Positions 1 to 64,000 of a stretch of DNA of 64,000 bases are shown here, piece by piece. Each line of letters begins with the position of its first letter. Position 1 is the first letter of the stretch. The translations under genes were made by a program, and so were the position numbers. This DNA comes from Planctomycetia bacterium (lineage in GTDB: Bacteria; Planctomycetota; Planctomycetia; Gemmatales; Gemmataceae). The stretch is taken from assembly GCA_005772955.1 (NCBI GenBank), contig SXID01000063.1, positions 1 to 64,000 of the forward strand, written 5' to 3'. The notes beneath the pieces were generated by a model that saw only the letters and a program-made list of their open reading frames with translations, was not told where the DNA came from and searched no databases.

Positions 1-405
1 AACAACCTCGTCATCGACATCGACGGCGACGGCAGTTTCCTGATGAACGTGCAGGAACTCGCGACCGCGTTCGCGGAGAAGATCCCGGCAAAGATCCTGC
101 TGCTGAACAACCAGCACCTCGGCATGGTGATGCAGTGGGAAGACCGGTTCTTCGGTAGTAATCGCGGTCACACCTACCTGGGCGCGGGTGACGACAAGCC
201 GCCGTACCCGGACTTCTGCAAGATCGCGGAGGGGTTCGGGGTCGCGTCGCGTGGCATCACCGACAAGGCCGATCTGGACGCGGCGCTGGTGGAAATGATC
301 GAGTCGCCGGGGCCGTTCCTGCTGAACGTCCACGTGCCGCACCAGGAGCACGTGCTCCCGATGATCCCCAGCGGTGGAACCGTGCAGGACATCATCAAGG
401 CGTGA
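1..405 (+). CDS. ilvB: Acetolactate synthase large subunit, C-terminal part (cut by window edge)
   Basis: Reads open from base 1 in frame and ends at TGA 403-405, giving the last 134 residues of a thiamine-diphosphate enzyme. The visible part has the [12 protein letters not shown] stretch of the ThDP/metal-binding motif (GDG followed by N), then [19 protein letters not shown] and a C-terminus ending in VLPMIPSGG, all characteristic of the acetohydroxyacid synthase catalytic subunit. Known role of the family: condensation of pyruvate (or pyruvate plus 2-oxobutyrate) in branched-chain amino acid synthesis. The N-terminal FAD-binding and pyrimidine-binding parts lie outside the window. It is followed by a hairpin and a convergent gene, so it is probably the last gene of its transcript. 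Confidence 0.93.
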
Positions 406-524
406 CGACTGGAAACGCGGCGTGGAAGCCCGGCCGCTGGTTGGGATGACCGGGTGTTGGAGGGAAATCGCGAACAGAATCGCGTGACAAGGCCAAGTCT
501 TCTCCTGAACTGCTGGTGGATGCG

Positions 525-551
525 ACGCCGCAAGCGGCTGACTTGCGGCGT
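525..551. terminator. Hairpin between convergent genes
   Basis: Perfect 10-bp stem (525-534 pairing with 542-551, core GCCGCAAG/CTTGCGGC) with a 7-base loop. It lies between the end of ilvB and the end of the oppositely oriented DUF4139 gene, where a bidirectional terminator is expected. No clear T-tract follows, so termination activity is inference. Confidence 0.5.
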
Positions 552-562
552 TGCGGGCGCCG

Positions 563-2935
563 TTACTCCGCCTTCGCGTTCTCGGCGAACTCCTTGAGCG
601 CCTTCTCGTGCTTCGCGAGATCGGCCTTCAGTTCGCGAACCCGAGCCTGGCGCTTTTCGATCTCGGTTTCCTGATCGTCGAACTTCTTCAGGTATCGCTT
701 GAAGGCATCGGACTCCTTCGGCGCGCGCTCGATGTTCTTGCGGATGCGGTCTTGGTCCTCCGCGATCTCCTTGAGTGCCGCCTGCTCCTCGGCGATCCCG
801 TGCTGCGCGTCGTCCACCTTCGCGCGCAGGTCGAGCAGTTTCTTGAACACCTCACGAACGGCTGGTTTCGCTTCCTTCAGCGCCGCGTAGTAGAGCAACT
901 CTTCGCGACTGGCCGAAGTAAGCGCGTACACGTCCGTGCCGGGCGATTCCTCGGTCACTTCGAGCGTGACCAGCGCGCCGGACTTCACCGCTGACTCGAA
1001 CCGGTAGAAACTACGCGTTTGATCGTCGGGCTTGGCGGGGCTGACCAGCTTCCACGCAGCGTTCTGCGGGTGTTCGACGATCACCGTGCGGTCCTGCGGA
1101 TTGCGGTTGCGGATCAGGTACGTCGTCGTCCGCTTTTGCCCGGTGCGCATCACCAACTTGCCCTCCTCGACGATGGCCGAGAGCAGCGTCCGCTTCGTCA
1201 CGCCGGGTTGCACGACGACTTCGGTGCCGAGGTCGATGGCGTAGCTGACGAGCCTGGTTTCGCCGGGCTTGATGTCGGGCAGCCGTGCGTCACCGGCGAA
1301 CGTGCCACCGTCGTACACCGCGACCGGTCCTTGTGCGAGGTGGAGTTTCGTCTTGTTCACGAGCTTCAGCCCGAGCAGCGGGTGCTTGGCGAGCGTGCTT
1401 GCGTTGAAGATGCTCATGCGCGTGCCTTCGACCGCTTCGTTCACGAGCGGCAGCAACGCGGACTTCTGCTTGCCGAGCGTGATCGGTTCCTCGATGGTGT
1501 ACTCGAACATGTCGCCGAGTGTGCCGTCGGCTGCGGCGAGCGCACCGGCCTGCTTGTCGAGCGGGTCACGCACGACCTGCGCCGGCGGTTTCTCACCAGT
1601 CTGTGCGGTCGGGTTGCCGCGGAGCCGGTTGACGTATTCCGCGTAACTGAGTCGGTCGCCCTGGAGGTCGCGAAGGTTCGGTCGCGGCACACGCGGCAGG
1701 TAGCCGTTGAAGTTGCCCTGGAAGCCGCCGCCCTGAAGCCCGAACTGACCGCCGAGGTTTCCGAACTGGCCACCCTGGAACCCGCCACCGCCGAACCCGC
1801 CCTGGAACTGGCCGCCGAGTTGGTTGGCACCGTTGCCGAAGCCCTGGTTGCCGAGTTGGTTCGCCCCGTTACCGAAATTGTTGCCCATCGCCGGGTTGCC
1901 GCCGTTGTTGCCCATCGCCATGCCCATGGCGGGGTTCGTCGGGTTCAGCCCACCCTGGTACATCGGCGGGCGTAGCGACGCGAACAGGTCCGGTTCGACC
2001 ATCGGCCGCGGCACGAACAGCGGGTCGTACAGGTCCATCTGGAACGACATCGGCCGACCTGCGACCAAGCCCACCTTCACATTGGTCCAGTCTTCGTCGG
2101 TGGTGTTCTCGACGGTTGCCCAGCCTTGAATGCGGGCCGCGCCCTTTTCATCCACGCTCAGCCGGTAACTCGGCTTCCAGAGCGGCGCTTCCACCACGTA
2201 ACCGACCGCGACCTTGCGCTTGCCGTTGCCGCTGAACACCACGGATACGGCCTTCTTGTTGTCGCCGCGCGCGGTCGCGAGCATCTCCAGCGCCTTGTTG
2301 AACTCGGCTTGCAACTCCGGGCGCACGAGCTTAATTCGCTTGAGTTGCTTGAGTTCGACGGTTTGCAGCCCGTCCTCGGTGAGGAGGTTGAGAAGTTCGC
2401 CTGGGTCCGGTCCCATCGCGGGCGGCGGCTGGCGTTCGACGCTCACGATCTTCCCGATCGTGACCACACCGGTCTTGTCCGCGACTTCGACCTTCTCGCC
2501 GCGAACCTGGTGCATGAGTTGTCCCATCGTGGGATTCTCGGTCACGTCCACCGCGAAGCCCTTGAGCGCGAAGTCGAGCGGCATGCGGTTGTCGTAGGTG
2601 ACGGCGCGAACCTTGCCGCCGTCCTTGTCGGTGAGGATGAGGCTCTTCAGCAGGTCGTTGACATCGCCTTCGTCGAACCGCAGGTCGAGCCGGCCCTCGC
2701 CGGTCACGTCGCCTTCGCGGTGGAAGTACGCGACGCCCGCGCTGAACAACACGACCCGCGTGATGGGCAGCGTTACCGCGGGCGGGCCTTTCGCGTCCGC
2801 GACGACCGGGAGTTTTGGTGCCACGATCTTCGCCGGCTGTTTCGCTTCCGGTTGACCGTCGCCGCGTGCGAGTGGCGCGAGAACCATGAGGCCGAACGTC
2901 AACCCGACGACTGGCAAGAGGTGAGAGGGACGCAC
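563..2935 (-). CDS. Secreted DUF4139-domain protein with Gly/Asn/Gln-rich insert
   Basis: 790 residues from a GTG start at 2935 that has GGAAA about 8 bases upstream; an ATG lies 16 codons in. The N-terminus is a signal peptide ending near LARGDG. Residues about 55-320 hold the N-terminal beta region, with VVLFSAGVAYFHREG near the front, and then the DUF4139 signature (PLWKPSYRLSV, ATVENTTDEDWTNVKVGL). Residues about 325-420 are low complexity, rich in G, N, Q and F (repeats of the NQLGNQGFGNG type). The domain resumes at about 470, and residues about 690-785 are a charged, probably coiled-coil tail. DUF4139 proteins include the MuiA-like group; their biochemical role is not settled. Likely periplasmic or surface-associated. 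No operon partner is evident. Confidence 0.85.
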   Translation of the reverse strand: MRPSHLLPVVGLTFGLMVLAPLARGDGQPEAKQPAKIVAPKLPVVADAKGPPAVTLPITRVVLFSAGVAYFHREGDVTGEGRLDLRFDEGDVNDLLKSLILTDKDGGKVRAVTYDNRMPLDFALKGFAVDVTENPTMGQLMHQVRGEKVEVADKTGVVTIGKIVSVERQPPPAMGPDPGELLNLLTEDGLQTVELKQLKRIKLVRPELQAEFNKALEMLATARGDNKKAVSVVFSGNGKRKVAVGYVVEAPLWKPSYRLSVDEKGAARIQGWATVENTTDEDWTNVKVGLVAGRPMSFQMDLYDPLFVPRPMVEPDLFASLRPPMYQGGLNPTNPAMGMAMGNNGGNPAMGNNFGNGANQLGNQGFGNGANQLGGQFQGGFGGGGFQGGQFGNLGGQFGLQGGGFQGNFNGYLPRVPRPNLRDLQGDRLSYAEYVNRLRGNPTAQTGEKPPAQVVRDPLDKQAGALAAADGTLGDMFEYTIEEPITLGKQKSALLPLVNEAVEGTRMSIFNASTLAKHPLLGLKLVNKTKLHLAQGPVAVYDGGTFAGDARLPDIKPGETRLVSYAIDLGTEVVVQPGVTKRTLLSAIVEEGKLVMRTGQKRTTTYLIRNRNPQDRTVIVEHPQNAAWKLVSPAKPDDQTRSFYRFESAVKSGALVTLEVTEESPGTDVYALTSASREELLYYAALKEAKPAVREVFKKLLDLRAKVDDAQHGIAEEQAALKEIAEDQDRIRKNIERAPKESDAFKRYLKKFDDQETEIEKRQARVRELKADLAKHEKALKEFAENAKAE

Positions 2936-3117
2936 GAGAGGTTTCCTGGTGGTAAGGGGAACACGACCCCGACGCGGAGTGTAACGCCGTGCGGGTGTTC
3001 GCGTTGGTGGGGAGACGAAGGCACGCGATCAGGCGAGCGTCGTGCCGTGGAACATGATCCGAAATAACGAGCCGCTGGGCCTAACTTGCGCAGCGAGAAC
3101 GACAGAATTTCCTGGAG

Positions 3118-5763
3118 TCACTTTCCGTCGGTGATCATCGCGCGGAGCACCTTGTAGTCCGTTTTCCCGGTGCCCAGCGTGGGGATCTTCTCGACCTGCT
3201 TCACATCGTCGAGTCGCATCACGCCGCGGTGGCCTTCAGCTTGCAAAAGCACGTTCGCGTCGCGCAGAGTCAGCGGTTCCGTGGTGAACAACACGATGCG
3301 CCGACCGCCCGGCGTTTCGATGCCCTCGACCGCGACCCGCGGCCCCTGGTCCGTCGGCGGGTACTTCTTCGCGAACGGTTCTTCCAGTGCCGGCAGCGAG
3401 ATCATCTCGCCGCCCGCTTTGAGGAAGCGCTTCAAGCGACCGTGGAAGACGACTTCGCCTTGCTCGTCGATGGCGGCGAGGTCGCCGGTGATGTACCACT
3501 TCGTGCCGTTGATCTCCTCGAACGGCGGTGGCCCGTCGTGCCCGATGTAGCCCGCGAACACGTTCGGCCCCGCGACATGCAGCATCCCCATCTGCCCTTG
3601 TGGAAGCACGGCTTTCGTTTCGAGATCGGTGACACACAATGAAACGCCCGCGATCGGCGGGCCGATGGTGCCGCGGTGCGGCTTGCCCGGGCGCGTGACG
3701 GACACGACCGGCGCGCACTCGGTGATGCCGTAGCCCTCGATCACCTCCGCGTTCGGCGCGGTCTGTATTGCCTTCTCGAAGAGCGCCGAGGACGCCTTCT
3801 CCGCGCCGACAACAATGATCTTGAGCGAATCGAGTTCGCCCGGTTTTGCGCGGTCGAAGATGTAACTCATGAACGTCGGCGTGCCGGCGGCGAGCGTCGG
3901 CTTATACGTCGCGATCTTGCGAGCGAGCGCGCCGGAGTCCGTCGGGTCGGGGTGGTGGACGACCCTGACGCCCGTGAACAGCGGCAGCAGACCGGTGATG
4001 GTGAGACCGAAACTGTGGAACATGGGGAGGAAGCCGAGTACCGAGTTGTTCCGGCTGAGGCAGAGCGCGTCGAGACAACCTTTTTGGTCGCAGATGATGT
4101 TCGCGTGCGTGAGCGGAACGGCCTTCGGCGCCTTCTCGCTGCCGCTCGTGAACAGGATCACCGCGGGCAGGTTCGGATCGTTTGGGATGCGTTTCAGGAG
4201 CGACGATTTCACCGCGCTGCTGAAGGCACGCACCGAGAGCAGGCGCCGAAGCAATCCGAGTTTGCCCATGCTCGCGCGCAGGTCTTCGAGGAAGATGAAC
4301 TGCGTGCCGGGCACTTGCACCTGCGTGCGGTCAATGAACGCCTTCGAGGTGACGACGTGCGTGAGTTTCATTAACTTTGCGGCGTGCGCGAGGTTGCCGG
4401 GGCCGGTCGTCCAGTTCAGCATCACGGGCAACTTGCCCGCGAGGTGAAGCCCCAGGAACGCGAGGTCGCACGCCACCGCCGCGGGGAGCATCAGACCCAC
4501 GTTCGGCGCGGCGATGTCGCGGAACTTCGCGGACATCGCCCACGCACCGACGATGAACTTCTCGTAGGTCACGCCGCCCGCGAGGTCGTCGGCCGCGATC
4601 ACCTGCTTGGGCCGCGCGACAGCCTGATTCAAGAACGCGGCGCTGATCGTTTCGCCAAGGATCGCGAGCGTCGCGTTGTCCGAGGGCGGGTCGAACCAGC
4701 CCGCGGGCGGCGGCTTCGGGGGCGCGTTCTGGTTCAACCCTTCGGCCAGCGCCCACAGCCCGCCGACGGTGGTCGGCACGGTGTCGCTGCCGAACCCGAA
4801 CCGCTGTTCGACCGCGAGCGACACGTCCATCGCGTCGAGGCTATCCATGCCGATCTGGTTGAACGTGGCCTCACTGGTGTTCTCGTCAGCCGCAAGCGGG
4901 CGCTTCAGTTTCTCTTCGATGATCTGAGCGACAGTGGCTTTCGTTTCCAGCTTCACCTTCGAGAGATCGTAGTCCTGCACCGTCACGATCGGCGGCGGGA
5001 ACTCGTGGGTTCGCGGGCCGAACAGGAAGTGCCGCGGCACGAACGTCGGCACTTCGGCGGGCGTGTCCGCGTTGAACCACGCTTCGAGCCACTTGTTGAC
5101 CAGTTCGCGTTTCGGCTCGGGCCGCTGCTCCGGTCTGAACGCTTCGAGCGTGATCGTGACGCGCCGTCGCGGTGCGAACAGGAAGAGGTTCGCGGCCCAC
5201 AGCCCGAGTCCGCGGAAGAAGCCGTTGATGACAGAGGGCTTGCCGTCGGCCCAACTGTACATGCTGCCCCACAACCCGCGTGTGCGAGCAAGCACAACGG
5301 TCACGTTCGGCACCGCAGCGAGCACGTCGGCCGCGGTGCGCGCCCCGCCGAGGTGCTCGGTGCCGTCTCGCGTGAGCCGGCCACTGGGCCACAGGATCAC
5401 GTTCTCGCCGGCGCGCAGCGTGGCGATCACTTCGCCCACGGCAGCCTCGGCACGCTGGCGGTCCTCGGCGCTGGCCTTCACGATGTCCGGCATTTTGATG
5501 CCGCGCAAGAGCCACGCGAGCGGCGCGAACAGCGGGTTCTGGAAGTTCGTTTCGAGCAGTAACGGACGCGTTTTGAAGATCGCCCACATCCGCACGAGGA
5601 GGTTCGGCGGGTCGGTGTACGCGGGGTGGTTGGGCATGATGAGGTACGGGCCGGGCCGCTTGAAGACAGCCTCGCTCCCCACGACCTTCACCTTGTAGCG
5701 CAGCGAGAGCAACACCCGAAGCGCCGCCCACGCCATCCACCGGATCGCCCACAGCATCGGCAT
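3118..5763 (-). CDS. Fused acyltransferase - acyl carrier protein - acyl-ACP/CoA ligase (Aas-like)
   Basis: 881 residues, ATG start. Residues 1-230 are a PlsC-type acyltransferase with the HX4D motif in NHPAYTD (45-51); the second motif reads WPSGR (125-129), lacking the Glu of the usual FPEG. Residues about 265-345 are an acyl carrier protein with the phosphopantetheine site GMDSLDAMD (Ser308). Residues about 370-880 are an AMP-forming ligase with the P-loop ILFTSGSEKAPKAVP (about 536-550), IEGYGITECAPV, YITGDLA and a C-terminal GTGKTDYK lysine motif. E. coli Aas has the first and last modules but no carrier domain, so here an acyl group could be activated, parked on the carrier and transferred to a lysophospholipid within one chain. 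That order of events is inference. The substrate cannot be read from sequence. Confidence 0.88.
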   Translation of the reverse strand: MPMLWAIRWMAWAALRVLLSLRYKVKVVGSEAVFKRPGPYLIMPNHPAYTDPPNLLVRMWAIFKTRPLLLETNFQNPLFAPLAWLLRGIKMPDIVKASAEDRQRAEAAVGEVIATLRAGENVILWPSGRLTRDGTEHLGGARTAADVLAAVPNVTVVLARTRGLWGSMYSWADGKPSVINGFFRGLGLWAANLFLFAPRRRVTITLEAFRPEQRPEPKRELVNKWLEAWFNADTPAEVPTFVPRHFLFGPRTHEFPPPIVTVQDYDLSKVKLETKATVAQIIEEKLKRPLAADENTSEATFNQIGMDSLDAMDVSLAVEQRFGFGSDTVPTTVGGLWALAEGLNQNAPPKPPPAGWFDPPSDNATLAILGETISAAFLNQAVARPKQVIAADDLAGGVTYEKFIVGAWAMSAKFRDIAAPNVGLMLPAAVACDLAFLGLHLAGKLPVMLNWTTGPGNLAHAAKLMKLTHVVTSKAFIDRTQVQVPGTQFIFLEDLRASMGKLGLLRRLLSVRAFSSAVKSSLLKRIPNDPNLPAVILFTSGSEKAPKAVPLTHANIICDQKGCLDALCLSRNNSVLGFLPMFHSFGLTITGLLPLFTGVRVVHHPDPTDSGALARKIATYKPTLAAGTPTFMSYIFDRAKPGELDSLKIIVVGAEKASSALFEKAIQTAPNAEVIEGYGITECAPVVSVTRPGKPHRGTIGPPIAGVSLCVTDLETKAVLPQGQMGMLHVAGPNVFAGYIGHDGPPPFEEINGTKWYITGDLAAIDEQGEVVFHGRLKRFLKAGGEMISLPALEEPFAKKYPPTDQGPRVAVEGIETPGGRRIVLFTTEPLTLRDANVLLQAEGHRGVMRLDDVKQVEKIPTLGTGKTDYKVLRAMITDGK

Positions 5764-5802
5764 CTCCCCGCGAGTTGCGGACCAACCGCGGCCCTTGCGT
5801 TC

Positions 5803-5830
5803 AACTCGCGACTCGCAACTCGTGACTCGC
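5803..5830. repeat. ACTCGCA/GACTCGC heptad repeat
   Basis: Short run of near-identical heptads (ACTCGCG, ACTCGCA, ACTCGTG, ACTCGC) just upstream of the Aas-like gene and before the next gene. The same heptad family is expanded at 36868-37017. Confidence 0.6.
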
Positions 5831-5912
5831 TTCAGGATAGGCTATTGACACTTCGCTTCGCGAGTGGGAACGTGAGCAAGCGTTGCATTTCCCAAATGCT
5901 GGAGACGGTGTC

Positions 5913-6290
5913 ATGCGCGCGGTCGTGATTACACTCGTGGCGGTCGGGTTGCTCGGTACGGTGAACACCGGGCGAGCCGCGGACGACAACAAGGTCCTCA
6001 TCGTCGGAACCTGGGAGATCGTGTACAGCGACGCGAAGGACGTGCCCGTTGGCACGAAGTTGGAGTTCACGAAAGACGGCAAGATGAAACTGACGGTGAA
6101 GGTGGACGGCAAGGAAGTGACCGTGGACGCGGGCGGCTATAAGGTGGACAAGGACGTGCTCACGCTCACCGGCCCCGAGGGCAACAAGAACGATAAAGGC
6201 CGCATCTGTCTGCTGAACAAAACGACGTTCATCATCAACGACGAGATCGAGGACAAGGTGATGGTGACGAAGCGAGTGAAGGGGAAGTAG
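5913..6290 (+). CDS. Small secreted protein, lipocalin-like beta fold suspected
   Basis: 125 residues. I chose the ATG at 5913 because GGAG lies about 9 bases upstream and a signal peptide starts immediately (MRAVVITLVAVGLLGTV, cleavage near GRAADD). The mature part opens with VLIVGTWEIVYSDAKD and continues with alternating strand-like segments (LEFTKDGKMKLTV, YKVDKDVLTLTG). This resembles the small TIGR03067/lipocalin-like proteins that are abundant in planctomycetes, but I could not confirm the family. Function unknown. It is followed closely by the hydrolase gene on the same strand (69-base gap). Confidence 0.75.
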   Translation: MRAVVITLVAVGLLGTVNTGRAADDNKVLIVGTWEIVYSDAKDVPVGTKLEFTKDGKMKLTVKVDGKEVTVDAGGYKVDKDVLTLTGPEGNKNDKGRICLLNKTTFIINDEIEDKVMVTKRVKGK

Positions 6291-6310
6291 TTGAAGGTAA
6301 TCCTCTCGCG

Positions 6311-6326
6311 AAGCCGCAAGCGGCTT
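6311..6326. repeat. Short AAGCCGC palindrome
   Basis: Perfect 7-bp palindrome (AAGCCGC-AA-GCGGCTT) just after the preceding stop codon. Related GCCGCAAGCGGC cores occur at 527-540 and, degenerate, near 26890-26906, so it seems to be a short dispersed unit. Confidence 0.5.
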
Positions 6327-6359
6327 ACCAATCCCATCCTCTCACCCAACTCCCACACC

Positions 6360-8342
6360 ATGAACCGTCGCAACTTTCTCGCTGCTTCCGCCACCCTCGC
6401 CGCATCAGGGGGCTTACGCCCCCCGCTCGCCTTTGCCGCCGACCCTCCTTCGGCAGATGAGATGATTCGCAAATACCTCGCCGCGGAAACCAAGCGTCTC
6501 TCCGCGAAGTTCCTCGACGGCGCCACCACGAAAGCCGAATGGGAGAAGGCGCGCGAGAGGCTCAAGCGCGAGTTCCTTGACATGCTCGGCATCGATCCGC
6601 TGATGATGAAGATGACGCGCACGCCGCTGAAGGCGACCGTCACGGGCACGCTCGAACGCGGTGATGTGGTCATCGAGAACCTGCACTACCAGAGCAAACC
6701 GGGGCTGTACGTCACCGCGAACCTCTACCGCCCAAAGACGGTGGCGAAGGACGCGAAGCTCCCCGCGATCCTCTACGTGTGCGGTCACTCGAACAAAGGG
6801 CGCGACGGCAACAAGACCGCGTTCCAGGATCACGGGATGTGGTTCGCATCGAATGGTTACGTCTGCTTGGTGGTGGACACGCTCCAACTCGGCGAGATCG
6901 CGGGGAAGCACCACGGCACGTACAACCTGAACCGCTGGTGGTGGCACAGTCGCGGCTACACGCCGGCCGGCGTCGAGTGCTGGAACGGTGTCCGCGGCAT
7001 CGACCACCTTCGCTCACTGCCTTACGTCGATGGAGAGAAGATCGGCGTGACCGGCATCAGCGGCGGCGGCGCGGTCACCAACTGGATCATCGCGGTGGAC
7101 GATCGCGTAAAGGTCGCGGTGCCGGTGTCAGGCGTCAGCGATCTGGAGAGCTACGTAACCGATCAGGTCATCAACGGGCACTGCGACTGCATGTTCTACC
7201 ACAACCTCTATCAGTGGGAATGGACCACCGCGCTCGCTCTCTTCGCACCGAAGCCGATGCTGTTCGCGAACAGCGACAACGACAATATCTTCCCGATGTC
7301 CGGCAACAAGCGGATCATCGAGCGGCTGCGCAAGTGCTACGACCTCTTTGGCGCAAAGGACAAGGTAGACGAACACGTCTCGAAGGGCGGGCACGCGTAC
7401 CGCGCGGACCTACGCATCGCGATCTTCCAGTTCTTCCACGCTCACCTGAAAGGCGACAAGACACCGGTGAAAGACGCGGACTTCGTCGCAATCGAGGGGA
7501 AAGAACTGCGGGTGTTCCCAGAGGACAAGGACATCCCGAAGGACGCGATCAACGCGACCGCCGACGAGACGTTCGTGCCGGTCGCGAAGGTGGAGTTGCC
7601 GACGGAGAAGAACTTCGGCGAGTGGAAGACGAAGCTCGTGAAGCAACTCCGCGAGAAGGTGTTCCGCGCGCTGCCGGAGAAAGTGCCGGCGGCGAAAGAA
7701 GTCCGCCAGATCGACGGTACCTCGATGTACTTGTCCGCAGAGGAAGGCGTTCTGTTTCGGGGCTTGGCTCTCGGGTTTTCGTCAACGGGCGATAAGACCT
7801 CGACGCTCGTCGTCCTGAATCAGGACGGAGAAGAAGAGCCAACCAAAGCCAAGAAGTTCTGGGGTGAACGCTATCCGAAGGATTCTTATCTTTTCGCCAT
7901 CAGCCCGCGCGGGGATTGGGCACGAAAGAATCCGCCGAACACCGTGGATCGCTCGCTCGTACTCCTGGGTCAGACAGCCGACAGCGGCCGGGTGCGCGAT
8001 GTTGCGGGGTTCTTGGCGATCTGGAAGCAAGCCAGGAAAGATGGAGCGGGTCAAAATCGGGTGGCGGCATTTGGGCTGGCCGGCATTCTTGCTGCGTATG
8101 CGGTTCTCTTTGTTCCTGGTGCGATTGATGAAATCGTGATCGTGGACCCGCCGACCACGCACCGCGACGGGCCGCACTTCCTCGGCATCATGCGCATCCT
8201 CGACATCCCGGAGGCGCTGGGGTTGCTCGCCCCAGACGTGAAACTCACGCTGGTGGGGAAGAGCGCGAAGGACAAGGCGTTCGACCGCACCGCGGCCATC
8301 TACGAAGCGGCCGGCGCGAAGGACAAGTTCAAGAGGGAGTAG
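6360..8342 (+). CDS. Secreted two-domain alpha/beta hydrolase (acetylxylan esterase-like)
   Basis: 660 residues from ATG 6360. The in-frame TTG at 6291 adds a stretch that does not look like protein, while ATG 6360 starts a twin-arginine-type leader (MNRRNFLAAS). Part of the leader (ASGGLRPPLA) is encoded by a dispersed 28-bp repeat. Residues about 40-370 form an alpha/beta hydrolase resembling acetylxylan esterase/dienelactone hydrolase proteins: nucleophile elbow TGISGGGAVTNW, acid region ANSDNDNIFPMSG and the histidine in SKGGHAYRADLR. Residues about 420-650 look like a second, degenerate hydrolase domain (AAFGLAGILAAYAV where GxSxG would be). Likely acts on acylated polysaccharide outside the cytoplasm; the substrate is not deducible. 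The stop is followed at once by a palindromic repeat. Confidence 0.82.
   Translation: MNRRNFLAASATLAASGGLRPPLAFAADPPSADEMIRKYLAAETKRLSAKFLDGATTKAEWEKARERLKREFLDMLGIDPLMMKMTRTPLKATVTGTLERGDVVIENLHYQSKPGLYVTANLYRPKTVAKDAKLPAILYVCGHSNKGRDGNKTAFQDHGMWFASNGYVCLVVDTLQLGEIAGKHHGTYNLNRWWWHSRGYTPAGVECWNGVRGIDHLRSLPYVDGEKIGVTGISGGGAVTNWIIAVDDRVKVAVPVSGVSDLESYVTDQVINGHCDCMFYHNLYQWEWTTALALFAPKPMLFANSDNDNIFPMSGNKRIIERLRKCYDLFGAKDKVDEHVSKGGHAYRADLRIAIFQFFHAHLKGDKTPVKDADFVAIEGKELRVFPEDKDIPKDAINATADETFVPVAKVELPTEKNFGEWKTKLVKQLREKVFRALPEKVPAAKEVRQIDGTSMYLSAEEGVLFRGLALGFSSTGDKTSTLVVLNQDGEEEPTKAKKFWGERYPKDSYLFAISPRGDWARKNPPNTVDRSLVLLGQTADSGRVRDVAGFLAIWKQARKDGAGQNRVAAFGLAGILAAYAVLFVPGAIDEIVIVDPPTTHRDGPHFLGIMRILDIPEALGLLAPDVKLTLVGKSAKDKAFDRTAAIYEAAGAKDKFKRE
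6404..6431 (+). repeat. 28-bp dispersed repeat, in frame in a signal peptide
   Basis: Begins ATCAGGGGGC and ends CCGCTCGCC. It is base-for-base identical to the reverse complement of 49903-49930 and differs at one base from 59557-59584. Here it encodes SGGLRPPLA at the end of the leader peptide. Confidence 0.85.
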
Positions 8343-8348
8343 GTGGAA

Positions 8349-8454
8349 AGAACCTCTCCCCCCAACCCCCTCCCCTAAGAAGGGAGGGGGAGAAAGTCCG
8401 GCTCCCCCCAACCCCCTCCCCTAAGAAGGGAGGGGGTTGGGGGGAGAGGTTCTT
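8349..8454. repeat. CCCCTAAGAAGGGAGGGG palindromic repeat, double unit
   Basis: Two units with the core CCCTCCCCTAAGAAGGGAGG sit in tandem, flanked by outer arms AGAACCTCTCCCCCC (from 8349) and GGGGGGAGAGGTTCT (to about 8453), forming a long hairpin. Other copies are at 52056-52182 (intergenic) and 58067-58187 (inside a gene). It lies between the hydrolase and the prolyl isomerase genes. Confidence 0.85.
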
Positions 8455-8550
8455 CTCTTTCCCACATTTTCGCTCAAGTTCCCTTGCGGCAGCGGCGCGC
8501 GGTGTTATAAGCCGCGTCGATCACGCCGACTTAAACAAAGGGAACCCAGA

Positions 8551-9657
8551 ATGAAGCTCTTATCGGGCGGACGGCGTCAGTTGGTACGCGGACTGGCGTT
8601 CGCCGGCGTTGCCGCCGTGGGTTACGCCTTCGGCATCAACAGTGACCGCGTGTCGGCACAACCGACGCTGCGCCCGGCACAGCCCAGTGTGGTAACGGGC
8701 TTGCAGCCGCCGAAGACCACGCCGCAGCCCGAACCGGACCGACGAGTCACCGCCTACATCTACGGCAATGTGCCGGTCACACGCGAAGAACTGGGCGAGT
8801 TCCTCATCGCCCGCGGCGGTCACGAGAAACTCGAACTCCTCGTGAACAAACGGATCATCGAGATCGAGGCCGCGCGCCGCGGAATCACCGTCACACAACT
8901 CGAAGTTCAGGCCGCACTCAATGACGAGATGCGCGGGCTGGGCATCAGCCGGGCCGACTTCGTGAAGCACATCCTCCCGAAGTACGGCAAGACGTTTTAC
9001 GAGTGGGTCGAGGACGTGGTGAAGCCGCGTCTGTACCTCACCAAGATGTGCCAGGACCGCATCAAGATCGGCGAGGACGATTTGAAGAAGGCGTTCGAGA
9101 ACCGCTATGGCGAGCGCCGGCAAGCGAAGGTGATCTGCTGGAGCAAGGAAGACGCGGCCCCGGCCCTGCGCATCGCCCAGAAACAGTGGGATGAGGCCCG
9201 CAAGGGCGACGCCGAGTTCGACGCAGTCGCGCGGACGCAGAACGAACCGGGACTGGCCGGCGCGTGCGGGCTGGTGAAGCCCGTGGGCCGGTACTCCGAG
9301 ACCGCCGACACCACCATCGAGAAGGTGCTGTTCACGCTCAAGGTCGGCGAGATCAGCCAGTTGTTCGACACCCCGTCGGGCATCATGTGCATGAAACTCG
9401 TGGCGATTCTCCCGCCGGACACGAAGGTACAGTTCGACGTCGCGATGAAGACGGCGCTGGCGAAAGAACTGTCCGAGGCCCGGCTGAACCTGGAGATCCC
9501 GAAGTTCTTCCACGAACTGAAGACCGCGGCCAAACCGGTGCTGTACCTGAAGGGGCCGCCGAGTACAGCGGAGTTCCGCGAGGGCGTGGAGAACATCGTC
9601 AACCAGGCCGGCGGCGCGCCCAGTCTGCCGCCGATGCCCGTACCGATGCGACCGTAA
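8551..9657 (+). CDS. Secreted parvulin-type peptidyl-prolyl isomerase
   Basis: 368 residues from ATG 8551, which is preceded by an AAAGGGA purine run; upstream in-frame codons read through repeat DNA. The N-terminus is a signal or anchor sequence (LVRGLAFAGVAAVGYAFGI) followed by a proline-rich linker to about residue 70. Residues about 75-200 form a SurA-like chaperone region (ITVTQLEVQAALNDEMR). Residues about 185-290 resemble the parvulin fold (RRQAKVICWSKEDAAPALRI, FDAVARTQNEP, LVKPVGRY, LFTLKVGEISQLFDTPSG). Expected role from the family: folding help for exported proteins. The active-site histidines of parvulin are not all obvious, so catalysis is not certain. A strong hairpin follows about 180 bases downstream. 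Confidence 0.82.
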   Translation: MKLLSGGRRQLVRGLAFAGVAAVGYAFGINSDRVSAQPTLRPAQPSVVTGLQPPKTTPQPEPDRRVTAYIYGNVPVTREELGEFLIARGGHEKLELLVNKRIIEIEAARRGITVTQLEVQAALNDEMRGLGISRADFVKHILPKYGKTFYEWVEDVVKPRLYLTKMCQDRIKIGEDDLKKAFENRYGERRQAKVICWSKEDAAPALRIAQKQWDEARKGDAEFDAVARTQNEPGLAGACGLVKPVGRYSETADTTIEKVLFTLKVGEISQLFDTPSGIMCMKLVAILPPDTKVQFDVAMKTALAKELSEARLNLEIPKFFHELKTAAKPVLYLKGPPSTAEFREGVENIVNQAGGAPSLPPMPVPMRP

Positions 9658-9719
9658 GACCATGAGGACAGGAGTCTTCGCCCAGAAAGGGCGGGACAGC
9701 GAGTGGCTCATTGCATCTC

Positions 9720-9814
9720 AAGGTAGGCAACTTGCTCCGCGAGTTGCGTGATGGCGGTTGTGGTGCGTGTCGCCGGTCGGGAAGGTGTCACTCGCGGAGC
9801 GAGTGACCTACCTT
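9720..9814. repeat. Imperfect inverted repeat, 24-bp arms
   Basis: Arms 9720-9743 and 9791-9814 (AAGGTAGG...GCTCCGCGAG against CTCGCGGAGC...CCTACCTT) match at 21 of 24 positions around a 47-base spacer. It lies downstream of the isomerase gene and before a conventional terminator hairpin. Confidence 0.65.
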
Positions 9815-9835
9815 AGAACTGCAACGAACTACTAG

Positions 9836-9860
9836 AGCCCAGGGCTTGCCCTGGGCTTTT
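9836..9860 (+). terminator. Rho-independent terminator
   Basis: GC-rich stem AGCCCAGGGC/GCCCTGGGCT (9836-9845 with 9848-9857) followed by TTTTG and CTTTC. Placed correctly to end the plus-strand isomerase transcript. The minus-strand DUF1080 gene ends at 9894, so it may also serve that side. Confidence 0.75.
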
Positions 9861-9893
9861 GCTTTCGCAGGAGCGGGATGTTCGATTGTGCTT

Positions 9894-11432
9894 CTACGGA
9901 TACAGGTCTCGAACCCCGTTCTTGAGTTGATAAATCCGATCGACTTCAACATCGGTGAGCGAGCGGTCGAAAACAGCGAGGTCGTCCTGATACCCGACGT
10001 AGGACGCTCCGAGCACCAGTAGCACCTTCGCGGGATCCCAGTCGAACGTCATGTCCCACTTCTCGATCGCGCCCTGTAACTTGCCGTTCAGGTACAACCG
10101 GCCGACGGGCGGCTTGCTCTTGTCGTTGATGTTCTCCAGCGTGAACACGACATGAGTCCACTTCTCCCGCGAGAACGGCGCCTTGGCTACCTGCACCATC
10201 GGGCGCTTCTCGAACGGGATGTCGCCCCACGGGACGTTGGTAGGGTTCCAGATGGGGAACAGCGGGCGGATCGCGTAGCGGAAGTATCGCGGTGTCTCGT
10301 CCTTGGACCACTCCAGGAAGATGTACCCCTTCTTGTTGTCGTCGCCGATGATCTGAATCGGGTCGCAGTAGCCCGGTTCCAGATCCTTATCCGGGTCCAA
10401 CCGCAACCAGGCGGAGACACTCGCCCCCCAGTTCTTCGCGTTGTAGCCGAGTACGCCCCCGTCCTTGAACGACGGGCGTGTGATCCCCTTCTTGGGGAAG
10501 TGTAATGCCCCGCCGAAACGCCCCTGATCGGCCACCACCTTCACCTCCTCGTTCGGCTTGGCCTGAACCAGTTCTTTGCCTTGCGGGACATAGCACTTCT
10601 TGTCGCCGCGTGAGAAGTCCGCGTCGAGTCCCTTATCGAAAGAGGCGTGCAGTGTGAGCGCCTTCGAGAGCTTCGCTTTGGCTTCCTTGTCCGCGTCGTT
10701 CAGAATCGTCTTCGCTTCCTCGGCGCCGATTTCGCGCACGAAGAGGTTGCGCCAGCGGATCTCCCCGCCGTGCGTCTGGAGCATGATCGGGCCTTTGGCC
10801 GGGAGCGGCTTGGACCGATCCCAGTAGTTCTCCATCACCGCGCCGTCTACCACGAGTTTCGCGTTCAACCAAACCCAGGTCCGCACCCCGATCTGTCGGA
10901 TGCGGAACTGGTTCCACTCGCCAAAGGGTTTGTCTGCGAGGGTGCGAGGGTCGCGGCCGCTTGCGCCGGGCGTGTTGTTGAACAGTCCGCCGGAGCCGAG
11001 GTGCGGCTTGCGGTTGGGGTTCTTGAGGTCGTACTTCTGGTTCCAGTCCCAGATTTGCACCTGCGGCGTTCCGCGCAGGTAGATGCCACTATCGGCTTTC
11101 GCGACGGTCTTGTACTCGATGAGGAATTCAATGTCGCCGAAATCCGCTTCCGTCGTGGCGTAAGGCCCGGTGCCGTCGTTGACCAGTTCGCCGTTCTCGA
11201 CCTTCCAGCTGTTGGGAAAGTCCGCGCGCTGTTTCTTGAGATTCGCCTCTTTCGGTTCACCCTTGAGGTTGGCGCCATCGTGCGGGTTCAGCCCGTACCA
11301 ACCGGTCAGATCCTTGCCGTTGAAGAGGGCGCGAAACCCGGTGGGCGGCTTGGGTTCCTCGGCGCGCGCGGCCGCGACACTTCCCAGCACGACAACCAAA
11401 GGAAGCGCGATCAGGTGAACGGTTCTGTTCAT
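9894..11432 (-). CDS. Secreted DUF1080 (3-keto-disaccharide hydrolase-like) protein with C-terminal LamG-like domain
   Basis: 512 residues. I chose ATG 11432 because it begins a clean signal peptide (MNRTVHLIALPLVVVLGSV, cleavage near ARAEE); the upstream extension is polar and unlike a leader. Residues about 30-235 are DUF1080: GFRALFNGKDLTGWYG, IEYKTVAKADSGIYLRG, NQFRIRQIGVRTWVWLN, GPIMLQTHGGEIRWRN. Residues about 265-505 look like a concanavalin A/LamG jelly roll (LTLHASFDKGLDADF, VSAWLRLDPDKDL, WTHVVFTLEN, YQDDLAVFDRSLTDVEVD). DUF1080 proteins are widespread in planctomycetes and act on carbohydrates. The fusion suggests a glycan-binding plus glycan-cleaving extracytoplasmic protein. Substrate unknown. 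Confidence 0.87.
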   Translation of the reverse strand: MNRTVHLIALPLVVVLGSVAAARAEEPKPPTGFRALFNGKDLTGWYGLNPHDGANLKGEPKEANLKKQRADFPNSWKVENGELVNDGTGPYATTEADFGDIEFLIEYKTVAKADSGIYLRGTPQVQIWDWNQKYDLKNPNRKPHLGSGGLFNNTPGASGRDPRTLADKPFGEWNQFRIRQIGVRTWVWLNAKLVVDGAVMENYWDRSKPLPAKGPIMLQTHGGEIRWRNLFVREIGAEEAKTILNDADKEAKAKLSKALTLHASFDKGLDADFSRGDKKCYVPQGKELVQAKPNEEVKVVADQGRFGGALHFPKKGITRPSFKDGGVLGYNAKNWGASVSAWLRLDPDKDLEPGYCDPIQIIGDDNKKGYIFLEWSKDETPRYFRYAIRPLFPIWNPTNVPWGDIPFEKRPMVQVAKAPFSREKWTHVVFTLENINDKSKPPVGRLYLNGKLQGAIEKWDMTFDWDPAKVLLVLGASYVGYQDDLAVFDRSLTDVEVDRIYQLKNGVRDLYP

Positions 11433-11637
11433 TTCTTGGTTCCTGTTCTGGAAGTATCCCGTCATGGTTCGATCGTCATCATGACCGAACCAGCGCCGGG
11501 TGCAAGATTGCACCGCCGCATTCACTCCTTGCCGGGGTCACCACAACGGACGGGCAACGGTCGTCACTGTAAACAACAGCCGGCGCAAGTGCCGGACGCG
11601 AGCGAGTCCGAGTGGACATACCGGATCGAGTGACCGC

Positions 11638-11832
11638 TCACGCACGACCCAGCCACAGCCGCGTCGCGTTAGCGCGGCGGTCCACATTGTCAATATTCCG
11701 GTGGGCCACCAACATCGCGTTGGTGAGGTTGTTTGAGAGCGTCCGCCGCAGGTACGCGAGTACCTCGTAGTCCGTGCGCCCGGTGAAATTGTTGGGACCG
11801 AAAACAGCAAGCCTGCGGGGTGCCGAATTCGC
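11638..11832 (-). pseudogene. Possible gene remnant without start codon
   Basis: A minus-strand frame is open for about 64 codons and ends at TGA (bases 11638-11640). It reads in a protein-like way (TDYEVLAYLRRTLSN, MLVAHRNIDNVDRRANAT), unlike the overlapping longer reading frame. A stop codon precedes it and the only ATG is well inside. I take it as the 3' end of a decayed gene. Family not recognised. The other approximately 200 bases between 11433 and 11637 show nothing I can name. Confidence 0.35.
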
Positions 11833-11888
11833 TCATCGCTTCTCAATCACCGCGAGCGTATGCTGATGTGAACAACCGGAGGCACCCG

Positions 11889-12164
11889 ATGCGTGCGACA
11901 CTTCTGGCGCTGGCCTTGCTGTTCGCGGGCGCGGCCCTTCACCCCGTCAGCGCACAACCGCAAACGGTCAACATCTTCAAACTCAAGAACGCGGACGCGG
12001 AGAAACTCCGGCCCATCATCACCACAATCTTCGGCGGGCAACGGCTGACCGTGACCGTGGACGCTCGCACGAACGCGCTCGTCATCGCGACCGACAAGGA
12101 CACACTGGAAGAGATTCGCAAGTTGATCGAAGAACTGGACAAGCCCGCCAAGCCCAAGAAGTGA
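11889..12164 (+). CDS. Small secreted secretin-N/NolW-like protein
   Basis: 91 residues. ATG 11889 starts a signal peptide (MRATLLALALLFAGAAL, cleavage near VSAQPQ). The mature part (VNIFKLKNADAEKLRPIITTIF, VDARTNALVIATDKDTLEEI, LIEELDKP) has the strand-helix-strand-strand-helix pattern of the secretin N/NolW-type ring-building subdomain, including the NALVIATDKD..EEI hallmark. Normally this unit sits in type II/III secretin proteins; here it stands alone with no barrel. It is followed 28 bases later by another small protein ending in a similar motif, so the two may be co-expressed. Role unknown; protein-protein contacts are the plausible guess. Confidence 0.72.
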   Translation: MRATLLALALLFAGAALHPVSAQPQTVNIFKLKNADAEKLRPIITTIFGGQRLTVTVDARTNALVIATDKDTLEEIRKLIEELDKPAKPKK

Positions 12165-12192
12165 ACCGCGGATCATCTTGGAGGAGCGACCA

Positions 12193-12519
12193 GTGCTAAT
12201 CGAGGCGATCTTCACCGCGGCGGTGTTGGCCGGCGCGCCTTCGGCCGACCCGCGGGATTGCGGAGCGGACGGACTGCGCTACGCGCTGAAGCACGCATCG
12301 GCGGAAGCGGTCGTCGCGGAACTGGCGCTGCGGTTCCCCGTCGCGCCACCGGGAAATGGTGACCCAAGGGCGAATGGTAAGAGGAAGGGATTGGCGGTGC
12401 GAGCCGTTGCCATTCCGGCGTCGAACGAGGTGCTGGTGACTACGCGATTGGGTGCCGGATCGGCCGTCCGGAAGATCATCAAGCAGTTCGACGCGGCTCG
12501 CGGCCCGATCACTCCCTGA
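12193..12519 (+). CDS. Small secreted protein paired with the secretin-N-like gene
   Basis: 108 residues from GTG 12193, chosen because GGAGGAG (12180-12186) sits 6 bases upstream and a leader (LIEAIFTAAVLAGAP) follows. The rest includes GLRYALKHASAEAVVAELAL and, after a short linker, AIPASNEVLVTTRLGAGSAV and IIKQFDAARG. That last part parallels the strand-helix ending of the preceding protein, so it may be a diverged secretin-N-like fold. Function unknown. The 28-base gap and shared orientation suggest one transcript. Confidence 0.6.
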   Translation: MLIEAIFTAAVLAGAPSADPRDCGADGLRYALKHASAEAVVAELALRFPVAPPGNGDPRANGKRKGLAVRAVAIPASNEVLVTTRLGAGSAVRKIIKQFDAARGPITP

Positions 12520-12598
12520 CCCTTCTGCTCGGCATCCGCTCGCCGTTACGCGACTCCTCAGCGACAATGAACCCGTCCCCTAACCCGACGGGTCCGTC

Positions 12599-14110
12599 AT
12601 GCCGCACCGCCCGACGTTCGATGAGTTCGCCGCGCTCGCGCGCGGTCACACCGTGGTGCCCGTGTATCGGCGGCTCACCGGTGACACGCTCACGCCCGTG
12701 TCCGCGTTCTGCAAGCTCCAGGAAGGCGACTGGTCATTCCTGTTCGAGAGCGTCGTCGGCGGCGAGCGCGTCGGGCGATACAGCTTCCTCGGCGCTGGTC
12801 CCTTCCGCACTTTCGAGGCATTCGGCACACGCACCCGCCGGCGCGAGAACTTCGGGCCGTGGGTGGAATCCGAAGCGGCCGACCCGCTCCGCGTGCTCGA
12901 AGAGATGATCGCGGAGTTCCGCGCGCCGAACGTGCCCGGCCTGCCGCGGTTCTGCGGCGGGGCCGTCGGCTACGCGGGCTACGACACGATCCGCTACGTC
13001 GAACACCTTCCGAACGCACCGACCGACGACCGCGGCCTCCCCGACCTGAGTTTCGGCTTCTACGACCGCATGGTGATCTTTGACCACGCCGCGAAGACCG
13101 TCCTGGCGGTGGCGCACGCACGCGTCGGCGAGGGCGCCGATCTACGCGCCGCCTACGCCACTGCATGCCGCCGCGTGGACGAACTGACGGAGCGCCTTCA
13201 CCGTGGCGTCGCGGACATTCAACTCACGGACATCGACCCCCGGGCGAGCGGGGTGCGGAAGCCCCCGGTTGGATCGGGCGCATTCGCGTCGAACTTCACC
13301 CGACCCGCGTTCGAAGCGGCGGTCGAGAAAGCACGCGAGTACATCAACGCGGGCGATGCGTTCCAGATCGTACTGAGCCAGCGGTTCCGCACCGAAACGC
13401 GGGCGCGGCCCTTTGATATCTACCGGGCGCTCCGGGTCGTGAACCCGAGTCCGTTCATGTTCTACCTACGCGCCGGCGGAGTTACGCTCGTCGGGGCGTC
13501 GCCGGAAATCATGTGCCGCGTCGAGAACGGCGTCATCACGAACCGCCCACTGGCGGGCACGCGGCGCCGTGGCGCCACACCCGAAGAAGACCTGGCGCTT
13601 GCGGCCGAATTAGTGGCCGACCCGAAAGAACGCGCCGAACACATCATGCTCGTCGACCTCGCGCGCAATGATGTCGGTCGCGTCGCGGAGTTGGGTAGCG
13701 TGAAGATCAGTGACCTGCTCACGGTGGAGCGGTACAGTCACGTGATGCACCTTTCGAGCACCGTGACCGGGAAGCTGAAGGCGGGCTTAACCGCGTTCGA
13801 CGCGCTCCGCGCGAGCCTTCCCGCGGGTACGCTCTCGGGCGCGCCGAAGGTGCGTGCTATGGAGATCATTGACGAACTCGAACCACACCGTCGCGGGCCG
13901 TACGGCGGCGCCGTCGGGTATGTGGACTTCGGCGGCAACATGGACACGTGCATCGCGCTGCGCACGATGGTGCTGCTCGGCCAAACCGCTTACGTGCAAG
14001 CCGGTGCGGGGCTGGTTGCGGACAGCGTCCCCGCGAGCGAGTACCAGGAAACCGTCGACAAAGCCGCGAGCCTGCTTCGGGCTATTGAGGTAGCCGAAAC
14101 GCAGTTGTGA
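12599..14110 (+). CDS. trpE: Anthranilate synthase component I
   Basis: 503 residues, ATG start. The N-terminal domain holds the regulatory region ([36 protein letters not shown], which includes the LLES-type tryptophan-binding element). The C-terminal chorismate-utilising domain shows [76 protein letters not shown] and [21 protein letters not shown]. The GAPK..A motif favours anthranilate synthase over isochorismate or salicylate synthases; aminodeoxychorismate synthase (PabB) is less likely. Catalyses chorismate plus glutamine-derived ammonia to anthranilate; a TrpG partner is not in the window. Bases 13243-13269 in the interdomain linker resemble a dispersed repeat. A long inverted repeat follows the stop. 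Confidence 0.93.
13243..13269 (-). repeat. Diverged copy of the 28-bp repeat inside trpE
   Basis: Begins GGCGAGCGGGG and continues GAAGCCCCC, matching about 22 of 28 positions of the intergenic arm at 49903-49930. It encodes ASGVRKPPV in the linker between the two TrpE domains. The resemblance could partly reflect shared GC-rich codon use, so it is less secure than the other copies. Confidence 0.45.
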
Positions 14111-14119
14111 TGGCGGACC

Positions 14120-14252
14120 AAGAGTTTTATCCGCAGATTACGCAGATGAACACAGATTTGAAGACGGCAGAGCAGAGGAACCAATTGGCAACCTTTGTTC
14201 CGCTCCGTTTTCAAATCTCTGTTCATCTGCGTAATCTGCGGATAAAACTCTT
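14120..14252. repeat. Long inverted repeat with 43-bp arms
   Basis: Arm 14120-14162 (starting AAGAGTTTTATCCGCAGATT) pairs with 14210-14252 at 42 of 43 positions, around a 47-base spacer. AT-richer than its surroundings. It fills most of the gap between trpE and the next gene. The inner motif TTACGCAGATGAACACAGAT resembles a dispersed sequence seen in many bacterial genomes, as I recall it; a search is needed. Confidence 0.9.
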
Positions 14253-14273
14253 CCTCTTCATTCCGAGGTGCCC

Positions 14274-15335
14274 ATGCGACTCCTTCTCCCCGTTGTGCTG
14301 GTCGCCGCGTGCGCCGTCGCGCTCGCGCAAGAGCCGAAGAAACCCGTCGTGAGCGGCGACCCGGCTCGCGTCGAGCGGATTCGCAAAGCGACGATGCCCA
14401 AGATCGACAAGCCCATCTCCTTCGACACGCCCGAAGCCGATGCGATCCTATCAGCCCTCGAAGTGTTCCCCGAAGACAACCCGTGGAACCTCGTCGTCAG
14501 CGACTGGCCATTGCACGCGAAGTCGAAAGAGATTGTCGCGTCGATCGGCGTTGCCAAGCCGCTGCGGTACAACCCGGACATGAGCTTCGTGCTGGTCCCG
14601 CCCGATCAGAAGAAGATCGACGTGAAGCTCGTGAGCTACCCGGACGAGTCCGACAAGGGGCCGTATATGCTGCCGGACAGCGTGCCCCTCGAAGGGTGGC
14701 CCGCGAACTACAAGCGGAACGCAAAGCTGAAGGACACCACGCTCGACGACGTGCAGCGCGACAAGTTGAAGGAAGGCGGCGACCGGCACGCGATCGTGGT
14801 CGATCCGACGAACCGGATGCTGTACGAGTTCTACCAACTGAAGAAGACGGACGCGGGCTGGCAGGCCGCATGCGCCGCGAAGTTCGACCTGAAGAGCAAC
14901 AAACTCCGCCCGGACGGGTGGACGAGTTCCGACGCGGCCGGGCTGCCGATCTTCCCTTCGATCATCCGTTACGACGAACTGAAACGCGGTTCCATCGATC
15001 ACGCGATGCGTGTGACGGTGGTGAAGACGCGTCGCGCCTACGTCCACCCCGCGACGCACTTCGCGAGCCGGCTGACCGACGAGAACCTGCCCCGCATGGG
15101 TGAGCGCATCCGCTTGCGGAAGGACTTCGACACGTCGAAGTTCACGGGTGAGGTGAAGGTAATTCTGGAGGGCTTGAAGAAGTACGGGATGCTGGTGGCG
15201 GACAACGGCATCGACTGGGCGTTATCGTGCGCCCCGGACACGCGCATCCCGGTGTTGCACGACGAACTGCGCAAGGTGAAGGGCAGCGACTTCGAGGTGG
15301 TGGTTCCGCCGCCGGGCTACAAGCCGGAAAAGTGA
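14274..15335 (+). CDS. Secreted protein of a conserved but unnamed family
   Basis: 353 residues from ATG 14274, with GAGGTG just upstream; a signal peptide follows (MRLLLPVVLVAACAVALAQ). I recognise the layout (EDNPWN near the front, then GDRHAIVVDPTNRMLYEFY, RPDGWTSSDAAGLPIFPSII, YDELKRGSIDHAMRVTV, RAYVHPATHFAS, LPRMGERIRLR, KYGMLVADNGIDW) from extracellular proteins of planctomycetes and actinobacteria, but know no assigned function. The many conserved D, H, W and Y residues suggest an enzyme or a carbohydrate-binding protein; that is inference. The preceding inverted repeat ends about 20 bases before the start codon. Confidence 0.8.
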   Translation: MRLLLPVVLVAACAVALAQEPKKPVVSGDPARVERIRKATMPKIDKPISFDTPEADAILSALEVFPEDNPWNLVVSDWPLHAKSKEIVASIGVAKPLRYNPDMSFVLVPPDQKKIDVKLVSYPDESDKGPYMLPDSVPLEGWPANYKRNAKLKDTTLDDVQRDKLKEGGDRHAIVVDPTNRMLYEFYQLKKTDAGWQAACAAKFDLKSNKLRPDGWTSSDAAGLPIFPSIIRYDELKRGSIDHAMRVTVVKTRRAYVHPATHFASRLTDENLPRMGERIRLRKDFDTSKFTGEVKVILEGLKKYGMLVADNGIDWALSCAPDTRIPVLHDELRKVKGSDFEVVVPPPGYKPEK

Positions 15336-15357
15336 GGCAAGGGGTTCGCTCGTTCGG

Positions 15358-15510
15358 AAATCAATCATCGAAGCTGAAGTGCAGTTGAAGAACGCGGTCA
15401 TCGGCTTCGAGTGCGGAGAAGCCTTCAGGTTCGTGACCCAACCCACTTCAGCCGTGCTCCAGGACAGGCTGTTGGGAAGGGGGACAGTGATCAGCCACTA
15501 CCACCGCTGA
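15358..15510 (+). pseudogene. Possible gene remnant upstream of the HEAT-type gene
   Basis: An open stretch ending in TGA 15508-15510 reads like protein (SIIEAEVQLKNAVIGFECGE, FRFVTQPTSAVLQDRLLG) for about 50 codons. It has no ATG; the first in-frame GTG would leave about 42 codons, and the frame continues back into the preceding gene. I read it as the surviving 3' end of a lost gene. Family not recognised. Confidence 0.35.
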
Positions 15511-15580
15511 TGCTTCCGAGGTACACTTGTACTTTGTGGTTGGCGGCCTCTCCCATCCTCGGGCTAGTTGGAGCGTTGCT

Positions 15581-17884
15581 ATGGCAAATGTCCACTGCCT
15601 CAATTGCAAGTTTTCCTTGACCCTCGTTACTGGCTCAGCGGGGAATTCTCTCAATTGTCCGAAGTGCAACGAACTAATCCGCATCCCAAGCGATTCCGTC
15701 CCTCCGACTCCGATTTCGCTCCCTGACGACTCTCCCGAAGATAACGCGAATTATAATGTCAAAGATGCGAGAGGCGTCTCATTCAAAGATCGCTTGATCC
15801 GGATCGCCATCCCCCTTGGCTACATCCTGTTTGTCGTTGTGCCGTTGGTGTTCACCATTCGGTTTTTCGTCCAAATTAGTCAGGAAGCGGGACAGCAAGA
15901 AACATCCAAAGTTGCACCTGAAGGCGAAGCAAAGAAAACCCCGTCAATTCCGCCAATTCCCAAGTCTAAACGTGAGGGAAAATCCGCTCCTGTTGGGGTT
16001 GTCATTCCTCCAAAATCCGCTCCTGTTGGGGTTGTCATTCCTCCAAAAACCGACTTGCCCAACATCCTTCCTGCTCCGAGAGATTTGGGGGCTGAACTGG
16101 AGGCACTGGTTGTGGCGGCCAGAGACCCAGACCCTGCTGTTCGTAGCCAAAGTGCAAGAGCATTGGGTGTATTCCTCGGGAAGAAAGACACGCTTATCCG
16201 TCGAAAGGCTGCCGAGACGTTGGCCGAAATGGGAGCCGACGCAGAACCTTCCTTGGCCGCATTGCGTGATGCGGTGCAAGACCCCGACGACGAAGTGCAA
16301 AAATTCGCGAAGCAATCGCTGGACAAGTGGATGGTCGCTGGTCGTAAGGCTCAGCAACTCGAAGCTCTGGTAAAAGACCTGAAGGCGAAGGAACCCGAGG
16401 CCCGAGTCAAAGCGCTTCACAAGATCGCCGCATTCGGGGCTGATGGAATCATTGTGAGCGATTCCGTGATCGAAATGATGCGGGACAAAGAGAAAGCGGT
16501 GCAGGATGCCGCTGTGGAAACGCTTAACAAAGTGAATCCAAACGCAGAGATAATTACGCTGTGCGCGATCGGATTGCAGGCGAGGGATGCAAAGTCGCGA
16601 ATCAAGACCCTTGAACAGATTGAGGCTCTCGGTCCCAAAGGGAAGATCGTCAGCGAATTGGTGATCGGGGCGATGTTTGACAAAGGCGAAGGGGTTCAGG
16701 TCGCCGCTTTCAAAACGCTCGGACAGGTGAACCCGGCGTTACACGCTCACGTCGTCGCGCTCTTCCACGGCTCTCCAGACGAACGACGCAAAGCCCTCAC
16801 TTCGCTTGGGGAATTGGCGTCGGAGGCAGCCTGCACTATCCCACTGTTGCTGGTCTGCAACGACAAACCCAAACTGTGGGGAAACGAACCCCACTTTGAT
16901 CTCTTTCCAACGATTGTCAAGATTGCCCCGCGGAACAAACGACTCGCGGCGGCCGTTCTCGGTGTGATCGCTGCTCCAAACCCAGGAGGTGAAACCGCTC
17001 TTACAACTCGACGGCTTGCGGGAATCACCCAACTGGATGTCATCGAAGCATCCATCGAGGAGAAAATCGCGGCGCTCCAGGTGGCGACGAGCGACAACCA
17101 TACCCTTCCTCAGGTGTTTAAGGCATGGGAGAAGGTTGCTCCGAAGGATAAACGATATACCGCCGCTGTGTTGGGTTGCATTACAGCTCCAAAGCCAAAT
17201 CCTGATCGTCTCAGCGCCGGGATTGCTTCTTTGGATGTGATTGATGCGACAATCGAGGAGCAAGTTGTTGCGTTGCACGTGGCGATAAGCAATGGCTCCG
17301 CCGGTTCCGTAGTATTTGAAGCGTTACGCAAGATCGCTCCGAAGGATAAGCGGTTCGCTGCTGCCGTCCTCGCCACTGTCGCTGTACCGAATCCGAATTA
17401 TGAGAGCGTGCTCAGGGTCAAGCGGCTTGCGGGAATCGCCCAATTCGATGTGATCGATGCGACTCTCGAAGAGAAGGTTGGTGCGCTAGTGCTGGCGATG
17501 AGCGACAATGGGACGGTATCCCAAGTCTTCGCGGAACTTGGGAAACTTGCCCCGAAGGACAAACGATTCATCGCCGCTGTCCTCAATTCGGTTGAGGCAC
17601 CCAACCCAGATTCTACTCTGGCAATCCGAGAGCGACGACTCGCCGGAATTGCTCAACTGAATGTGATCGACGCGACGACACAGCAGAAAGTGAAGGTGCT
17701 GGAGACTGCCATGAAGGACAAAGGAACACTCCCCACAGTTCTGAAGACGCTGGCGGAGTACGGCGCGCATGCAAAGTCAGCGCTGCCTGCGATAAAGGAG
17801 CTGAAATCATCCATGAACGAGGCAGTGCGTAGCGCCGCTATCACAGCGATTGTAAAGATCGAGACCGCCCTCGCTGAGAAATAA
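15581..17884 (+). CDS. Membrane-anchored zinc-ribbon/HEAT-type repeat protein with tandem 70-residue units
   Basis: 767 residues from ATG 15581. Residues 5-33 hold a zinc ribbon (CLNCKF and CPKCNELI), residues about 70-100 a membrane helix (IRIAIPLGYILFVVVPLVF), then a proline-rich linker containing a perfect 11-residue tandem duplication (KSAPVGVVIPP). Residues about 165-440 are HEAT/armadillo-type helices (DPDPAVRSQSARALGVFLGK). From about 445 to 735 there are four tandem units of 66-72 residues with the core (K/I)APKDKR..AAVL...PNP, then RLAGIAQ.DVIDATIEEKV.AL. Base composition is visibly less GC-rich than neighbouring genes, hinting at acquisition or relaxed constraint. Function unknown; a cytoplasmic ribbon with an exported protein-binding solenoid, or the reverse, is possible. 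Confidence 0.8.
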   Translation: MANVHCLNCKFSLTLVTGSAGNSLNCPKCNELIRIPSDSVPPTPISLPDDSPEDNANYNVKDARGVSFKDRLIRIAIPLGYILFVVVPLVFTIRFFVQISQEAGQQETSKVAPEGEAKKTPSIPPIPKSKREGKSAPVGVVIPPKSAPVGVVIPPKTDLPNILPAPRDLGAELEALVVAARDPDPAVRSQSARALGVFLGKKDTLIRRKAAETLAEMGADAEPSLAALRDAVQDPDDEVQKFAKQSLDKWMVAGRKAQQLEALVKDLKAKEPEARVKALHKIAAFGADGIIVSDSVIEMMRDKEKAVQDAAVETLNKVNPNAEIITLCAIGLQARDAKSRIKTLEQIEALGPKGKIVSELVIGAMFDKGEGVQVAAFKTLGQVNPALHAHVVALFHGSPDERRKALTSLGELASEAACTIPLLLVCNDKPKLWGNEPHFDLFPTIVKIAPRNKRLAAAVLGVIAAPNPGGETALTTRRLAGITQLDVIEASIEEKIAALQVATSDNHTLPQVFKAWEKVAPKDKRYTAAVLGCITAPKPNPDRLSAGIASLDVIDATIEEQVVALHVAISNGSAGSVVFEALRKIAPKDKRFAAAVLATVAVPNPNYESVLRVKRLAGIAQFDVIDATLEEKVGALVLAMSDNGTVSQVFAELGKLAPKDKRFIAAVLNSVEAPNPDSTLAIRERRLAGIAQLNVIDATTQQKVKVLETAMKDKGTLPTVLKTLAEYGAHAKSALPAIKELKSSMNEAVRSAAITAIVKIETALAEK
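15979..16044 (+). repeat. Perfect 33-bp tandem duplication in the HEAT-type gene
   Basis: Two identical 33-base units (15979-16011 and 16012-16044), each starting AAAATCCGCTCCTG, encode KSAPVGVVIPP twice. Identity at every base implies a recent duplication, and the unit length keeps the frame. Confidence 0.92.
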
Positions 17885-17963
17885 TCGACCCGGCTGGGCG
17901 CCGGTCAACCGGGCGTACCGATCCACCACAACACAGGCACCGACCGCCACCACCCCGTCTGGG

Positions 17964-18728
17964 TCACCCCGCGGTGCCGGTAATGACACTGCGCCATTCG
18001 GCCGGGAACGTCTGCCACGCTGCCTGATACGTCGCCTCCACCGGGACGTTGACGTACCGCTCGGTGTTCAGGAACAATGGCTTGTCCGGCAGCGCGTCGC
18101 CGACCGCGACTGGGTTCACAAACGCCGTCAGGTCTTCACCAGAGCAGTACGCCACGAGCGTTAGCGGCTTCTCCGGCGACAGCGCGAACGGCTTGCCGGT
18201 CATTGCTTCCCAGATCGCCGCGTGGACGCCGTTCGGGTCGCGCTTCCCCGGTGGGAACGGGTCGATCACGATCAGGTGAATCCCTTCGTTCAACACCCCG
18301 CACGCCTTGCTCACGAACGACTCGAAACTCGACGTACTCGCCTTGTTGCCCGGCGAAATCAGTTCGATCACCGCGATCATTTGGTGGTCGCTGACGTGCC
18401 GGATCGTCAACCGTCGCTGCCCATGCGAAGACGGCATACGCTTCTCTTTCGCCTCGATCTGCGCCTTCGGCCTCGCCTCCGCGACCGCGACGCTCCCCGC
18501 TGCCGGTAAGCCGTTATGCGGTGCGCCGTTGGTGCCCGCACCGTTTGCGCCGGGGTGTTGGACTGCAAGCACATCCGGGCCGAAGGTGTGCATCGTCTGC
18601 TCCGCGAGGGCGTAATACCCCTTCGGCAACCCACCCATATTGAGCGCGTCGGCCACCGCGAAAATCCAGCGGCCGTGGAAGTGGTGGTAGATTCCGGCTT
18701 CCACTCGCGTCCAGTCGTGTATCGGCAT
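17964..18728 (-). CDS. DUF4058 family protein
   Basis: 254 residues, ATG start. Begins with the family's characteristic MPIHDWTRVEAGIYHHFHGRW and continues with GYYALAEQTMHTFGPDVLAV, a short variable linker, then RRLTIRHVSDHQMIAVIELI, SPGNKASTSSFESFVSKACG and LIVIDPFPPGKRDPNG. The length is usual for DUF4058, a family common in planctomycetes and cyanobacteria and often present in many copies. The V.EL.SPGNK pattern is reminiscent of a PD-(D/E)XK-like core, but no activity is established. No signal peptide, so cytoplasmic. The upstream DUF1501 gene ends 23 bases before this start on the same strand, so they may share a transcript. Confidence 0.88.
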   Translation of the reverse strand: MPIHDWTRVEAGIYHHFHGRWIFAVADALNMGGLPKGYYALAEQTMHTFGPDVLAVQHPGANGAGTNGAPHNGLPAAGSVAVAEARPKAQIEAKEKRMPSSHGQRRLTIRHVSDHQMIAVIELISPGNKASTSSFESFVSKACGVLNEGIHLIVIDPFPPGKRDPNGVHAAIWEAMTGKPFALSPEKPLTLVAYCSGEDLTAFVNPVAVGDALPDKPLFLNTERYVNVPVEATYQAAWQTFPAEWRSVITGTAG

Positions 18729-18751
18729 CGTGTTCCCTCCGTGGTTCCATT

Positions 18752-20182
18752 CTAACCCAACAGCGCGCGGATCGGGCGGCCGGTGCAGAGCGTGTACGGC
18801 TTGTTCTGCGTGTCGTGCAGCTCCGTCGCGGGGTCGATGCCGAGCGCTTCATAAATCGTCGCGGCGATGTCCTCCGGGCCAACCGGGTTCTCCCGTGGGA
18901 AAGATGCCGTGCGGTCGCTGGAGCCGTACACCGCGCCGCCGGGAATGCCGCCACCGGCGAACAACACCGTGTAGCAGTACGGCCAGTGGTCGCGCCCGTT
19001 GCCCTTCGCCGCACCCGCGCCGCTCGTCACGAAGCCGATCTTCGGCGTGCGACCGAACTCGCCCATCACAACCACGAGAGTTTCGTCGAGCAGGCCGCGT
19101 GTGTGCATGTCGGAGATCAGCGCCGAGAACGCCTGGTCGAACGGCGGGCACAGCGACTTCTTCATCAGCCCGAAGTGGTCGCGGTGCGTGTCCCACGCTT
19201 GATCGATGCGCCGACCGGTCATCACGGTCACCAGCCGCACCCCGGCTTCGACCAGCCGGCGCGCCATCAAGAACGTCTGGCCGATGTGCGGCAACCCGCC
19301 GAACTTCCGCGCCTCGATCGCGCGGTCGCTGCCGGGGTCGGTGCCGTAGCGCTCGCGGAGCTTTTGGGGTTCGCGCGTCAGGTCGAATGCACGACGCGCA
19401 TCTGGGGACGTGACCACTTCCACCGCTTGCCGCTGGAAGACACTCATCCGCGACGCCGCAAGCGACTCGGCGCGTTTCGCAATCGCTGCGTCCAGTGCGT
19501 TGCGAAGGTCGTCGCGCGCGGCGAGACGGTCGAGCGGTACGTCGGGGAGAAGGTCGAGACCGGGCACGCCGAAGTCCGGTAAGCTCGGGTCGCCGGTCAC
19601 GAACGGGTCGCACTTCGCTCCGAGAAACCCGCCCTTCTGCCCGCCGATGTCCACGCCGTTGTTCCACTGATATTCCGGAAGCAACACGTAAGGCGGGATC
19701 GCTTTCTCCACGGGTCGCAGTTTCGCCATCACCGCGCCAAACGGTGGGAACGTGCTCAGCGAGTCGGCCTGAATAAGCTTCGAGCCGTCGGCCGGGTGCT
19801 TGCCGGTGAGCATGTAGAACGCACCGGCGTTGTGGTCGTTCACGCCGTGATGAACCGACCGCACCTGTGCGAAGTGATGCATCTCTCGCGACGTGAGTGG
19901 GAGCAGTTCGCCCACGGTGACGCCGGACACGCTCGACTTGATTGGCCGAAACTCTCCTCGCACTTCGGCCGGCGCGTCGGGCTTCAAGTCCCACATTTCA
20001 AGATGGCTCGGACCGCCGTCCATGAAGATGAGCAGGCACGACTTCGCTTTGGATTTGGGTTTCGCGCTGGCCAGGAGTTGAGACAAGCTCAGTCCGCCGA
20101 CGGCGAGACCGCCGGCGCGAAGGAACTCGCGCCGCGACCAATCAGAACAGTTGCGCGACGGCCGACCGGAGAGCGAGAGCAT
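18752..20182 (-). CDS. Exported DUF1501 protein (sulfatase-like fold)
   Basis: 476 residues from ATG 20182, chosen over the ORF's outermost start because it leads directly into a twin-arginine leader (SRREFLRAGGLAVGGLSLSQL). DUF1501 hallmarks follow: KSCLLIFMDGGPSHLEMWDLKP, FRPIKSSVSGVTVGELLPL, HHGVNDHNAGAFYMLTG, MARRLVEAGVRLVTVM, WDTHRDHF and VVVMGEFGRTPKI. The family resembles alkaline phosphatase/sulfatase folds (DGGPSH near the metal site) but lacks a proven substrate. Usually DUF1501 genes follow a DUF1549/DUF1553 gene, as at 31.3-35.1 kb; this copy has no such partner. Likely periplasmic after Tat export in folded form. Confidence 0.9.
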   Translation of the reverse strand: MLSLSGRPSRNCSDWSRREFLRAGGLAVGGLSLSQLLASAKPKSKAKSCLLIFMDGGPSHLEMWDLKPDAPAEVRGEFRPIKSSVSGVTVGELLPLTSREMHHFAQVRSVHHGVNDHNAGAFYMLTGKHPADGSKLIQADSLSTFPPFGAVMAKLRPVEKAIPPYVLLPEYQWNNGVDIGGQKGGFLGAKCDPFVTGDPSLPDFGVPGLDLLPDVPLDRLAARDDLRNALDAAIAKRAESLAASRMSVFQRQAVEVVTSPDARRAFDLTREPQKLRERYGTDPGSDRAIEARKFGGLPHIGQTFLMARRLVEAGVRLVTVMTGRRIDQAWDTHRDHFGLMKKSLCPPFDQAFSALISDMHTRGLLDETLVVVMGEFGRTPKIGFVTSGAGAAKGNGRDHWPYCYTVLFAGGGIPGGAVYGSSDRTASFPRENPVGPEDIAATIYEALGIDPATELHDTQNKPYTLCTGRPIRALLG

Positions 20183-20254
20183 GGCGTGGCACTCGTGACG
20201 CGAGCAGTACGCCACTCAGAGTACCGCCGGTCACGCTCAGTGCAAGCGTTCGCG

Positions 20255-21973
20255 TCACCACAGCGTGCGCCGACTCTCGGCGAGGAGTTCCGGCGGCGCG
20301 GGCGGGGTGGTCGCGTGGAACGTCACGCGGTAAAGCGTGCGCCGGTAGCCGGCGTGCGGTTCGAGACGGGTATAGACGCTCTCCAGAACGGGTTCTACCG
20401 TGCCGATGACAGCCAACTCAGGCGCGTCCTGCCGGCGCGCGAGGACGAACGTCGTCGCTCGCCCGCCCGCCTTCTCCTTCAAGTCCCATGGGTCGCGAAT
20501 CAGCGTGCCGGAGTGCGGCGTGTGGTACAGCACCCAGAACGTCTCAAGCGGGCGAATCCAGTCGTAGCACACGTAGACCGGCTCGCCATGCGGCACGATC
20601 TCCGCCGTGCGTCGGAGCATCGCGGCGTCGTGCGCGTAGGCGTCGCGGGCCGCGGCGCGGAAGCAGGTCCACTCCGAGTACGCGACCGCACACACGAGCA
20701 CCACACCAACGAACGCCGCGCGCGGGTTCGGGTGAAACACGAACCGCACGTACGCGAACGCGAGTACCGGCAGCGAGACGGCTGCGCCTAGCGCGAACCA
20801 TTCGGGGAGATCGATCCGCGCGCGGTACTTCAGGAACGCGGCGCTGGTTGCGACCGCGACGAGCGCCGCCCACAGCCACGGGTTCCGCGCCCACGTCGGC
20901 ACGCGCTCGCGGGCGAGCTTCCACACCGCGACCGCGCCGCCCACGGAGAGAATCGCCCACGGTGCCATGCACTGGAGCAGGTAATGGTGATGCTTCCCGT
21001 CGGACACCGAGAACACTAAAGGAGGAAGGATCGCCCAGCACCACAGGAACCGTTCCGGTCCCGGCGCGGCCAACGCGGCCTTGCGGGTCTGCCACAGACC
21101 GACCAGCGCGGGCAGCGTCCAGGGCAGCAACACGAACGGCACGTTGACCGCGTAGTACCACCACGGTTCTTGCAGGTAGCCCTTGTTCAACCGACGGAAA
21201 TAGTGTTCCTGCCACAGATCCAGGATCTGCGGGTGTTGGGCGATCACCGCGATCGGCCACGCGAGTGCGACAACCGCCGCCGCGAGCCAGCCCCACACCC
21301 ACATGTAGCGCTTCGTTTGGCCCCACGAGCGGTTCCACAGCAGGTAGCCCGCGATCGGCAACCCGGCCATCACGGTGCCGAAGATCACGCCCTTCGCCAG
21401 ATTGGTCGCGCCGAGGAACGCGAAGAACGTGAGCACCAGCCACGGACGCGATCCGAAGAACGAACTGGATTCGCCTTCTCGCTCCGCGCGCGCGCCGAAC
21501 TCCAGACGCGCGAACACCGCGACCGTCGCGGTCACGATCAGGCACAGGAAGATGTCGGCTTCGGGGTTGCTTGCGTAGCCGTAGAACTCGTGCATGGTGG
21601 CGAAGATCGCGCCCGCCGCAAGTCCCGCGGCGCGGCCGTAGAAGATCGCCCCGGTGCTCGCGACGAGTAGCACGATGGGTATCGCGATGAGCACGGCGGC
21701 GAGGCGCGCGACCGCGTCGTTGGTAGACGTACCCGCGACCGCGTACACGGCACAGATGAACCAGTCCGGCGCAGGCGGGCGTTCGAGCCACGGTTCGCCG
21801 CCCACGCGGGGCACGATCCAGTCGCCGCTGGCCAGCATCTCACGGCTGTTCTGGGCCAGCACCGACTCGTGCCCGGTCAGCGTCTTCGCGAAGATCGCGC
21901 AGAACAGAAACAGCGCGAACGAGAACGCGGTGAGCAAGAGGTAGTCACGGCGGGTCAGTGGGTCCGCGGCCAT
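20255..21973 (-). CDS. ArnT-like membrane glycosyltransferase (PMT family)
   Basis: 572 residues from ATG 21973. N-terminal helix (LLLTAFSFALFLFCAIFA), then the first periplasmic loop with the glycosyltransferase family 39/83-type pattern GHESVLAQNSREMLASGDWIVPR and GEPWLERPPAPDWF (acidic E/D and the ERPP turn). About 10-12 further membrane helices follow, with DGKHHHYLLQCMAPWAI in the middle and a soluble C-terminal part of about 150 residues. Family members transfer a sugar from a polyprenyl-phosphate donor to lipid A, protein or other acceptors. The acceptor cannot be deduced. It lies 72 bases upstream of the DUF1501 gene, same strand. Confidence 0.85.
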   Translation of the reverse strand: MAADPLTRRDYLLLTAFSFALFLFCAIFAKTLTGHESVLAQNSREMLASGDWIVPRVGGEPWLERPPAPDWFICAVYAVAGTSTNDAVARLAAVLIAIPIVLLVASTGAIFYGRAAGLAAGAIFATMHEFYGYASNPEADIFLCLIVTATVAVFARLEFGARAEREGESSSFFGSRPWLVLTFFAFLGATNLAKGVIFGTVMAGLPIAGYLLWNRSWGQTKRYMWVWGWLAAAVVALAWPIAVIAQHPQILDLWQEHYFRRLNKGYLQEPWWYYAVNVPFVLLPWTLPALVGLWQTRKAALAAPGPERFLWCWAILPPLVFSVSDGKHHHYLLQCMAPWAILSVGGAVAVWKLARERVPTWARNPWLWAALVAVATSAAFLKYRARIDLPEWFALGAAVSLPVLAFAYVRFVFHPNPRAAFVGVVLVCAVAYSEWTCFRAAARDAYAHDAAMLRRTAEIVPHGEPVYVCYDWIRPLETFWVLYHTPHSGTLIRDPWDLKEKAGGRATTFVLARRQDAPELAVIGTVEPVLESVYTRLEPHAGYRRTLYRVTFHATTPPAPPELLAESRRTLW

Positions 21974-22371
21974 GCTTCGCTCCCAAACGTCCCGAACTTC
22001 GCAGCCCGCCGATAACCGTTCGGGCAAACCGTGTCAACGCGGGAAGTGGGGTGGTCGGTTTGGTCTTGGGAGTTGCGGAGGAGATCCGGCGTGAATCGTG
22101 CGCCCGCGTCTTCCGAACTGCCTGTCTTTCCCAGAATAGCGTGGCAGGACAGTCGCCCTTTTCGACACATCCGCTCCAAATCGTAATCTGCTTCAAGGAT
22201 CGGGTCTGGCTGTGCCGATTGTTTCGCTTAGCAGGACGACGTGCGTTGTCCGGGTTGGGGGCGGTGTATCGGGGGATACCCGCGGACCACGATTCGGAGT
22301 GCCGGGATCAGGGAGAGTGCTCGGCCTGTGGCCGCCTCGTCCCGCCACGGCTGGCAGAGCAGGAGCGTGCC
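21974..22371. other. Divergent intergenic region
   Basis: 398 bases between the glycosyltransferase start and the BBP7 start. It should hold promoters for both strands. A reading frame runs through it but has no protein-like character. No strong -10/-35 pair, operator or hairpin stood out; AGGAGCG at 22360-22366 is the ribosome site for the BBP7 gene. Confidence 0.5.
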
Positions 22372-24000
22372 ATGCGTAAGGGATTGTTGGGATCGATCGC
22401 GGCCCTGGTCGCCGGTGCGGGGGCAGCCTGGGGGCAACCTCCGGTCGCGCCGGGAGGCCCGCCCGTCGGGTTCCCCGGCGGATCCGGCGCGCCCGCGCCG
22501 CCGCTGGGCGGCCCGCCGACGTTCGGCGGGTTCCCAGGCAACGCGATCCCAGGTAACGCCGGGTTCGCGCCGGCGCCGCTGGTCATGCCACCGGGCAACT
22601 TCGGGCCGCCAGGCGACCCGCTGGGGCTTGGGCCTGTTGGGGGCTTCGGCCCGCCGCCCGGACCGATGTACCCGATGCCCGGCCCGTCCGGTGTCCAGTC
22701 GTTCCAGCCGGCCCCACCAATGCCCAACGCGGGTGGTTGGGGCGGACCGGGGGAAAATCTCGGGTACGGCGCCGCGCCACAGTGGTGGGTCGATAGTGAG
22801 TACCTGTTATGGTTCACCAAGGGCCAACCGGTCCTGCACCCACTGCTGACCACCAGCGCGCCAGTGGACATGGGCGTCCTCGGCGCGGCGAGTACAACCA
22901 CACTCGTGGACCGCGGATCGCTGGGCTACAACGTGATTAGCGGTTTGCGGATGACGGCGGGGTTCTTCGGTGACGCCGACCGCCGGTTCGGGTTCAACAT
23001 GACCGGGTTCTTCACCGAGCGCCGGTCCAACATCCAGAACTTTGGCGGGTTGGGGAACGTGGCGGGCGTCCCGATTCTGGCCCGACCGATCGTGGATGCG
23101 AACCTGGCCACGTCCACCATCGTGCTCTCGGGACCAGACTTCGGCCCGGCTAGCGTGCAGGTCGGAACCAACACTTCCACGTACAGCATCGAACCGTCGG
23201 CGGTGTGGAATCTGTACCGGTCCGGCCCCGGCTCGCGTATGGTCTGGTCGCTCGACTTCATGGCCGGCTACCGGTTCTTCCAGCTCAAGGAAGAACTCTG
23301 GATTAGCAGTTACACGGCCCTGAACGGGACCACCGTACTCCCGATCTTCCAGACCGGACCGTTCGGGGTCATCACCCTCGTTGGGAGCCAGTCCAACCCG
23401 GCGCAGGCCAACTTCGGCGGGGTCATCGCGCAGACGCCGTGTTTCCTCGATGTCCGCGACAGGTTCAAGGCCACCAACCAGTTCAACGGGCTTGGTTTTG
23501 GGCTCCGCAGCGAGGCTCGCTACGGAATGGTGACCGCCAGTGCGAACGCCAAGATCTCGGTCGGTAACATGCACCAGCGTCTGGAGATCTTCGGTGGTAG
23601 CGCGTTCTACGACCCCACGGGGGTTTCCGGGGCGCAGGTGATCAACGCTCTCGTCCCCGGTGTCGGTGGCGGGCGTGGGGCTTCCTACGGTGGCGTTCTG
23701 GCCTCGGGCGCCAACATCGGCACTTTCGACAGTGACCGGTTCTCGTTCCTCCCGGAATTTGGCGCCACGGTTGGAATCGCGCTCACCAAGGGGTTGACCG
23801 GCTATCTCGGGATGAACTTCCTGTACATGCCGGACGTGATCCGACCGGGGAACCAGGCGAACCCGACCGTCAGCAGCGCCGCGATCCCGTTCGGTTCGAA
23901 CTTCGGTGCTCCCGGCGGGATCCGCGCCGAGCGGATGCTGTTCGACCAGAGCGACTGCTGGTTGGGTGGCATCAGCTTAGGTCTCCAACTCCGGTACTGA
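22372..24000 (+). CDS. BBP7-family outer-membrane beta-barrel protein
   Basis: 542 residues. ATG 22372 follows AGGAGCG and opens a signal peptide ([18 protein letters not shown]). Residues about 20-135 are rich in Pro and Gly ([15 protein letters not shown]). The barrel part begins with [17 protein letters not shown], the usual opening of the planctomycete BBP7 family, and continues with alternating short strands ([36 protein letters not shown]-like segments, [47 protein letters not shown]) and ends in an aromatic-basic tail (LQLRY). Role: an integral outer-membrane protein; pore or adhesion function is not established. Confidence 0.87.
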
Positions 24001-24139
24001 TCCCCCTAATGAACGCACGCTCTCCGCTCGCGGTGACGAACCGCGGGCGGCTCTGTTCGTGGAAAGGCGGAAGGCGGAACGCGGAACGCGGAATATAAAA
24101 CACAAAGTGTTCCGCACTCCGCATTGTTCAAGGACCGCG

Positions 24140-25015
24140 ATGGAAAACGTGCTGAAGTTGGGGCTACCCGCCGGGTCGCTGCAAGAGGCGACCGCCGAAC
24201 TGTTCCGCAAGGCCGGGTACAAGATCACCTTTCCGTCGCGCAGTTACTACCCCGTGATCGACGACCCAGAGTTGCACTGCACGCTCATTCGCGCGCAAGA
24301 GATGGGCCGCTACGTCGCCGATGGCTCGCTCGACTGCGGGTTGACCGGGCACGACTGGATTGTTGAAAGCGACGCACACATCACCGAACTGGCCGAACTC
24401 GTCTTCAGCAAGGTGAGCCGCCGCCCGGTGCGGTGGGTACTCGCGGTGCCTAACGATTCACCCATCCAGGGACCGAAGGACTTGGAAGGCAAACGCATCG
24501 CCACGGAAGTGGTGAACATCACCAGGAAGTGGCTTGCCTCTCACGGCGTGACCGCGAACGTCGAGTTCAGTTGGGGGGCGACCGAGGTGAAGCCGCCCAA
24601 GTTCGCGGATGCGATCGTCGAAGTCACCGAGACCGGCAGTTCGCTCCGCGCGAACGGATTGCGCATCGTGTGCGATCTGCTTAGCAGCACGACGCGGTTC
24701 GTCGCCAACCCCGTCGCGGCGGCCGACCCGTGGAAGCGTCAGAAGATGGACGACCTCATTCTCATGCTGAAGGGCGCAATGGCGGCCGAGGGAAAGGTCG
24801 GGCTGATGATGAACGTGCGCCGCGCCGACCTCGCACGCGTCCTCTCGCAACTCCCGGCGCTGAAGAACCCAACCATCGCGCCGCTGGCCGACCAAGACTT
24901 CGTCGCGGTGAACACGATCATCGACGAGGACACCGTGCGGCACATCATTCCGCAACTGAAGGCCGCTGGTGCCAGCGGTATCGTCGAGTACCCGCTCACC
25001 AAGATCATTGATTGA
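24140..25015 (+). CDS. hisG: ATP phosphoribosyltransferase, long form
   Basis: 291 residues from ATG 24140. First step of histidine synthesis: ATP plus PRPP to phosphoribosyl-ATP. Motifs: [20 protein letters not shown], the [20 protein letters not shown] segment, and the PRPP-binding loop region [15 protein letters not shown]. The C-terminal 75 residues ([48 protein letters not shown]) are the ACT-like regulatory domain of the long, hexameric, histidine-inhibited form, so HisZ is not required. No other his gene is nearby. The upstream 60 bases hold short GCGGAAC repeats. The stop codon lies inside a perfect 25-bp inverted repeat. Confidence 0.95.
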
Positions 25016-25078
25016 GTCGAGGTTTTGTAGGGTGGGCCTGAGCAAAGCCTTGACCCACCCTACAAAACCTCGACTCAA
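25012..25078. repeat. Perfect 25-bp inverted repeat overlapping the hisG stop
   Basis: Arms 25012-25036 (TTGAGTCGAGGTTTTGTAGG then GTGGG) and 25054-25078 match at all 25 positions around a 17-base loop. The first arm includes the hisG TGA. The core GTAGGGTGGG...CCCACCCTAC resembles a dispersed palindromic repeat I recall from other genomes. Likely a transcript end for hisG, but there is no T-tract directly after. Confidence 0.88.
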
Positions 25079-25150
25079 CCCTTTCGCGATGTTCACCGGG
25101 CCGGTAAACTTTCTTCTACTCGGTCCTTCCGCCTTCTGAGCTAACCCGCC

Positions 25151-26884
25151 ATGATGCGCACGTTCGGCTGTTTGCTTCTCGTCGTTGCGCTGCTTCTCAT
25201 TCCGCAAACCGCTCCTTCCGCGGAAGAAGCCCCCGCTCCGCGCGCGAAGGTCCAACAACCTCCAGTCGCGCCCGCTCCTGCGGCGCCGAGTACCGGTCCG
25301 AAGATGCCACTGTCCGGCCTCGCGCCCGCGAAGCCGATGTTCGACGCGTGCAACTACAAGTATGGGGTTAGCACCACGAACGCGATGTGTCAGGCGTTCG
25401 TGAACCAGGGGCTCGGCCAGTACTACTCCTACGTGTGGATGGAAGCCGTCCGCGCGTTCGAGACGGCACTGCAACACGATCCCGAATGCGCGTATGCGTG
25501 GCTCATGCTGTCGCGTTCGCTTGAGAAATGGGGCCGACCCGGAGTGATTCCGCCCGCGACACCCTACGTCGCACTGCTCGGTGGCCTTGTGTACGGCAAG
25601 TTGCCGGACCGCGTCGGCAAGAACGCGGTCGATTTCTCGCTCGACTCCGCGCGCCGGCTGATGCCGAAGGCCAACCCGCGCGAACAACTCCTGATCCAGT
25701 CGCGGTTGCAAGAAAAGGGTATGTGGCCGGCTGTCGGCCCCGACGAGCGGCGGAAGAAGGCGGCGCAATCGCTCGACGAACTGCTGATGTTGTACGACGA
25801 CGACACCGAGGGTTGGTTCTGGCGTGCGCAACTCGCTTCGGACGGTGGCCCGAACGCGACCGCGGTGTACTACAAGGCGCTGCTTCGTGTGGACCCGCTG
25901 CACCCCGGTGCGAACCACGAGTTCGTCCACTTCTTCGAGAACGTGCGCCGCCCGGCGCTCGGCTGGCCGTACGCGGAGAACTACATCAAGTCGTCGCCCG
26001 GAATCCCGCACGCGCACCACATGCAGGCCCACCTCGGCACGCGCATCGGGAAATGGGGGGAGACAACCGACTGGTCCGCGAAAGCGATCGAACTCCAGGT
26101 TGCGTACCACAAGATTCAGGGCGTGACGCCGGGCGAGGATCACCAGTTCAACCATCACATGGACGTGCTCTCACGCAGCCTCATTCACGACGGCCGCTTT
26201 GCCGATGCGAAGGAGCTACGCAAACTTGCGGAGGGCTACAAGTACAACTTCCGCAACGACTGGTTGCGGATGACGATCGGTCAGCGCGACTGGTCCGAGG
26301 CGCAAAGTTTGATCGAGCAGTTCCGGCGCACCGACAAGGCGACCGGTGCATACTACGCGGCGCTTGTCTCGCTCGAAAAGGGCGACACCGAACAGGCCGG
26401 GCGCGAGGTCGATACGCTGCGTCAACTTCAACAGGCACGCAAGACCGACAAGATCCTCGAACGCCGCTTGTGGGAAGTTCAGGGCCGGCACCTGTGTCAG
26501 AAAGGCGACGGCGAGGCCGGCTTGAAACTGCTCAAGAAGATCGTCGATGCGACCAAGAACGACTTCTCGCACCACACCTGGGGCAACGGGGCGGTCTACA
26601 TGGAATCGTGGGGCATCGGCGCTCTCGAAGCCGGCCGCGCGACTGACGCGGAGGAAGCGTTCCAGGAGGCGCTCGCGCACGACGCCGGGAGCGTTCGCGG
26701 TGCGATGGGCTTGTGGGCGCTGTGCGACCGGTTGGGGCGCACCGAGGAGGCCGCACGCTACCTGAAACTCGCGCACCGCGTCTGGGCGAAGGCTGACACG
26801 AAGGACTTCGCCGCGCTCCAGAACGAGATGGCGAAGCGCGCCGCGAAGATCACGAAACCGACGACCACCGCGGCCGGCGAGTGA
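25151..26884 (+). CDS. Secreted TPR-repeat protein
   Basis: 577 residues from ATG 25151 (a second ATG follows directly). Signal peptide MMRTFGCLLLVVALLLI, then an Ala/Pro-rich linker to about residue 60. The rest is alpha-helical with TPR-like pairs: YYSYVWMEAVRAFETALQHD, PECAYAWLMLSRSLEKWG, AVYYKALLRVDPLHPGANHE, GIGALEAGRATDAEEAFQEA, LWALCDRLGRTEEAARYLKLA. A central HMQAHLGTRIGKWGET segment carries several histidines and is better conserved in appearance than a plain solenoid. It resembles uncharacterised tetratricopeptide proteins of planctomycetes; substrate or partner unknown. The next gene starts 53 bases downstream on the same strand. Confidence 0.8.
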   Translation: MMRTFGCLLLVVALLLIPQTAPSAEEAPAPRAKVQQPPVAPAPAAPSTGPKMPLSGLAPAKPMFDACNYKYGVSTTNAMCQAFVNQGLGQYYSYVWMEAVRAFETALQHDPECAYAWLMLSRSLEKWGRPGVIPPATPYVALLGGLVYGKLPDRVGKNAVDFSLDSARRLMPKANPREQLLIQSRLQEKGMWPAVGPDERRKKAAQSLDELLMLYDDDTEGWFWRAQLASDGGPNATAVYYKALLRVDPLHPGANHEFVHFFENVRRPALGWPYAENYIKSSPGIPHAHHMQAHLGTRIGKWGETTDWSAKAIELQVAYHKIQGVTPGEDHQFNHHMDVLSRSLIHDGRFADAKELRKLAEGYKYNFRNDWLRMTIGQRDWSEAQSLIEQFRRTDKATGAYYAALVSLEKGDTEQAGREVDTLRQLQQARKTDKILERRLWEVQGRHLCQKGDGEAGLKLLKKIVDATKNDFSHHTWGNGAVYMESWGIGALEAGRATDAEEAFQEALAHDAGSVRGAMGLWALCDRLGRTEEAARYLKLAHRVWAKADTKDFAALQNEMAKRAAKITKPTTTAAGE

Positions 26885-26937
26885 CGCTCTCTGCGAAGCC
26901 GCGAAGCGGCGGAACACCATACTCGACACCAAACACC

Positions 26938-27483
26938 ATGACGCGCCTTCTTCTTTGTCTTTCACTCACACTCATACTCGGCGCAGCCGACCCGTGCGTG
27001 TCGGGGACGCCGGTCGGCAAGCGGCCGGGGCCGTACAGCTTCCTCGTCGCGACCGGACCGCAGCGCGGGCAACAGACGTGCTACGTCTGCGAACAGCACG
27101 ACGGGAACAAGCCCGCGGTGATCGTGTTCGCACGCACGCCCTCCGATCCTCTCGGCAAGTTGGTCGCGAAACTCGACGCCGAGGCGATCGCCAAGAAAGA
27201 CACCGGCGTGAAGGTGTGGATGACGCTCCTCGCGGACAAAGCCGATCTCAATTCGCTCGCGAAGTGGGCCCAGAAGCAAGGGCTGAAAAGCGCGCCGGTG
27301 GGCGTGTTCGAGGACGCGGACGGCCCGCCGTCGTACAAGCTCCACAAGGACGCCGACGTGACCGTGCTGCTGTTCATGAAGCAGAAGGTGGTCGCGAACT
27401 TCGCGTTCCGCACCGGCGAACTCGATGACAAGGCGATCGAGGGCGTGATGAAGGCCGTGCCGCAACTGTTCGAGGCGAAGTGA
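26938..27483 (+). CDS. Secreted thioredoxin-fold protein
   Basis: 181 residues from ATG 26938; the signal peptide LLLCLSLTLILGAADPC follows. The mature part contains RGQQTCYVCEQHDGNKPAV, where CYVC is in the position of a CxxC redox site, then VIVFARTPSDPLGKLVAKLD, GVKVWMTLLADKADLNSL and VTVLLFMKQKVVANFAF, which fit a thioredoxin-like beta-alpha core. It may be a thiol reductase, but the sequence around CxxC lacks the Trp of true thioredoxins. The preceding TPR gene ends 53 bases upstream, so co-transcription is likely. Confidence 0.75.
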   Translation: MTRLLLCLSLTLILGAADPCVSGTPVGKRPGPYSFLVATGPQRGQQTCYVCEQHDGNKPAVIVFARTPSDPLGKLVAKLDAEAIAKKDTGVKVWMTLLADKADLNSLAKWAQKQGLKSAPVGVFEDADGPPSYKLHKDADVTVLLFMKQKVVANFAFRTGELDDKAIEGVMKAVPQLFEAK

Positions 27484-27508
27484 CGAGTTCAGTCGCAGGA
27501 GCGTCTGC

Positions 27509-27587
27509 CGTTTAGCGTTCGCCCCGGCGGGGCGAATGAGTCGATTGAATCCAGAACGCTTCGCCCCGTTGGGGCGAACGCTAAACG
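27509..27587. repeat. Inverted repeat with GCCCCGGCGGGGC core
   Basis: Arms 27509-27535 (CGTTTAGCGTTCGCCCCGGC then GGGGCGA) and 27561-27587 pair at 25 of 27 positions around a 25-base loop. Each arm also contains a nested small palindrome. A related core occurs at 35206-35265. Confidence 0.85.
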
Positions 27588-27596
27588 ACACTTCCC

Positions 27597-27626
27597 ACTC
27601 TTCACTCTTCACTCTTCACTCTTCAC
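27597..27626. repeat. TCTTCAC heptad tandem repeat
   Basis: Four copies of a heptad (ACTCTTC frame) directly before the penicillin acylase start region. Simple-sequence repeat, possibly polymorphic. Confidence 0.75.
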
Positions 27627-27651
27627 CCCGCACTGTTCGTATCCTGTCCCG

Positions 27652-30048
27652 ATGAGCTTCTCACGTCTCCTGCTCCGGCTGGCGCTCGGGCGCCGGCTTC
27701 CCACAACCTCCGGCGAACTGCGCGTGCGCGGCGTGTCCGCACCGGTCACCATCAGGCGTGACAAGTGGGGCGTCCCACACATCGATGCGGAGAACGACGC
27801 GGACGCACACTTCGCGCTCGGGTTCTGTCAGGGGCAGGACCGCGCCGGGTCGCTCGAAGTGATGCTCCGACTCGGTCGCGGTACGCTGGCCGAGTGGGTC
27901 GGCGCGGACGCTCTGCCCGCGGACCGCATGAGCCGGCACATCGGGTTCCGTCGCGCCGCGGAGACGCAGCACAAAATCCTCGACGCCGAGGCGCGCGCCG
28001 CGTTCGAGGCGTTCGCCGCGGGAGTGAACGCGGGCATCACAACCGGGCTACCGCAGAAGCCGCACGAATTCGCCATCGTCGGCGGGGTGCCGTCGGCGTG
28101 GGACGCGGCCGACGTGCTCGGCACGCTCAAGATGATGTCGTTCCTGTTGCCATCCAACTGGGATGTGGAACTCGCGCGCCTGCGAATTCTGCTGGCCGAT
28201 GGCCCTTCGGCTGTTCTCGACCTCGACCCAGTCGAGAACAGTGAAGGGGAGAAGGGGAGGAAGGGAGAAAGGGGGACGGCGCTTGCGGACGACGTTCGCA
28301 CCGACGCGGAGAAACTGTCTTTCGCCCCTTCACCCCTTCTCCCATTTTCTTCCGAACTCGAGCGACTCTCGGCAGACCTCGGCGCGCTGCAAGCGTTCCT
28401 CCCGCGCGGCGGCGGGTCGAACAACTGGACCATCGCCGGGTCGCGCACCGCGTCCGGGAAGCCGCTCCTGGCGAGCGACCCTCACCTCGCGCCGACGTGC
28501 CCGCCACCGTGGTATCTGGCGCACGTCCGCACGCCGCGTTGGGAAGTGACCGGCGCGACCCTGGCCGGAACGCCGGGGTTCCCCATCGGGCACAACGGGT
28601 TCGCCGCGTGGGGCGTTACCGCGGGACTCACCGACAACAGCGATCTATTCCTTGAAACGCTCGGACCCGACAACCGTTCCGTGCGCCAACCCGACGGCGT
28701 GTTCATCGCGTGCGAAGTGCGGAAGGAAGTCATTCGCGTGAAGGACGCCTCCGACGTAACCGAGGACGTGCTGATCACGCCGCGCGGCCCGGTACTCACG
28801 CCACTGGTTCCCGATGTGAAGCTCGCGGTGTCACTCGCGGCGATCTGGCTCGAACCGCGACCGCTCATCGGGTTCCTTCACGCCCCGGCCGCGCGCTCGT
28901 TCGACGAGTTCCGTGCGCCGTTCGCCGCGTGGCCCGCCCTGCCGCTGAACGTGCTCTACGCGGATGCAAACGGCACCATCGGCTGGCAACTCGTGGGCGA
29001 AGTGCCCACGCGCCGCGGCGGTCACGGGCTGCTTCCGCGACCCGCCGACGCGCCCGATTCCGGGTGGACCGGCACCGTGCCGTACGCGCAGATGCCGTTC
29101 GCGGTGAACCCGGAGTGCGGGTACATCGCGACCGCGAACGACGACGTGAGTGGTCGAACCGATCCCTGGCTCGGCACCGACTTCATCGACCCATATCGCG
29201 CGGGGCGCATTCGCGCGTTGCTCGCCGCACGCGACACCGGGTGGACGCTGGCGGAGTGCGCCGCGATCGCGCTCGACGTACAATCAACTCCGTGGGCCGA
29301 GGTGCGCGACACCGTATTGGCTCTCACGCCCACAAACACCGACTCGCGCATTGCGCTGGACCTTCTGCGCGAGTGGGACGGGCGCGTGGACACCGAGTCG
29401 CCGGCCGCGGCGGTGTTCGAGTTATTCGTCGCGGAGATGTGCGTTCGCGTCGCGAGGCTCAAAGCGCCGAAGAGTTGGGGAACCGCTGTCGGCGAAGGCG
29501 CGCTCGGCATCATGCCGTACAACCTGTTCTCCGACCGCCGCGTCTCGCACCTCACGCGACTCCTGCGCGAGCGGCCTTCGGGCTGGTTCGCATCGTGGTC
29601 GCTTGAAATGGAAGCGGTGTTGGCGTTCGTCGTGCGGAAGTTGCGGTGCGAGGCGGGACCGGGGTCGGGCTTCTGGGCGTGGGGTCATTTGCGGCGATTG
29701 CTGTTGGAACATCCACTGTTGGGTAAGCACCGGTGGCTCGGTCCGGTGTTCAATCGCGGGCCGGTGCCGTGGGGCGGCGACGGCAACACCGTGAGTCAGG
29801 CCGGCGCACGCCCGGCCGACCCGACCGCGTTCACGCACAACATGGCAAACCTGCGCACCGCGTTCGACCTCGCGGACCTGCCGAAGAGCACGTTCGTGAT
29901 GTGCGGCGGGCAGAGCGGCAACCCGCTCTCGGCGCACCACGCGGACCAGCTCCCGCTGTGGCTTCGCGGCGAATCGTTCACGATACCGTGGGACCAGGCC
30001 GAGGTGATCCGCGCCGCCGTGGACACGCTGCGGTTGTTGCCGGGGTAG
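27652..30048 (+). CDS. Penicillin acylase-family Ntn-hydrolase
   Basis: 798 residues, ATG start. The alpha-chain region shows VRGVSAPVTIRRDKWGVPHI, DADAHFALGFCQGQDRAGSL and FVAGVNA-like FAAGVNAGI. The nucleophile is Ser256 in RGGGSNNWTIAG, where family members self-cleave to expose the N-terminal Ser. The beta chain follows with LASDPHLAPTCPPPWYLAHV, GFPIGHNGFAAWGVTAGLTD, TPRGPVLTPL, ATANDDVSGR and QSGNPLSAHHADQLPLWLRG. The family includes penicillin G acylases, cephalosporin and homoserine-lactone acylases; substrate is not readable here. No convincing signal peptide. Residues about 197-236, just before the nucleophile, come from a purine/pyrimidine-rich stretch that looks like inserted repeat DNA. 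A hairpin follows the stop. Confidence 0.88.
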   Translation: MSFSRLLLRLALGRRLPTTSGELRVRGVSAPVTIRRDKWGVPHIDAENDADAHFALGFCQGQDRAGSLEVMLRLGRGTLAEWVGADALPADRMSRHIGFRRAAETQHKILDAEARAAFEAFAAGVNAGITTGLPQKPHEFAIVGGVPSAWDAADVLGTLKMMSFLLPSNWDVELARLRILLADGPSAVLDLDPVENSEGEKGRKGERGTALADDVRTDAEKLSFAPSPLLPFSSELERLSADLGALQAFLPRGGGSNNWTIAGSRTASGKPLLASDPHLAPTCPPPWYLAHVRTPRWEVTGATLAGTPGFPIGHNGFAAWGVTAGLTDNSDLFLETLGPDNRSVRQPDGVFIACEVRKEVIRVKDASDVTEDVLITPRGPVLTPLVPDVKLAVSLAAIWLEPRPLIGFLHAPAARSFDEFRAPFAAWPALPLNVLYADANGTIGWQLVGEVPTRRGGHGLLPRPADAPDSGWTGTVPYAQMPFAVNPECGYIATANDDVSGRTDPWLGTDFIDPYRAGRIRALLAARDTGWTLAECAAIALDVQSTPWAEVRDTVLALTPTNTDSRIALDLLREWDGRVDTESPAAAVFELFVAEMCVRVARLKAPKSWGTAVGEGALGIMPYNLFSDRRVSHLTRLLRERPSGWFASWSLEMEAVLAFVVRKLRCEAGPGSGFWAWGHLRRLLLEHPLLGKHRWLGPVFNRGPVPWGGDGNTVSQAGARPADPTAFTHNMANLRTAFDLADLPKSTFVMCGGQSGNPLSAHHADQLPLWLRGESFTIPWDQAEVIRAAVDTLRLLPG
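28241..28353. repeat. Inserted purine/pyrimidine-rich imperfect palindrome in the acylase gene
   Basis: A purine run (28241-28275, repeats of GGGGAGAAGG) is mirrored by a pyrimidine run (28320-28353, CCCCTTCACCCCTTCTCCC), giving an imperfect inverted repeat. It encodes charged, low-complexity sequence (SEGEKGRKGERG and FAPSPLLPFSSE) in the spacer before the nucleophile. Confidence 0.55.
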
Positions 30049-30072
30049 GTGCCGCTTGCCGAGCGGCACCTA
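30046..30072. terminator. Hairpin between convergent genes
   Basis: Perfect 11-bp stem TAGGTGCCGCT/AGCGGCACCTA (30046-30056 with 30062-30072) and a 5-base loop. It begins at the acylase stop codon and ends 8 bases before the end of the minus-strand gene. Placement supports a bidirectional terminator, though no T-tract follows. Confidence 0.65.
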
Positions 30073-30079
30073 CCAAGAA

Positions 30080-30829
30080 TCACGGCTTCTCGAACAACTT
30101 CGCATCCAACTTCTCGGTCTCCTTCGCGTCGAACAACGTCGCTTCAATCATCGGCTTGCCGTCGCGGACGATCTTCAGTTTCGTGAAGTGTTTCTTCCCG
30201 TTCGCCTCCTTGTAGTCGGAGAAGTAAGCCTCGTCGAGCACCTCCTTCCACTTCTGAAACTCGTCCTTCACGATCAACTCTCGCTTCACCAACAGTCCGC
30301 TGTCCTTGTCAAAGTAGAGCGTGATCGCGGGTTTTTTCTCGTGCGTCACTTTCACGGCGACGGTCGGCTTCTTGCCAACGTCCTTGCCGTTCGCGGTCGC
30401 GAGCGTGAAACCCTTGTCGGTTAAGAGCGGCGTGAGCGCCGAAACCCGGAACTGATACGCCTCGTTCACCGTCTGCGTCAGTTTCTCGCCGGTGATCTCC
30501 TCGACTTTGATTCCATCAGCCTGCCACGCCTTCTCCCCGTTGACGACAACAGTCATGGTGATCTTGGCATCGCCGAACGTGCCGGTGAACACGAACCGGT
30601 ACTTGTCGGGTGACTGGAACGCCCACTCCGCGGTGTACGGCAACTCGAACCCGCCGCCGGTAAACTTGCCCTTGTCCTGCCACGTCATCGCGCCGAACTT
30701 CGCGTCCGGCTTGTCGCCACGCGCCTTGATCGCCTTCTCGACGATGGCCTTCGCGTCGGCCGCGTCGTCGGCCCGGGCAATCGGGGTAACGAGAAACAGT
30801 CCCGCGAGTGGGAAGAGAATGTGACGCAT
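30080..30829 (-). CDS. Secreted LolA/DUF4292-like protein
   Basis: 249 residues from ATG 30829; the upstream ORF extension is not leader-like. Signal peptide MRHILFPLAGLFLVTPIARA. The mature part opens with DAKAIVEKAIKARGD and then alternates long strands (FGAMTWQDKGKFTGGGFELP, WAFQSPDKYRFVFTGTFG, AKITMTVVVNGEKAWQADGI, PAITLYFDKDSGLLVKREL, KHFTKLKIVRDGKPMIEATL), the half-barrel pattern seen in LolA/LolB-type lipoprotein carriers and related proteins. The family assignment rests on pattern only. Probably periplasmic; ligand unknown. Confidence 0.7.
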   Translation of the reverse strand: MRHILFPLAGLFLVTPIARADDAADAKAIVEKAIKARGDKPDAKFGAMTWQDKGKFTGGGFELPYTAEWAFQSPDKYRFVFTGTFGDAKITMTVVVNGEKAWQADGIKVEEITGEKLTQTVNEAYQFRVSALTPLLTDKGFTLATANGKDVGKKPTVAVKVTHEKKPAITLYFDKDSGLLVKRELIVKDEFQKWKEVLDEAYFSDYKEANGKKHFTKLKIVRDGKPMIEATLFDAKETEKLDAKLFEKP

Positions 30830-31283
30830 GGGATGGCTCCAGTAGAAAATGTCCGGCACGAGTCCACCAGGTACGCGAAGATGAAGTTAGCGATCGGCAG
30901 AGACGAAAAGGGCAGTTGTCGCGTTCTGGTGCGCCGCGGGAAATTTCGGCGCGGGAAACGTTGCAAGTGCTATACCCAGAACGGCTTGCCAGGAAGCAGA
31001 TCGAGAAAGCCACGGCTCGGTGTCTGGCAATCCTCCCGGCGGGTTTCCTCCCTGATTAAGAGTAGCGGGCGGAGATTCTTCACGAAAGCGGGAAATCTGG
31101 ACGAAGATTTCTCTTGCCACGAGGCGAAAGACACGCGAGACTTTGGTGAAGAATTCTGGTTGAATAAGTGACGGTCTCACGATACAGCACGAACCCGCCT
31201 CCAAACCGCTACTCCGCCAATTGCGCTCCGCTTGATTTTTGGGGTACACCCCCAACTCAGGACGAACCCGCCGAGACGCCACC
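30830..31283. other. Intergenic region, no gene recognised
   Basis: 454 bases between divergent genes. Reading frames of up to about 130 codons cross it on both strands, but their composition is not protein-like and there is no leader or motif. AT content is higher than in coding DNA around it, fitting promoters for both flanking genes. Confidence 0.5.
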
Positions 31284-33680
31284 ATGTTCTCACGTCGCTA
31301 CTTCTACGCTCTCGCCGCCTGCCTCCTCGTCAACGGCGTTTCACGCGCCGATGTCGATTTGCCCACGGGCGGCAAGGTGAAGAACGTGGACTTCGAGCGG
31401 CACATCATGGGCCTCGTCTCGAAGGTCGGTTGTAATGCGGGAAGTTGCCATGGCTCGTTCCAGGGCAAGAACGGGTTCCGCCTCTCTCTGTTCGGCTACG
31501 AGCCCGCGATGGATTTCGCCAACCTGACGCGAGAGGCTCTTGGCCGCCGCGTCAACGTGGTCAAGCCCGACGAGAGCCTCCTGTTGCTGAAGGCGACCGG
31601 TCAGACGTACCACGACGGCGGCATGCGGTTCGGCAAGGACGGCTGGATCTACAACGTGTTCCGCGAGTGGATCCGCCTCGGGGCGACGTGGGAACGCGGC
31701 AGCGGCGACATCAAGGATCTGAGCGTCAACCCAGGCGACTTCGCGCTGCTGTCCGACGCCAAGTCGAAACAACTCATCGTGACCGCGACCTTTGCCGACG
31801 GCACCAAAGAAGACATCACGCCGTTCTGCGACTTCAAGATCACCGATGACGCCATCGCGAGCGTTTCGCCTCTCGGCCTGTTGACGCCACGTCAACCGGG
31901 CGACGCGGGCTTGACGGTCCTTTATCGCGGCAGCGTGAAGGCGATTCGCGTTCTGGTTCCCTCGCCGGTCGGCAAGAGTGCTTACCCGAAGGTGCCTGAG
32001 GTGAACGGAATCGACAAGGAAGTGTTCGCCAAACTCAAGATGATGAACGTGGTCCCGTCCGACCTCTCCGACGACGCGATGTTCCTCCGCCGCGTTTACA
32101 TCGACACGCTCGCGACGCTCCCGCCGCCGGATGTGATTCGCGCGTTCCTCGCGGACAAAGACCCGAAGAAGCGTGAGAAGATGATCGACAAGTTGCTCAC
32201 CGACCCGCTGCACGCGGCGGTGTGGGCGACCAAACTCTCGGACATCACCGGTAACAACACGACCGCGCTGGAGAACCCGCAACAGACGCAACCGAAGCGG
32301 TCGCAGATGTGGCACGACTGGCTCCGCAAGCGCGTCGCAGACAACATGCCGTACGATGAAATTGTTCGGAACATCCTCACTGCGAACAGCACCGACGGGC
32401 GGAAACCGGAGGAGTGGATCGCGTTCATCAAGAAGGTGGACGAGCAGTCCGCGAAAAACTTCAAGACCGACTACCCCGACAAGAAGTCGCTTGACCTGTT
32501 CTGGCGCCGTCAGCAAGTGGTTCCCACAGAAGTGTGGGGCGAGAAGGTTGCGGCTGCGTTCCTCGGTGTACGGCTTGAATGCGCACAGTGCCACAAGCAC
32601 CCAACCGACCGCTGGACGCAGGACGAGTATTGGGCTTTCGCGAACGTATTCGCCTCGGTGTCGTTCCAACAGAACCAGTTCAGTAACCCAGACGTGAAGA
32701 AGGCGGCCGACGCGGAGAACGCCGCTCGACGTGAGGCCGCGCCGAAGGGTGCCAACAACAACAATCTCCTGCTGGTGCGCGAGATGTTCGGCGGCGGCAA
32801 CGCCCGCCTTCGGCCGAACCCCGCGACCAACAAGGTGCCGCTGCCCAAGACCCTCGGCGGCGACGTCATCAACGTGAAGGCGGGCGAAGACCCTCGCGTG
32901 AAACTCGCGGACTGGCTCACCGCCCCGGAAAACCCGTTCTTCGCGAAGAGCTTCGTGAACCGCGTCTGGTCGCACTACTTCGGCGCTGGCCTCGTCAACC
33001 CCGTGGACGACTTCTCGCTCGCCAACCCGCCGATCAACGCCCGGTTGCTCGACACACTCGCGAAGGGCTTCGTCGACAGCAAGTACGACATCCGCAAACT
33101 CGAACGTGCCATCCTGATGAGCCGGACGTATCAACTGAGCTATGTGCCCAACGAGAGCAACAAGTTCGACAAGAACAACTTCTCGCACTCCTTCGTCCGC
33201 GCGATGATGGCGGAACAAGTGGTGGACGTGCTGAACGCCGCTTTGGGTGTCGAGGAACGGTTCACGGGGCAGGAAGAAGCCCCGCTCGGCACGAAGATGG
33301 TCGAACTCGGTTCGAGCCGCCTGAACGGGAGCGTGGCCTACGCACTCCGCATCTTTGGCCGCCCGCCCCGCACCACCGCGTGCGACTGCGAACGCGCGAC
33401 GGAACCGGCTCTGCCGCAGACGCTGTTCCGCATGACCGACGCCGCCGTACTCGCGAAGTTCACCGCTGCGGACTGCCGCACGCTGAAGCTCGCGAAGACC
33501 AAACTGACCGATGAGGAACTTGCTGAAGAAGCGTTCCTCGCGACACTCTCACGTCTGCCACGCCCGACCGAGAAGGCCGACGCGGTGCAGCACCTGAAGG
33601 ATGCAAAGAACCGTACGGAAGGCGTCACCGACCTGCTGTGGGCGCTTGTGAACACCCGCGAGTTCATCCTGAATCACTGA
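31284..33680 (+). CDS. DUF1549/DUF1553 protein with cytochrome-like heme motifs
   Basis: 798 residues from ATG 31284, followed by a signal peptide (RYFYALAACLLVNGVSRA). Near the N-terminus CNAGSCHG (Cys50, Cys55-His56) is a Cx4CH motif, and a second motif CAQCHKHP lies near residue 433, a normal CxxCH. Between them are a PSD1-like region, an Ig-like segment (LIVTATFADGTKEDITPFCD) and DUF1549 (RRVYIDTLATLPPPDVIRAF, DKLLTDPLHAAVW). DUF1553 occupies the C-terminal third (LADWLTAPENPFFAKSFVNR, SHYFGAGLVNPVDDFSLANP, YDIRKLERAILMSRTYQLSY). These are large planctomycete exported proteins of unknown reaction, nearly always paired with DUF1501, as here (89-base gap). One c-type heme at CxxCH is plausible; the Cx4CH site is uncertain. 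Confidence 0.92.
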   Translation: MFSRRYFYALAACLLVNGVSRADVDLPTGGKVKNVDFERHIMGLVSKVGCNAGSCHGSFQGKNGFRLSLFGYEPAMDFANLTREALGRRVNVVKPDESLLLLKATGQTYHDGGMRFGKDGWIYNVFREWIRLGATWERGSGDIKDLSVNPGDFALLSDAKSKQLIVTATFADGTKEDITPFCDFKITDDAIASVSPLGLLTPRQPGDAGLTVLYRGSVKAIRVLVPSPVGKSAYPKVPEVNGIDKEVFAKLKMMNVVPSDLSDDAMFLRRVYIDTLATLPPPDVIRAFLADKDPKKREKMIDKLLTDPLHAAVWATKLSDITGNNTTALENPQQTQPKRSQMWHDWLRKRVADNMPYDEIVRNILTANSTDGRKPEEWIAFIKKVDEQSAKNFKTDYPDKKSLDLFWRRQQVVPTEVWGEKVAAAFLGVRLECAQCHKHPTDRWTQDEYWAFANVFASVSFQQNQFSNPDVKKAADAENAARREAAPKGANNNNLLLVREMFGGGNARLRPNPATNKVPLPKTLGGDVINVKAGEDPRVKLADWLTAPENPFFAKSFVNRVWSHYFGAGLVNPVDDFSLANPPINARLLDTLAKGFVDSKYDIRKLERAILMSRTYQLSYVPNESNKFDKNNFSHSFVRAMMAEQVVDVLNAALGVEERFTGQEEAPLGTKMVELGSSRLNGSVAYALRIFGRPPRTTACDCERATEPALPQTLFRMTDAAVLAKFTAADCRTLKLAKTKLTDEELAEEAFLATLSRLPRPTEKADAVQHLKDAKNRTEGVTDLLWALVNTREFILNH

Positions 33681-33769
33681 TTTGATTTGGTGGCGCATCA
33701 CCCTTGTGGGTGGTTCGCCGAGATTCAACCCTGCCCTGTTTTCCCACCCTCCGAATGGAGACCGCTGCC

Positions 33770-35113
33770 ATGTTGAACGTGACTTGTGACGGCGTTAGCC
33801 GCCGCGACGTGCTGACCATCGGGTCGGCCGGAATCCTCGGCCTCACACTCCCCGGTATCCTCGCTTCCGAAGCGAAGGCCGCCAACAAGAAGGAACTCGG
33901 CAGCGGTCAGGCGAAGGCCAAGAGCGTCATCCTGCTGTGGCTTGCCGGCGGTCCGGCGACCATCGACATGTGGGACAACAAGCCGGACGCGCCCGAAGGC
34001 ATCCGCGGCGAGTTCAAGTCCATCGACACCGCCGCGAAGGGTGTTCAGGTCGCCGAGACGTTCCCGAAGTTCGCCGCGGTCGCGGACAAGGCCACCATCG
34101 TCCGCTCGCTGTATCACACGATCCCGAGCCACGGCCCGGCAGCCGTGTTCATGACCACCGGTAACAAGCCGACCGCCGCGCTGCAGTACCCGTCGATGGG
34201 TTCGGTCGCGTCGAAGCTCCTGAAGACCGAAGTCGGTGTGCCTCCTTACGTCACCTTCGGCGAACTCCGCAACGGGGCCGCCGGGCAGGCCGGCTACCTC
34301 GGCACGGGGTACAACCCGTTCATCATCGAAGGCAACGCGGCTGGTCGCGACGGTGGCAAGGGCGGCGGCGGCGGGTTCAGCGTCCGCGGGCTGACCCTGA
34401 AGGGTTCGTTCACGCTCGAAGAACTGGAGAAGCGGGACGCGCTGCTCCGCAAGTTCGACGGCGGGTTCGCCGGTCTCGACAAGTCGAACGACCTCGTGGA
34501 TGGTCTCGACACCTTCCACCAACAGGCGCTCGAGATTCTGAAGAGCGACAAGACCCGTAAGGCGCTGGACCTGAGCGCCGAGAAGGGGACCACCCGCGAC
34601 ATGTACGGCAACACGCCATTCGGCCAAGGCGCGCTGGCGGCTCGTCGTCTCGTGGAAGCCGGCGTGCGGTTCTCCACCGTGAGCTTCGGCGGCTGGGATA
34701 CCCACAGCCAGACGTTCAACGCACACAAGACCCGTCTGGCCCCGACGACGGACACGGTGCTGGCGGCGTTGATCCGCGATCTCGACGAGCGCGGCCTGCT
34801 GGACAGCACCATCGTGATGTGCGCTGGCGAGTTCGGCCGCACGCCGAAGGTGAACAAGAACAGCGGGCGCGACCACTGGGCGCGTTCGATGGCGTGCGTG
34901 CTGGCCGGCGGCGGCTTCAAGCGCGGCTACGCCCACGGCACCACCGACGCGAGCGGCATGGCACCGGCCACCGAGCCGGTCACGCCGGACGACGTCGCGG
35001 GCACGATCTTCCACAACCTCGGCATCGCGCCGAACACGGAGATCCAGAGCGCGACCGGCCGCCCGATCCAGCTCTACCGCGAAGGCAAGGTGATCGAGAA
35101 GGTTCTCGCCTAA
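33770..35113 (+). CDS. Exported DUF1501 protein, partner of the DUF1549/1553 gene
   Basis: 447 residues. ATG 33770 is preferred over ATG 33755 because GGAG at 33757-33760 then lies about 9 bases upstream. A Tat-type leader follows (SRRDVLTIGSAGILGLTLPG). Family landmarks: SVILLWLAGGPATIDMWDNK, FKSIDTAAKGVQVAETFPKF, SLYHTIPSHGPAAVFMTTGN, ARRLVEAGVRFSTVSFGGWD and VMCAGEFGRTPKVN. Usual length for DUF1501. It forms a two-gene unit with the upstream DUF1549/1553 gene, the common planctomycete arrangement. A classical terminator follows the stop, supporting an operon of two. The joint function is unknown; polysaccharide or sulfated-glycan processing has been suggested from fold similarity, which is inference. 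Confidence 0.93.
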   Translation: MLNVTCDGVSRRDVLTIGSAGILGLTLPGILASEAKAANKKELGSGQAKAKSVILLWLAGGPATIDMWDNKPDAPEGIRGEFKSIDTAAKGVQVAETFPKFAAVADKATIVRSLYHTIPSHGPAAVFMTTGNKPTAALQYPSMGSVASKLLKTEVGVPPYVTFGELRNGAAGQAGYLGTGYNPFIIEGNAAGRDGGKGGGGGFSVRGLTLKGSFTLEELEKRDALLRKFDGGFAGLDKSNDLVDGLDTFHQQALEILKSDKTRKALDLSAEKGTTRDMYGNTPFGQGALAARRLVEAGVRFSTVSFGGWDTHSQTFNAHKTRLAPTTDTVLAALIRDLDERGLLDSTIVMCAGEFGRTPKVNKNSGRDHWARSMACVLAGGGFKRGYAHGTTDASGMAPATEPVTPDDVAGTIFHNLGIAPNTEIQSATGRPIQLYREGKVIEKVLA

Positions 35114-35137
35114 GCGCGAAGTGAAAGAGTAAACGCG

Positions 35138-35169
35138 CGAGGGGAAGGCAAAAGCCTTCCCCTCGTTTC
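35138..35169 (+). terminator. Rho-independent terminator of the DUF1549-DUF1501 unit
   Basis: Perfect 12-bp stem CGAGGGGAAGGC/GCCTTCCCCTCG (35138-35149 with 35154-35165), AAAA loop, then TTTCG. Begins 25 bases after the stop codon. Confidence 0.8.
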
Positions 35170-35205
35170 GTTGCGATTGGCAACCAGCACCACCACAGAG
35201 AATTT

Positions 35206-35265
35206 GTTTCGCGAACGCCCCGCCGGGGCGTGGGAATAAACGCCCCGGCGGGGCGTTCGCGAAAC
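35206..35265. repeat. Perfect 26-bp inverted repeat with GCCCCGCCGGGGC core
   Basis: Arms 35206-35231 (GTTTCGCGAACGCCCCGCCG then GGGCGT) and 35240-35265 match at all 26 positions around an 8-base loop. Nested palindromes lie in each arm. Related to 27509-27587. Confidence 0.9.
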
Positions 35266-35282
35266 GAGGAAGCCTCGCCACA

Positions 35283-36851
35283 TCACTTCCGCTTCTTCCG
35301 CGCGCCTTTCACCATCTGCCACAGCCCGGCGAGCCGCGCGCGGAAGCCGCGCGCGTGTGTCAATCGAATCAGCCCATCGAGAAGTTCGCCGGTTGCAGGG
35401 TCGGGGTTTACTGCGTCGTCGAGGTGCCGGCGGGTCGTTCCGTTGTGAACCGTCACCACCTGCGGCGACGTCATCGCGAGCAGTCCCTCTGGGCCTTGCG
35501 TCACGCCCCACCCGCTCGCGCCGCGCCCGCCGAACGGCGTTCCCGGATGCGCCGTCGCCGCGAGTAAGTCGTTGATGATTACGCTTCCTGATGGCACGCG
35601 CGCGGCGAACGCTTCCGCCGCAGCGATGTCCGCGCTGAAGATCGACGCGGACAGGCCGAATGGCGATTGCTTCGCGAGCGCGAGCGCGTCTTCGACCGTG
35701 TCGAACGGGATCACGGCGGCAACGGGTGCGAAACATGCCTCGCGACAGATCGCGGCATTGGCGGGGGTGTTGAGCAGAAGCGTGGGGCGAAGCGCGAACG
35801 TCTTGTCTTTGCCCTCTCCCCTTGCGGGAGAGGGTGTCGGCGCTTCGCCGACGGGTGAGGGGGATGCTCCACACGCCGCTGAGGTCTCACCCCTTACCCG
35901 GCTCGAAGACTCGCCACCCTCTCCCGCACGGGGAGAGGGCAAGAGAACAGCCCCTCGGTTCACCGCGTCCGCGATCAACCGCTCCGCGTGCGCGACCTGA
36001 GAAGCCATCACCAAGCCCAGCGGTTCGGCGTGTTCCAACAGCGGCTTCAGCGCGGTGAGGAGCGCATCGACCTTTGCACGCTGCACGAAGATGCGCCGCA
36101 CCGCGATGCACGTCTGTCCGCGGTTGATCGTCAAGCCGAACCATATTCCCTTCGCGGCCATTTCGATGTTCGCGTCCGCGAAGACGAACATCACGTCGCA
36201 GCCGGAGAGTTCGAGAGTCGAAGGGATAAGCCGCTCGCCGAGCCGGGCCGCGAGCTTCCGCCCGACCACGTCCGACCCAGTGAAAACGATGTAATCGACA
36301 TCGGCTTCGGCCAACTGTGGCCCGCCCTCACGTGTCGCGGGAAGCGTCTGGAACAGGTCAGTGGGGAACCCCGCGTCGCGAAAGAGCGTGCGAAGCACCT
36401 CCGCGGTCCGCGGCGTGTTCTCGCTCGGCTTCCACAGAACCGCGTTGCCCGCGACAATCGCCGGTACGATCTGCCCGAGGTTCAGGTACACCGGGTAGTT
36501 CCACGTGCCGATGACGCCGACCACGCCCCACGGCCGGTAATGCACTGCGTCGCGACAACCCGCGAGCCACACTGGGCGGTCCCACCGCGACACGTGCCGG
36601 GGTGCGAGAATACCCGCCGCGCGCTTCTCCAGAAACTTGAGTGCCGCGGTGGCGGGAAGCACTTCGCTCCCGGCGATTTCGAGTGCGGGCCTGCCAACGT
36701 CCGCGTGGATCGCGGAGCCGATGTCGGCCATGCGTTCGACGAGCAGCGATCGCAGGTTGCGAACGTGCCGGAGTCGGTCGCGCACGGTTCGCTTCGCCCA
36801 TTTTCCTTGCGCGACCCGCGCGGCGGTGACTTCCGTTGTGAATGGTGTCAT
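35283..36851 (-). CDS. Aldehyde dehydrogenase with in-frame repeat insertion
   Basis: 522 residues from ATG 36851; the longer frame upstream is simple heptad repeat. Aldehyde dehydrogenase landmarks: GVVGVIGTWNYPVYLNLGQI, AVLWKPSENTP (Lys141), YIVFTGSDVVGRKLA, the general base Glu214 in STLELSGCD and the nucleophile Cys248 in NRGQTCIAV, then AIC-EACFAPVAAVIPFDTV and PFGGRGASGWG. Residues about 304-347 (starting LPSPRAGEGG) do not belong to the fold; they are encoded by a 132-bp repeat with 25-bp terminal inverted repeats, lying between the Rossmann-like core and the PTLL segment. All catalytic residues remain. Likely oxidises an unidentified aldehyde with NAD(P); the enzyme could still work if the 44-residue loop is on the surface. 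Confidence 0.87.
   Translation of the reverse strand: MTPFTTEVTAARVAQGKWAKRTVRDRLRHVRNLRSLLVERMADIGSAIHADVGRPALEIAGSEVLPATAALKFLEKRAAGILAPRHVSRWDRPVWLAGCRDAVHYRPWGVVGVIGTWNYPVYLNLGQIVPAIVAGNAVLWKPSENTPRTAEVLRTLFRDAGFPTDLFQTLPATREGGPQLAEADVDYIVFTGSDVVGRKLAARLGERLIPSTLELSGCDVMFVFADANIEMAAKGIWFGLTINRGQTCIAVRRIFVQRAKVDALLTALKPLLEHAEPLGLVMASQVAHAERLIADAVNRGAVLLPSPRAGEGGESSSRVRGETSAACGASPSPVGEAPTPSPARGEGKDKTFALRPTLLLNTPANAAICREACFAPVAAVIPFDTVEDALALAKQSPFGLSASIFSADIAAAEAFAARVPSGSVIINDLLAATAHPGTPFGGRGASGWGVTQGPEGLLAMTSPQVVTVHNGTTRRHLDDAVNPDPATGELLDGLIRLTHARGFRARLAGLWQMVKGARKKRK
35810..35941. repeat. 132-bp palindromic element inside the aldehyde dehydrogenase gene
   Basis: Terminal arms 35810-35834 (TGCCCTCTCCCCTTGCGGGA then GAGGG) and 35917-35941 pair at 24 of 25 positions. 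Inside is a further small hairpin (GTCGGCG-CTT-CGCCGAC). The length is exactly 44 codons and no stop occurs in the coding frame. Confidence 0.9.
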
Positions 36852-36867
36852 GCAGTCAGGATAGTAA

Positions 36868-37017
36868 CGAGTTGCGAGTTGCGAGTTGCGAGATGCGAGT
36901 GCCGAGTTGCGAGATGCGAGTGACGAGTTGCGAGTGAAGGCAAAGTACCAGAGGCAACAAGGCTCTTGGTATTCTGCCTTTTCTCGCAACTCGCAACTCG
37001 CAACTCGTCACTCGCGA
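36868..37017. repeat. GAGTTGC heptad array forming a long hairpin
   Basis: About nine heptads of the type GAGTTGC, GAGATGC or GAGTGAC (36868-36937) face an opposing array of CAACTCG heptads (36983-37017). Between them GGCAAAGTACCAGAGG and CTCTTGGTATTCTGCC continue the pairing imperfectly around 36950-36962. It fills the gap between the aldehyde dehydrogenase start and the stop codon of the next minus-strand gene. Confidence 0.8.
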
Positions 37018-38919
37018 TCACTTATCTGCGAGCAACTTCTTCAGGTCATCTTCGAGCGTGAGGACGCCCGCGTTGCGGTTGGTCACCTTGCCGTCCTTGC
37101 CCGCGACGAATACGTGCGGCGGGGCCAAGATGCCGTAGGTCGCGGCCAGCGGGCTGCTGTCCAGCCCGCCCGTAGCGTACAGGTGCGTGCCGGGCAGCCC
37201 CGACGCCTTCACCGCGTCCGTCGCGGTCTTCGCGTCGTGATCGAGGCTTACCGTGACCACCACCAGACCCTTCTTCTCGTAGTCCTTCAGGATCGCGGTG
37301 AGCTTCTTGGCGTCTTCGGCCAGAGACCCGCTCCAACTCGCCCAGTAGTAGACCACCACGACCTTGCCCGGCTGCGCGGCGCTGAACTGTTGGTTCGTGC
37401 CGAGTACCTGACCGGTCAGTTCGAGCGGCTTGCCCTCACTGTCAAAACGCTTCAGCGCACCTGCACCCTTCACGCCCTGCGGGGTGGTCGCGAAGTTTTT
37501 CGCGAGCGTCTCGAACGTGGCCCGCGCTTTCGTCTCGGAGTCCTTCGCACCGGAGTGTTCGTAAGCCATCCCCAGCCGCCAGAAAGCTTCCGGTGCGTCG
37601 GCGCCCTGCGGCCACGCCTTTACGAATGCTTCAAGGCTGTCACGCCACTTGTCCTGGATCGTGGCGAACTCGGTGTCTTTCGTGATGTTCGCCATCGCGA
37701 CCGCGTTCTCGGCGTAGAGCAGTCGGTACGCGGCATACGACCCTATGACCGGGTTCGCGCCCGGTTCCGCGTAGGCCTTCTTGAACTGGTCAAGCCGCAC
37801 CACGTGCTGGTTCCCGGCCTTGCCGCCCTCGGCCGCGGCCGCGTGGCTGTCGAGCAGCATTTTGATCCAGGTCTCCTTCTTGTCTTCCGGGAGGCGTCGG
37901 TTGATTTCTTCGAGAATGCCGGCGCGCTTCGCGTTGAACTCAGCGATGGCCGCGAGCGTTGGCAGGTTCGGCGGGTTCTTGTCCAGTTCGTTGAGCTTCT
38001 CGACGAGTTCCTTGATTTCGGGCGGCACGGGCGCGCCGTCGTTCGAGCCGCCCCCCCTTGGCGGCGGGGCCGCGCCTGCGGCGGGGCCGTCCACAATCTT
38101 CCACGCGCGGCCGATCTGCACCAGTTCCCCGGTCTGAATCGCGTGGCCCTTGCCGCCGTCTTCGACCAGCACGGTGCCGTTTTTGTACGCGGTGTAGTCA
38201 TCGCGCCCGCCGAACGAATCGGCCGGACGCGTGTTCGGGATCCCGTACTCGACGTGCAGCCACTTGGCCTTGTCGCTCAGTTTGAGCAGGGTGGCCGTGT
38301 CGGTGACACGCTTCGCGGCGCCCGCGGCCCGTGCCAGAACCTTGTCCGCATCGGTAGGCGGAAGCCCCAACGCACTCAGATTCTCCTTCGTCACCATCAG
38401 CGCGCTGATGCGTTTCGAGTCGTTCGTGATGACCGCCTGCGCGAGTTCCTGGCTCGCCTCCTCCGGCGACATCACGACCCACTCATCGATGATCCCGTCG
38501 CGGTTGCGGTCGAGACCCCACTTGGTCCCGTTCGGTCCGAGCCAGCGGAACTGGAACGGTTCCTTCGCATCGGGCGGGTACACCTCGCGGTAGGCTTCGA
38601 CGCCCCCCTCCGCGAAGTACACGATGATGTTGAAGTTCTTGTCGTCGTAACTGACGAACTGGCGCACCGGCTTGCCGTCTGGGCCGCTGACGAGTGACCC
38701 CATCGACCTGCCTTGTGCCTTGGGGTTGGGGTTGGGGATCGGCGACACCTTACACCCCGCAACGGGCGGCGTGGTGACGTCCACGCCCGGCTGGCGCGGC
38801 GTCTGCTTGAGCGCCCAGTCGACCGACACAGCGGCCGGTTGCGCGCGTGCGGTCGTACCGAACCCGACCAACAGCGTGAGTGCGGCAAGCGTCTTCGCTG
38901 TTCCATGCGAAGTTATCAT
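37018..38919 (-). CDS. Secreted protein with TlpA-like thioredoxin domain lacking the cysteine pair
   Basis: 633 residues from ATG 38919, leading into a signal peptide (AKTLAALTLLVGFGTTARA). Residues about 30-160 contain a GLDRNRDGIIDEWV calcium-loop-like segment and a repeated FRWLGPNGTKW-type beta region. The middle (about 160-480) is helical, with a Gly/Pro-rich linker near 285-305 and a TPR-like stretch (AFWRLGMAYEHSGAKDSETK). Residues about 490-633 are a thioredoxin/TlpA fold (GKVVVVYYWASWSGSLAEDA, GLVVVTVSLDHDAKTA, APPHVFVAGKDGKVTNRNAG). The site that is WCxxC in active proteins reads WSGS, so both cysteines are gone and redox activity is unlikely. Possibly a binding scaffold. Function unknown. 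Confidence 0.83.
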   Translation of the reverse strand: MITSHGTAKTLAALTLLVGFGTTARAQPAAVSVDWALKQTPRQPGVDVTTPPVAGCKVSPIPNPNPKAQGRSMGSLVSGPDGKPVRQFVSYDDKNFNIIVYFAEGGVEAYREVYPPDAKEPFQFRWLGPNGTKWGLDRNRDGIIDEWVVMSPEEASQELAQAVITNDSKRISALMVTKENLSALGLPPTDADKVLARAAGAAKRVTDTATLLKLSDKAKWLHVEYGIPNTRPADSFGGRDDYTAYKNGTVLVEDGGKGHAIQTGELVQIGRAWKIVDGPAAGAAPPPRGGGSNDGAPVPPEIKELVEKLNELDKNPPNLPTLAAIAEFNAKRAGILEEINRRLPEDKKETWIKMLLDSHAAAAEGGKAGNQHVVRLDQFKKAYAEPGANPVIGSYAAYRLLYAENAVAMANITKDTEFATIQDKWRDSLEAFVKAWPQGADAPEAFWRLGMAYEHSGAKDSETKARATFETLAKNFATTPQGVKGAGALKRFDSEGKPLELTGQVLGTNQQFSAAQPGKVVVVYYWASWSGSLAEDAKKLTAILKDYEKKGLVVVTVSLDHDAKTATDAVKASGLPGTHLYATGGLDSSPLAATYGILAPPHVFVAGKDGKVTNRNAGVLTLEDDLKKLLADK

Positions 38920-39132
38920 CCCTGGCTCCTCGATTAAGGCGCACCGCACGCGACTTGGCGGCGCATCCGTTAGAACTGATTTCGGCAGACCAGGGTGTCC
39001 GGGTTGACACTTGAGGAAAAAGAAGAAGCGACTGGCGAAAAGGCGCGAACGGCGCGAAGCGGTGAGGGCTGGGAAAGGGTCACGAGGTGCGGTATCTTCA
39101 CAGCGGCACTTGTTCGCTCACCGGAGGCTCCC

Positions 39133-39702
39133 ATGCTTCGCCCGCTCTTCGCGCTCACGGCAATTCTCGCGTTCGTTGCGCTCTCCGCGTGTGCCGCCGA
39201 CGACGTTCTGCCCGGCCCGCCTATCGAGTGGCCCGAAGTGAAAGGGTTGGACAAGCAGAAGCCCAACGTCTTCAAGGACGCGGCCCTCGGTTACTCGATC
39301 TCGTACACTGGCGACGGCACTGTCGTCACTGTGTTCGTGTACAACCTGGGTCTGGAGAAGATTCCGACGGGCCCGAACTCGGACGCGATCAAGGCCGAGA
39401 TGTACGAGTCGCTGCTCGCGCTCGAAGGGAACAAGAAAAGCGGCCGGTACAAGAGCATCACGCCGCTCGACGAGGGCGTGGTTCCGCTGGGCGCGAACAA
39501 GGCCGCGCCGCAGATCCGGCGCAAGCGGTACGAGGTCGATATCACCGACGAGGGCGAGGCCATCACCGAGTTGTACGTCACCGGCTACAAGAACTACTTC
39601 CTCAAGATCCGGGCCACGTACCCCAGCCAGGAGAAGAAGCGGCCCGGCGGCGAGAAGGCCGTTGCCGATGTACTCGGCGCGCTGAGCAAGGCACTGAAGT
39701 GA
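39133..39702 (+). CDS. Putative small lipoprotein of unknown function
   Basis: 189 residues from ATG 39133, with GGAGG at 39123-39127 in good position. The leader ALTAILAFVALSAC ends in a lipobox-like LSAC, so lipid modification at that Cys is probable. The mature part (GPPIEWPEVKGLDKQKPNVF, ALGYSISYTGDGTVVTVFVY, LYVTGYKNYFLKIRATYPSQ, VADVLGALSKAL) looks like a compact alpha/beta domain; no family recognised. It precedes htpG by 32 bases, same strand, so they may be co-transcribed. Confidence 0.75.
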   Translation: MLRPLFALTAILAFVALSACAADDVLPGPPIEWPEVKGLDKQKPNVFKDAALGYSISYTGDGTVVTVFVYNLGLEKIPTGPNSDAIKAEMYESLLALEGNKKSGRYKSITPLDEGVVPLGANKAAPQIRRKRYEVDITDEGEAITELYVTGYKNYFLKIRATYPSQEKKRPGGEKAVADVLGALSKALK

Positions 39703-39734
39703 TCACACCGGCCGTTCGCCATTGAGGTTTACTG

Positions 39735-41630
39735 ATGTCGGCCGAAACGCTCGAATTCAAAGCAGAACTGAAGCAACTTCTTCACCTCATCACGCACTCG
39801 CTGTACTCCGACCGCGAAATCTTCCTGCGCGAACTCATCTCGAATGCGTCCGACGCGATCAACAAGGTGCGGTTCGACGCGCTCGCGAACGCGGACAAAC
39901 TCGAAGGCAATACCGACTGGAAGATCAAGCTCCGCCCGGACGCGAGCGCGAACACGCTCACGCTCTCGGACAACGGCATTGGCATGTCACGCCAGGAGGT
40001 GATCGACAACCTCGGCACGGTCGCGCAATCGGGCACGAAGGCGTTTCTCGAAGCCGCGAAGCGCGCCGGTAAGACCGGAGACGCGCCCGGTCTCATCGGT
40101 CAGTTCGGCGTCGGCTTCTACTCTGCGTTCATGGTCGCGGACAAAGTCACCGTTGTGACGCGTGCCGCCGGCACGCCTTCCGAAGCAACGAAGTGGGAGT
40201 CCGACGGGCAGGGGAGTTACACGCTCGAATCTGCCGAGAAGCCGACCCGCGGCACGGATGTGATCCTTCACTTGAAGGACGATGCGAAAGACTTCCTCGA
40301 CTCGTGGCGAATTCGCGCACTCGTGCGGAAGTTCTCCGACTTCCTCGAACACCCCGTCGTGATGGACGTGGAAAAGGAAGTCGGCGAGGGCGAGGAAAAG
40401 AAGAAGGAGATAACCGAGGAGACGCTGAACTCTCGCAAAGCGATCTGGCTTCGCGGCAAGGCCGAAGTGAAACCGGAGGAGTACGAGGAGTTCTACAAAT
40501 CGCTGGCGCACGACACCGACCCGCCCGCAGACGTGATCCACTACGCCGCCGAGGGCAAGACTGAGTTCAAGGTGCTCGCGTTCGTTCCGGCACACAAGCC
40601 GTTCGGCTTCGACTACGAGGAACCGGTCGCGGGTCTGCGCCTCTATGTGCAGCGAGTACTCATCATGGACCGGTGCGAGCAGGTGCTGCCCACGTACTTG
40701 CGGTTCGTAAAAGGCGTGGTCGATTCCGCCGACCTGCCGCTGAACGTGTCTCGCGAAATCCTCCAACAGAACCCGATCCTCGACACGATTCAAAAGAGCG
40801 TGGTGAAGAACGTTCTCGATTCGCTCGCGGGCATGAAAAACCTGGAGTACGAGAAGTACCTCGCGTTCTTCGCGGGCTTCGGAACCGTGTTGAAGGAAGG
40901 ACTGACACGCGACTGGAGCAACCGCGAGAAGATCGCGGACTTGCTGCTCTTCGAGAGCGCGAACACGGAGACCGGTAAATTCACCACGTTCGCGGAGTAC
41001 GTCGAGAAGATGCCCACCGATCAGACGGAGATCGCGTACCTGATCGGCGAATCGGCCGAGCAACTGCGCCACTCGCCGTACCTCGAAGCGTTTCGCGCGA
41101 AGGGTCAGGACGTGCTGCTGCTGACGGACCCAATCGACGAGTTCGCGATCCCGCAACTCGGCGCGTACAAGGAAAAGAAGCTGGTCGCGGCGGATCGCGG
41201 CGAAGCCGCAGGCGTGGGCGAAGTACCCGCCGGTGACAAGGAACGCTTCGCGCCGTTGTTGGCTTCGCTCAAGGAGAAGTTGCCCGACGCGGCCGACGTG
41301 CGACTCACGAACCGGCTCACGGAGAGTGCCGCGTGCCTCGTCGCCGACGCGCACGGCATGTCCGCTCACATGGAACGCCTCATGGAACGCATGGGCCGCG
41401 ACGCGGGCACACCCAAGAGGGTGCTGGAGTTGAACCCGAAACACGCGACCGTCGAAGCTCTGCGTGCTTTACACGAGAAGAACGCGGCCGACCCACGTCT
41501 CGACGGCTACGCACGCTTGCTCTACGAACAGGCGGTGATTGCGGAGGGATCGAAGGTGTCCGACCCAGTCTCGTTCGCGAAACGGGTGAACGACCTGATC
41601 GTTCGCGACGCGCAAGCGGGCGGGGCCTGA
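39735..41630 (+). CDS. htpG: Chaperone HtpG (Hsp90)
   Basis: 631 residues, ATG start with GAGG 8 bases upstream. The N-terminal GHKL ATPase domain is clear: FLRELISNASDAINKVRFDA, LSDNGIGMSRQEVIDNLGTV, GLIGQFGVGFYSAFMVADKV and GTDVILHLKDD. The middle domain follows (EYEEFYKSLAHD, VLIMDRCEQVLPTYLRFVKG, DLPLNVSREILQQNPILDTI, IADLLLFESANT) and the C-terminal dimerisation domain closes with ILELNPKHA-like VLELNPKHATVEAL. Normal length for bacterial Hsp90. Cytoplasmic ATP-dependent chaperone. A perfect 43-bp inverted repeat 31 bases after the stop separates it from the convergent cytochrome gene. Confidence 0.97.
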   Translation: MSAETLEFKAELKQLLHLITHSLYSDREIFLRELISNASDAINKVRFDALANADKLEGNTDWKIKLRPDASANTLTLSDNGIGMSRQEVIDNLGTVAQSGTKAFLEAAKRAGKTGDAPGLIGQFGVGFYSAFMVADKVTVVTRAAGTPSEATKWESDGQGSYTLESAEKPTRGTDVILHLKDDAKDFLDSWRIRALVRKFSDFLEHPVVMDVEKEVGEGEEKKKEITEETLNSRKAIWLRGKAEVKPEEYEEFYKSLAHDTDPPADVIHYAAEGKTEFKVLAFVPAHKPFGFDYEEPVAGLRLYVQRVLIMDRCEQVLPTYLRFVKGVVDSADLPLNVSREILQQNPILDTIQKSVVKNVLDSLAGMKNLEYEKYLAFFAGFGTVLKEGLTRDWSNREKIADLLLFESANTETGKFTTFAEYVEKMPTDQTEIAYLIGESAEQLRHSPYLEAFRAKGQDVLLLTDPIDEFAIPQLGAYKEKKLVAADRGEAAGVGEVPAGDKERFAPLLASLKEKLPDAADVRLTNRLTESAACLVADAHGMSAHMERLMERMGRDAGTPKRVLELNPKHATVEALRALHEKNAADPRLDGYARLLYEQAVIAEGSKVSDPVSFAKRVNDLIVRDAQAGGA

Positions 41631-41660
41631 GTGTGCGCCTACCAGGGCGCGAACGAGCCA

Positions 41661-41751
41661 AACCCGTAACGCACTACGCCCAGGGGGACAGTTACCGCGA
41701 GGCTTTGGGCCTCGCGGTAACTGTCCCCCTGGGCGTAGTGCGTTACGGGTT
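41661..41751. repeat. Perfect 43-bp inverted repeat between convergent genes
   Basis: Arms 41661-41703 (AACCCGTAACGCACTACGCC onward) and 41709-41751 match at all 43 positions with a 5-base loop. The second arm overlaps the stop codon of the minus-strand cytochrome gene by two bases. It may end both transcripts. The perfect match suggests a recent or actively maintained element. Confidence 0.93.
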
Positions 41752-43525
41752 ACTTCGGGGGTTGCAAGTCCGCAAACGCCTTGCGGAATGGGGCGCCCTG
41801 GAACGAGTTGAAGATTTCCATGCGGGCCTTGAGGCGGTTGTCCACCGACTCGACGGTCGGTCCGGGGATGCCGCCGGTGACGCCTTGCTCGTAGTAGAAA
41901 GCCGCGTTCGGCCGGAGCCGGGTGACGATGGTCCCGTCGAGCGACTTGCGCATGTCGGTCAGTGCCTTCGGCTCCACCTTCTTGTCGGTCTGATCCTTCG
42001 GTTGCAACTCGATGTAGAGGGTCTCGACGGCCCAAGTATAGAGTTGCGCGACCTCGGGGTCTCCCACCGGCTTCTTCTCGTCGCTCGCGGCGGCCTTGAC
42101 CATCTCCAATAGTCGCTTGGTTTCCTCAGGCGTGTAGCGGACGCCTGCGAGTTTCTTGCGTGTGTCCTCGCTCCACTTGGCGAGTTTCGCGGTCGCGGTC
42201 TTCACCTTGTCGGCGTCGCCGTAGGTCTTGGTAGTGAAGGCGTCGGCCAGCTCCAGTTCGGCTGCGTCGAGTTCGCCCACCGTGGCCTTGAGGTCGGCGC
42301 CCTTCATCTCACCGGCGTGATCGAGCACGAGCCGGGCCAGCGCGAACGCGGCCGGGCGGTACAGCGGGCGCCCGGGGCGCCCCACGTACCCGCGATCCTG
42401 ACGCTCGCTGGGGTACTTCAGGTTGTGGTGGCACGAGTAGCAGTCAAACGAAGCGAAGTCGAGGCCGTCGTTCTTCTTCTTCGCGTCGTCCGCGAGTTGT
42501 GCCCCGAGGTTCGCCGTCTCTACGAGGGTGGCGAGCGCGGATTCGGCGAACCGACGCGCGACGAACGATTCACCCTTCCGGAAGTGGTAGAGGCCGTACG
42601 CCTTGTCCGTTTTGTTCTTCTCGTCTTTGTCGGCGAGGTTGGTGATGTACGGCATCTCGTGCGCAAAACCCCAGTGCCGCGGCTGCTCGCGTGTATAGGC
42701 GAGCAGGTCGAGCGGCGGCAGCGGCGGGTGCCCAGCCGCATACCAGTCGTGGGTGACAAACCGGCCCTCGTCCTTGTTTCCGATGTGGCACGACGCGCAC
42801 GTGTGGGTCGCGGTCGCCGGGTCGCGGAGGTTGGTCATCCCCCACTCGCTTTTCAGAGTGGTTGGGAAACTTCGCCAATCGACCACCTTCACCGCGTCCG
42901 GGCCGACGTCCTTATCCTTGTCTTCGACGTCCCGACTGCGCCGGTGCGTTTGCTCGTACAGCGTGCCGTGCCCGTGGCACATTTCGCACCCGACGCCCTC
43001 GGTAATCGAAAACGACGTCGCCTTCCACTCGGTGTGCGGAACCCGTTCCAGCGGCACCTTTGTGGTCGCGTGACATGCCAAGCAATTGACATCGGTGGCG
43101 ACCGTGTAGTTCTCGCCCTTGTACTTCCGCAGTTTGTCCTCCATCCGCTGCGCGGTCGGGTTCGGTTTGTCTTTCTTGTTCTTCACCGTGCGGTCGGTGA
43201 GCAGACTGCGGTACGCGGTCGAGTGCAGGTCGTGGGTACTCCAAATGATGTTCTCCGACAGCCGGATGAACTCGTACCCGAGCGTCTCCTTATAGAGGTC
43301 TTTCTGCTTCGGATCAATTTCGGAGTGGCAGTTCTTGCACTCAGACGCGCCGAGCAAGGCCTGCGTCTTCTTCAAGGCGGGGTCCGGGCGGGGGTAGTCG
43401 TCCTTCTTGTCGTCCTTCTGAGCGGCGTCAACCCGCGGCGGCGTGGAGGCGACCACCAACCCCAGCACGAGTCCTCCGAACGCCACTGCCAGCACGCATG
43501 CCCGCCCCGCGTATCCCATCGTCAT
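41750..43525 (-). CDS. Secreted pentaheme c-type cytochrome, paralog 1
   Basis: 591 residues from ATG 43525; a GTG three bases earlier is possible, but ATG has GGAGG at 7 bases and sits in a TGATG stop-start overlap with the upstream paralog, implying translational coupling. Signal peptide VLAVAFGGLVLGLVVAS. Five heme motifs: CKNCH (63), CLACH (148), CEMCH (180), CASCH (243), CYSCH (362). After the fourth comes the AAGHPPLPPL motif shared with the two neighbours. The spacing resembles cytochrome c554-type domains. The C-terminal 220 residues lack heme motifs and are mostly helical. Presumed periplasmic electron carrier; partner inferred to be the neighbouring decaheme and membrane proteins. 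Confidence 0.88.
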   Translation of the reverse strand: MTMGYAGRACVLAVAFGGLVLGLVVASTPPRVDAAQKDDKKDDYPRPDPALKKTQALLGASECKNCHSEIDPKQKDLYKETLGYEFIRLSENIIWSTHDLHSTAYRSLLTDRTVKNKKDKPNPTAQRMEDKLRKYKGENYTVATDVNCLACHATTKVPLERVPHTEWKATSFSITEGVGCEMCHGHGTLYEQTHRRSRDVEDKDKDVGPDAVKVVDWRSFPTTLKSEWGMTNLRDPATATHTCASCHIGNKDEGRFVTHDWYAAGHPPLPPLDLLAYTREQPRHWGFAHEMPYITNLADKDEKNKTDKAYGLYHFRKGESFVARRFAESALATLVETANLGAQLADDAKKKNDGLDFASFDCYSCHHNLKYPSERQDRGYVGRPGRPLYRPAAFALARLVLDHAGEMKGADLKATVGELDAAELELADAFTTKTYGDADKVKTATAKLAKWSEDTRKKLAGVRYTPEETKRLLEMVKAAASDEKKPVGDPEVAQLYTWAVETLYIELQPKDQTDKKVEPKALTDMRKSLDGTIVTRLRPNAAFYYEQGVTGGIPGPTVESVDNRLKARMEIFNSFQGAPFRKAFADLQPPK

Positions 43526-45036
43526 CACTTCCCCTCCGGTAAGCCCGTCCTGGTGCGCAGGAACTCGAAGTTATCGCGAATCAGGTTCAGTTTCTTCTGG
43601 TCGAGGTCGGCCGGGCTGTTGAACACGCCGGCTTTCACGGGCGGGAACCGGAGGCTGTCGCGCACGCGCAGTAGCGGTTCGCTCCAGGTTTTCGCCGCGT
43701 TCGCGCCGCCGTCCGCGTGGTACATCGCCGCGGCGCCGAGGTAGTTCGCGGCCAGCGCATCCCAGTCGTGGTCAGCGAGCTTCTTCCCGTCCTTCGACAG
43801 CGCGTTCGTCGCGAGCCGGTTCGCGATCACTCGCGGCGCGTCGGGACTGACACTACTCGCCCCGCGATCCTCGGCAGCTTGCAGTTCCGCGAGCCACCGG
43901 TCGAGTTCGGCCATGGCGTTCTTCGCCTGTTTCGCGACAGTCGCCGGCGCTGGCGACCGCTTCGACTCCATCAAGGTGCGGAGCTTCTCGACCTCCAGTA
44001 ATTTTGGAGAGCTTAAACCGGGGAACGCGAGACCGCAAGACCTCGCCGCAATATCTACGGCAGTGTTCGACCACACCTCCCAGCCCGGCATCCCGGCGGG
44101 GCGTTTGGTTTCGCACGCGGAGCCACGAATCGCTGGGTCGCCGATCTTCTGGTGACAGGCGTAGCAACTGAAACCACTGAACTCCGGCCACGGGGTATCC
44201 TTGTCATTCTTCTCGGCCCGCGTCGCACGCGCGTGCAACAAGTTGGCCGCGGCGCGTAGCGTGACCGCTTGACCGATGACCCAGAGACGCACTTCAAAAC
44301 TGCGTGCGTCGCCCTTTTCGGTCCAGTGCTTGCGATAGTCCGGTTGGAAGTGGAACCGGGCCGATTCAAAGGCAAGCCGCGGGTGCCCGGCCGCGATAAA
44401 GTCGTGGTTCATGTCGCGCTCGCCGTCCCCGACGTGGCAGGTCGCGCAGTTCAGCGTGCGCGCGACGAGGTTCTTCGTCGGCACGAACCCGAACTCGGTC
44501 CATTTCGATTGGTTGCTGCGGGTTTGCCACGACGGGAGTGTGTGTTCCGCGATCCACTTGTCCGCGGGTCCGTGACACCCGCCGCAGCCGACGCCTTCGG
44601 ACAGGATTTGGTCGCGCGTCTCAGGTTCCTTCGCGCTATCGACCGCGTGACAGGCGAGACATCGCGCGTCCTTGTGCGGTTCTTTAATGCCGAGCGCCTT
44701 GCCCATCTGCACGGAGACGGGGTTGAAGAGGACGCTGTACGCCTTCGCGTGCGGGTCGCTTGTCTCCGCGGGAACGGCTTCTCGCGCCCATGTGGAATGT
44801 TCGCTTCCGACTTTACCAACCGCGCCAGCCCCGTGGCACGCGGAGGCGGAACACGACGTACTCGCGCGGTGTGCGAACGGAGCCTTGCCGACGCCGTAGG
44901 GCGTGTCGGGAACCGCGGCCGGTGCCGCAGCGAGGTCGGGCGATGAAGCCGGGGGTTGGTGGGACCGCGCCGTGTTGAGTACGCCGACGACAACACCAGC
45001 GGCAAGGGCCACCGCGATCAAAGGAACGGCGCGCAC
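43525..45036 (-). CDS. Secreted pentaheme c-type cytochrome, paralog 2
   Basis: 503 residues from GTG 45036 (no ATG in frame nearby). Signal or anchor helix PLIAVALAAGVVVGVL. Motifs: an unusual Cx4CH at CSASACH (62-68), then CLACH (126), CGGCH (151), CATCH (197) and CYACH (291). The MNHDFIAAGHPRLAF stretch follows the fourth. The layout matches paralog 3 almost motif for motif. Cx4CH heme sites are known in some multiheme cytochromes, so five hemes are plausible. Its stop overlaps the start of paralog 1, and it begins 51 bases after the end of paralog 3, so the three form one transcript. Confidence 0.88.
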   Translation of the reverse strand: MRAVPLIAVALAAGVVVGVLNTARSHQPPASSPDLAAAPAAVPDTPYGVGKAPFAHRASTSCSASACHGAGAVGKVGSEHSTWAREAVPAETSDPHAKAYSVLFNPVSVQMGKALGIKEPHKDARCLACHAVDSAKEPETRDQILSEGVGCGGCHGPADKWIAEHTLPSWQTRSNQSKWTEFGFVPTKNLVARTLNCATCHVGDGERDMNHDFIAAGHPRLAFESARFHFQPDYRKHWTEKGDARSFEVRLWVIGQAVTLRAAANLLHARATRAEKNDKDTPWPEFSGFSCYACHQKIGDPAIRGSACETKRPAGMPGWEVWSNTAVDIAARSCGLAFPGLSSPKLLEVEKLRTLMESKRSPAPATVAKQAKNAMAELDRWLAELQAAEDRGASSVSPDAPRVIANRLATNALSKDGKKLADHDWDALAANYLGAAAMYHADGGANAAKTWSEPLLRVRDSLRFPPVKAGVFNSPADLDQKKLNLIRDNFEFLRTRTGLPEGK

Positions 45037-45087
45037 GATAAACTCGCGGTTCGTGTCCGTCGCATCCGTGCGGGGAAATCCGTTTTG

Positions 45088-46587
45088 CTATCGAGGGCGA
45101 AGCAGGAGCGCGTCCAGCGCCCCCATCAGGTTCTTCCACTTCTTCTCAGTGCTCGACCACTTATCGTTTGGGTCCAGCGAGCGGAACGCGGCCACACCGT
45201 CGCGGTACTTCTTCACCGTGTCCGCATCCGGCTTGCCGCGAGCGTATTCCAGCGCCGCGAGGCCAAAGAACAACTGCGACGCGCTATCCAGCTCCGGCAC
45301 GCGAGGCGCTCCCTTCGGGAAGTGCGCCCGCGATGTGTTCTCGACCTCCGCGTCGGACTGCGCCACGAGTTCGCGGCGCAGTTTGGCCAACTCCGCCACG
45401 GTCGTGTTGGCCTTCGCACCGGCGTCCTTCGCCTTTGCGGGTCGCGGTGTCTCCATCGCGAGAACCATACCCGCCAGGGGCGACTTATCGCGCTTCGGCG
45501 TTTCGATCCCCGGAGCGAAGGTCATGGGCCAGATCGTTTGCCACGGTGGGGAGCCGAGTGGCCGACCGGCGAGGTACTTCTCGCTCCTGCGCCAGTCAGC
45601 CCCGACCCCGTCTGGGTCGCCTTCGGGCAGGCGCAGGTTGTGGTGGCACGACGCACAGTTGAACTCGGCGAACTCCGGCCACGGCGTTCGCGGATCGTTC
45701 TCCGACCGCTTCGCGCGGTCTTCGAGCAGTTTGCACGCGGCCTCCGCGTGAGCCACTCGCCCGATGTACCATACCTTCGCTTCGTTCCGCGTAACCCCCT
45801 TGTCGGTGGTTCGCGATCGATCTTTCTCTTGCCAGTGCTGCGGGAGCCGGCGCTGGTACTCCGCGAAGTCGAACGCGAGCCGCGGGTGCCCAGCGGCGAT
45901 CATGTCGTGGTTCATGTCGCGAACCGGCATCCCGTGTTCGGCCGGCGCACCGACGTGGCACCCGGCACACGCGAGCGCCCGTTCCCCGATGTCGTACAGA
46001 GGCCTCATGCCGGTCTTCTCGTACACCTCTTTCCGGTCCCCTTTCCAGGCGGTGTGCGGTTGAATCCACGCACCGGCGTTCCCGTGACATGCCTCGCAAC
46101 TGACACCCTGTTCACGAAGGACGCGGGCGTTCGCGTTGGGGATCAACGCCGGGTGCGCGAGTGCCGGGTTGGTATGGCACGCGAGACAGCGGGCGTCGTC
46201 CGTGGCCTTCGTCCCCGGCGAGTACTTCGCCATGATCTCCGTGGCCTTCACCTTCGACTCGCGCCGCGGGTTGTCGGTGAGCAGGCTGTACGCGGCGGTG
46301 TGCGGGTCGGCTGCGGCCCAGCAACTTCCTGACGACTGCCAGCAGTCGTCTCCACGTTCGCCGTTGAGCACCTTCTCGGCGGGCGCACCGTGGCACGAGG
46401 CAGCGAGGCACCCCGACATTCCGACCGGCTGACGTTTGGCAACGGTGGCCTCGTCCTCCTTGCGCGGTTGGTGGGCGGGAACATCCACGACGACAGGCCG
46501 TTCAAACTGGCTCGCGGCCAACGCGACCGCCAGACCGAGGATCACGCCGGCCAGTGCGAGAAGAACTGTACGCGCGCTGAGGTTCAT
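45088..46587 (-). CDS. Secreted pentaheme c-type cytochrome, paralog 3 (first in the operon)
   Basis: 499 residues, ATG start. N-terminal helix VLLALAGVILGLAVALAA is a signal or anchor. Motifs: Cx4CH at CLAASCH (60-66), CLACH (134), CEACH (164), CAGCH (207), CASCH (311, followed by another His). The MNHDMIAAGHPRLAFDF stretch follows the fourth. Two more cysteines (82, 89) near the first motif could form a disulfide. It is the promoter-proximal gene of the three paralogs. The divergent plus-strand electron-transfer genes start about 690 bases away across a decayed zone. Confidence 0.88.
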   Translation of the reverse strand: MNLSARTVLLALAGVILGLAVALAASQFERPVVVDVPAHQPRKEDEATVAKRQPVGMSGCLAASCHGAPAEKVLNGERGDDCWQSSGSCWAAADPHTAAYSLLTDNPRRESKVKATEIMAKYSPGTKATDDARCLACHTNPALAHPALIPNANARVLREQGVSCEACHGNAGAWIQPHTAWKGDRKEVYEKTGMRPLYDIGERALACAGCHVGAPAEHGMPVRDMNHDMIAAGHPRLAFDFAEYQRRLPQHWQEKDRSRTTDKGVTRNEAKVWYIGRVAHAEAACKLLEDRAKRSENDPRTPWPEFAEFNCASCHHNLRLPEGDPDGVGADWRRSEKYLAGRPLGSPPWQTIWPMTFAPGIETPKRDKSPLAGMVLAMETPRPAKAKDAGAKANTTVAELAKLRRELVAQSDAEVENTSRAHFPKGAPRVPELDSASQLFFGLAALEYARGKPDADTVKKYRDGVAAFRSLDPNDKWSSTEKKWKNLMGALDALLLRPR

Positions 46588-46692
46588 GGTCAGTTGGGAA
46601 TATTGGTTGGTGGTCGGGAAACCGCAAAGCCAGACCGCGCCGGTGGGCGTTTCACCATGTTCGTTGTTTTCCTCTCGGACGGCAAGCGCCGT

Positions 46693-47068
46693 TCAAGAGG
46701 AATGGGCCGCACAGAGTCGCGCTCCTGGCACGACCATGTGCGGAGGAGGCGGGACCGCCGCGTAGAGTTCCGCCAGGAGCAGTGCGACCTCCAGAAACTC
46801 GTTCCCGTCCCGCCCAGCATAGACGAACGGGTTCTTCTCGTTGGGCTTCGCGGTCTCCAACAACGCCTCAACCTTCAGCGCGGCCTCCGGCAGGTCGAAC
46901 CTGCCAGCCCACGCGCCCCTGTCGCCCGTCTTTCGACGCACCGCACCGCTCGGTCATCTCGTAAACGAACGTCCGGTGGACTCCGCGTTCGTCGGCCCCG
47001 GCCGCGAGTTGCGCGGGCGCGAGTTCTTCGCTCTTCGGACCATTTATCGCCGCGACGGCAGGGCGCAC
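46693..47068 (-). pseudogene. Frameshifted gene remnant
   Basis: Two minus-strand frames join into a more protein-like whole: the upstream frame reads VHRTFVYEMTERCGASKDGR (from about 47068), and the downstream frame (46693 to about 46940) reads AGRFDLPEAALKVEALLETA and NPFVYAGRDGNEFLEVALLL. The switch would be near 46925, in a GGGCGACAGGGGCGCG run. I infer one decayed gene. Family not recognised; no start or ribosome site is convincing. Confidence 0.4.
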
Positions 47069-47082
47069 GGAAGGGAGCCACG

Positions 47083-47172
47083 GTGCCGGAAGGCGGTGTC
47101 GCCAACCTCGCGAAGACGCTGCCGGGGTGCCAGATCGTGTGGGACGGCGGCACGATCAAGCCGAAGAAGTGA
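47083..47172 (+). pseudogene. 3' fragment of a leucine-rich-repeat-type protein gene
   Basis: The last 29 codons before TGA 47170-47172 read EGGVANLAKTLPGCQIVWDG followed by GTIKPKK. This closely resembles the C-terminal ends of planctomycete repeat proteins (leucine-rich or similar), which finish with a LxxALPxCxIxWDGG-type tail. Nothing upstream in the frame belongs to such a protein, so it is a truncated end left by deletion or rearrangement. Family assignment is from memory of the tail pattern. Confidence 0.45.
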
Positions 47173-47276
47173 CGACCAATCGGGTTCCTGATGTGGGGCG
47201 TTGACTGCCTCGTGTCAGTGCGTTACCATCTCGTCTTTAGACACACCCCCGTCCTGATGGACAACCGGAGTTGCGA

Positions 47277-48158
47277 GTGCTTCTCGGAAAGACGAAAACG
47301 GTTCAGTGGCGAATCACCATCATTGTGTTCGCCACGGTCGGCATCACCCTCGCTGGGGCGGTTGGCGCCCGGCTTGGCGCTCTGGTCGGGCTGTGGAACT
47401 GGCCGCCGGAACCGAGCAGCGGGTTCGGCGTACTGTGCGGCGTGGTCGGCGGGGCCATCGTGTTCTTCGAGATGGCCATCATCCTCCGCAAGCGGTGGCG
47501 CAGGTGGCGACTGGGCCGCACCCGCACCTGGATGCGGCTCCACATCTGGATCGGCCTGGTGTGCATGCCCGTCATCCTCGTTCACGCAGGCTTCGGGTTT
47601 GGTGGCCCGCTCGCCACCGTCACCCTGATCCTGTTCCTGCTCGTCATGTTCAGCGGCGTGTGGGGGCTGATCATGCAGCAGTGGATCCCGCAGAAAATCC
47701 TCTCGGAAATCCCCGGCGAGACGATCGCTTCCCAGATTGACCGGCTCGGCGAGTACCACGCGGACGAAGCCAGGCGGGTCATCATCGCGCTGACCACCGT
47801 GCCGCCGGAGGCTGAAGCCGCCGCGCCCGTCATCAGCGGCCCGCTCGCGAAGGAATTGGAAACGTTCCGCGACGACGTACTCCTGCCGTACCTCCAGGAA
47901 GGTCGGCACTCACGATCCCCGCTCACAGCCCCTGCGGAAGCCGAACGCCATTTCGCCCGGCTCCGCGAGGCTGTTCCGCTCGAGGCACGTGACGACCTCG
48001 ACCGGCTTCAGGAGTTGGCCAACCTGCGCCGACGCTGGGATGCCCAGGCCCAACTGTTCTTTTGGCTGCACAACTGGCAACTCGTCCACCTCCCGCTCTC
48101 CGTCGCGATGACCACGCTCATGATTCTCCACGCGGTCCGTGCGATGAAGTACTGGTGA
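47277..48158 (+). CDS. Four-helix membrane protein, probable diheme cytochrome b
   Basis: 293 residues from GTG 47277, selected because CGGAG (47266-47270) lies 6 bases upstream; TTG 47271 is the alternative. Helices: about 12-38 (ITIIVFATVGITLAGAVGA), 50-70 (FGVLCGVVGGAIVFFEMAII), 87-107 (RLHIWIGLVCMPVILVHAGF), 110-135 (ATVTLILFLLVMFSGVWGLI) and a final one near 262-290 (WLHNWQLVHLPLSVAMTTLM). Histidines in the third helix (LHIW, VHAG) and last helix (LHNW, VHLP, LHAV) are spaced like heme b ligands in cytochrome b561/b-type quinone enzymes. A soluble stretch of about 125 residues lies before the last helix. Infer quinone- or heme-mediated electron transfer across the membrane. Leads the plus-strand electron-transfer operon. 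Confidence 0.72.
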   Translation: MLLGKTKTVQWRITIIVFATVGITLAGAVGARLGALVGLWNWPPEPSSGFGVLCGVVGGAIVFFEMAIILRKRWRRWRLGRTRTWMRLHIWIGLVCMPVILVHAGFGFGGPLATVTLILFLLVMFSGVWGLIMQQWIPQKILSEIPGETIASQIDRLGEYHADEARRVIIALTTVPPEAEAAAPVISGPLAKELETFRDDVLLPYLQEGRHSRSPLTAPAEAERHFARLREAVPLEARDDLDRLQELANLRRRWDAQAQLFFWLHNWQLVHLPLSVAMTTLMILHAVRAMKYW

Positions 48159-48219
48159 TTCCGGTTCGTCCCTGTTGAATTTTCTGCTTTGAATGTTGGA
48201 TTTATTGCTTGGGTGCAAC

Positions 48220-49890
48220 ATGCCTCGTTCACCAAGTCGCGACCTGTCAGACCGGTTCATCGGGAAACGCGGGTACTTCCGCTGGCCAGACCCGCTGCGC
48301 CGCGGGAAGATCGCGCTCAGTTGGGTCGCGCTGCTCTCAGCCGCTGCGTGGGGTGTGGTGGACGTGGCCGAGCCAGTGCAGCGGGTCCAGTACTCGCACT
48401 CCCACGGCCGACTCGCCAATGTCCACGCCGCGTTCGACAACAACTGTGAGGCCTGTCACAAGGCGCACGGGCTGGACGAGTTCAACCCGGTGTCCGTTTT
48501 CAACGTCCGCGACCGGTGGCACGACATGACGTGCGAGAAGTGCCACGGCGGCCCGGCCCACCACGCCTCCGCGAACGATGAGGCGCTGAAGTTCCACAAC
48601 CGCTGTTCCAACTGCCACCACGACCACAACGGGCGGCTCGGTTCCCTCGTCCGCCTCGCGGACAAGGATTGCAACCAGTGCCATGAGAACCTGGGCAAGT
48701 ACTTCGTTCCGCCTGACCCCAAGAAGCCGCGACCCGGCGAGTTGTACGAGCCGTACCAGAACAAGATCACCAACTTCGTGAAGGACCACCCGGAGTTCCG
48801 CTCGTTGGGGAAGAAAGACGAGAAGGGCAATTTCGAACCCGTGAACAACCCGCGAACGCTCAAGTTCAGTCACGCGGTCCACATGAGTCCGGGTCAGGCG
48901 TACACGGACGGGGGCGGCGAAGCGATGACCGTCGATAAGCTCCGCAAGTTCGGTGGGGACGCGGCCGTCGCGCGGTACGCCGCGGGCGCCGCGGGCGACG
49001 CGAAGATTCAACTCGCTTGCGCCTCATGCCACGCGCTCGACGCCGGTGCGGGCACCGCGGACTTCGCCAAGATCAAGGACACGCTCGCGAAGGGCGACCC
49101 GACACACGCGTTATTGCCGCCGCGAGCCGAGGGCGCGTACTTCCTCCCGGTCAACTTCGAGGTCCACTGCCGCTCGTGCCACCCGGCTCAGGCGAAGGAG
49201 GGCGTGAGCAAGGTGGGCGACGCGGAGTACCACGTGCCGCCGTTCGACGTGTCTCACCGCAAGCAGCCGGCCGACCTGGTCCCCGAACTCCGGGCAGGCT
49301 ACCTGAGGGGATTGAGCGCTCTCAAACACCCGGCTCTGAAGAGGCCACTGGAGCTGGGGGGCAAACTCGAACTGCAACCGAACGACCTGACGCAGCGGAC
49401 GCTCAGTCAGGAGGTCGATCGCCTCGCTACCGACGCCGAGGCGATCATGTTCAGCGGCGGAATCTGCGCGAAGTGTCACAGTGTCGTGCCGGGCGAAGGC
49501 AAGGCGAAGCCGCGGGTCGCGGTCGTCCCAGACCGGACGGTCTGGTTCAAGCACGCGAAATTCAACCACGCCTCGCACCGTGGCGCGACGTGCGCGACGT
49601 GCCACCCGGGCACCGGGGCCGCGTTCGTCTCTCCGACGGAAGCGGACAAACCGGAACCGGTGCAGATCGTGGGCGTGAAGACTTGCCAGGCGTGCCACTC
49701 GCCGCCGGGCACCGACGTGAACTTCGAGGTTGACGGGAAGAAGATCGTCGGGGGCGGCGCGCGTCACGCTTGCACCGACTGCCACCGCTACCACAACGGC
49801 GACTACTCGCTCCAGGGTCGCGGCGCCGCGGCGCGCGATCCCGGTCGACCGCTCAACCTGATCGAGTGGCTTCAGGGCAACACGAAGTAG
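48220..49890 (+). CDS. Membrane-anchored decaheme c-type cytochrome
   Basis: 556 residues from ATG 48220 (ATG 48193 would add nine). A basic N-terminal tail and one helix (IALSWVALLSAAAWGVVDV, about 31-49) anchor it. Ten CxxCH motifs: 76, 105, 129, 151, 267, 317, 416, 458, 489 and 518. The first four are packed in 80 residues and the last four in 107, so two heme wires are linked by looser middle sequence. Extra histidines (HSH near 60-62, HDH near 134-136) may be axial ligands. It follows the b-type protein by 61 bases and precedes NuoEF. Inferred role: periplasmic electron relay between the membrane protein and the pentaheme cytochromes. Confidence 0.9.
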   Translation: MPRSPSRDLSDRFIGKRGYFRWPDPLRRGKIALSWVALLSAAAWGVVDVAEPVQRVQYSHSHGRLANVHAAFDNNCEACHKAHGLDEFNPVSVFNVRDRWHDMTCEKCHGGPAHHASANDEALKFHNRCSNCHHDHNGRLGSLVRLADKDCNQCHENLGKYFVPPDPKKPRPGELYEPYQNKITNFVKDHPEFRSLGKKDEKGNFEPVNNPRTLKFSHAVHMSPGQAYTDGGGEAMTVDKLRKFGGDAAVARYAAGAAGDAKIQLACASCHALDAGAGTADFAKIKDTLAKGDPTHALLPPRAEGAYFLPVNFEVHCRSCHPAQAKEGVSKVGDAEYHVPPFDVSHRKQPADLVPELRAGYLRGLSALKHPALKRPLELGGKLELQPNDLTQRTLSQEVDRLATDAEAIMFSGGICAKCHSVVPGEGKAKPRVAVVPDRTVWFKHAKFNHASHRGATCATCHPGTGAAFVSPTEADKPEPVQIVGVKTCQACHSPPGTDVNFEVDGKKIVGGGARHACTDCHRYHNGDYSLQGRGAAARDPGRPLNLIEWLQGNTK

Positions 49891-49902
49891 CGACTTGTTC
49901 GA

Positions 49903-49986
49903 GGCGAGCGGGGGGCGTAAGCCCCCTGATGCGACCTCCTCCAACGACGAGCGACAAGAATCAGGGGGCTTATGCCCCCGCTCGCC
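49903..49986. repeat. Inverted repeat made of two 28-bp dispersed units
   Basis: Arms 49903-49930 (GGCGAGCGGGGGGCGTAAGC then CCCCTGAT) and 49960-49986 pair with two differences (one base and one indel). The first arm is identical in reverse to 6404-6431. It separates the decaheme cytochrome and NuoEF genes and ends 18 bases before the NuoEF start. Confidence 0.9.
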
Positions 49987-50004
49987 ACGTACGAAGGTCC
50001 TTCG

Positions 50005-52041
50005 ATGATCGTTCAGCGGCTCCGCGACATCCAAAACCGGTTCGGCTTCCTCCCCGACAAGGAGTTGAAGGAACTCGCGCACGAAATCGACGTGCCGATG
50101 TACCGGCTGGAAGAAGTCAGCAGTTTCTTCCCGGCTTTCAAGCTCGAACGCACTAGCCCGCCCGATGTCGAGATGCGCGTGTGTCGCGACATGACGTGCC
50201 ACCTGCGTGGCTCCGCGGCGCTGCTCAACGAGAAGACCGGGCTGCCGGTGCTCGCCGCCGAACTGTCGGAGCGCACGGGAAAGAAGGTGTGCGTCGAGGG
50301 CGTTTCGTGTCTGGGACGTTGTGACCGCGCGCCGGCCGTGTGGGTCGAGAAGCGGCCCATGCCCGAACACGTTCACGCGTGGGTGTACGCCAACCGTTCC
50401 GGCGCGGTTCTCGAAGAAGTTCTCACCGCGCTGGCCGAGGACCGAGATCCGCCCGCCCCGAACCCGGATGCCGAGTACCCCCCGCATACCAACGCGAACC
50501 GCGGGTACTCGCCACCCTCATCCGACCCCAGCAGTAAACACCCGGCGCTGCCCGCGGCCGGTTGGTCGCTTGACGTGTACGGGCGCCAGCGGTGGCCCCG
50601 CGACTACCGCGCCGTGAAGCGGTTCACGGACTACATCGCGATGTTGATCCGGCCCATAGTGCCCCCGCCCCGCGAGATGGGCGGTAAAGACCTCGAGACG
50701 TACGTTCAGCGGTTCCACCCGCTGCTCTGGGAACTGAAGGCCGCGAACCTCCTGGGCATGGGTGGGGCGGGCGCGCCCGCGTACCAGAAGTGGCTCGACG
50801 TGTGGCGCGAACAGGGGCCGGAAAAGTATGTCGTCTGCAACGGCGACGAGAGTGAACCGGGCACGTTCAAGGACCGTGAGATTCTGCTCCGCATGCCGCA
50901 CCTTGTGGTGGAAGGTGTGATCCTCGCGGGTCTGATGACCGGCGGTTCCGCGGGCTACATCTTCGTCCGCCACGAGTATCACGAGCAGATTCACGCACTC
51001 CGCGAGGAGATCCACCGCGCCGAAGAAATGGGCGCGTGTGGCGAGAACATCTTCGGGTCTGGTCGCAACTTCCCTGTTGAGGTGTTTGAAAGCCCAGGGG
51101 GGTACATCTGCGGCGAGCAGTCTGCGCTCATCGAGGCGATGGAGGACCGCCGTGGTCAGCCGCGTAACCGGCCACCCGAACTCACCACCAACGGACTGCG
51201 TGACCGACCGACGGTTGTGAACAACGTGGAGACCCTCGCGTGGGCCCCTAGCATCGTGCTTTTTGGTGGTGACAAGTACGAGATGGGCGGGTGGCGTCTC
51301 CAGGACGATCCGAAGATCAAGTTCGGTGGGCGCCGGCTGTTCTCCGTCAGTGGCGACGTGGTTCGACCCGGCGTGTACGAGGTCGCCGTCGGACTGACGC
51401 TCGGCGAGTTGTTCACCAACGAGAAGTACTGTGGTGGGATCAACGGCACGCTGCGCGCGGTTGCGGCTTCGGGTCCGTCCGGCGGGCTGCTGCCCGCGAA
51501 GATTCCCGTCGATCCGAAGTTCGACGAGAAGAAGCGGGCCGACGCGGTCGCCAAGATCCGCGAGCGCAGCGCGCAGGATGCCGACTTCATGGCGTGGTTC
51601 CTCAACGCCCATCTGCCGCTGGGAGCGAAGGAACTGGACCTGTTGAAGATCCCGCTCGACCTGAACTTCTTTCGGCACATGAATGGCGCGTTGCGGTTCC
51701 CGGTCGAGCCGATGCTCGGGGCCGCGATCACCGTGTACGCTGGCGACGTGGACCTGCTCGACCAGGCGGTGAACTACACCGAGTTCTACCGGAACGAGTC
51801 GTGTGGGAAGTGTGTCCCGTGCCGCCTCGGATCGCAGAAGTTGGTACAGATTGGACAAGACCTGATCAAGCGTCGCGACGCCGGCACACCGATCGCCGGG
51901 ACCGAAGCGGACCGCGTGAAGTCCGACGTGAAAGAGATCACCAAGACGCTGCAGTTGACGTCGATCTGCGGGCTGGGATACGTCGCCCCGATCCCGCTCG
52001 CGACGATCATCGCGTACTTCATGGATTCGACGCAGAAGTAG
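50005..52041 (+). CDS. NuoE-NuoF fusion, NADH:acceptor oxidoreductase flavoprotein
   Basis: 678 residues from ATG 50005 (GAAGG 8 bases upstream; the longer frame enters the repeat). Residues 1-145 are the NuoE thioredoxin-like 2Fe-2S domain with Cys60, Cys65, Cys102 and Cys106 (CRDMTC, SCLGRC). A proline-rich linker spans 145-190. Residues 190-678 are NuoF: GMGGAGAPAYQKW (251-263, NADH/FMN glycine loop), VVCNGDESEPGTFKDRE (277-292), GGYICGEQSALIEAMEDRRG, FSVSGDVVRPGVYEV, ESCGKCVPCRLG (about 597-608) and the last cluster ligand in LTSICGLG (about 653). All FMN, NADH and 4Fe-4S sites look intact. Expected to oxidise NADH, passing electrons to the NuoG-like protein encoded next. Confidence 0.93.
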   Translation: MIVQRLRDIQNRFGFLPDKELKELAHEIDVPMYRLEEVSSFFPAFKLERTSPPDVEMRVCRDMTCHLRGSAALLNEKTGLPVLAAELSERTGKKVCVEGVSCLGRCDRAPAVWVEKRPMPEHVHAWVYANRSGAVLEEVLTALAEDRDPPAPNPDAEYPPHTNANRGYSPPSSDPSSKHPALPAAGWSLDVYGRQRWPRDYRAVKRFTDYIAMLIRPIVPPPREMGGKDLETYVQRFHPLLWELKAANLLGMGGAGAPAYQKWLDVWREQGPEKYVVCNGDESEPGTFKDREILLRMPHLVVEGVILAGLMTGGSAGYIFVRHEYHEQIHALREEIHRAEEMGACGENIFGSGRNFPVEVFESPGGYICGEQSALIEAMEDRRGQPRNRPPELTTNGLRDRPTVVNNVETLAWAPSIVLFGGDKYEMGGWRLQDDPKIKFGGRRLFSVSGDVVRPGVYEVAVGLTLGELFTNEKYCGGINGTLRAVAASGPSGGLLPAKIPVDPKFDEKKRADAVAKIRERSAQDADFMAWFLNAHLPLGAKELDLLKIPLDLNFFRHMNGALRFPVEPMLGAAITVYAGDVDLLDQAVNYTEFYRNESCGKCVPCRLGSQKLVQIGQDLIKRRDAGTPIAGTEADRVKSDVKEITKTLQLTSICGLGYVAPIPLATIIAYFMDSTQK

Positions 52042-52055
52042 ATGGGTGGGTGAGC

Positions 52056-52182
52056 AGAACCTCTCCCCCCAACCCCCTCCCCTAAGAAGGGAGGGGGAGA
52101 AGGACAACAAACAATCGAGCTACGAACTGCCCCTCTTGCTCCCCCTCCCTTCTTAGGGGAGGGGGTTTGGGGGAGAGGTTCT
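52056..52182. repeat. CCCCTAAGAAGGGAGGGG palindromic repeat between NuoEF and the NuoG-like gene
   Basis: Arms 52056-52099 and 52139-52182 (AGAACCTCTCCCCCC... against ...GGGGGAGAGGTTCT) match at 43 of 44 positions around a 39-base spacer. Same family as 8349-8454 and 58067-58187. It starts 15 bases after the NuoEF stop and could attenuate transcription or protect the upstream mRNA end. Confidence 0.92.
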
Positions 52183-52204
52183 TTGCCGCAGAGAGTCCGC
52201 ACCC

Positions 52205-54961
52205 ATGGCCGAATCTGCCGATCCCGAAATCTCCCTCGGTCGCGAAGAAGAGTCTCTCTTCGCCCGCGACGACAACGACGTACTCGTGCGCCGCGAAAAG
52301 GAGACACGCGACCGGTTCCAGGACATCGTCACGATTGTCATCGACGGGTACGCGGTGGAAGTTCCGCGCGCGGTGCCCAAGTCCGACTCGCAAGGCAACC
52401 TGATTCGCGACCAGGACGGCCAACTCATCCCACGCACCACGACCATTTATGACGCCGCGGCTGAACTCGTCGCACAAGGCATCTGGTCCGACGAGGAACT
52501 GAAGACCCGCATCCCGGTGTTGTGCCACCAGCGGCACGTGACTCCGGTCGCGGTGTGCCGCATGTGTTCGGTCCACATCAGCAGCATGAAACGCGGCAAG
52601 TTGACGGCCGGACGCAAACTGGTTCCCGCGTGCCAGCACCGCGTCGAAACGAACATGGTCGTGACCACGCGTGCCGGGATGCCGGGGTACAACCCGGACA
52701 AGAAGGACTCGGCCGACACGAAGGTGATCGATCGGGCCTCAGCCGACGTGAACGAGTCGGTGAAGATGCTCGCCGAGTTCTTGATCGCTGACCATTTCCA
52801 TGAGCCACTAACCGAGACCAAGCGGTACGAGAACGAACTCAGCACGGTGGCACGGTCGCTCAAAGTGCTCGAACCACGCGTCAGTCTCCGCCGCCCGGCG
52901 GACCTGCCCAGCAAGAACACCGCGCAGGAGGCGATCCCCAAGTCCCGGCGCATCGAACTTCCCCTGGTTCCAACGCTCAGCGCGACCGAACGGAACGAAG
53001 AACGCGCCGATCTCCGTAACGCCTGGGATGAGTGGAACGCGCAGGTGGACGAGGGCTATCCGTACTCGTCGCGCACCGTGGTCGTCGATCACGACCGCTG
53101 CATCCTGTGCGACCGGTGTGTGCGTGCGTGTTCGGAGGTGAAGCCGTTCAAGGTGATTGGGCACACTGGCAAGGGGTACGGCACGCGCATCAGTTTCGAC
53201 CTCGACTCGATCATGCGCGAATCGACCTGCGTGCAGTGCGGCGAGTGCATGAACAGTTGCCCGACGGGGGCGCTTTCCTTGCGCCGCCGCGTGCGACCGC
53301 GTGCGTGGGCGGACTCGCCCGAACAGATCCCTGTGAATCCGAACACCACGTTCCCGAAGTCGTCGGGGTTCCTCACGGCCGATGAGATGCAGAACGTCTG
53401 GCTCTTGTACGAAAGCCCGACGCGCGGGCCGCGGGTCGTCTTCCCGTTCCGCTCGATCCCGTACTCGTACCTGAAGTGGAACGAGGGCGCGGTGCGCAAG
53501 TGGGAGATTGCGCCGGGCGAGCGCAAGGTGCTTTGCGACGAGGGCGAGTACGGCAGCACCGCGTTCCTGCTCCAGGGCACAGGCACCTTCGAGATCTACG
53601 CTCGCCCCGTGGTGGCCGCGGCCAAACCGGGCTTCTTCGGCGCGCTGTTTGGGAACACCGCCAAGCCAAAGAAGCCGGACCGGAACAACCCTGGCAACCT
53701 GCTCCGCATCGCGTCCGGCGACGAACTGGTGCTTGGCGAGATGACGTGCCTGACGCAGCGCCCGCGGACCGCGAGCGTGATCGGCGCGGCCGAACCTGAC
53801 AATCCCGAACTCATCTTGAGCGATGACGAAAACGGCTGGCCGATTGCCACCCGAAACACCAAGAAGCGCGGCCCAGTCGTGGTGTACGAAGTGACCCGGA
53901 ACATGCTCGACATGATGCAGCGGGCCGCGTCGGCACGCGAAGACTTGCAGGAGATGTACACGTTCCGCGCTCTCCAGACGAGCGTCTCCGGTGGTCGCCT
54001 GTTCGCCTCGCTCGATCAGATGGACCGCGAGCGGGCGATCACGTTCCTGCTCGCCGAGAAGGTGGAAGGCAAGGGCGCGGAGTTCCGCCGCATCGCGGCC
54101 GGTGAGACGATCGTCGCGGAGGGCGACACAGCCGCGGCGTTCTACATCATTCGGCTCGGAACAGTTCGCGTCTTCACCACGGCTGGCGGTGGCGAGCAAG
54201 TCCTGCGGCTCCTCTCCGCGGGCGATTACTTCGGCGAAGCGGCGTTGCTCTCCGACCGGCCCGGCGTGCGGACCGCCACGGTCGCCGCGCTCGACCCGGT
54301 GGAACTGGTTCGCGTGCCGGGTCCGGTGTTCCGCTTGATGTGCGAGAAGTTCCCGGCACTGCGTGTCGGTCTGGAAGGCGCGGCGCGCCCTGCCGTGCCC
54401 GGCGTGAAGGGCACCCCGCCACCCGCGGTGCTTCGCGACTACGTCAGGCAGGGCTTGTATCAGGGTCAGAAGTTGCTGGTGCTGGACTTGAAGAGTTGCA
54501 CGCGCTGCGACGAATGTACGCGAGCATGTGCGGACTCACACGACGGCAACGCGCGTCTGTTGCGTGAGGGCCTGCGGTTCGGCGACTTCCTGGTCGCGAC
54601 TTCGTGCCGGTCGTGTCACAAACCGTACTGCATGGAGGGTTGCCCGGTGGACGCGATCCACCGTGAAGGGAACCACCTCGAAGTGGTGATCGAGAACCAC
54701 TGTATCGGGTGCGGTCTGTGCGAGCGGAACTGCCCGTATGGTGCGATTCACATGGTTCCGCGAGGCACGGCGAACCCGGCCGCAGCGGAAATCCCAGGCG
54801 GCAACCCGAACGTAACCGCGGCGCGTCGTGCGGTGAACTGCGACCTGTGCAACGGCGACGAGCCGTACTGCGTGCAGGCATGTCCGCACGAGGCCGCGTA
54901 CCGCAAGACCGGCCCGGCGCTGCTCGACGAGATCCTCCACCGCCTCGAAACGCACGAGTGA
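52205..54961 (+). CDS. NuoG-like iron-sulfur protein with two cNMP-binding-like domains and C-terminal ferredoxin unit
   Basis: 918 residues, ATG start. Residues about 40-200 are the NuoG-type 2Fe-2S domain (IPVLCHQRHVTPVAVCRMCS, later PACQH). The next NuoG cluster site keeps only ADHFHEP; its cysteines are missing. Residues about 290-365 carry two 4Fe-4S sites (CILCDRCVRACSEV, CVQCGECMNSCPTGAL). Then, in place of the molybdopterin domain, come two CRP-like beta-roll domains: about 412-530 (GEYGSTAFLLQGTGTFEIYA, weaker) and 620-725 (GETIVAEGDTAAAFYIIRLG, GDYFGEAALLSDRPGVRTAT with a phosphate-cassette-like FGEAALL and Arg). Residues 755-910 hold four NrfC-type clusters (CTRCDECTRAC, CRSCHKPYCMEGCP, CIGCGLCERNCPYGAI, CDLCNGDEPYCVQACPHEA). 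No signal peptide. Infer an electron hub accepting from NuoEF and possibly gated by a ligand. Confidence 0.87.
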   Translation: MAESADPEISLGREEESLFARDDNDVLVRREKETRDRFQDIVTIVIDGYAVEVPRAVPKSDSQGNLIRDQDGQLIPRTTTIYDAAAELVAQGIWSDEELKTRIPVLCHQRHVTPVAVCRMCSVHISSMKRGKLTAGRKLVPACQHRVETNMVVTTRAGMPGYNPDKKDSADTKVIDRASADVNESVKMLAEFLIADHFHEPLTETKRYENELSTVARSLKVLEPRVSLRRPADLPSKNTAQEAIPKSRRIELPLVPTLSATERNEERADLRNAWDEWNAQVDEGYPYSSRTVVVDHDRCILCDRCVRACSEVKPFKVIGHTGKGYGTRISFDLDSIMRESTCVQCGECMNSCPTGALSLRRRVRPRAWADSPEQIPVNPNTTFPKSSGFLTADEMQNVWLLYESPTRGPRVVFPFRSIPYSYLKWNEGAVRKWEIAPGERKVLCDEGEYGSTAFLLQGTGTFEIYARPVVAAAKPGFFGALFGNTAKPKKPDRNNPGNLLRIASGDELVLGEMTCLTQRPRTASVIGAAEPDNPELILSDDENGWPIATRNTKKRGPVVVYEVTRNMLDMMQRAASAREDLQEMYTFRALQTSVSGGRLFASLDQMDRERAITFLLAEKVEGKGAEFRRIAAGETIVAEGDTAAAFYIIRLGTVRVFTTAGGGEQVLRLLSAGDYFGEAALLSDRPGVRTATVAALDPVELVRVPGPVFRLMCEKFPALRVGLEGAARPAVPGVKGTPPPAVLRDYVRQGLYQGQKLLVLDLKSCTRCDECTRACADSHDGNARLLREGLRFGDFLVATSCRSCHKPYCMEGCPVDAIHREGNHLEVVIENHCIGCGLCERNCPYGAIHMVPRGTANPAAAEIPGGNPNVTAARRAVNCDLCNGDEPYCVQACPHEAAYRKTGPALLDEILHRLETHE

Positions 54962-55179
54962 GGAACGCGAGGGCGTTGAACGAAGATTTGTAACGAACAA
55001 CCAATTTCCGTTGACAAGTGAGCGGGCGACTTCTTCCTCAAGACGTTCGCGTTGCAGCCATTCGTCCCGCGCGAACGTCCCGCGCGCGAAGTGACCGCCG
55101 GCTTGGTTCACCCTGTTTTCATCTCCCGGAGCAAGGTAGAGTAGCTCGTACCGCCTCCCGCCCTCGCGTGCCGGCTTTT

Positions 55180-57117
55180 ATGAGCGACGAAACCCAACAC
55201 TCGCCCCGCCCCGCGCCGCCGACTTCCGACCCGGCTCTCACGGCAGCGGAGAACGCACGCCCCAGCGCGGAGTCCGTGCCGTACGCCGACACGCTTGCCC
55301 AAACGCCCGAACAGGTGCAGCGCACCGCGGCGTTGGCATCGGGCAGGGTGACTGTCCCGGGGTACGAGATCATCAGCGAACTCGGGCGCGGCGGGATGGG
55401 CGTCGTCTACAAAGCGCGACACCTGAAACTCAATCGCGTCGTCGCGCTCAAGATGGTCCTCGCGGGCGGACACGCCGACGCACGCGACATCACGCGGTTC
55501 GTCGCGGAAGCCGAAGCCGTCGCCGCCATCCGACACCCGAACGTCATTCAAGTCTTCGACAGCGGCGAAGCACAGGGCCGCCCGTTCATGGCTATGGAGT
55601 GTTTGGAAGGCGGCAGTCTCGCCCAGCGAATTCGCGCGTCCGGGAAGATGCCACCACGCGCCGCGGCCGAACTCGTCGCCAAGATCGCCTCAGGCGTGCA
55701 GGCCGCACACGATCGCGGGATCGTTCACCGCGACCTCAAGCCGCACAACGTGCTGCTCGACGCGCCGAGCAACGCCGCGGAACCGTGGGGTGAACCGAAG
55801 GTGATGGACTTCGGGCTGGCGAAGCGCGACGGCGCGGAACTCACGCAAACCGGCGCCGTGATGGGCACCCCGGCGTACATGTCGCCCGAACAGGCGAAGG
55901 GCGAAACGAAGAACATCGGTCCCGTGTCCGACGTGTACGCGCTCGGTGTGATCCTCTACGAGTGCCTCACGGGGTCCGTGCCGTTCACGGGCAGCGACGC
56001 GTGGTCGGTGATTCGGCAGGTGATCAGCTACGAACCCGAGCCGGCCTCGCGCCGCTCGCCCGGTGTGCCGCGTGAACTCGATTTGATCTGCCGCAAGTGT
56101 CTCGCGAAGGAGCCCATCGAGCGCTACGCGAGCGCCGCGGCACTCGCCAACGACTTGAAACGCTATCTCAACGGCGAATCGCTGTTGGGTCCGCGTACAG
56201 GCGTCTGGTACGAGGCCCGTCGCGTCGCGAAACGGTGGGGGCGCGGGGCTGCGGTGATGGTCGTATTGTCCGTGGTGATGGTAGTTATGTGGTTGCTGCC
56301 GTCACCGCTGGGGGAGAAGGAAGGTCCGGGTTCCTTGATTCCACTCACGCCGAAGTCGAAGGAAGACCCGGTTTCCGCCGTGCTCCGCCAGGAGCTCACC
56401 CAGCAGGTGGCCACGCTCCGCGAATCGAACCCCACGCCCGACCGCAAGTCGCCGCACCCACTCACTGCGATCCCCGAACTGCCACCAACGGACTACTCGA
56501 AGTTCAAGGTATCCAAGGACGAACGCATCATGGACATGCGCGGGTGGAAGCCGCTCGACCCGAACAACCCGGCCGACGAGTGCGCCATCGTGTACTTCAC
56601 GCGGCGCGAGATGGCGAAGGTCGCGGCGACCGACGAGTTGCGGATTGAGACGGGCACGACCGGGCGCGACGTGATCAACCGGGCCGAGAGTCCGAACGCG
56701 GAAAAGGCCCGCGCGTTCACTACGAACAAGCCCGGTTTCGTGGACTCGCAAGCGGTGAAGGTGCGACAGCTTGTGTTCGACGTGGGCGACATTCCGTTGA
56801 AGCAGGAGTTCACGCTCCGGTACACCAGCACCTATTGGAACTCGCTCCAGACGGCCGACGAGCAGTGGTTCAGCGTGCTCAATTACGAAGGGTCGGTGAA
56901 GACATCAATGCTGATGCTGTTCCCGGCTGACCGTCCGTTCCGCGAGTACAAGTTGCTTCACGCCCCGCCCCGCCAGGACGACCCGACGAAGCGCGAAGGC
57001 CCGCAACCGTACACCGGGCCGCTGATCACGTTCGAGGCCGAGGACAAGAGCTGGGTGTACTGGGAGATTCCCAACCCGAAGGCGAACCACGCCTACCGTA
57101 TTGACTGGACGTGGTGA
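55180..57117 (+). CDS. Membrane-anchored Ser/Thr protein kinase (Pkn type)
   Basis: 645 residues; ATG 55180 follows a region rich in stops in other frames, and the longer upstream extension is basic and not protein-like. Residues 1-60 are a disordered Pro/Ala-rich tail. The kinase domain spans about 61-330: GRGGMGVVYKAR (69-80), Lys91 in VVALKM, HRDLKPHN (183-190), DFGLAK (210-215), GTPAYMSPEQ (229-238) and SDVYALGVILYE. All catalytic residues are present. A membrane helix (about 356-373, AAVMVVLSVVMVVMWLL) leads to an extracytoplasmic part of about 270 residues with a FTLRYTSTYWNSLQTADEQW segment; no known sensor family recognised. Planctomycetes have large numbers of such kinases. Target unknown; proximity to the electron-transfer genes is suggestive only. 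Confidence 0.92.
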   Translation: MSDETQHSPRPAPPTSDPALTAAENARPSAESVPYADTLAQTPEQVQRTAALASGRVTVPGYEIISELGRGGMGVVYKARHLKLNRVVALKMVLAGGHADARDITRFVAEAEAVAAIRHPNVIQVFDSGEAQGRPFMAMECLEGGSLAQRIRASGKMPPRAAAELVAKIASGVQAAHDRGIVHRDLKPHNVLLDAPSNAAEPWGEPKVMDFGLAKRDGAELTQTGAVMGTPAYMSPEQAKGETKNIGPVSDVYALGVILYECLTGSVPFTGSDAWSVIRQVISYEPEPASRRSPGVPRELDLICRKCLAKEPIERYASAAALANDLKRYLNGESLLGPRTGVWYEARRVAKRWGRGAAVMVVLSVVMVVMWLLPSPLGEKEGPGSLIPLTPKSKEDPVSAVLRQELTQQVATLRESNPTPDRKSPHPLTAIPELPPTDYSKFKVSKDERIMDMRGWKPLDPNNPADECAIVYFTRREMAKVAATDELRIETGTTGRDVINRAESPNAEKARAFTTNKPGFVDSQAVKVRQLVFDVGDIPLKQEFTLRYTSTYWNSLQTADEQWFSVLNYEGSVKTSMLMLFPADRPFREYKLLHAPPRQDDPTKREGPQPYTGPLITFEAEDKSWVYWEIPNPKANHAYRIDWTW

Positions 57118-57207
57118 GCCGGGCGGGGTGTGACGTAAGTGACCCCGCCCTTCAGGGGCGAACACCAAAACACCAACCGATCTCCCGTCCGGTTGTCTTT
57201 CTTCGCG

Positions 57208-59205
57208 TCACCCGTCGTTCCACTTCACGAAGGCTTCGAGCGCGTAGTATTCGGGTAAGCCCAGTGAGTCGTAGGTGCGGGCGGTGGCGAGGTTTCGCTG
57301 TTCGGCGCGCTGCCAAAACTCACGCCGGTCCGTGCCGCCGGGGAACATCGCGCGGTCCTTCTGGCTCTGATGCCGGAAGATCGCCTGCTTCTTCCGCTCG
57401 AGCACCTCCGGGGACAGTGGCACGGCCATTTCGATTTCGTGCGGCTCCCACTCTTCCCACGCGCCCTTGTACAGCCACACGTCGGGGTTGAAGCCCGTCG
57501 CACGCATCTGCCGTGCGGCCGCGAAGACCGCTTCGGCGCAGACGCGGTGCGTCCCGTGTGGGTCGCTCAGTTCCCCCGCGACGTACACCTGATGCGGGTT
57601 CAGGCGCTTCAGTAACTCGACGATGTCGTCGATGTCTTTCGGGTGGATCGGGTCTTTGGTTTTGGTGCCGGTGTGGTAGAACCGCAGGTTCATGAACTCC
57701 AGTTGGTCGGGCGGAATGCCGCACGCGAGCGCGCCGGCGCGGGCCTCGGTCGTGCGGATCACCGCCTTCACCTTGAGTACGTCGGCGCTGTCGCGCTCGT
57801 CGGCCTGCTTCGCGTCGAGGAACGCGTTCACCCGCTCCTTCATCGTGCCGGCGCTCGACTGCTCGGCCGGGCTGCCGAACGCCTGGAGGAACTCGTCCAC
57901 GAAGTCCACGAACCGGCGCGCGTCGTGGTCGAACACCGCGACGTTCCCGCTGGTCATGTACGCGATGTGAACCTTGTGCCCTTGTTCCACGAGCCGGATG
58001 ATTGTGCCGCCCATCGAGATGACGTCGTCGTCCGGGTGGGGGGAGAAGACAAGTATGGTTTTGGGCAACCCCTCCCCAACCCCTCCCCTAAGAAGGGAGG
58101 GGCTTGAAGCAAAAGACGCTGTAGCGTCTTCTGCTTTCTGCTCTGCTCCCCCTCCCTTCTTAGGGGAGGGGGTAGGGGGGAGAGGTTCTTCGGCGCGCCC
58201 GGCCGGGTACGGCTTGATCGTCCCCATGCGGTCGTGGAACACCGCTTCGCCGATCTGCTCGGCCGGGCCTTTCTCGCGGAGCAGTTCGTAGAGGTGGTGG
58301 TCACGGAAATCGTCATCGTTGAGCTTCTGAAGGCCCTTCTTCACGGTCAACGAAAGCGTGACGACCGCCTTGCGGACGAGGTCCGGCGTCCACGCGCACG
58401 GCCCGACCTCCCACGGCCGCTTGATCGCGGTCAGCTCCGCCGCGGCGGCCTCGTCCAGCACGAACGTCGCGTCCTTGTGGTCTTGCAGGAAGCTCGCGGA
58501 GATCGCCTCCGTGGGCGCCTGCTCCACCGCCTTGTAGACGATGCCGGCTTTGTGTTCACCGAACGCCATCAGGAAGATGCGACGCGCTTCGAGGATGCTG
58601 GCCACTCCCATCGTGAGCGCATGGTGCGGCACGTTCTTTTCGCCAAAGAAGCCGTCTGCCGCGTCCCGACGCGTGATGCTGTCAAGCGTGACGAGACGCA
58701 TACGGCTGTTCTGCGGGCTGCCCGGCTCGTTGAACGCGATGTGCCCGGTGCGCCCGATGCCGAGAATCTGAATGTCGATCCCACCGAGGGCCGCGATCTT
58801 CTTCTCGTATTCGGCGCACGCGGCGTTTACTTCGTCTGGGCGGAGCGCGCCGTCCGGGATGTGGATGTTTTCCCACTTGATGTTGACGTGACTGATGAGC
58901 GTTTCGTGCATCCACCGGAAGTACGAGTGCTGACTCTCCTTCGCCATCGGAAAGTATTCGTCGAGGTTGAACGTGACGACGCGCGAAAGATCCAAGTCCT
59001 CGTCCTTGTGGAGCCTGATGAGTTCGCGGTACAACCCCACGGGCGTGCTCCCGGTGGCGAGCCCGAGTACGGTGTGTTTGCCGGCGGCGTTGCGCGCGCG
59101 AACGAGTTTGTCAATCTCCTTCGCGACGTACTTGGCCGCGACCGCGGCGGTCGGGAACTTGACGGTGCGTGTTCGCGTGTGCGGCAGTGGGTTCGGAGAG
59201 GTCAT
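57208..59205 (-). CDS. nagB: NagB/PIG-L fusion: glucosamine-6-phosphate deaminase-like plus deacetylase-like protein
   Basis: 665 residues, ATG start. Residues 1-330 are NagB: VLGLATGSTPVGLYRELI, VVTFNLDEYFPM, ILGIGRTGHIAFNEPGS and the C-terminal HRALTMGVASILEA-like region. Residues 380-665 are PIG-L/LmbE: ILVFSPHPDDDVISMGGTII (metal-binding HPDD), YMTSGNVAVFDHDARRFV and GELSDPHGTHRVCAEAVF. Bacteroidetes NagB proteins of about 660 residues have the same order, so the fusion itself is not new. The linker (about 340-380, PLPPTPSPKKGGG) is encoded by a palindromic repeat. Together they suggest conversion of N-acetylglucosamine-6-phosphate-type substrates to fructose-6-phosphate; whether the second domain is a true deacetylase is unproven. 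Cytoplasmic. Confidence 0.92.
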   Translation of the reverse strand: MTSPNPLPHTRTRTVKFPTAAVAAKYVAKEIDKLVRARNAAGKHTVLGLATGSTPVGLYRELIRLHKDEDLDLSRVVTFNLDEYFPMAKESQHSYFRWMHETLISHVNIKWENIHIPDGALRPDEVNAACAEYEKKIAALGGIDIQILGIGRTGHIAFNEPGSPQNSRMRLVTLDSITRRDAADGFFGEKNVPHHALTMGVASILEARRIFLMAFGEHKAGIVYKAVEQAPTEAISASFLQDHKDATFVLDEAAAAELTAIKRPWEVGPCAWTPDLVRKAVVTLSLTVKKGLQKLNDDDFRDHHLYELLREKGPAEQIGEAVFHDRMGTIKPYPAGRAEEPLPPTPSPKKGGGAEQKAEDATASFASSPSLLRGGVGEGLPKTILVFSPHPDDDVISMGGTIIRLVEQGHKVHIAYMTSGNVAVFDHDARRFVDFVDEFLQAFGSPAEQSSAGTMKERVNAFLDAKQADERDSADVLKVKAVIRTTEARAGALACGIPPDQLEFMNLRFYHTGTKTKDPIHPKDIDDIVELLKRLNPHQVYVAGELSDPHGTHRVCAEAVFAAARQMRATGFNPDVWLYKGAWEEWEPHEIEMAVPLSPEVLERKKQAIFRHQSQKDRAMFPGGTDRREFWQRAEQRNLATARTYDSLGLPEYYALEAFVKWNDG
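58067..58187. repeat. CCCCTAAGAAGGGAGGGG palindromic repeat inside the nagB fusion gene
   Basis: Arm 58067-58102 (AACCCCTCCCCAACCCCTCC onward) faces 58148-58187 with a nested hairpin AGACGCT-GT-AGCGTCT (58114-58129) between. Same family as 8349-8454 and 52056-52182. It lies in the linker between the two enzyme domains and keeps the frame. Confidence 0.9.
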
Positions 59206-59509
59206 GCGATGTCCCGGCGAGCGGAGGGCATAAGCCCCTTGTTACCAACGAGTGTCGCGAATGGTGTTTTAGCGGCGCGAGCGTACAGCGGGTATGCCGG
59301 CGTTGCGGATCGGACCCGTTGGTCGACGCGTAGATCAAATGACGCTGGCGGTACACCGCGGAGCGTGGCTCTCGACTGGGTGAAGTGACGACTGTGCCGT
59401 TGTCGCGGTCCATTATCCTCCGCCCGTACGCGAGTTGTTTGTTGGATTTGCTCATTCGCGGTTTAAGATGGGGAATCTGAGCCATTTTTACTGCCGCACG
59501 AGCCGCACC
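59206..59509. other. Divergent intergenic region
   Basis: 304 bases between the nagB fusion start and the propeller protein start. It holds one arm of the 28-bp repeat at 59216-59240. No gene seen. Promoters for both genes should lie here; none was clear enough to mark. Confidence 0.5.
59216..59240 (-). repeat. Copy of the 28-bp dispersed repeat (partial)
   Basis: Begins GGCGAGCGGAGGGCATAAGC and ends CCCTT, matching the arm at 49903-49930 with a few differences. It lies 10 bases from the nagB start codon. Confidence 0.75.
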
Positions 59510-62500
59510 ATGTTCACCCACCGCGTTGCCGGTCTGCTGCTGTTTCTCGCCCTCACATCAGGGGGCTTACGCACCCCGCTCGCCCAGGCAGAGGAGTCGA
59601 AAGAATTCGCGGCGGCGAAGTACCGGCTCGTCGGGCCATTCGCGGGCGGGCGCGTGAGCCGCGCCTGCGGCGTCCCCGACGACCCGCTCACCTACTACGC
59701 GGCCACCGCGAGCGGCGGTGTGTGGAAGTCCGCCGATGGCGGGTTGACCTGGAAGCCCATCTTCGACGACCAGCCCACCAGCAGCACCGGGAGCATCGCG
59801 GTCGCGCCGAGCGACGCGAACGTGGTATACGTTGGCAGCGGCGAGGCCAATATTCGGGGCAACGTGTCGCCGGGTGCCGGCATCTTTAAGTCCACGGACG
59901 CCGGCAAGACGTGGAAGCACGTGTGGAAGCAGGTCGGGCAGATCGGCACCATCGCGGTTCACCCAAAGAACGCGGACATCTGTTTCGCGGCGGTGCTGGG
60001 TCACGCGTTCGGGCCGAACCCGGAACGCGGCGTCTACCGAACGAAAGACGGCGGCAAGACGTGGGACAAGGTGCTGTTCAAAAACAACGAAACCGGCGCA
60101 TCTGACGTGTGCATCGACCCGAACAACCCGCGAGTGGTGTTCGCGGGGTTCTGGCAGGCGCGACGGCGCCCGTGGGAAATGACCAGCGGCGGCCCCGGCT
60201 CCGACCTCTACGTTTCGCGCGACGGTGGCGACACCTGGGAATCGCTCAAGGCGAACCCCGACCGCAAGGCCGGCGGTGATGCGAAGAAGAATGGGCTACC
60301 CGACGGGATCTGGGGCAAGGTGAACGTCGCAATCGCGCCTTCCAATTCGCAGCGTGTGTACGCGCTCATCGAAGCGGAGAAGGGCGGGCTGTTTCGCTCC
60401 GACGATGGCGGCGAAACGTGGGCGCTCGCCAGCGACGACCGGCACGTCCGCCAGCGTGCGTGGTACTTCAACACGCTCACCGTTCATCCGACGAACGCGG
60501 ATGTACTCTTCGCCCCGCAGGTGCAGTTCCTCAAGAGCATCGACGGCGGGAAGACCTTCACGCGCGGCGGGAAGGGACTGCACAGCGACCACCACGACGT
60601 GTGGATTGACCCAAAGAACCCGAACCGGATGATCGAAGCCAACGACGCTGGGGTCGGCATTAGCACCGACGGCGGGAACACATGGGCCACGCCAGCACTC
60701 CCCATTTCGCAGTGCTACCACGTCAGCGCTGATACGCGCACACCATACCGCGTGATGGCGTGCATGCAAGACCTCGGCAGCGCGAGCGGGCCAAGTCGGT
60801 CGCTCAGGACGGGCGGCATCGGTTCCGGTGACTGGTACCAAGTTGGCGGTGGCGAAGCGGGCTACGCGTTCGCGGACCCGACCGACCCGGATATCGTGTA
60901 CGCGGGCGAGTACGGCGGCATCATGACTCGCTACGACCACCGCACCGGTCAGAGCCGCAACATCACGGTGAACCAGTTCAATCCGAGCGGCATCGACCCC
61001 GCGAAGATGAAGTACCGGTTCCAGTGGACCGCGCCGATTCTGATCTCGAAGCACGATCCCAAAACGGTTTACCACGCGGCGAACGTGCTGTTCCGCACCC
61101 GCGACGGCGGCCAGTCGTGGCAGAAAGTGAGCAACGACCTCACGCGCAACGACAAGCAGAAGCAGCAGTGGAGCGGCGGGCCGATCACCGGCGACAACAC
61201 CGGTGCGGAAGTCTATTGCACCATCTTCGCGCTTGCGGAATCGCCACTCCAAAAGGGCGTGCTATGGACCGGCACCGACGACGGTTTGGTTCACATCTCG
61301 AAGGACGAGGGCAAGACGTGGGAGAACGTGACCGCGAACGTACCGGGCTTCCCGGACTGGGGCACGGTGAGCTGCATCGAAGCCAGCCCGCACGCGGCCG
61401 GCACAGCGTACATCGTCGTCACCAATCACCGCATGGACGACTACAAGCCCTACATTTGGAAGACGACCGACTTCGGCAAGAAGTGGGTGCGCATCACCGA
61501 CGGACTCGACGAGAACGTTCACTGTCGCGTGGTGCGCGAAGACCCCGCGAAGAAGGGACAACTCTACCTCGGCACGGAACGCGGCGTGATGATGTCGCCG
61601 GACGCGGGGAAGACGTGGCAGAACCTTCAGCTCAACTTGCCGACGGTTCCGGTTCACGATCTCGTGGTGAAGGACAACGATTTGGTCGTGGGCACGCATG
61701 GCCGCGCGATCTGGATTCTCGACGACCTCACACCGGTTCGCGACACGACCGGGGCCGTGAAGAAGAAGCCGGCGCACCTGTTCCCGGTTCCGACCGCGAC
61801 GAAGTGGTACACGACGTGGGGCGGCCCGACGCGGGAGTTCTACCCTCGCGTGAGCGGCGACAACCCGGACACCGGTGCTGTAGTGTGGTATCAACTCGCA
61901 GCGGATTTCAAGGGCGAGGTGAAGATCGAGATTCTCGACGCGAAGGGAAAGGTGGTCGCCACCGCGACCGGCAAGGCGAACCCCGACCGCAAGGTCGGGG
62001 GTGATGACGACAAGGAAGACGAGGACTCGCCGAAGCGCAAGTTGGAACCGAAGCCGGGGTTGAACAAGTTCGTGTGGGACTTGACGCACGACGGAGCTAC
62101 GGCGATTCCCGGCGCGCACGCGGACATGGGCAGCCCCGGTGCGCGCATTCCCGTCGCGCCCAGCGATTACACGGTGCGTCTCACCGCGGGCACTCAGAAA
62201 CTCACGCAAACGGTTTGGGTGAAAGCCGATCCGCGGTGGGAAAAGGAGACGCGCAAGGCACTAGCCGCGAACCTCCCTACCGAAGCGAACGTCAAGGAAA
62301 TGCTGTCGGTCAAGAGCGTGCCCGCCAAGTACCATCCGCTCGTACTCGAATACTACGCGCAGTTGAAGGTGAACGAAAAGCTCCACGACGAATCGGCGGC
62401 CCAGCAGACGCTCGCACTCCGCGTCCGCGACGACATCACGAAGCTGTCCGAGACCGTGCTCCGGGTCCGCGCGGTCAAGAAGCAGATCGACCTTCGCAAG

Positions 62501-62878
62501 GAACTGCTCAAGGACCGCGACGACGCGAAGACGCTGCTGAAAGACACGGACGCACTCGCGAAGAAGCTCGACGGCTTGGAGGAGAAACTGCACAACCCGA
62601 AGGCGAAGATCGGCTACGACATCTTCGCGGCGAAGGGCGGGGCGATGTTGTACTCGCAACTTACGTGGCTGCTCGCGAACCTCACGGAAGGTGACGGGGC
62701 GCCCACGAAACCGCAGCAAGAACTCGCGGACGAACTGGAGAAGGAGTTAACCGGTTTGCTTGGTCAGTTCGACGGCATCGTGACGGGGGACGTGGTCAAG
62801 TTGAACGACACGGCGAAGAAACTCGGCGTGCCGGAACTGTACATCCCGCAGGCGAAGAAACCGGACGCAAAGAAGTAG
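59510..62878 (+). CDS. Large secreted sortilin/BNR-type beta-propeller protein
   Basis: 1122 residues from ATG 59510, which opens a signal peptide (RVAGLLLFLALTSGGLRTPL, cleavage near AQAEE), part of it encoded by a 28-bp dispersed repeat. Residues about 30-790 contain repeated Asp-box/BNR blades (GGVWKSADGGLTWKPIF, AGIFKSTDAGKTWKHVW, GGLFRSDDGGETWALAS, GLVHISKDEGKTWENVT, GVMMSPDAGKTWQNL), the Vps10/sortilin-like propeller architecture. A linker beta domain follows (GEVKIEILDAKGKVVATATG) and a GARIPVAPSDYTVRLTAGTQ segment resembling proteins that carry an Ig-like C-terminal domain; the last 200 residues are helical. Bacterial relatives include xyloglucanase-like and sortilin-like proteins. 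Enzyme activity cannot be asserted. It contains two in-frame copies of a GACCGCAAGGTC-type repeat. Confidence 0.88.
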   Translation: MFTHRVAGLLLFLALTSGGLRTPLAQAEESKEFAAAKYRLVGPFAGGRVSRACGVPDDPLTYYAATASGGVWKSADGGLTWKPIFDDQPTSSTGSIAVAPSDANVVYVGSGEANIRGNVSPGAGIFKSTDAGKTWKHVWKQVGQIGTIAVHPKNADICFAAVLGHAFGPNPERGVYRTKDGGKTWDKVLFKNNETGASDVCIDPNNPRVVFAGFWQARRRPWEMTSGGPGSDLYVSRDGGDTWESLKANPDRKAGGDAKKNGLPDGIWGKVNVAIAPSNSQRVYALIEAEKGGLFRSDDGGETWALASDDRHVRQRAWYFNTLTVHPTNADVLFAPQVQFLKSIDGGKTFTRGGKGLHSDHHDVWIDPKNPNRMIEANDAGVGISTDGGNTWATPALPISQCYHVSADTRTPYRVMACMQDLGSASGPSRSLRTGGIGSGDWYQVGGGEAGYAFADPTDPDIVYAGEYGGIMTRYDHRTGQSRNITVNQFNPSGIDPAKMKYRFQWTAPILISKHDPKTVYHAANVLFRTRDGGQSWQKVSNDLTRNDKQKQQWSGGPITGDNTGAEVYCTIFALAESPLQKGVLWTGTDDGLVHISKDEGKTWENVTANVPGFPDWGTVSCIEASPHAAGTAYIVVTNHRMDDYKPYIWKTTDFGKKWVRITDGLDENVHCRVVREDPAKKGQLYLGTERGVMMSPDAGKTWQNLQLNLPTVPVHDLVVKDNDLVVGTHGRAIWILDDLTPVRDTTGAVKKKPAHLFPVPTATKWYTTWGGPTREFYPRVSGDNPDTGAVVWYQLAADFKGEVKIEILDAKGKVVATATGKANPDRKVGGDDDKEDEDSPKRKLEPKPGLNKFVWDLTHDGATAIPGAHADMGSPGARIPVAPSDYTVRLTAGTQKLTQTVWVKADPRWEKETRKALAANLPTEANVKEMLSVKSVPAKYHPLVLEYYAQLKVNEKLHDESAAQQTLALRVRDDITKLSETVLRVRAVKKQIDLRKELLKDRDDAKTLLKDTDALAKKLDGLEEKLHNPKAKIGYDIFAAKGGAMLYSQLTWLLANLTEGDGAPTKPQQELADELEKELTGLLGQFDGIVTGDVVKLNDTAKKLGVPELYIPQAKKPDAKK
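59557..59584 (+). repeat. 28-bp dispersed repeat, in frame in a second signal peptide
   Basis: Begins ATCAGGGGGCTTACG and ends CCCGCTCGCC; differs from 6404-6431 at a single base. It is read in the same codon phase as the 6404 copy and encodes SGGLRTPLA at the end of the leader peptide. Confidence 0.88.
60251..60280 (+). repeat. CCCCGACCGCAAGG repeat, copy 1 in the propeller gene
   Basis: GCGAACCCCGACCGCAAGGC followed by CGGCGGTGAT; encodes ANPDRKAGGD. Matches 61976-62005 at 28 of 30 positions. Confidence 0.75.
61976..62005 (+). repeat. CCCCGACCGCAAGG repeat, copy 2 in the propeller gene
   Basis: GCGAACCCCGACCGCAAGGT followed by CGGGGGTGAT; encodes ANPDRKVGGD. Contains the palindrome CCCCGACC-GCAA-GGTCGGGG. 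It is in the same frame as copy 1 but in a different structural context. Confidence 0.78.
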
Positions 62879-63058
62879 GTTCCTGGGAACGCAGGCGTTC
62901 CGCCGCCCGCCCGCGACCGTCGAACGGGCGTTTCCGGTACTTCGCCTCTTCCTGAATACTCTGAGATGATGCAGGGCATCGTCGAATCACGTGAGAAGTG
63001 AATCAAGGGGAACTACTCTCACCATGAAATGCGTTGCCCGGCCCGACGTCTGATGTCT

Positions 63059-63182
63059 AGAGCGCGTTTGGGAACGGTGTAGCGTTGTTTAACGAGCCGC
63101 GACCGCAAGGGAGTGGTTGAGCTTTGCCGCTCCCTTGCGGTCGCGGTTCGTTGAGGTGCTACGCATTTCCTGAAAGCGCTCC
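63059..63182. repeat. Palindromic element of about 125 bp
   Basis: Inner arms 63091-63113 (AACGAGCCGCGACCGCAAGG then GAG) and 63130-63152 match at 22 of 23 positions with a 16-base loop. Weaker pairing continues outwards to AGAGCGC (63059) and GCGCTCC-like GCGCTCC at 63176-63182. It occupies much of the 359-base gap between the propeller gene and the next gene; the rest of that gap shows no gene. Confidence 0.8.
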
Positions 63183-63237
63183 AGGATTGAGAAGTCGCTG
63201 GTTCATGTCTCGCCGGTTCCGGTCGCAAGGTGTTCCC

Positions 63238-64000
63238 ATGCCGTCGCGTTTCGCCGTCGCGGGCATCGTCGCGTTCTGGCTCGCCACCACCGCCTACATC
63301 GCGTACCGCGACGTGTGGCCGCGGGTGTTCGCGACCGGCCCGCCGCCGGTCACGATTGAACTGGCCGACGAGGCCAAACAGAACGTCCCCGCCCGGTGGG
63401 CCCTGTATCGCGGCAAGGAGAAGATCGGCCGCCTCACCACGCTGATGAAGTACCACGACAAGGACGACGCGTTCCAGTTCACGTACCGCTACAGTCACCT
63501 CCGACTCGAACAGGGCGGCATCACGCTTGAGGTGCCGGACGCGACTTCCGACGTGCGCATGACCCGCGCCGGCGACCTGCGAGAACAGACCCTGAACGGC
63601 AAGATAGCGGTGCTCGCGGGGAAGACGAAGTTCGAGGGCACGATCAACGTGCACGGGGTCGTGACGGACGGCGTGCTGACTGGACGCGGCGAAGTGCAGA
63701 GCACGTTCGGAGACTTGTCGGGCGACCTCAACCCGGTCGCGGTAAAACGCGGGCAGCCGCTCAACCCGCTCCAACCGGTGAACCGCATCGCGAATGTACG
63801 CGGCGGTCAGCAGTGGGTCGTGAGCGAGTACAACCCGCTCCAGGAGGCGCTCGCGGACCTGATTCGCAAGCAACTCGCAAAAAGCGGGTTGCCGTTCGGC
63901 GACGCGAAGCCAAAAGACTCGCTCATCGCGGAGGTAGGTGGCGAGACGCGGGACCTGACATGGCAGAACCAGGAGGTCGCGTGCTGGGTGATCGAGTACC
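63238..64000 (+). CDS. Membrane/secreted protein of unknown function, cut by the right edge
   Basis: 254 codons visible from ATG 63238; the gene runs past the window. It opens with a signal or anchor helix (RFAVAGIVAFWLATTAYIAY) and then a region of strand-rich sequence: TIELADEAKQNVPARWALYR, GKEKIGRLTTLMKYHDKDDA, FQFTYRYSHLRLEQGGITLE, TLNGKIAVLAGKTKFEGTIN, LSGDLNPVAVKRG and QWVVSEYNPLQEALADLI. Glu/Lys/Thr-rich beta segments suggest a lipid- or ligand-binding barrel-like fold, but no family is recognised. Its start is chosen because the only other long frame here is out of phase and composition-poor. The upstream palindromic element ends 55 bases earlier. Confidence 0.72.
   Translation, partial: MPSRFAVAGIVAFWLATTAYIAYRDVWPRVFATGPPPVTIELADEAKQNVPARWALYRGKEKIGRLTTLMKYHDKDDAFQFTYRYSHLRLEQGGITLEVPDATSDVRMTRAGDLREQTLNGKIAVLAGKTKFEGTINVHGVVTDGVLTGRGEVQSTFGDLSGDLNPVAVKRGQPLNPLQPVNRIANVRGGQQWVVSEYNPLQEALADLIRKQLAKSGLPFGDAKPKDSLIAEVGGETRDLTWQNQEVACWVIEY

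Follow-up and report, generated by a model that had tools for sequence, protein, structure and literature searches.

Different palindromic elements occupy the same protein loops in a Gemmata-like genus of planctomycetes

The question raised by this locus is what a stretch of 132 bp framed by inverted repeats is doing inside the coding sequence of an aldehyde dehydrogenase (ALDH), and how the gene has come to keep it. The gene lies in the window, by which we mean the whole stretch of 64,000 nucleotides that was analysed, and the host of the window (genome G000, 5.93 Mb in 278 contigs) is a Gemmata-like planctomycete. The segment at 35810-35941 is present as first described, a multiple of three with no stop in frame, and the minus-strand ALDH frame is open throughout. 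The Pfam Aldedh match (3.7e-91) falls in two stretches of the protein, and Asn118, Glu214 and Cys248, which we take to be the catalytic residues of the enzyme, are invariant over 28 sequences. Outside the insert, dN/dS ranges from 0.11 to 0.19 in ten pairs, so that the gene is under purifying selection. An AlphaFold2 model of the protein (mean pLDDT 89.4, pTM 0.86) has a single stretch of at least three residues with pLDDT below 50, residues 311-349, between the strands at 302-304 and 357-360; the insert is thus predicted to form the disordered end of a beta-hairpin, in a protein whose fold is otherwise modelled with confidence. The insert-bearing protein is presumably made and active.

The earlier note had described the 132 bp as bounded by 25-bp inverted arms. 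Inverted arms are indeed there, 35809-35847 facing 35904-35942 (39 nt, 87% complementary, spacing 56 nt), but the boundaries have to be moved: in 30 copies of the element, which we call F1, the conserved ends extend about 8-10 bp further out, as TTGTCTTTG-CCCTC ... GAGGG-CAAAGACAA, and the element is therefore nearer 148 bp than 132 bp (Table 1). Each 23-bp arm is a small hairpin on its own, and both the alignment of copies and the predicted fold give an architecture of two inverted hairpin units around a spacer. Folded as a single strand, the insert (148 nt) reaches -54.2 kcal/mol, against a mean of -28.2 kcal/mol for shuffled sequences (z -8.0), and none of 200 shuffles folds as well. A known structural RNA was considered and ruled out, no Rfam match at the gathering threshold being found in the whole window.

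Table 1. Position of the ALDH gene, of the parts of its insert and of the S2 elements in the window
Feature	Position	Strand	Evidence
ALDH gene, 522 aa, insert-bearing	35283..36851	-	Pfam Aldedh 3.7e-91; orthologs in genus
F1 palindromic element with conserved ends	35802..35949	-	flank conservation in 30 copies; 39 further places; fold z -8
Left hairpin arm CCCTCTCCCCTTGCGGGAGAGGG	35812..35834	.	inverted-arm and 23-mer searches
Right hairpin arm CCCTCTCCCGCACGGGGAGAGGG	35917..35939	.	inverted-arm search
Variable centre of F1 element	35863..35889	.	approximate limits, by eye, from alignment of full-length copies
Second in-frame element, S2	58066..58193	-	between glucosamine-6-phosphate isomerase and PIG-L domains; 677-residue open frame 57211-59241
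S2 element, not judged in gene	52051..52187	.	
S2 element, not judged in gene	8345..8463	.	

The window contains further repeats. The S2 elements of Table 1 belong to a superfamily with C-rich/G-rich arms, the sequence of which is unlike F1. Another repeat type, consisting of dense GAGTTGCGAGTTGCGAG-type repeats and inverted copies, is found just upstream of the ALDH gene (36863-37015), and immediately downstream of the gene, before its neighbour, lies a perfect inverted repeat of 26 bp (35206-35265). At 41661-41751, 5 bp separate the arms of a perfect inverted repeat of 43 bp, and an F6-like hairpin pair (GGGGGCGTAAGCCCCC) lies at 49911-49979, the F6 family being present also in the helicase gene of genome G015.

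Consistent with the proposal that a dispersed palindromic repeat sits inside an otherwise intact ALDH gene, searching the host genome with the window element gave 82 rows on both strands, which we collapsed across strands into the window copy and 39 further places. Likewise, the core 23-mer of the arms, with at most 2 mismatches, had 51+45 matches in G000 and its reversed control had 0. A profile scan of 692 kb of G000 DNA, mostly chosen around known F1 places, detected 43 places, the window among them, of which 31 are near full length; both arms are common to the copies and the centre differs. The variable centres were tried as barcodes of descent and found useful for close pairs only, given that F1 copies are too alike and S2 subfamily copies share centres. 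Among 294 Planctomycetota genomes, 26 (G000 included) have any match to the F1 core, which is frequent in G000 and patchy elsewhere, and the whole element is matched in 21 of 79 nearer genomes at E 0.001; no F1 match was obtained in a plasmid collection at the settings used. Eight G000 copies, including that of the window, were judged, from open-frame length, base composition and a reading of the translations, to sit within real genes and to keep the reading frame. In gene-centred samples, 16 of 51 F1 places and 42 of 69 S2 places are in open coding-like frames, leaving out 7 places at the ends of stretches.

ALDH matches are present in every one of the 79 genomes searched (G000 included), and in 13 of the 19 genomes of the genus, counting G000, the ALDH loop holds a palindromic insert. 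The insert is F1 in G000 and G013, belongs to the S2 superfamily in nine genomes (G001, G005, G007, G009, G010, G012, G015, G016 and G018), and is F5 in G003 and an F5-like repeat in G014, while the loop is short and without insert in the remaining six (G002, G004, G006, G008, G011 and G017). These inserts are themselves dispersed: 12 of the 13 recur in the sequence of their own host, with 80 match rows for that of G014, and in sampled host DNA recurrence was seen in 11 of 12 genomes, the miss being G018, of which 13 kb was sampled. A more distant relative, L074, has another, different set in the ALDH loop, with 90 match rows in its own genome. At pairwise dS of 0.41-0.55, G000, G015 and G001 carry F1, F2-type and F4-type inserts, respectively, and the fully supported clade in which the protein tree places G000 consists otherwise of S2 bearers at this site. 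Because the inserts of other orthologs are dispersed in their own genomes and six of 19 loops are short, the ALDH loop is best read, from these sequence comparisons, as a reused landing site and not as the scar of a single insertion. The earlier note had held that orthologs with unrelated inserts at the same place would indicate a native loop; most orthologs do have unrelated inserts, but these are other dispersed palindromic families. Its overall interpretation, an inserted in-frame palindromic repeat, is thus sustained, whereas the filling of the same site by other families had not been foreseen.

Similar reuse was found in other genes, which are mutually unrelated. Among the G000 host genes, Pfam supports a SMUBP-2 type helicase, an SMC protein, a ketoacyl-synthase/FabA protein, a Kdo/WaaP-type kinase and a molybdopterin oxidoreductase; mannosidase-like and BshC-like are names from our own reading, with no Pfam match at 1e-5. 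At least two families occupy the same site in five cases. At the SMC hinge, where the hinge-domain match (531-674) spans the insert at 590-634, F1 is present in G000, G013 and G015 and S2 in G001, G007, G009 and G016. The helicase site has F1 in G000, S2 in G001, G007, G009 and G012, F6 in G015 and, by eye, an F6-type insert in G016. The mannosidase-like site has F1 in G000 and G001 and S2 in G005 and G009, and the site termed P1, found from the side of the relatives, has F1 in G001, G013 and G015 and S2 in G007, G009, G012 and G016. The PfaA-like site has F1 in G000 and S2 in G007. Against the reading as reuse, a recognised element is present there in just 1 of 9 other orthologs, and none was recognised in 8 orthologs at the kinase site or in 9 at the BshC-like site. 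Nearer its C-terminus the PfaA-like protein (L160 6623-6728) has a second element, of S2 type, and S2 is also found there in the orthologs of G001, G007, G009, G010, G012 and G016.

Over the eight G000 sites, 74 ortholog pairs were compared, of which 27 are occupied, 32 empty and 15 longer without a library match. The F6-type insert of the G016 helicase was left out of the 27, and so was anything labelled 'IR?', the inverted-repeat score being unreliable (it misses obvious palindromes). As a control, 700 random in-gene points gave 676 ortholog pairs, 10 of them with at least 60 extra nt, and a library element was found in 1 pair overall. The difference is large (27/74 versus 1/676, Fisher p 1e-28; 16/63 with ALDH left out, p 2e-17), in a count that favours the tested sites, since the library was built from families first seen there, and against random points that were not restricted to loops and control for chance, not for loop tolerance. 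Because the eight sites had been chosen for the presence of F1 in G000, selection bias was checked with 20 evenly spaced 20-kb stretches of G012 (400 kb), which contain nine library places, four of them in open coding-like frames, in three genes. Two of these genes were compared across relatives; the third (L291), with flanks full of element sequence, was left out. In the PSD1-type gene one S2 copy with the same centre is common to G012, G007 and G009, other S2-type elements are present in G001 and G010 and F5-like hairpins in G000 and G015, and G016 and G018 have none. The FolC-like gene has S2 in G012, an S2 arm pair in G001 and half an F6 in G015, and none in G007, G009, G013 and G005. Both genes compared therefore have several families at one site, with families assigned by eye and gene names taken from our reading.

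The way in which the elements are read is also far from random. Of 24 occurrences of the C-arm word CCCTCTCCC, 22 are translated as Pro-Ser-Pro, and of 21 occurrences of the G-arm word GGGAGAGGG, 19 as Gly-Glu-Gly, in a scan that includes a few S2 arms matching the same words. In 31 F1 copies, a few of them truncated where they were read, the numbers open are 17 and 17 for the equivalent frames (frames 0), 23 and 12 for the next (frames 1) and 8 and 14 for the last (frames 2). The equivalent and the next frames are thus open with about the same frequency, and the choice of frame needs more than stop avoidance to explain it. The occupied cases are open in 32 of 35 (the 27 plus the eight of G000). 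The three exceptions all belong to G009, where four of five occupied sites, the PSD1 site included, are not open and one has unknown bases; we presume that these breaks are homopolymer errors of a draft assembly. Elements also occur within or beside one another. In the G009 helicase insert, F3-type arms surround an F2-type element; G007 shares this inner element and has the right outer arm besides, and its near relative G012 has a single F2-type element. The mannosidase-like site of G009 has two elements in tandem.

The direct observations, that is, family membership, the open frame, selection on the gene, a disordered loop (as predicted), occupancy of one site by different families, one nested case and an arm-like remnant, are as a whole probably best explained by dispersed, non-autonomous palindromic elements that repeatedly fill tolerant loops of Gemmata proteins. 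Nesting and tandem placement would also be expected if the elements homed to a DNA target, be it a sequence or a hairpin, instead of being filtered by protein tolerance, and REP dimers inserted into other palindromes are described in PMC3733652. We consider homing unlikely nonetheless, because no common flanking sequence was found outside the ends of F1 itself in 30 copies and the occupied genes are unrelated. A single ancient insertion that every species inherited, and that then diverged or was converted in situ toward the dominant repeat of each genome, is somewhat more doubtful still. Site occupancy is widespread in the genus and close pairs do share a copy (163 of 175 in SMC between G007 and G009, besides the common centre at the PSD1 site), but F1, S2, F5 and F6 have no common sequence by which a whole insert could be converted, the only matches being at the level of the arms, between F1 and F2d. 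Moreover, several species are empty at a site where distant ones are filled, as in the molybdopterin gene, with F1 only in G000 and G013 and an arm-like remnant in G001. That the element is kept for a function, be it as a hairpin in the mRNA, as a brake resembling a terminator or as a flexible linker of some use, could be argued from its very stable hairpin and strong reading-frame preference, yet family and presence shift fast between species as close as those at dS 0.41-0.55 and six of 19 genomes do without an insert, which makes this reading improbable. Finally, that a native loop of low complexity drifted toward a P/G-rich composition, and hence became palindrome-like, is hardly credible: a loop of variable length does exist at the ALDH site in species without elements, but the DNA of the G000 insert, with its strong inverted repeats, recurs at dozens of unrelated places, outside genes too, and we rejected the idea for G000, so that it could stand only for the short-loop genomes.

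If tolerant loops are repeatedly filled, the most likely course of events is as follows. A non-autonomous hairpin element would be copied by some enzyme; G000 has eight Y1-transposase-like (Y1_Tnp) genes, and no F1 or S2 copy was found within about 1.5 kb of them, in loci of 2-3.3 kb. Most landings inside genes would be lost, and those in disordered loops with a hydrophilic frame would persist. The 132 bp are one copy of the dispersed F1 family. This copy would have inserted itself into a beta-hairpin loop that follows the region of the catalytic cysteine in ALDH, and probably survived because its length is a multiple of three, it has no stop and its frame, with Pro-Ser-Pro from C-rich and Gly-Glu-Gly from G-rich arms, suits a hydrophilic disordered loop. 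The ALDH loop would be among a limited number of tolerant places, in which the unrelated F1, S2, F5-like and F6 elements land repeatedly, sometimes inside an older element; with older elements lost or eroding, orthologs would come to have different elements at the same codon region. The elements presumably are or were mobile and selfish, and it is reasonable to suppose that selection for protein tolerance, rather than a target sequence, fixes their sites. Altogether, the data suggest that mobile DNA has repeatedly colonised a limited number of protein loops that tolerate it. More tentatively, Gemmata-like genomes might possess a standing set of about 200 safe-harbour loops, a rough figure obtained from about 60-80 in-gene copies per genome (scaled from G012) divided by an occupancy of 0.36. 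Unrelated families would colonise these loops in turn, with the older element as landing pad, and loop sequences would be replaced faster than species diverge (a different element at dS about 0.4-0.55). The refilled loops show where SMC, helicases, dehydrogenases and other enzymes can take up about 35-80 foreign residues, and a genus in which different families refill them is a natural experiment, the many independent fillings of one site making it testable whether insertions shape proteins or are merely tolerated.

Protein-coding palindromes have mostly been treated as curiosities of Rickettsia and its kin. The likeness to the palindromic elements of Rickettsia drawn in the earlier note is borne out, F1 being a palindromic repeat of about 100-150 bp with many copies, inserted in frame and without stop in coding genes (eight in G000, window included); we liken the two by architecture and the way they work, and claim no membership by sequence kinship. 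The palindromic elements of Rickettsia and Wolbachia (RPE and WPE; PMC10969869, PMC4224334) measure about 150 bp, fall into several families and lie in frame and without stops within unrelated genes. The present elements differ in belonging to another phylum and in that unrelated families fill the same protein site among species. No report of such elements in Gemmata was found in the open-access literature. As in MITEs, F1 is short, has terminal inverted repeats and exists in many copies; no target-site duplication is apparent in 30 F1 copies, although old copies could have lost any. Two inverted hairpin units around a spacer recall REPINs, which are described as mainly extragenic and near RAYT genes (PMC3116915). 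F1 and S2 are not confined to extragenic DNA, many copies being in genes (4 of the 9 places in the evenly spaced G012 DNA are in open coding-like frames), and no RAYT neighbour was found, though such an enzyme might act from a distance. Intragenic REPs of the GTAG/CGTC superfamilies (Di Nocera 2013) are closer: PMC3733652 reports REP dimers within genes of many species and REP families in Planctomycetes, and mentions in one sentence that in two Xanthomonas species recB carries different REPs at roughly the same position. Inspected by eye, the ends of 30 F1 copies have no GTAG or CGTC tag. Because of the recB precedent we do not call same-site reuse wholly new; that case, however, concerns one gene in two species, whereas here several genes of one genus, several families and a random-point control are involved, and that several families refill the same loops throughout a genus is, to judge by our searches of open-access literature, new.

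Follow-up and report, generated by a model that had tools for sequence, protein, structure and literature searches.

Seven contiguous genes of a Planctomycetia bacterium of the Gemmataceae encode, with what we judge to be a slightly better than even chance, a stand-alone outward electron conduit that oxidises NAD(P)H, is distinct from complex I and leads to multiheme cytochromes. In the proposed route, NAD(P)H would reduce the FMN of EF, a fused NuoE-NuoF flavoprotein, and electrons would pass from its N3 cluster to the [2Fe-2S] and two [4Fe-4S] clusters in the NuoG-like part of the composite subunit G_cNMP, and on to the DmsB-like four-cluster domain of that subunit. This domain would dock on the cytoplasmic face of the membrane protein MEMb; the two b hemes of MEMb would then bridge the membrane, handing electrons to the anchored cytochrome C10 and, beyond it, to pentaheme cytochromes in the periplasm. 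Two further proteins, a giant LVIVD-repeat cytochrome and a strand-rich putative outer-membrane protein, would extend the route to the cell surface in many genomes, in the manner of extracellular electron transfer. Binding of cAMP or cGMP to two cyclic-nucleotide-binding domains of G_cNMP might switch the conduit. We infer complex formation, the direction of flow, the bypass of quinone, the gating and the outer-membrane step. The full version, a quinone-independent path widespread in planctomycetes that links NADPH (or NADH) to the surface by way of heme b and multiheme cytochromes and is gated by cAMP/cGMP at the Fe-S subunit, is proposed only tentatively.

The list of open reading frames of the window (the whole stretch of 64,000 nucleotides analysed, contig SXID01000063.1) showed a minus-strand run at 41750-46587 of three paralogous cytochromes and a divergent plus-strand run at 47271-54961 of MEMb, C10, EF and G_cNMP (Table 1). 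These coordinates bear out the preliminary description, in which all seven genes were contiguous and the cytochromes divergent from the rest. The ORFs of C5a and C5b share a 4-base overlap, and the true start of C10, judged by conservation, is probably the ATG at 48220 (MPRSPSRDLSDR...).

Table 1. Genes and features of the island, with positions in the window
Feature	Position	Strand	Basis
C5a, exported pentaheme cytochrome c, cytochrome c554-like	41750..43528	-	5 CXXCH; Pfam; hydrophobic N-terminal stretch 6-31
C5b, exported pentaheme cytochrome c, paralogue of C5a and C5c	43525..45036	-	4 CXXCH and 1 CX4CH; hydrophobic N-terminus 1-25
C5c, exported pentaheme cytochrome c	45088..46587	-	4 CXXCH and 1 CX4CH; Pfam; weak 1bvb match
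Divergent intergenic region between the C5cba and MEMb-C10-EF-G runs, 683 bp; presumed promoter region	46588..47270	.	ORF gap
MEMb, diheme cytochrome b-type membrane protein	47271..48158	+	Invariant His pairs; AlphaFold model
C10, decaheme cytochrome c, basic N-terminal segment and one TM anchor	48193..49890	+	10 CXXCH
EF, fused NuoE-NuoF flavoprotein, 689 aa	49972..52041	+	Pfam; cofactor-residue alignment
G_cNMP, composite Fe-S subunit, 918 aa	52205..54961	+	Pfam; Fe-S motifs
G_cNMP residues 107-143, NuoG/HydA-like [2Fe-2S] (N1b) motif, 4 Cys	52523..52633	+	
G_cNMP residues 299-352, 2x[4Fe-4S] dicluster like NuoG/HydA/HoxU; N5 HxxxCxxC upstream missing	53099..53260	+	
G_cNMP residues ~409-530, first cyclic-nucleotide-binding-like domain, GEM..PRTAS cassette	53429..53794	+	Inferred from motif and relatives; no separate Pfam match
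G_cNMP residues 628-715, cyclic-nucleotide-binding domain, FGEAALL...RTAT cassette	54086..54349	+	Pfam PF00027, E=3.1e-22
G_cNMP residues 765-894, DmsB/HycB-like ferredoxin, 16 invariant Cys	54497..54886	+	Enough for four clusters

G_cNMP was present in all 19 searched members of the source genus, with 63-100% identity. Searching named genomes with an alignment of G_cNMP identified 304 relatives, and the best 80, which came from planctomycetes and a few Verrucomicrobiota, were kept. Because these loci were chosen by G_cNMP alone, the presence of the other genes is an independent test. Among the best 80 of 304 loci, many of which are short contigs, EF was found in 75 (directly upstream of G_cNMP in 66), an adjacent MEMb-C10 pair in 51 and C5 in 54; EF-type relatives are over-represented in this set, since they supplied the sequences of the search alignment. 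For the 30 of these loci with both 10-kb flanks, the counts were 29 for EF and 27 each for MEMb, C10 and C5. The few Verrucomicrobiota carried EF and G_cNMP only. The preliminary description had named co-occurrence in other planctomycetes as its check and a scattered neighbourhood as its refutation, and the results showed that the neighbourhood is conserved in Gemmataceae and in Pirellulaceae-type genomes.

Loci with and without EF were compared by the number of Fe-S motifs in G_cNMP (4 or 2), with one 4.2-kb contig left unscored. All 29 EF loci encoded a protein with four motifs, whereas all 16 EF-less loci encoded a short one with two, both C-terminal; the NuoG-like part was missing in 16/16 EF-less loci and in 0/29 EF loci. 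MEMb and C10 were retained in 15 of the 16 EF-less loci. This joint absence of EF and the NuoG-like part speaks more strongly than any other result for one input module feeding the rest, and the sequence pattern indicates that EF and the NuoG-like N-terminus are a plug-in input module on a conduit of b and c hemes. Such a modular input had no place in the preliminary description.

G_cNMP had been called NuoG-like, which fits its N-terminal Fe-S part but not the remainder, made up of cyclic-nucleotide-binding and DmsB-like ferredoxin domains. The N-terminus is similar to NuoG, HydA and HoxU and carries a [2Fe-2S] motif and a 2x[4Fe-4S] pair. The N5 motif HxxxCxxC was absent at its expected place in all EF-type members; the NuoG encoded on contig C25 of the same genome reads HPLDCPVC. 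In complex I, N4 lies next to N1b, and the cluster chain in G_cNMP may still be continuous despite the loss of N5. The GEM..PRTAS cassette of the first cyclic-nucleotide-binding-like domain lies at about residues 504-528, and relatives carry several such stretches. GE...R was kept in both cassettes of nearly all members, the exceptions being at the second cassette in loci L099 (Glu) and L049 (Arg). Both domains, the first recognised by motif and relatives, thus have intact phosphate cassettes and are predicted to bind cyclic nucleotides; neither appeared in the earlier account of this protein. The C-terminal domain has 16 invariant Cys, as do the four-cluster ferredoxins DmsB/HycB; unlike these, it follows a NuoG-like head and two cyclic-nucleotide-binding domains in the same polypeptide, and no molybdoenzyme gene is adjacent.

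Pfam detected cytochrome c554-type domains in all three minus-strand proteins and cytochrome c7 in C10. The match of C5c to the solved cytochrome c554 1bvb was weak (E=0.0026). The original count of three pentaheme proteins needs one correction: C5a alone has 5 CXXCH, and in C5b and C5c one of the five motifs is the longer CX4CH. Of the C5 proteins of relatives (n=113), 77 had 4 CXXCH and one longer motif and 34 had 5 CXXCH. In the C10 family, 46 of 52 members, the window copy included, carried 10 CXXCH, with the transmembrane segment at 40-59. A search of C10 against solved structures gave no match.

In MEMb, H91, H105, H273 and H287 were invariant in 43/43 homologues and form two H-x13-H pairs, which supports its earlier designation as a b-type membrane protein. 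The protein has the two axial-His pairs on two membrane helices that are characteristic of a diheme cytochrome b. The AlphaFold model was confident and helical (pLDDT 91.4), with helices at 84-106 and 237-294; a helical insert at ~145-260 would be cytoplasmic. By our own reading of the positive-inside rule, the N-terminus and the RKRWRRWRLGRTR loop would lie inside, with one heme per face. Foldseek returned no match to the model at E<=0.001. A comparison with cytochrome b561 and ferric reductase folds gave b561 4o6y (Z 8.1) and DUOX1 (Z 6.7), non-specific scores such as helical bundles can reach by chance. With only weak helical-bundle matches, b561 included, we claim no clear fold relative of MEMb.

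MEMb could instead be quinone-reactive, like CbcL/MtrH or FdnI-type anchors. The island would then work as an NAD(P)H:quinone oxidoreductase or as a quinol-linked cytochrome reductase, and the quinone pool would feed C10 and the pentaheme cytochromes. A diheme b protein with a multiheme c protein is indeed the layout of CbcL (PMC6295460), and the EF-less loci that keep MEMb-C10 must draw electrons there from a source other than EF. However, the DmsB-like domain and the diaphorase arm accompany MEMb-C10 in nearly all EF loci that are long enough, suggesting direct input, and we regard the quinone-linked reading as rather unlikely.

The fused protein EF would supply the nicotinamide side of the preferred conduit. 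Pfam found 2Fe-2S_thioredx, Complex1_51K and NADH_4Fe-4S in a single 689-aa ORF, so that both the NuoE and the NuoF homology reported earlier are present, in one fused ORF rather than two genes. The NuoE [2Fe-2S], FMN-site and N3 ligands of a NuoEF-type diaphorase are retained, and to this extent the statement that all cofactor residues are in place stands, but the NADH adenine pocket is altered. In the numbering of Aquifex NuoF, used here for EF, adenine is stacked by F71 and Tyr/Phe205, and the ribose is held by E185 and K76 (PMC11677225; also PMC7171172). The alignment of island EFs showed that K76, E95, S96 and E97 are invariant (75/75), as are Y180 and E184 (78/78). R66 was replaced by M in 71 and F71 was retained in only 3/75; E185 was changed to Q in 74/78 and K202 to R in 58; residue 205 was F in 3/78, and F79 was also replaced in almost all. 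The adenine pocket typical of NADH enzymes (F71, K76, E185, K202, F/Y205) is therefore not found in island EFs as a group, though K76 is kept, and a near-canonical pocket occurs in three family members (loci L040, L054 and L248).

With the adenine pocket remodelled in nearly all island EFs, NADH is not assured as the donor. The preliminary description of a stand-alone NADH dehydrogenase holds as to separation from complex I and is uncertain as to NADH, given the replaced adenine-binding residues. NADPH is a possible substrate, judged from these residues, and NAD(P)H is the proposed electron donor to EF. The best solved-structure match of EF was A. woodii HydB, which in our reading of the EF alignment has S/R/R at 185/202/205. 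This diaphorase of a bifurcating hydrogenase uses NAD+, so that such changes alone are no proof of NADPH. Conservation of the pocket in this altered state suggests that it is under selection.

The same replacements allow another reading, in which the EF flavin is no longer nicotinamide-linked and takes electrons from a different partner, e.g. ferredoxin or flavodoxin. In almost all island EFs, other residues stand at R66, F71, F79 and F205, and E185 has become Q; F71 and residue 205 are the residues that hold the adenine ring (PMC11677225). Against this, K76, Y180 and E184 are kept, the three near-canonical pockets lie within the family, and A. woodii HydB works with NAD+ despite its S/R/R pocket. 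Furthermore, the E259Q variant of the formate dehydrogenase subunit FdsB gained NADP+ use and still used NAD+ (PMC10671435), E259 being equated with EF residue 185 by residue spacing. Loss of the nicotinamide link is thus improbable.

Genomes with and without G_cNMP were compared for two further proteins. The giant LVIVD-repeat cytochrome, with 9-10 hemes, was found in 33/37 genomes with G_cNMP and in 0/22 without, and the strand-rich protein, counted by a single-protein search, in 34/37 and 0/22, respectively. Low-scoring matches (below about 400 bits) to a profile of the strand-rich protein were disregarded, as an unrelated repeat protein beside the island of locus L095 had entered that profile. 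Outside the genus, the giant cytochrome was present in 15/18 and the strand-rich protein in 16/18, compared with 0/22 (Fisher, 2e-8 and 2e-9, respectively, with shared ancestry ignored). In the source genome the two genes lie on contigs C225 and C223; in several other loci they are near the island (both of them in L202, L228 and L247), and MEMb, C10, G_cNMP and the giant cytochrome occur together in 9/16 EF-less loci. The strand-rich protein had no Pfam match, its family had no solved-structure match in a PDB search, and its model was poor (pLDDT 44.7) and rich in strands; we suspect an outer-membrane barrel. The co-occurrence of these two proteins suggests an electron path that reaches beyond the periplasm.

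Typical c hemes have a higher potential than NAD(P)H, and no pump is needed to move electrons to the positive side of the membrane, so that outward flow is favoured. As the island contains no pump, its likely role is to rid the cell of excess reductant, with acceptors in the periplasm or outside. Reduction of NAD(P)+ from heme c is uphill, and moving electrons to the negative side costs more. This cost, with no pump in the island, makes it quite improbable that electrons run inward from surface or periplasmic cytochromes through MEMb and G_cNMP to form NAD(P)H, even though known conduits work in both directions (PMC6295460) and a cyclic-nucleotide switch would fit assimilatory use.

The genome encodes three NuoF-type proteins: one on contig C25, beside NuoE in a complex I cluster, one on C137 and the EF of the window. 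The C25 cluster has its own NuoE, NuoF and NuoG, the last with an intact N5. The remark that no membrane-pumping subunits are nearby proved correct for the whole contig of the island: none was found there, NuoH being encoded on C25 and C98 and antiporter-type subunits on C19, C25, C96, C98 and C145. In a FastTree analysis of 99 sequences, island EFs grouped with 0.999 support apart from canonical complex I NuoF, in a clade that also includes two non-island NuoF-like proteins. Although homology to NuoE, NuoF and the NuoG N-terminus could mark EF and G_cNMP as spare input subunits of ordinary complex I, the outcome once named as refuting a stand-alone enzyme, we reject such membership as extremely improbable, since the genome has separate Nuo genes, G_cNMP lacks N5 and the rest of NuoG, and the island EFs form a separate clade linked to MEMb-C10 and not to nuo genes. 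By our own reading, the NuoF on C137 adjoins an ORF resembling the end of a formate-dehydrogenase/molybdopterin-type subunit.

The island shares with the peripheral arm of complex I the NuoE [2Fe-2S] cluster, the FMN site, N3, N1b and then the 2x[4Fe-4S] pair. It differs in that EF is fused, the adenine pocket is altered, N5, the NuoG body and the pump are absent, and cyclic-nucleotide-binding domains and a DmsB-like ferredoxin are added in G_cNMP. The HydABC/HoxEFU diaphorases are also similar, as the G_cNMP N-terminus matches HydA and HoxU and EF matches A. woodii HydB, but G_cNMP has no hydrogenase domain and EF ends after the N3 domain. Bifurcating HydB carries a C-terminal ferredoxin extension. 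A diaphorase of the bifurcating hydrogenase type was rejected because there is no hydrogenase and Pfam found no such extension in EF. CbcL/MtrH/MtoC, compared by layout alone, likewise link a diheme b and a multiheme c part to periplasmic cytochromes (PMC6295460), but in the island these are split into MEMb and C10 and are joined by their own NAD(P)H-type diaphorase and polyferredoxin. The island resembles porin-cytochrome conduits (MtrAB, Pcc and the porin-MHC of Verrucomicrobia, PMC5615132) in layout, since its multiheme cytochromes are inherited together with a putative outer-membrane protein rich in strands; here, in contrast, the partners are a strand-rich protein without a Pfam match, a putative barrel, and a giant cytochrome with LVIVD repeats. 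We found no description of a complex of this composition in the literature searched, most subscription papers being outside that search. The parts are known, and the combination of a non-pumping nicotinamide dehydrogenase with a multiheme conduit appears new in that we did not find it described.

The island occurs in culturable planctomycetes, namely Gemmata sp. IIL30, Zavarzinella formosa, and Rhodopirellula and Rubripirellula species, and the proposal is therefore testable. Described inner-membrane entries to extracellular electron transfer, CymA, CbcL and ImcH, begin at the quinone pool (PMC6295460). If the proposal is true, extracellular electron transfer would have a different kind of entry, a conduit equipped with a nicotinamide diaphorase of its own, and cyclic-nucleotide-binding domains inside an electron-carrying subunit would mean direct second-messenger control of respiration.

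At the edges of the electron-transfer island, two genus members (L094 and L096) carried a giant multiheme cytochrome with LVIVD repeats directly past C5a, one of the exported pentaheme cytochromes. Downstream of G_cNMP, the composite Fe-S subunit, 56 bases in the window preceded the start of a Ser/Thr protein kinase gene, and kinase-like ORFs likewise adjoined the island in some genus members. In several genomes, the barrel-like gene was adjoined by a large protein bearing calcium-binding-type repeats.

Features neighbouring the island or the barrel-like gene, and the C180 gene set
Feature	Locus	Coordinates	Context
Giant LVIVD multiheme cytochrome	L094	16401-19901	next gene beyond C5a
Giant LVIVD multiheme cytochrome	L096	16542-19901	next gene beyond C5a
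Ser/Thr protein kinase gene	window	55018-57117	same strand as G_cNMP
Large calcium-binding-type repeat protein	L182	13714-16158	adjoins barrel-like gene
Large calcium-binding-type repeat protein	L259	3083-5569	adjoins barrel-like gene
Cytochrome with 15 CXXCH	L055 (G000:C180)	2502-4184	same strand as other two
b-type membrane protein, GYF domain, weak likeness to MEMb	L055 (G000:C180)	4147-5352	same strand as other two
FAD/NAD-type oxidoreductase-like gene	L055 (G000:C180)	5356-6741	same strand as other two

The canonical complex I NuoF on contig C25 of the source genome (L002/L256) contained EPCTYNNR, whereas the other NuoF proteins of the set contained EPGTFKDR, which places Asn at the D103 position, near the nicotinamide. 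The same genome held a further three-gene set on contig C180 (2502-6741), encoded throughout on a single strand, which may form a parallel nicotinamide-to-multiheme conduit.
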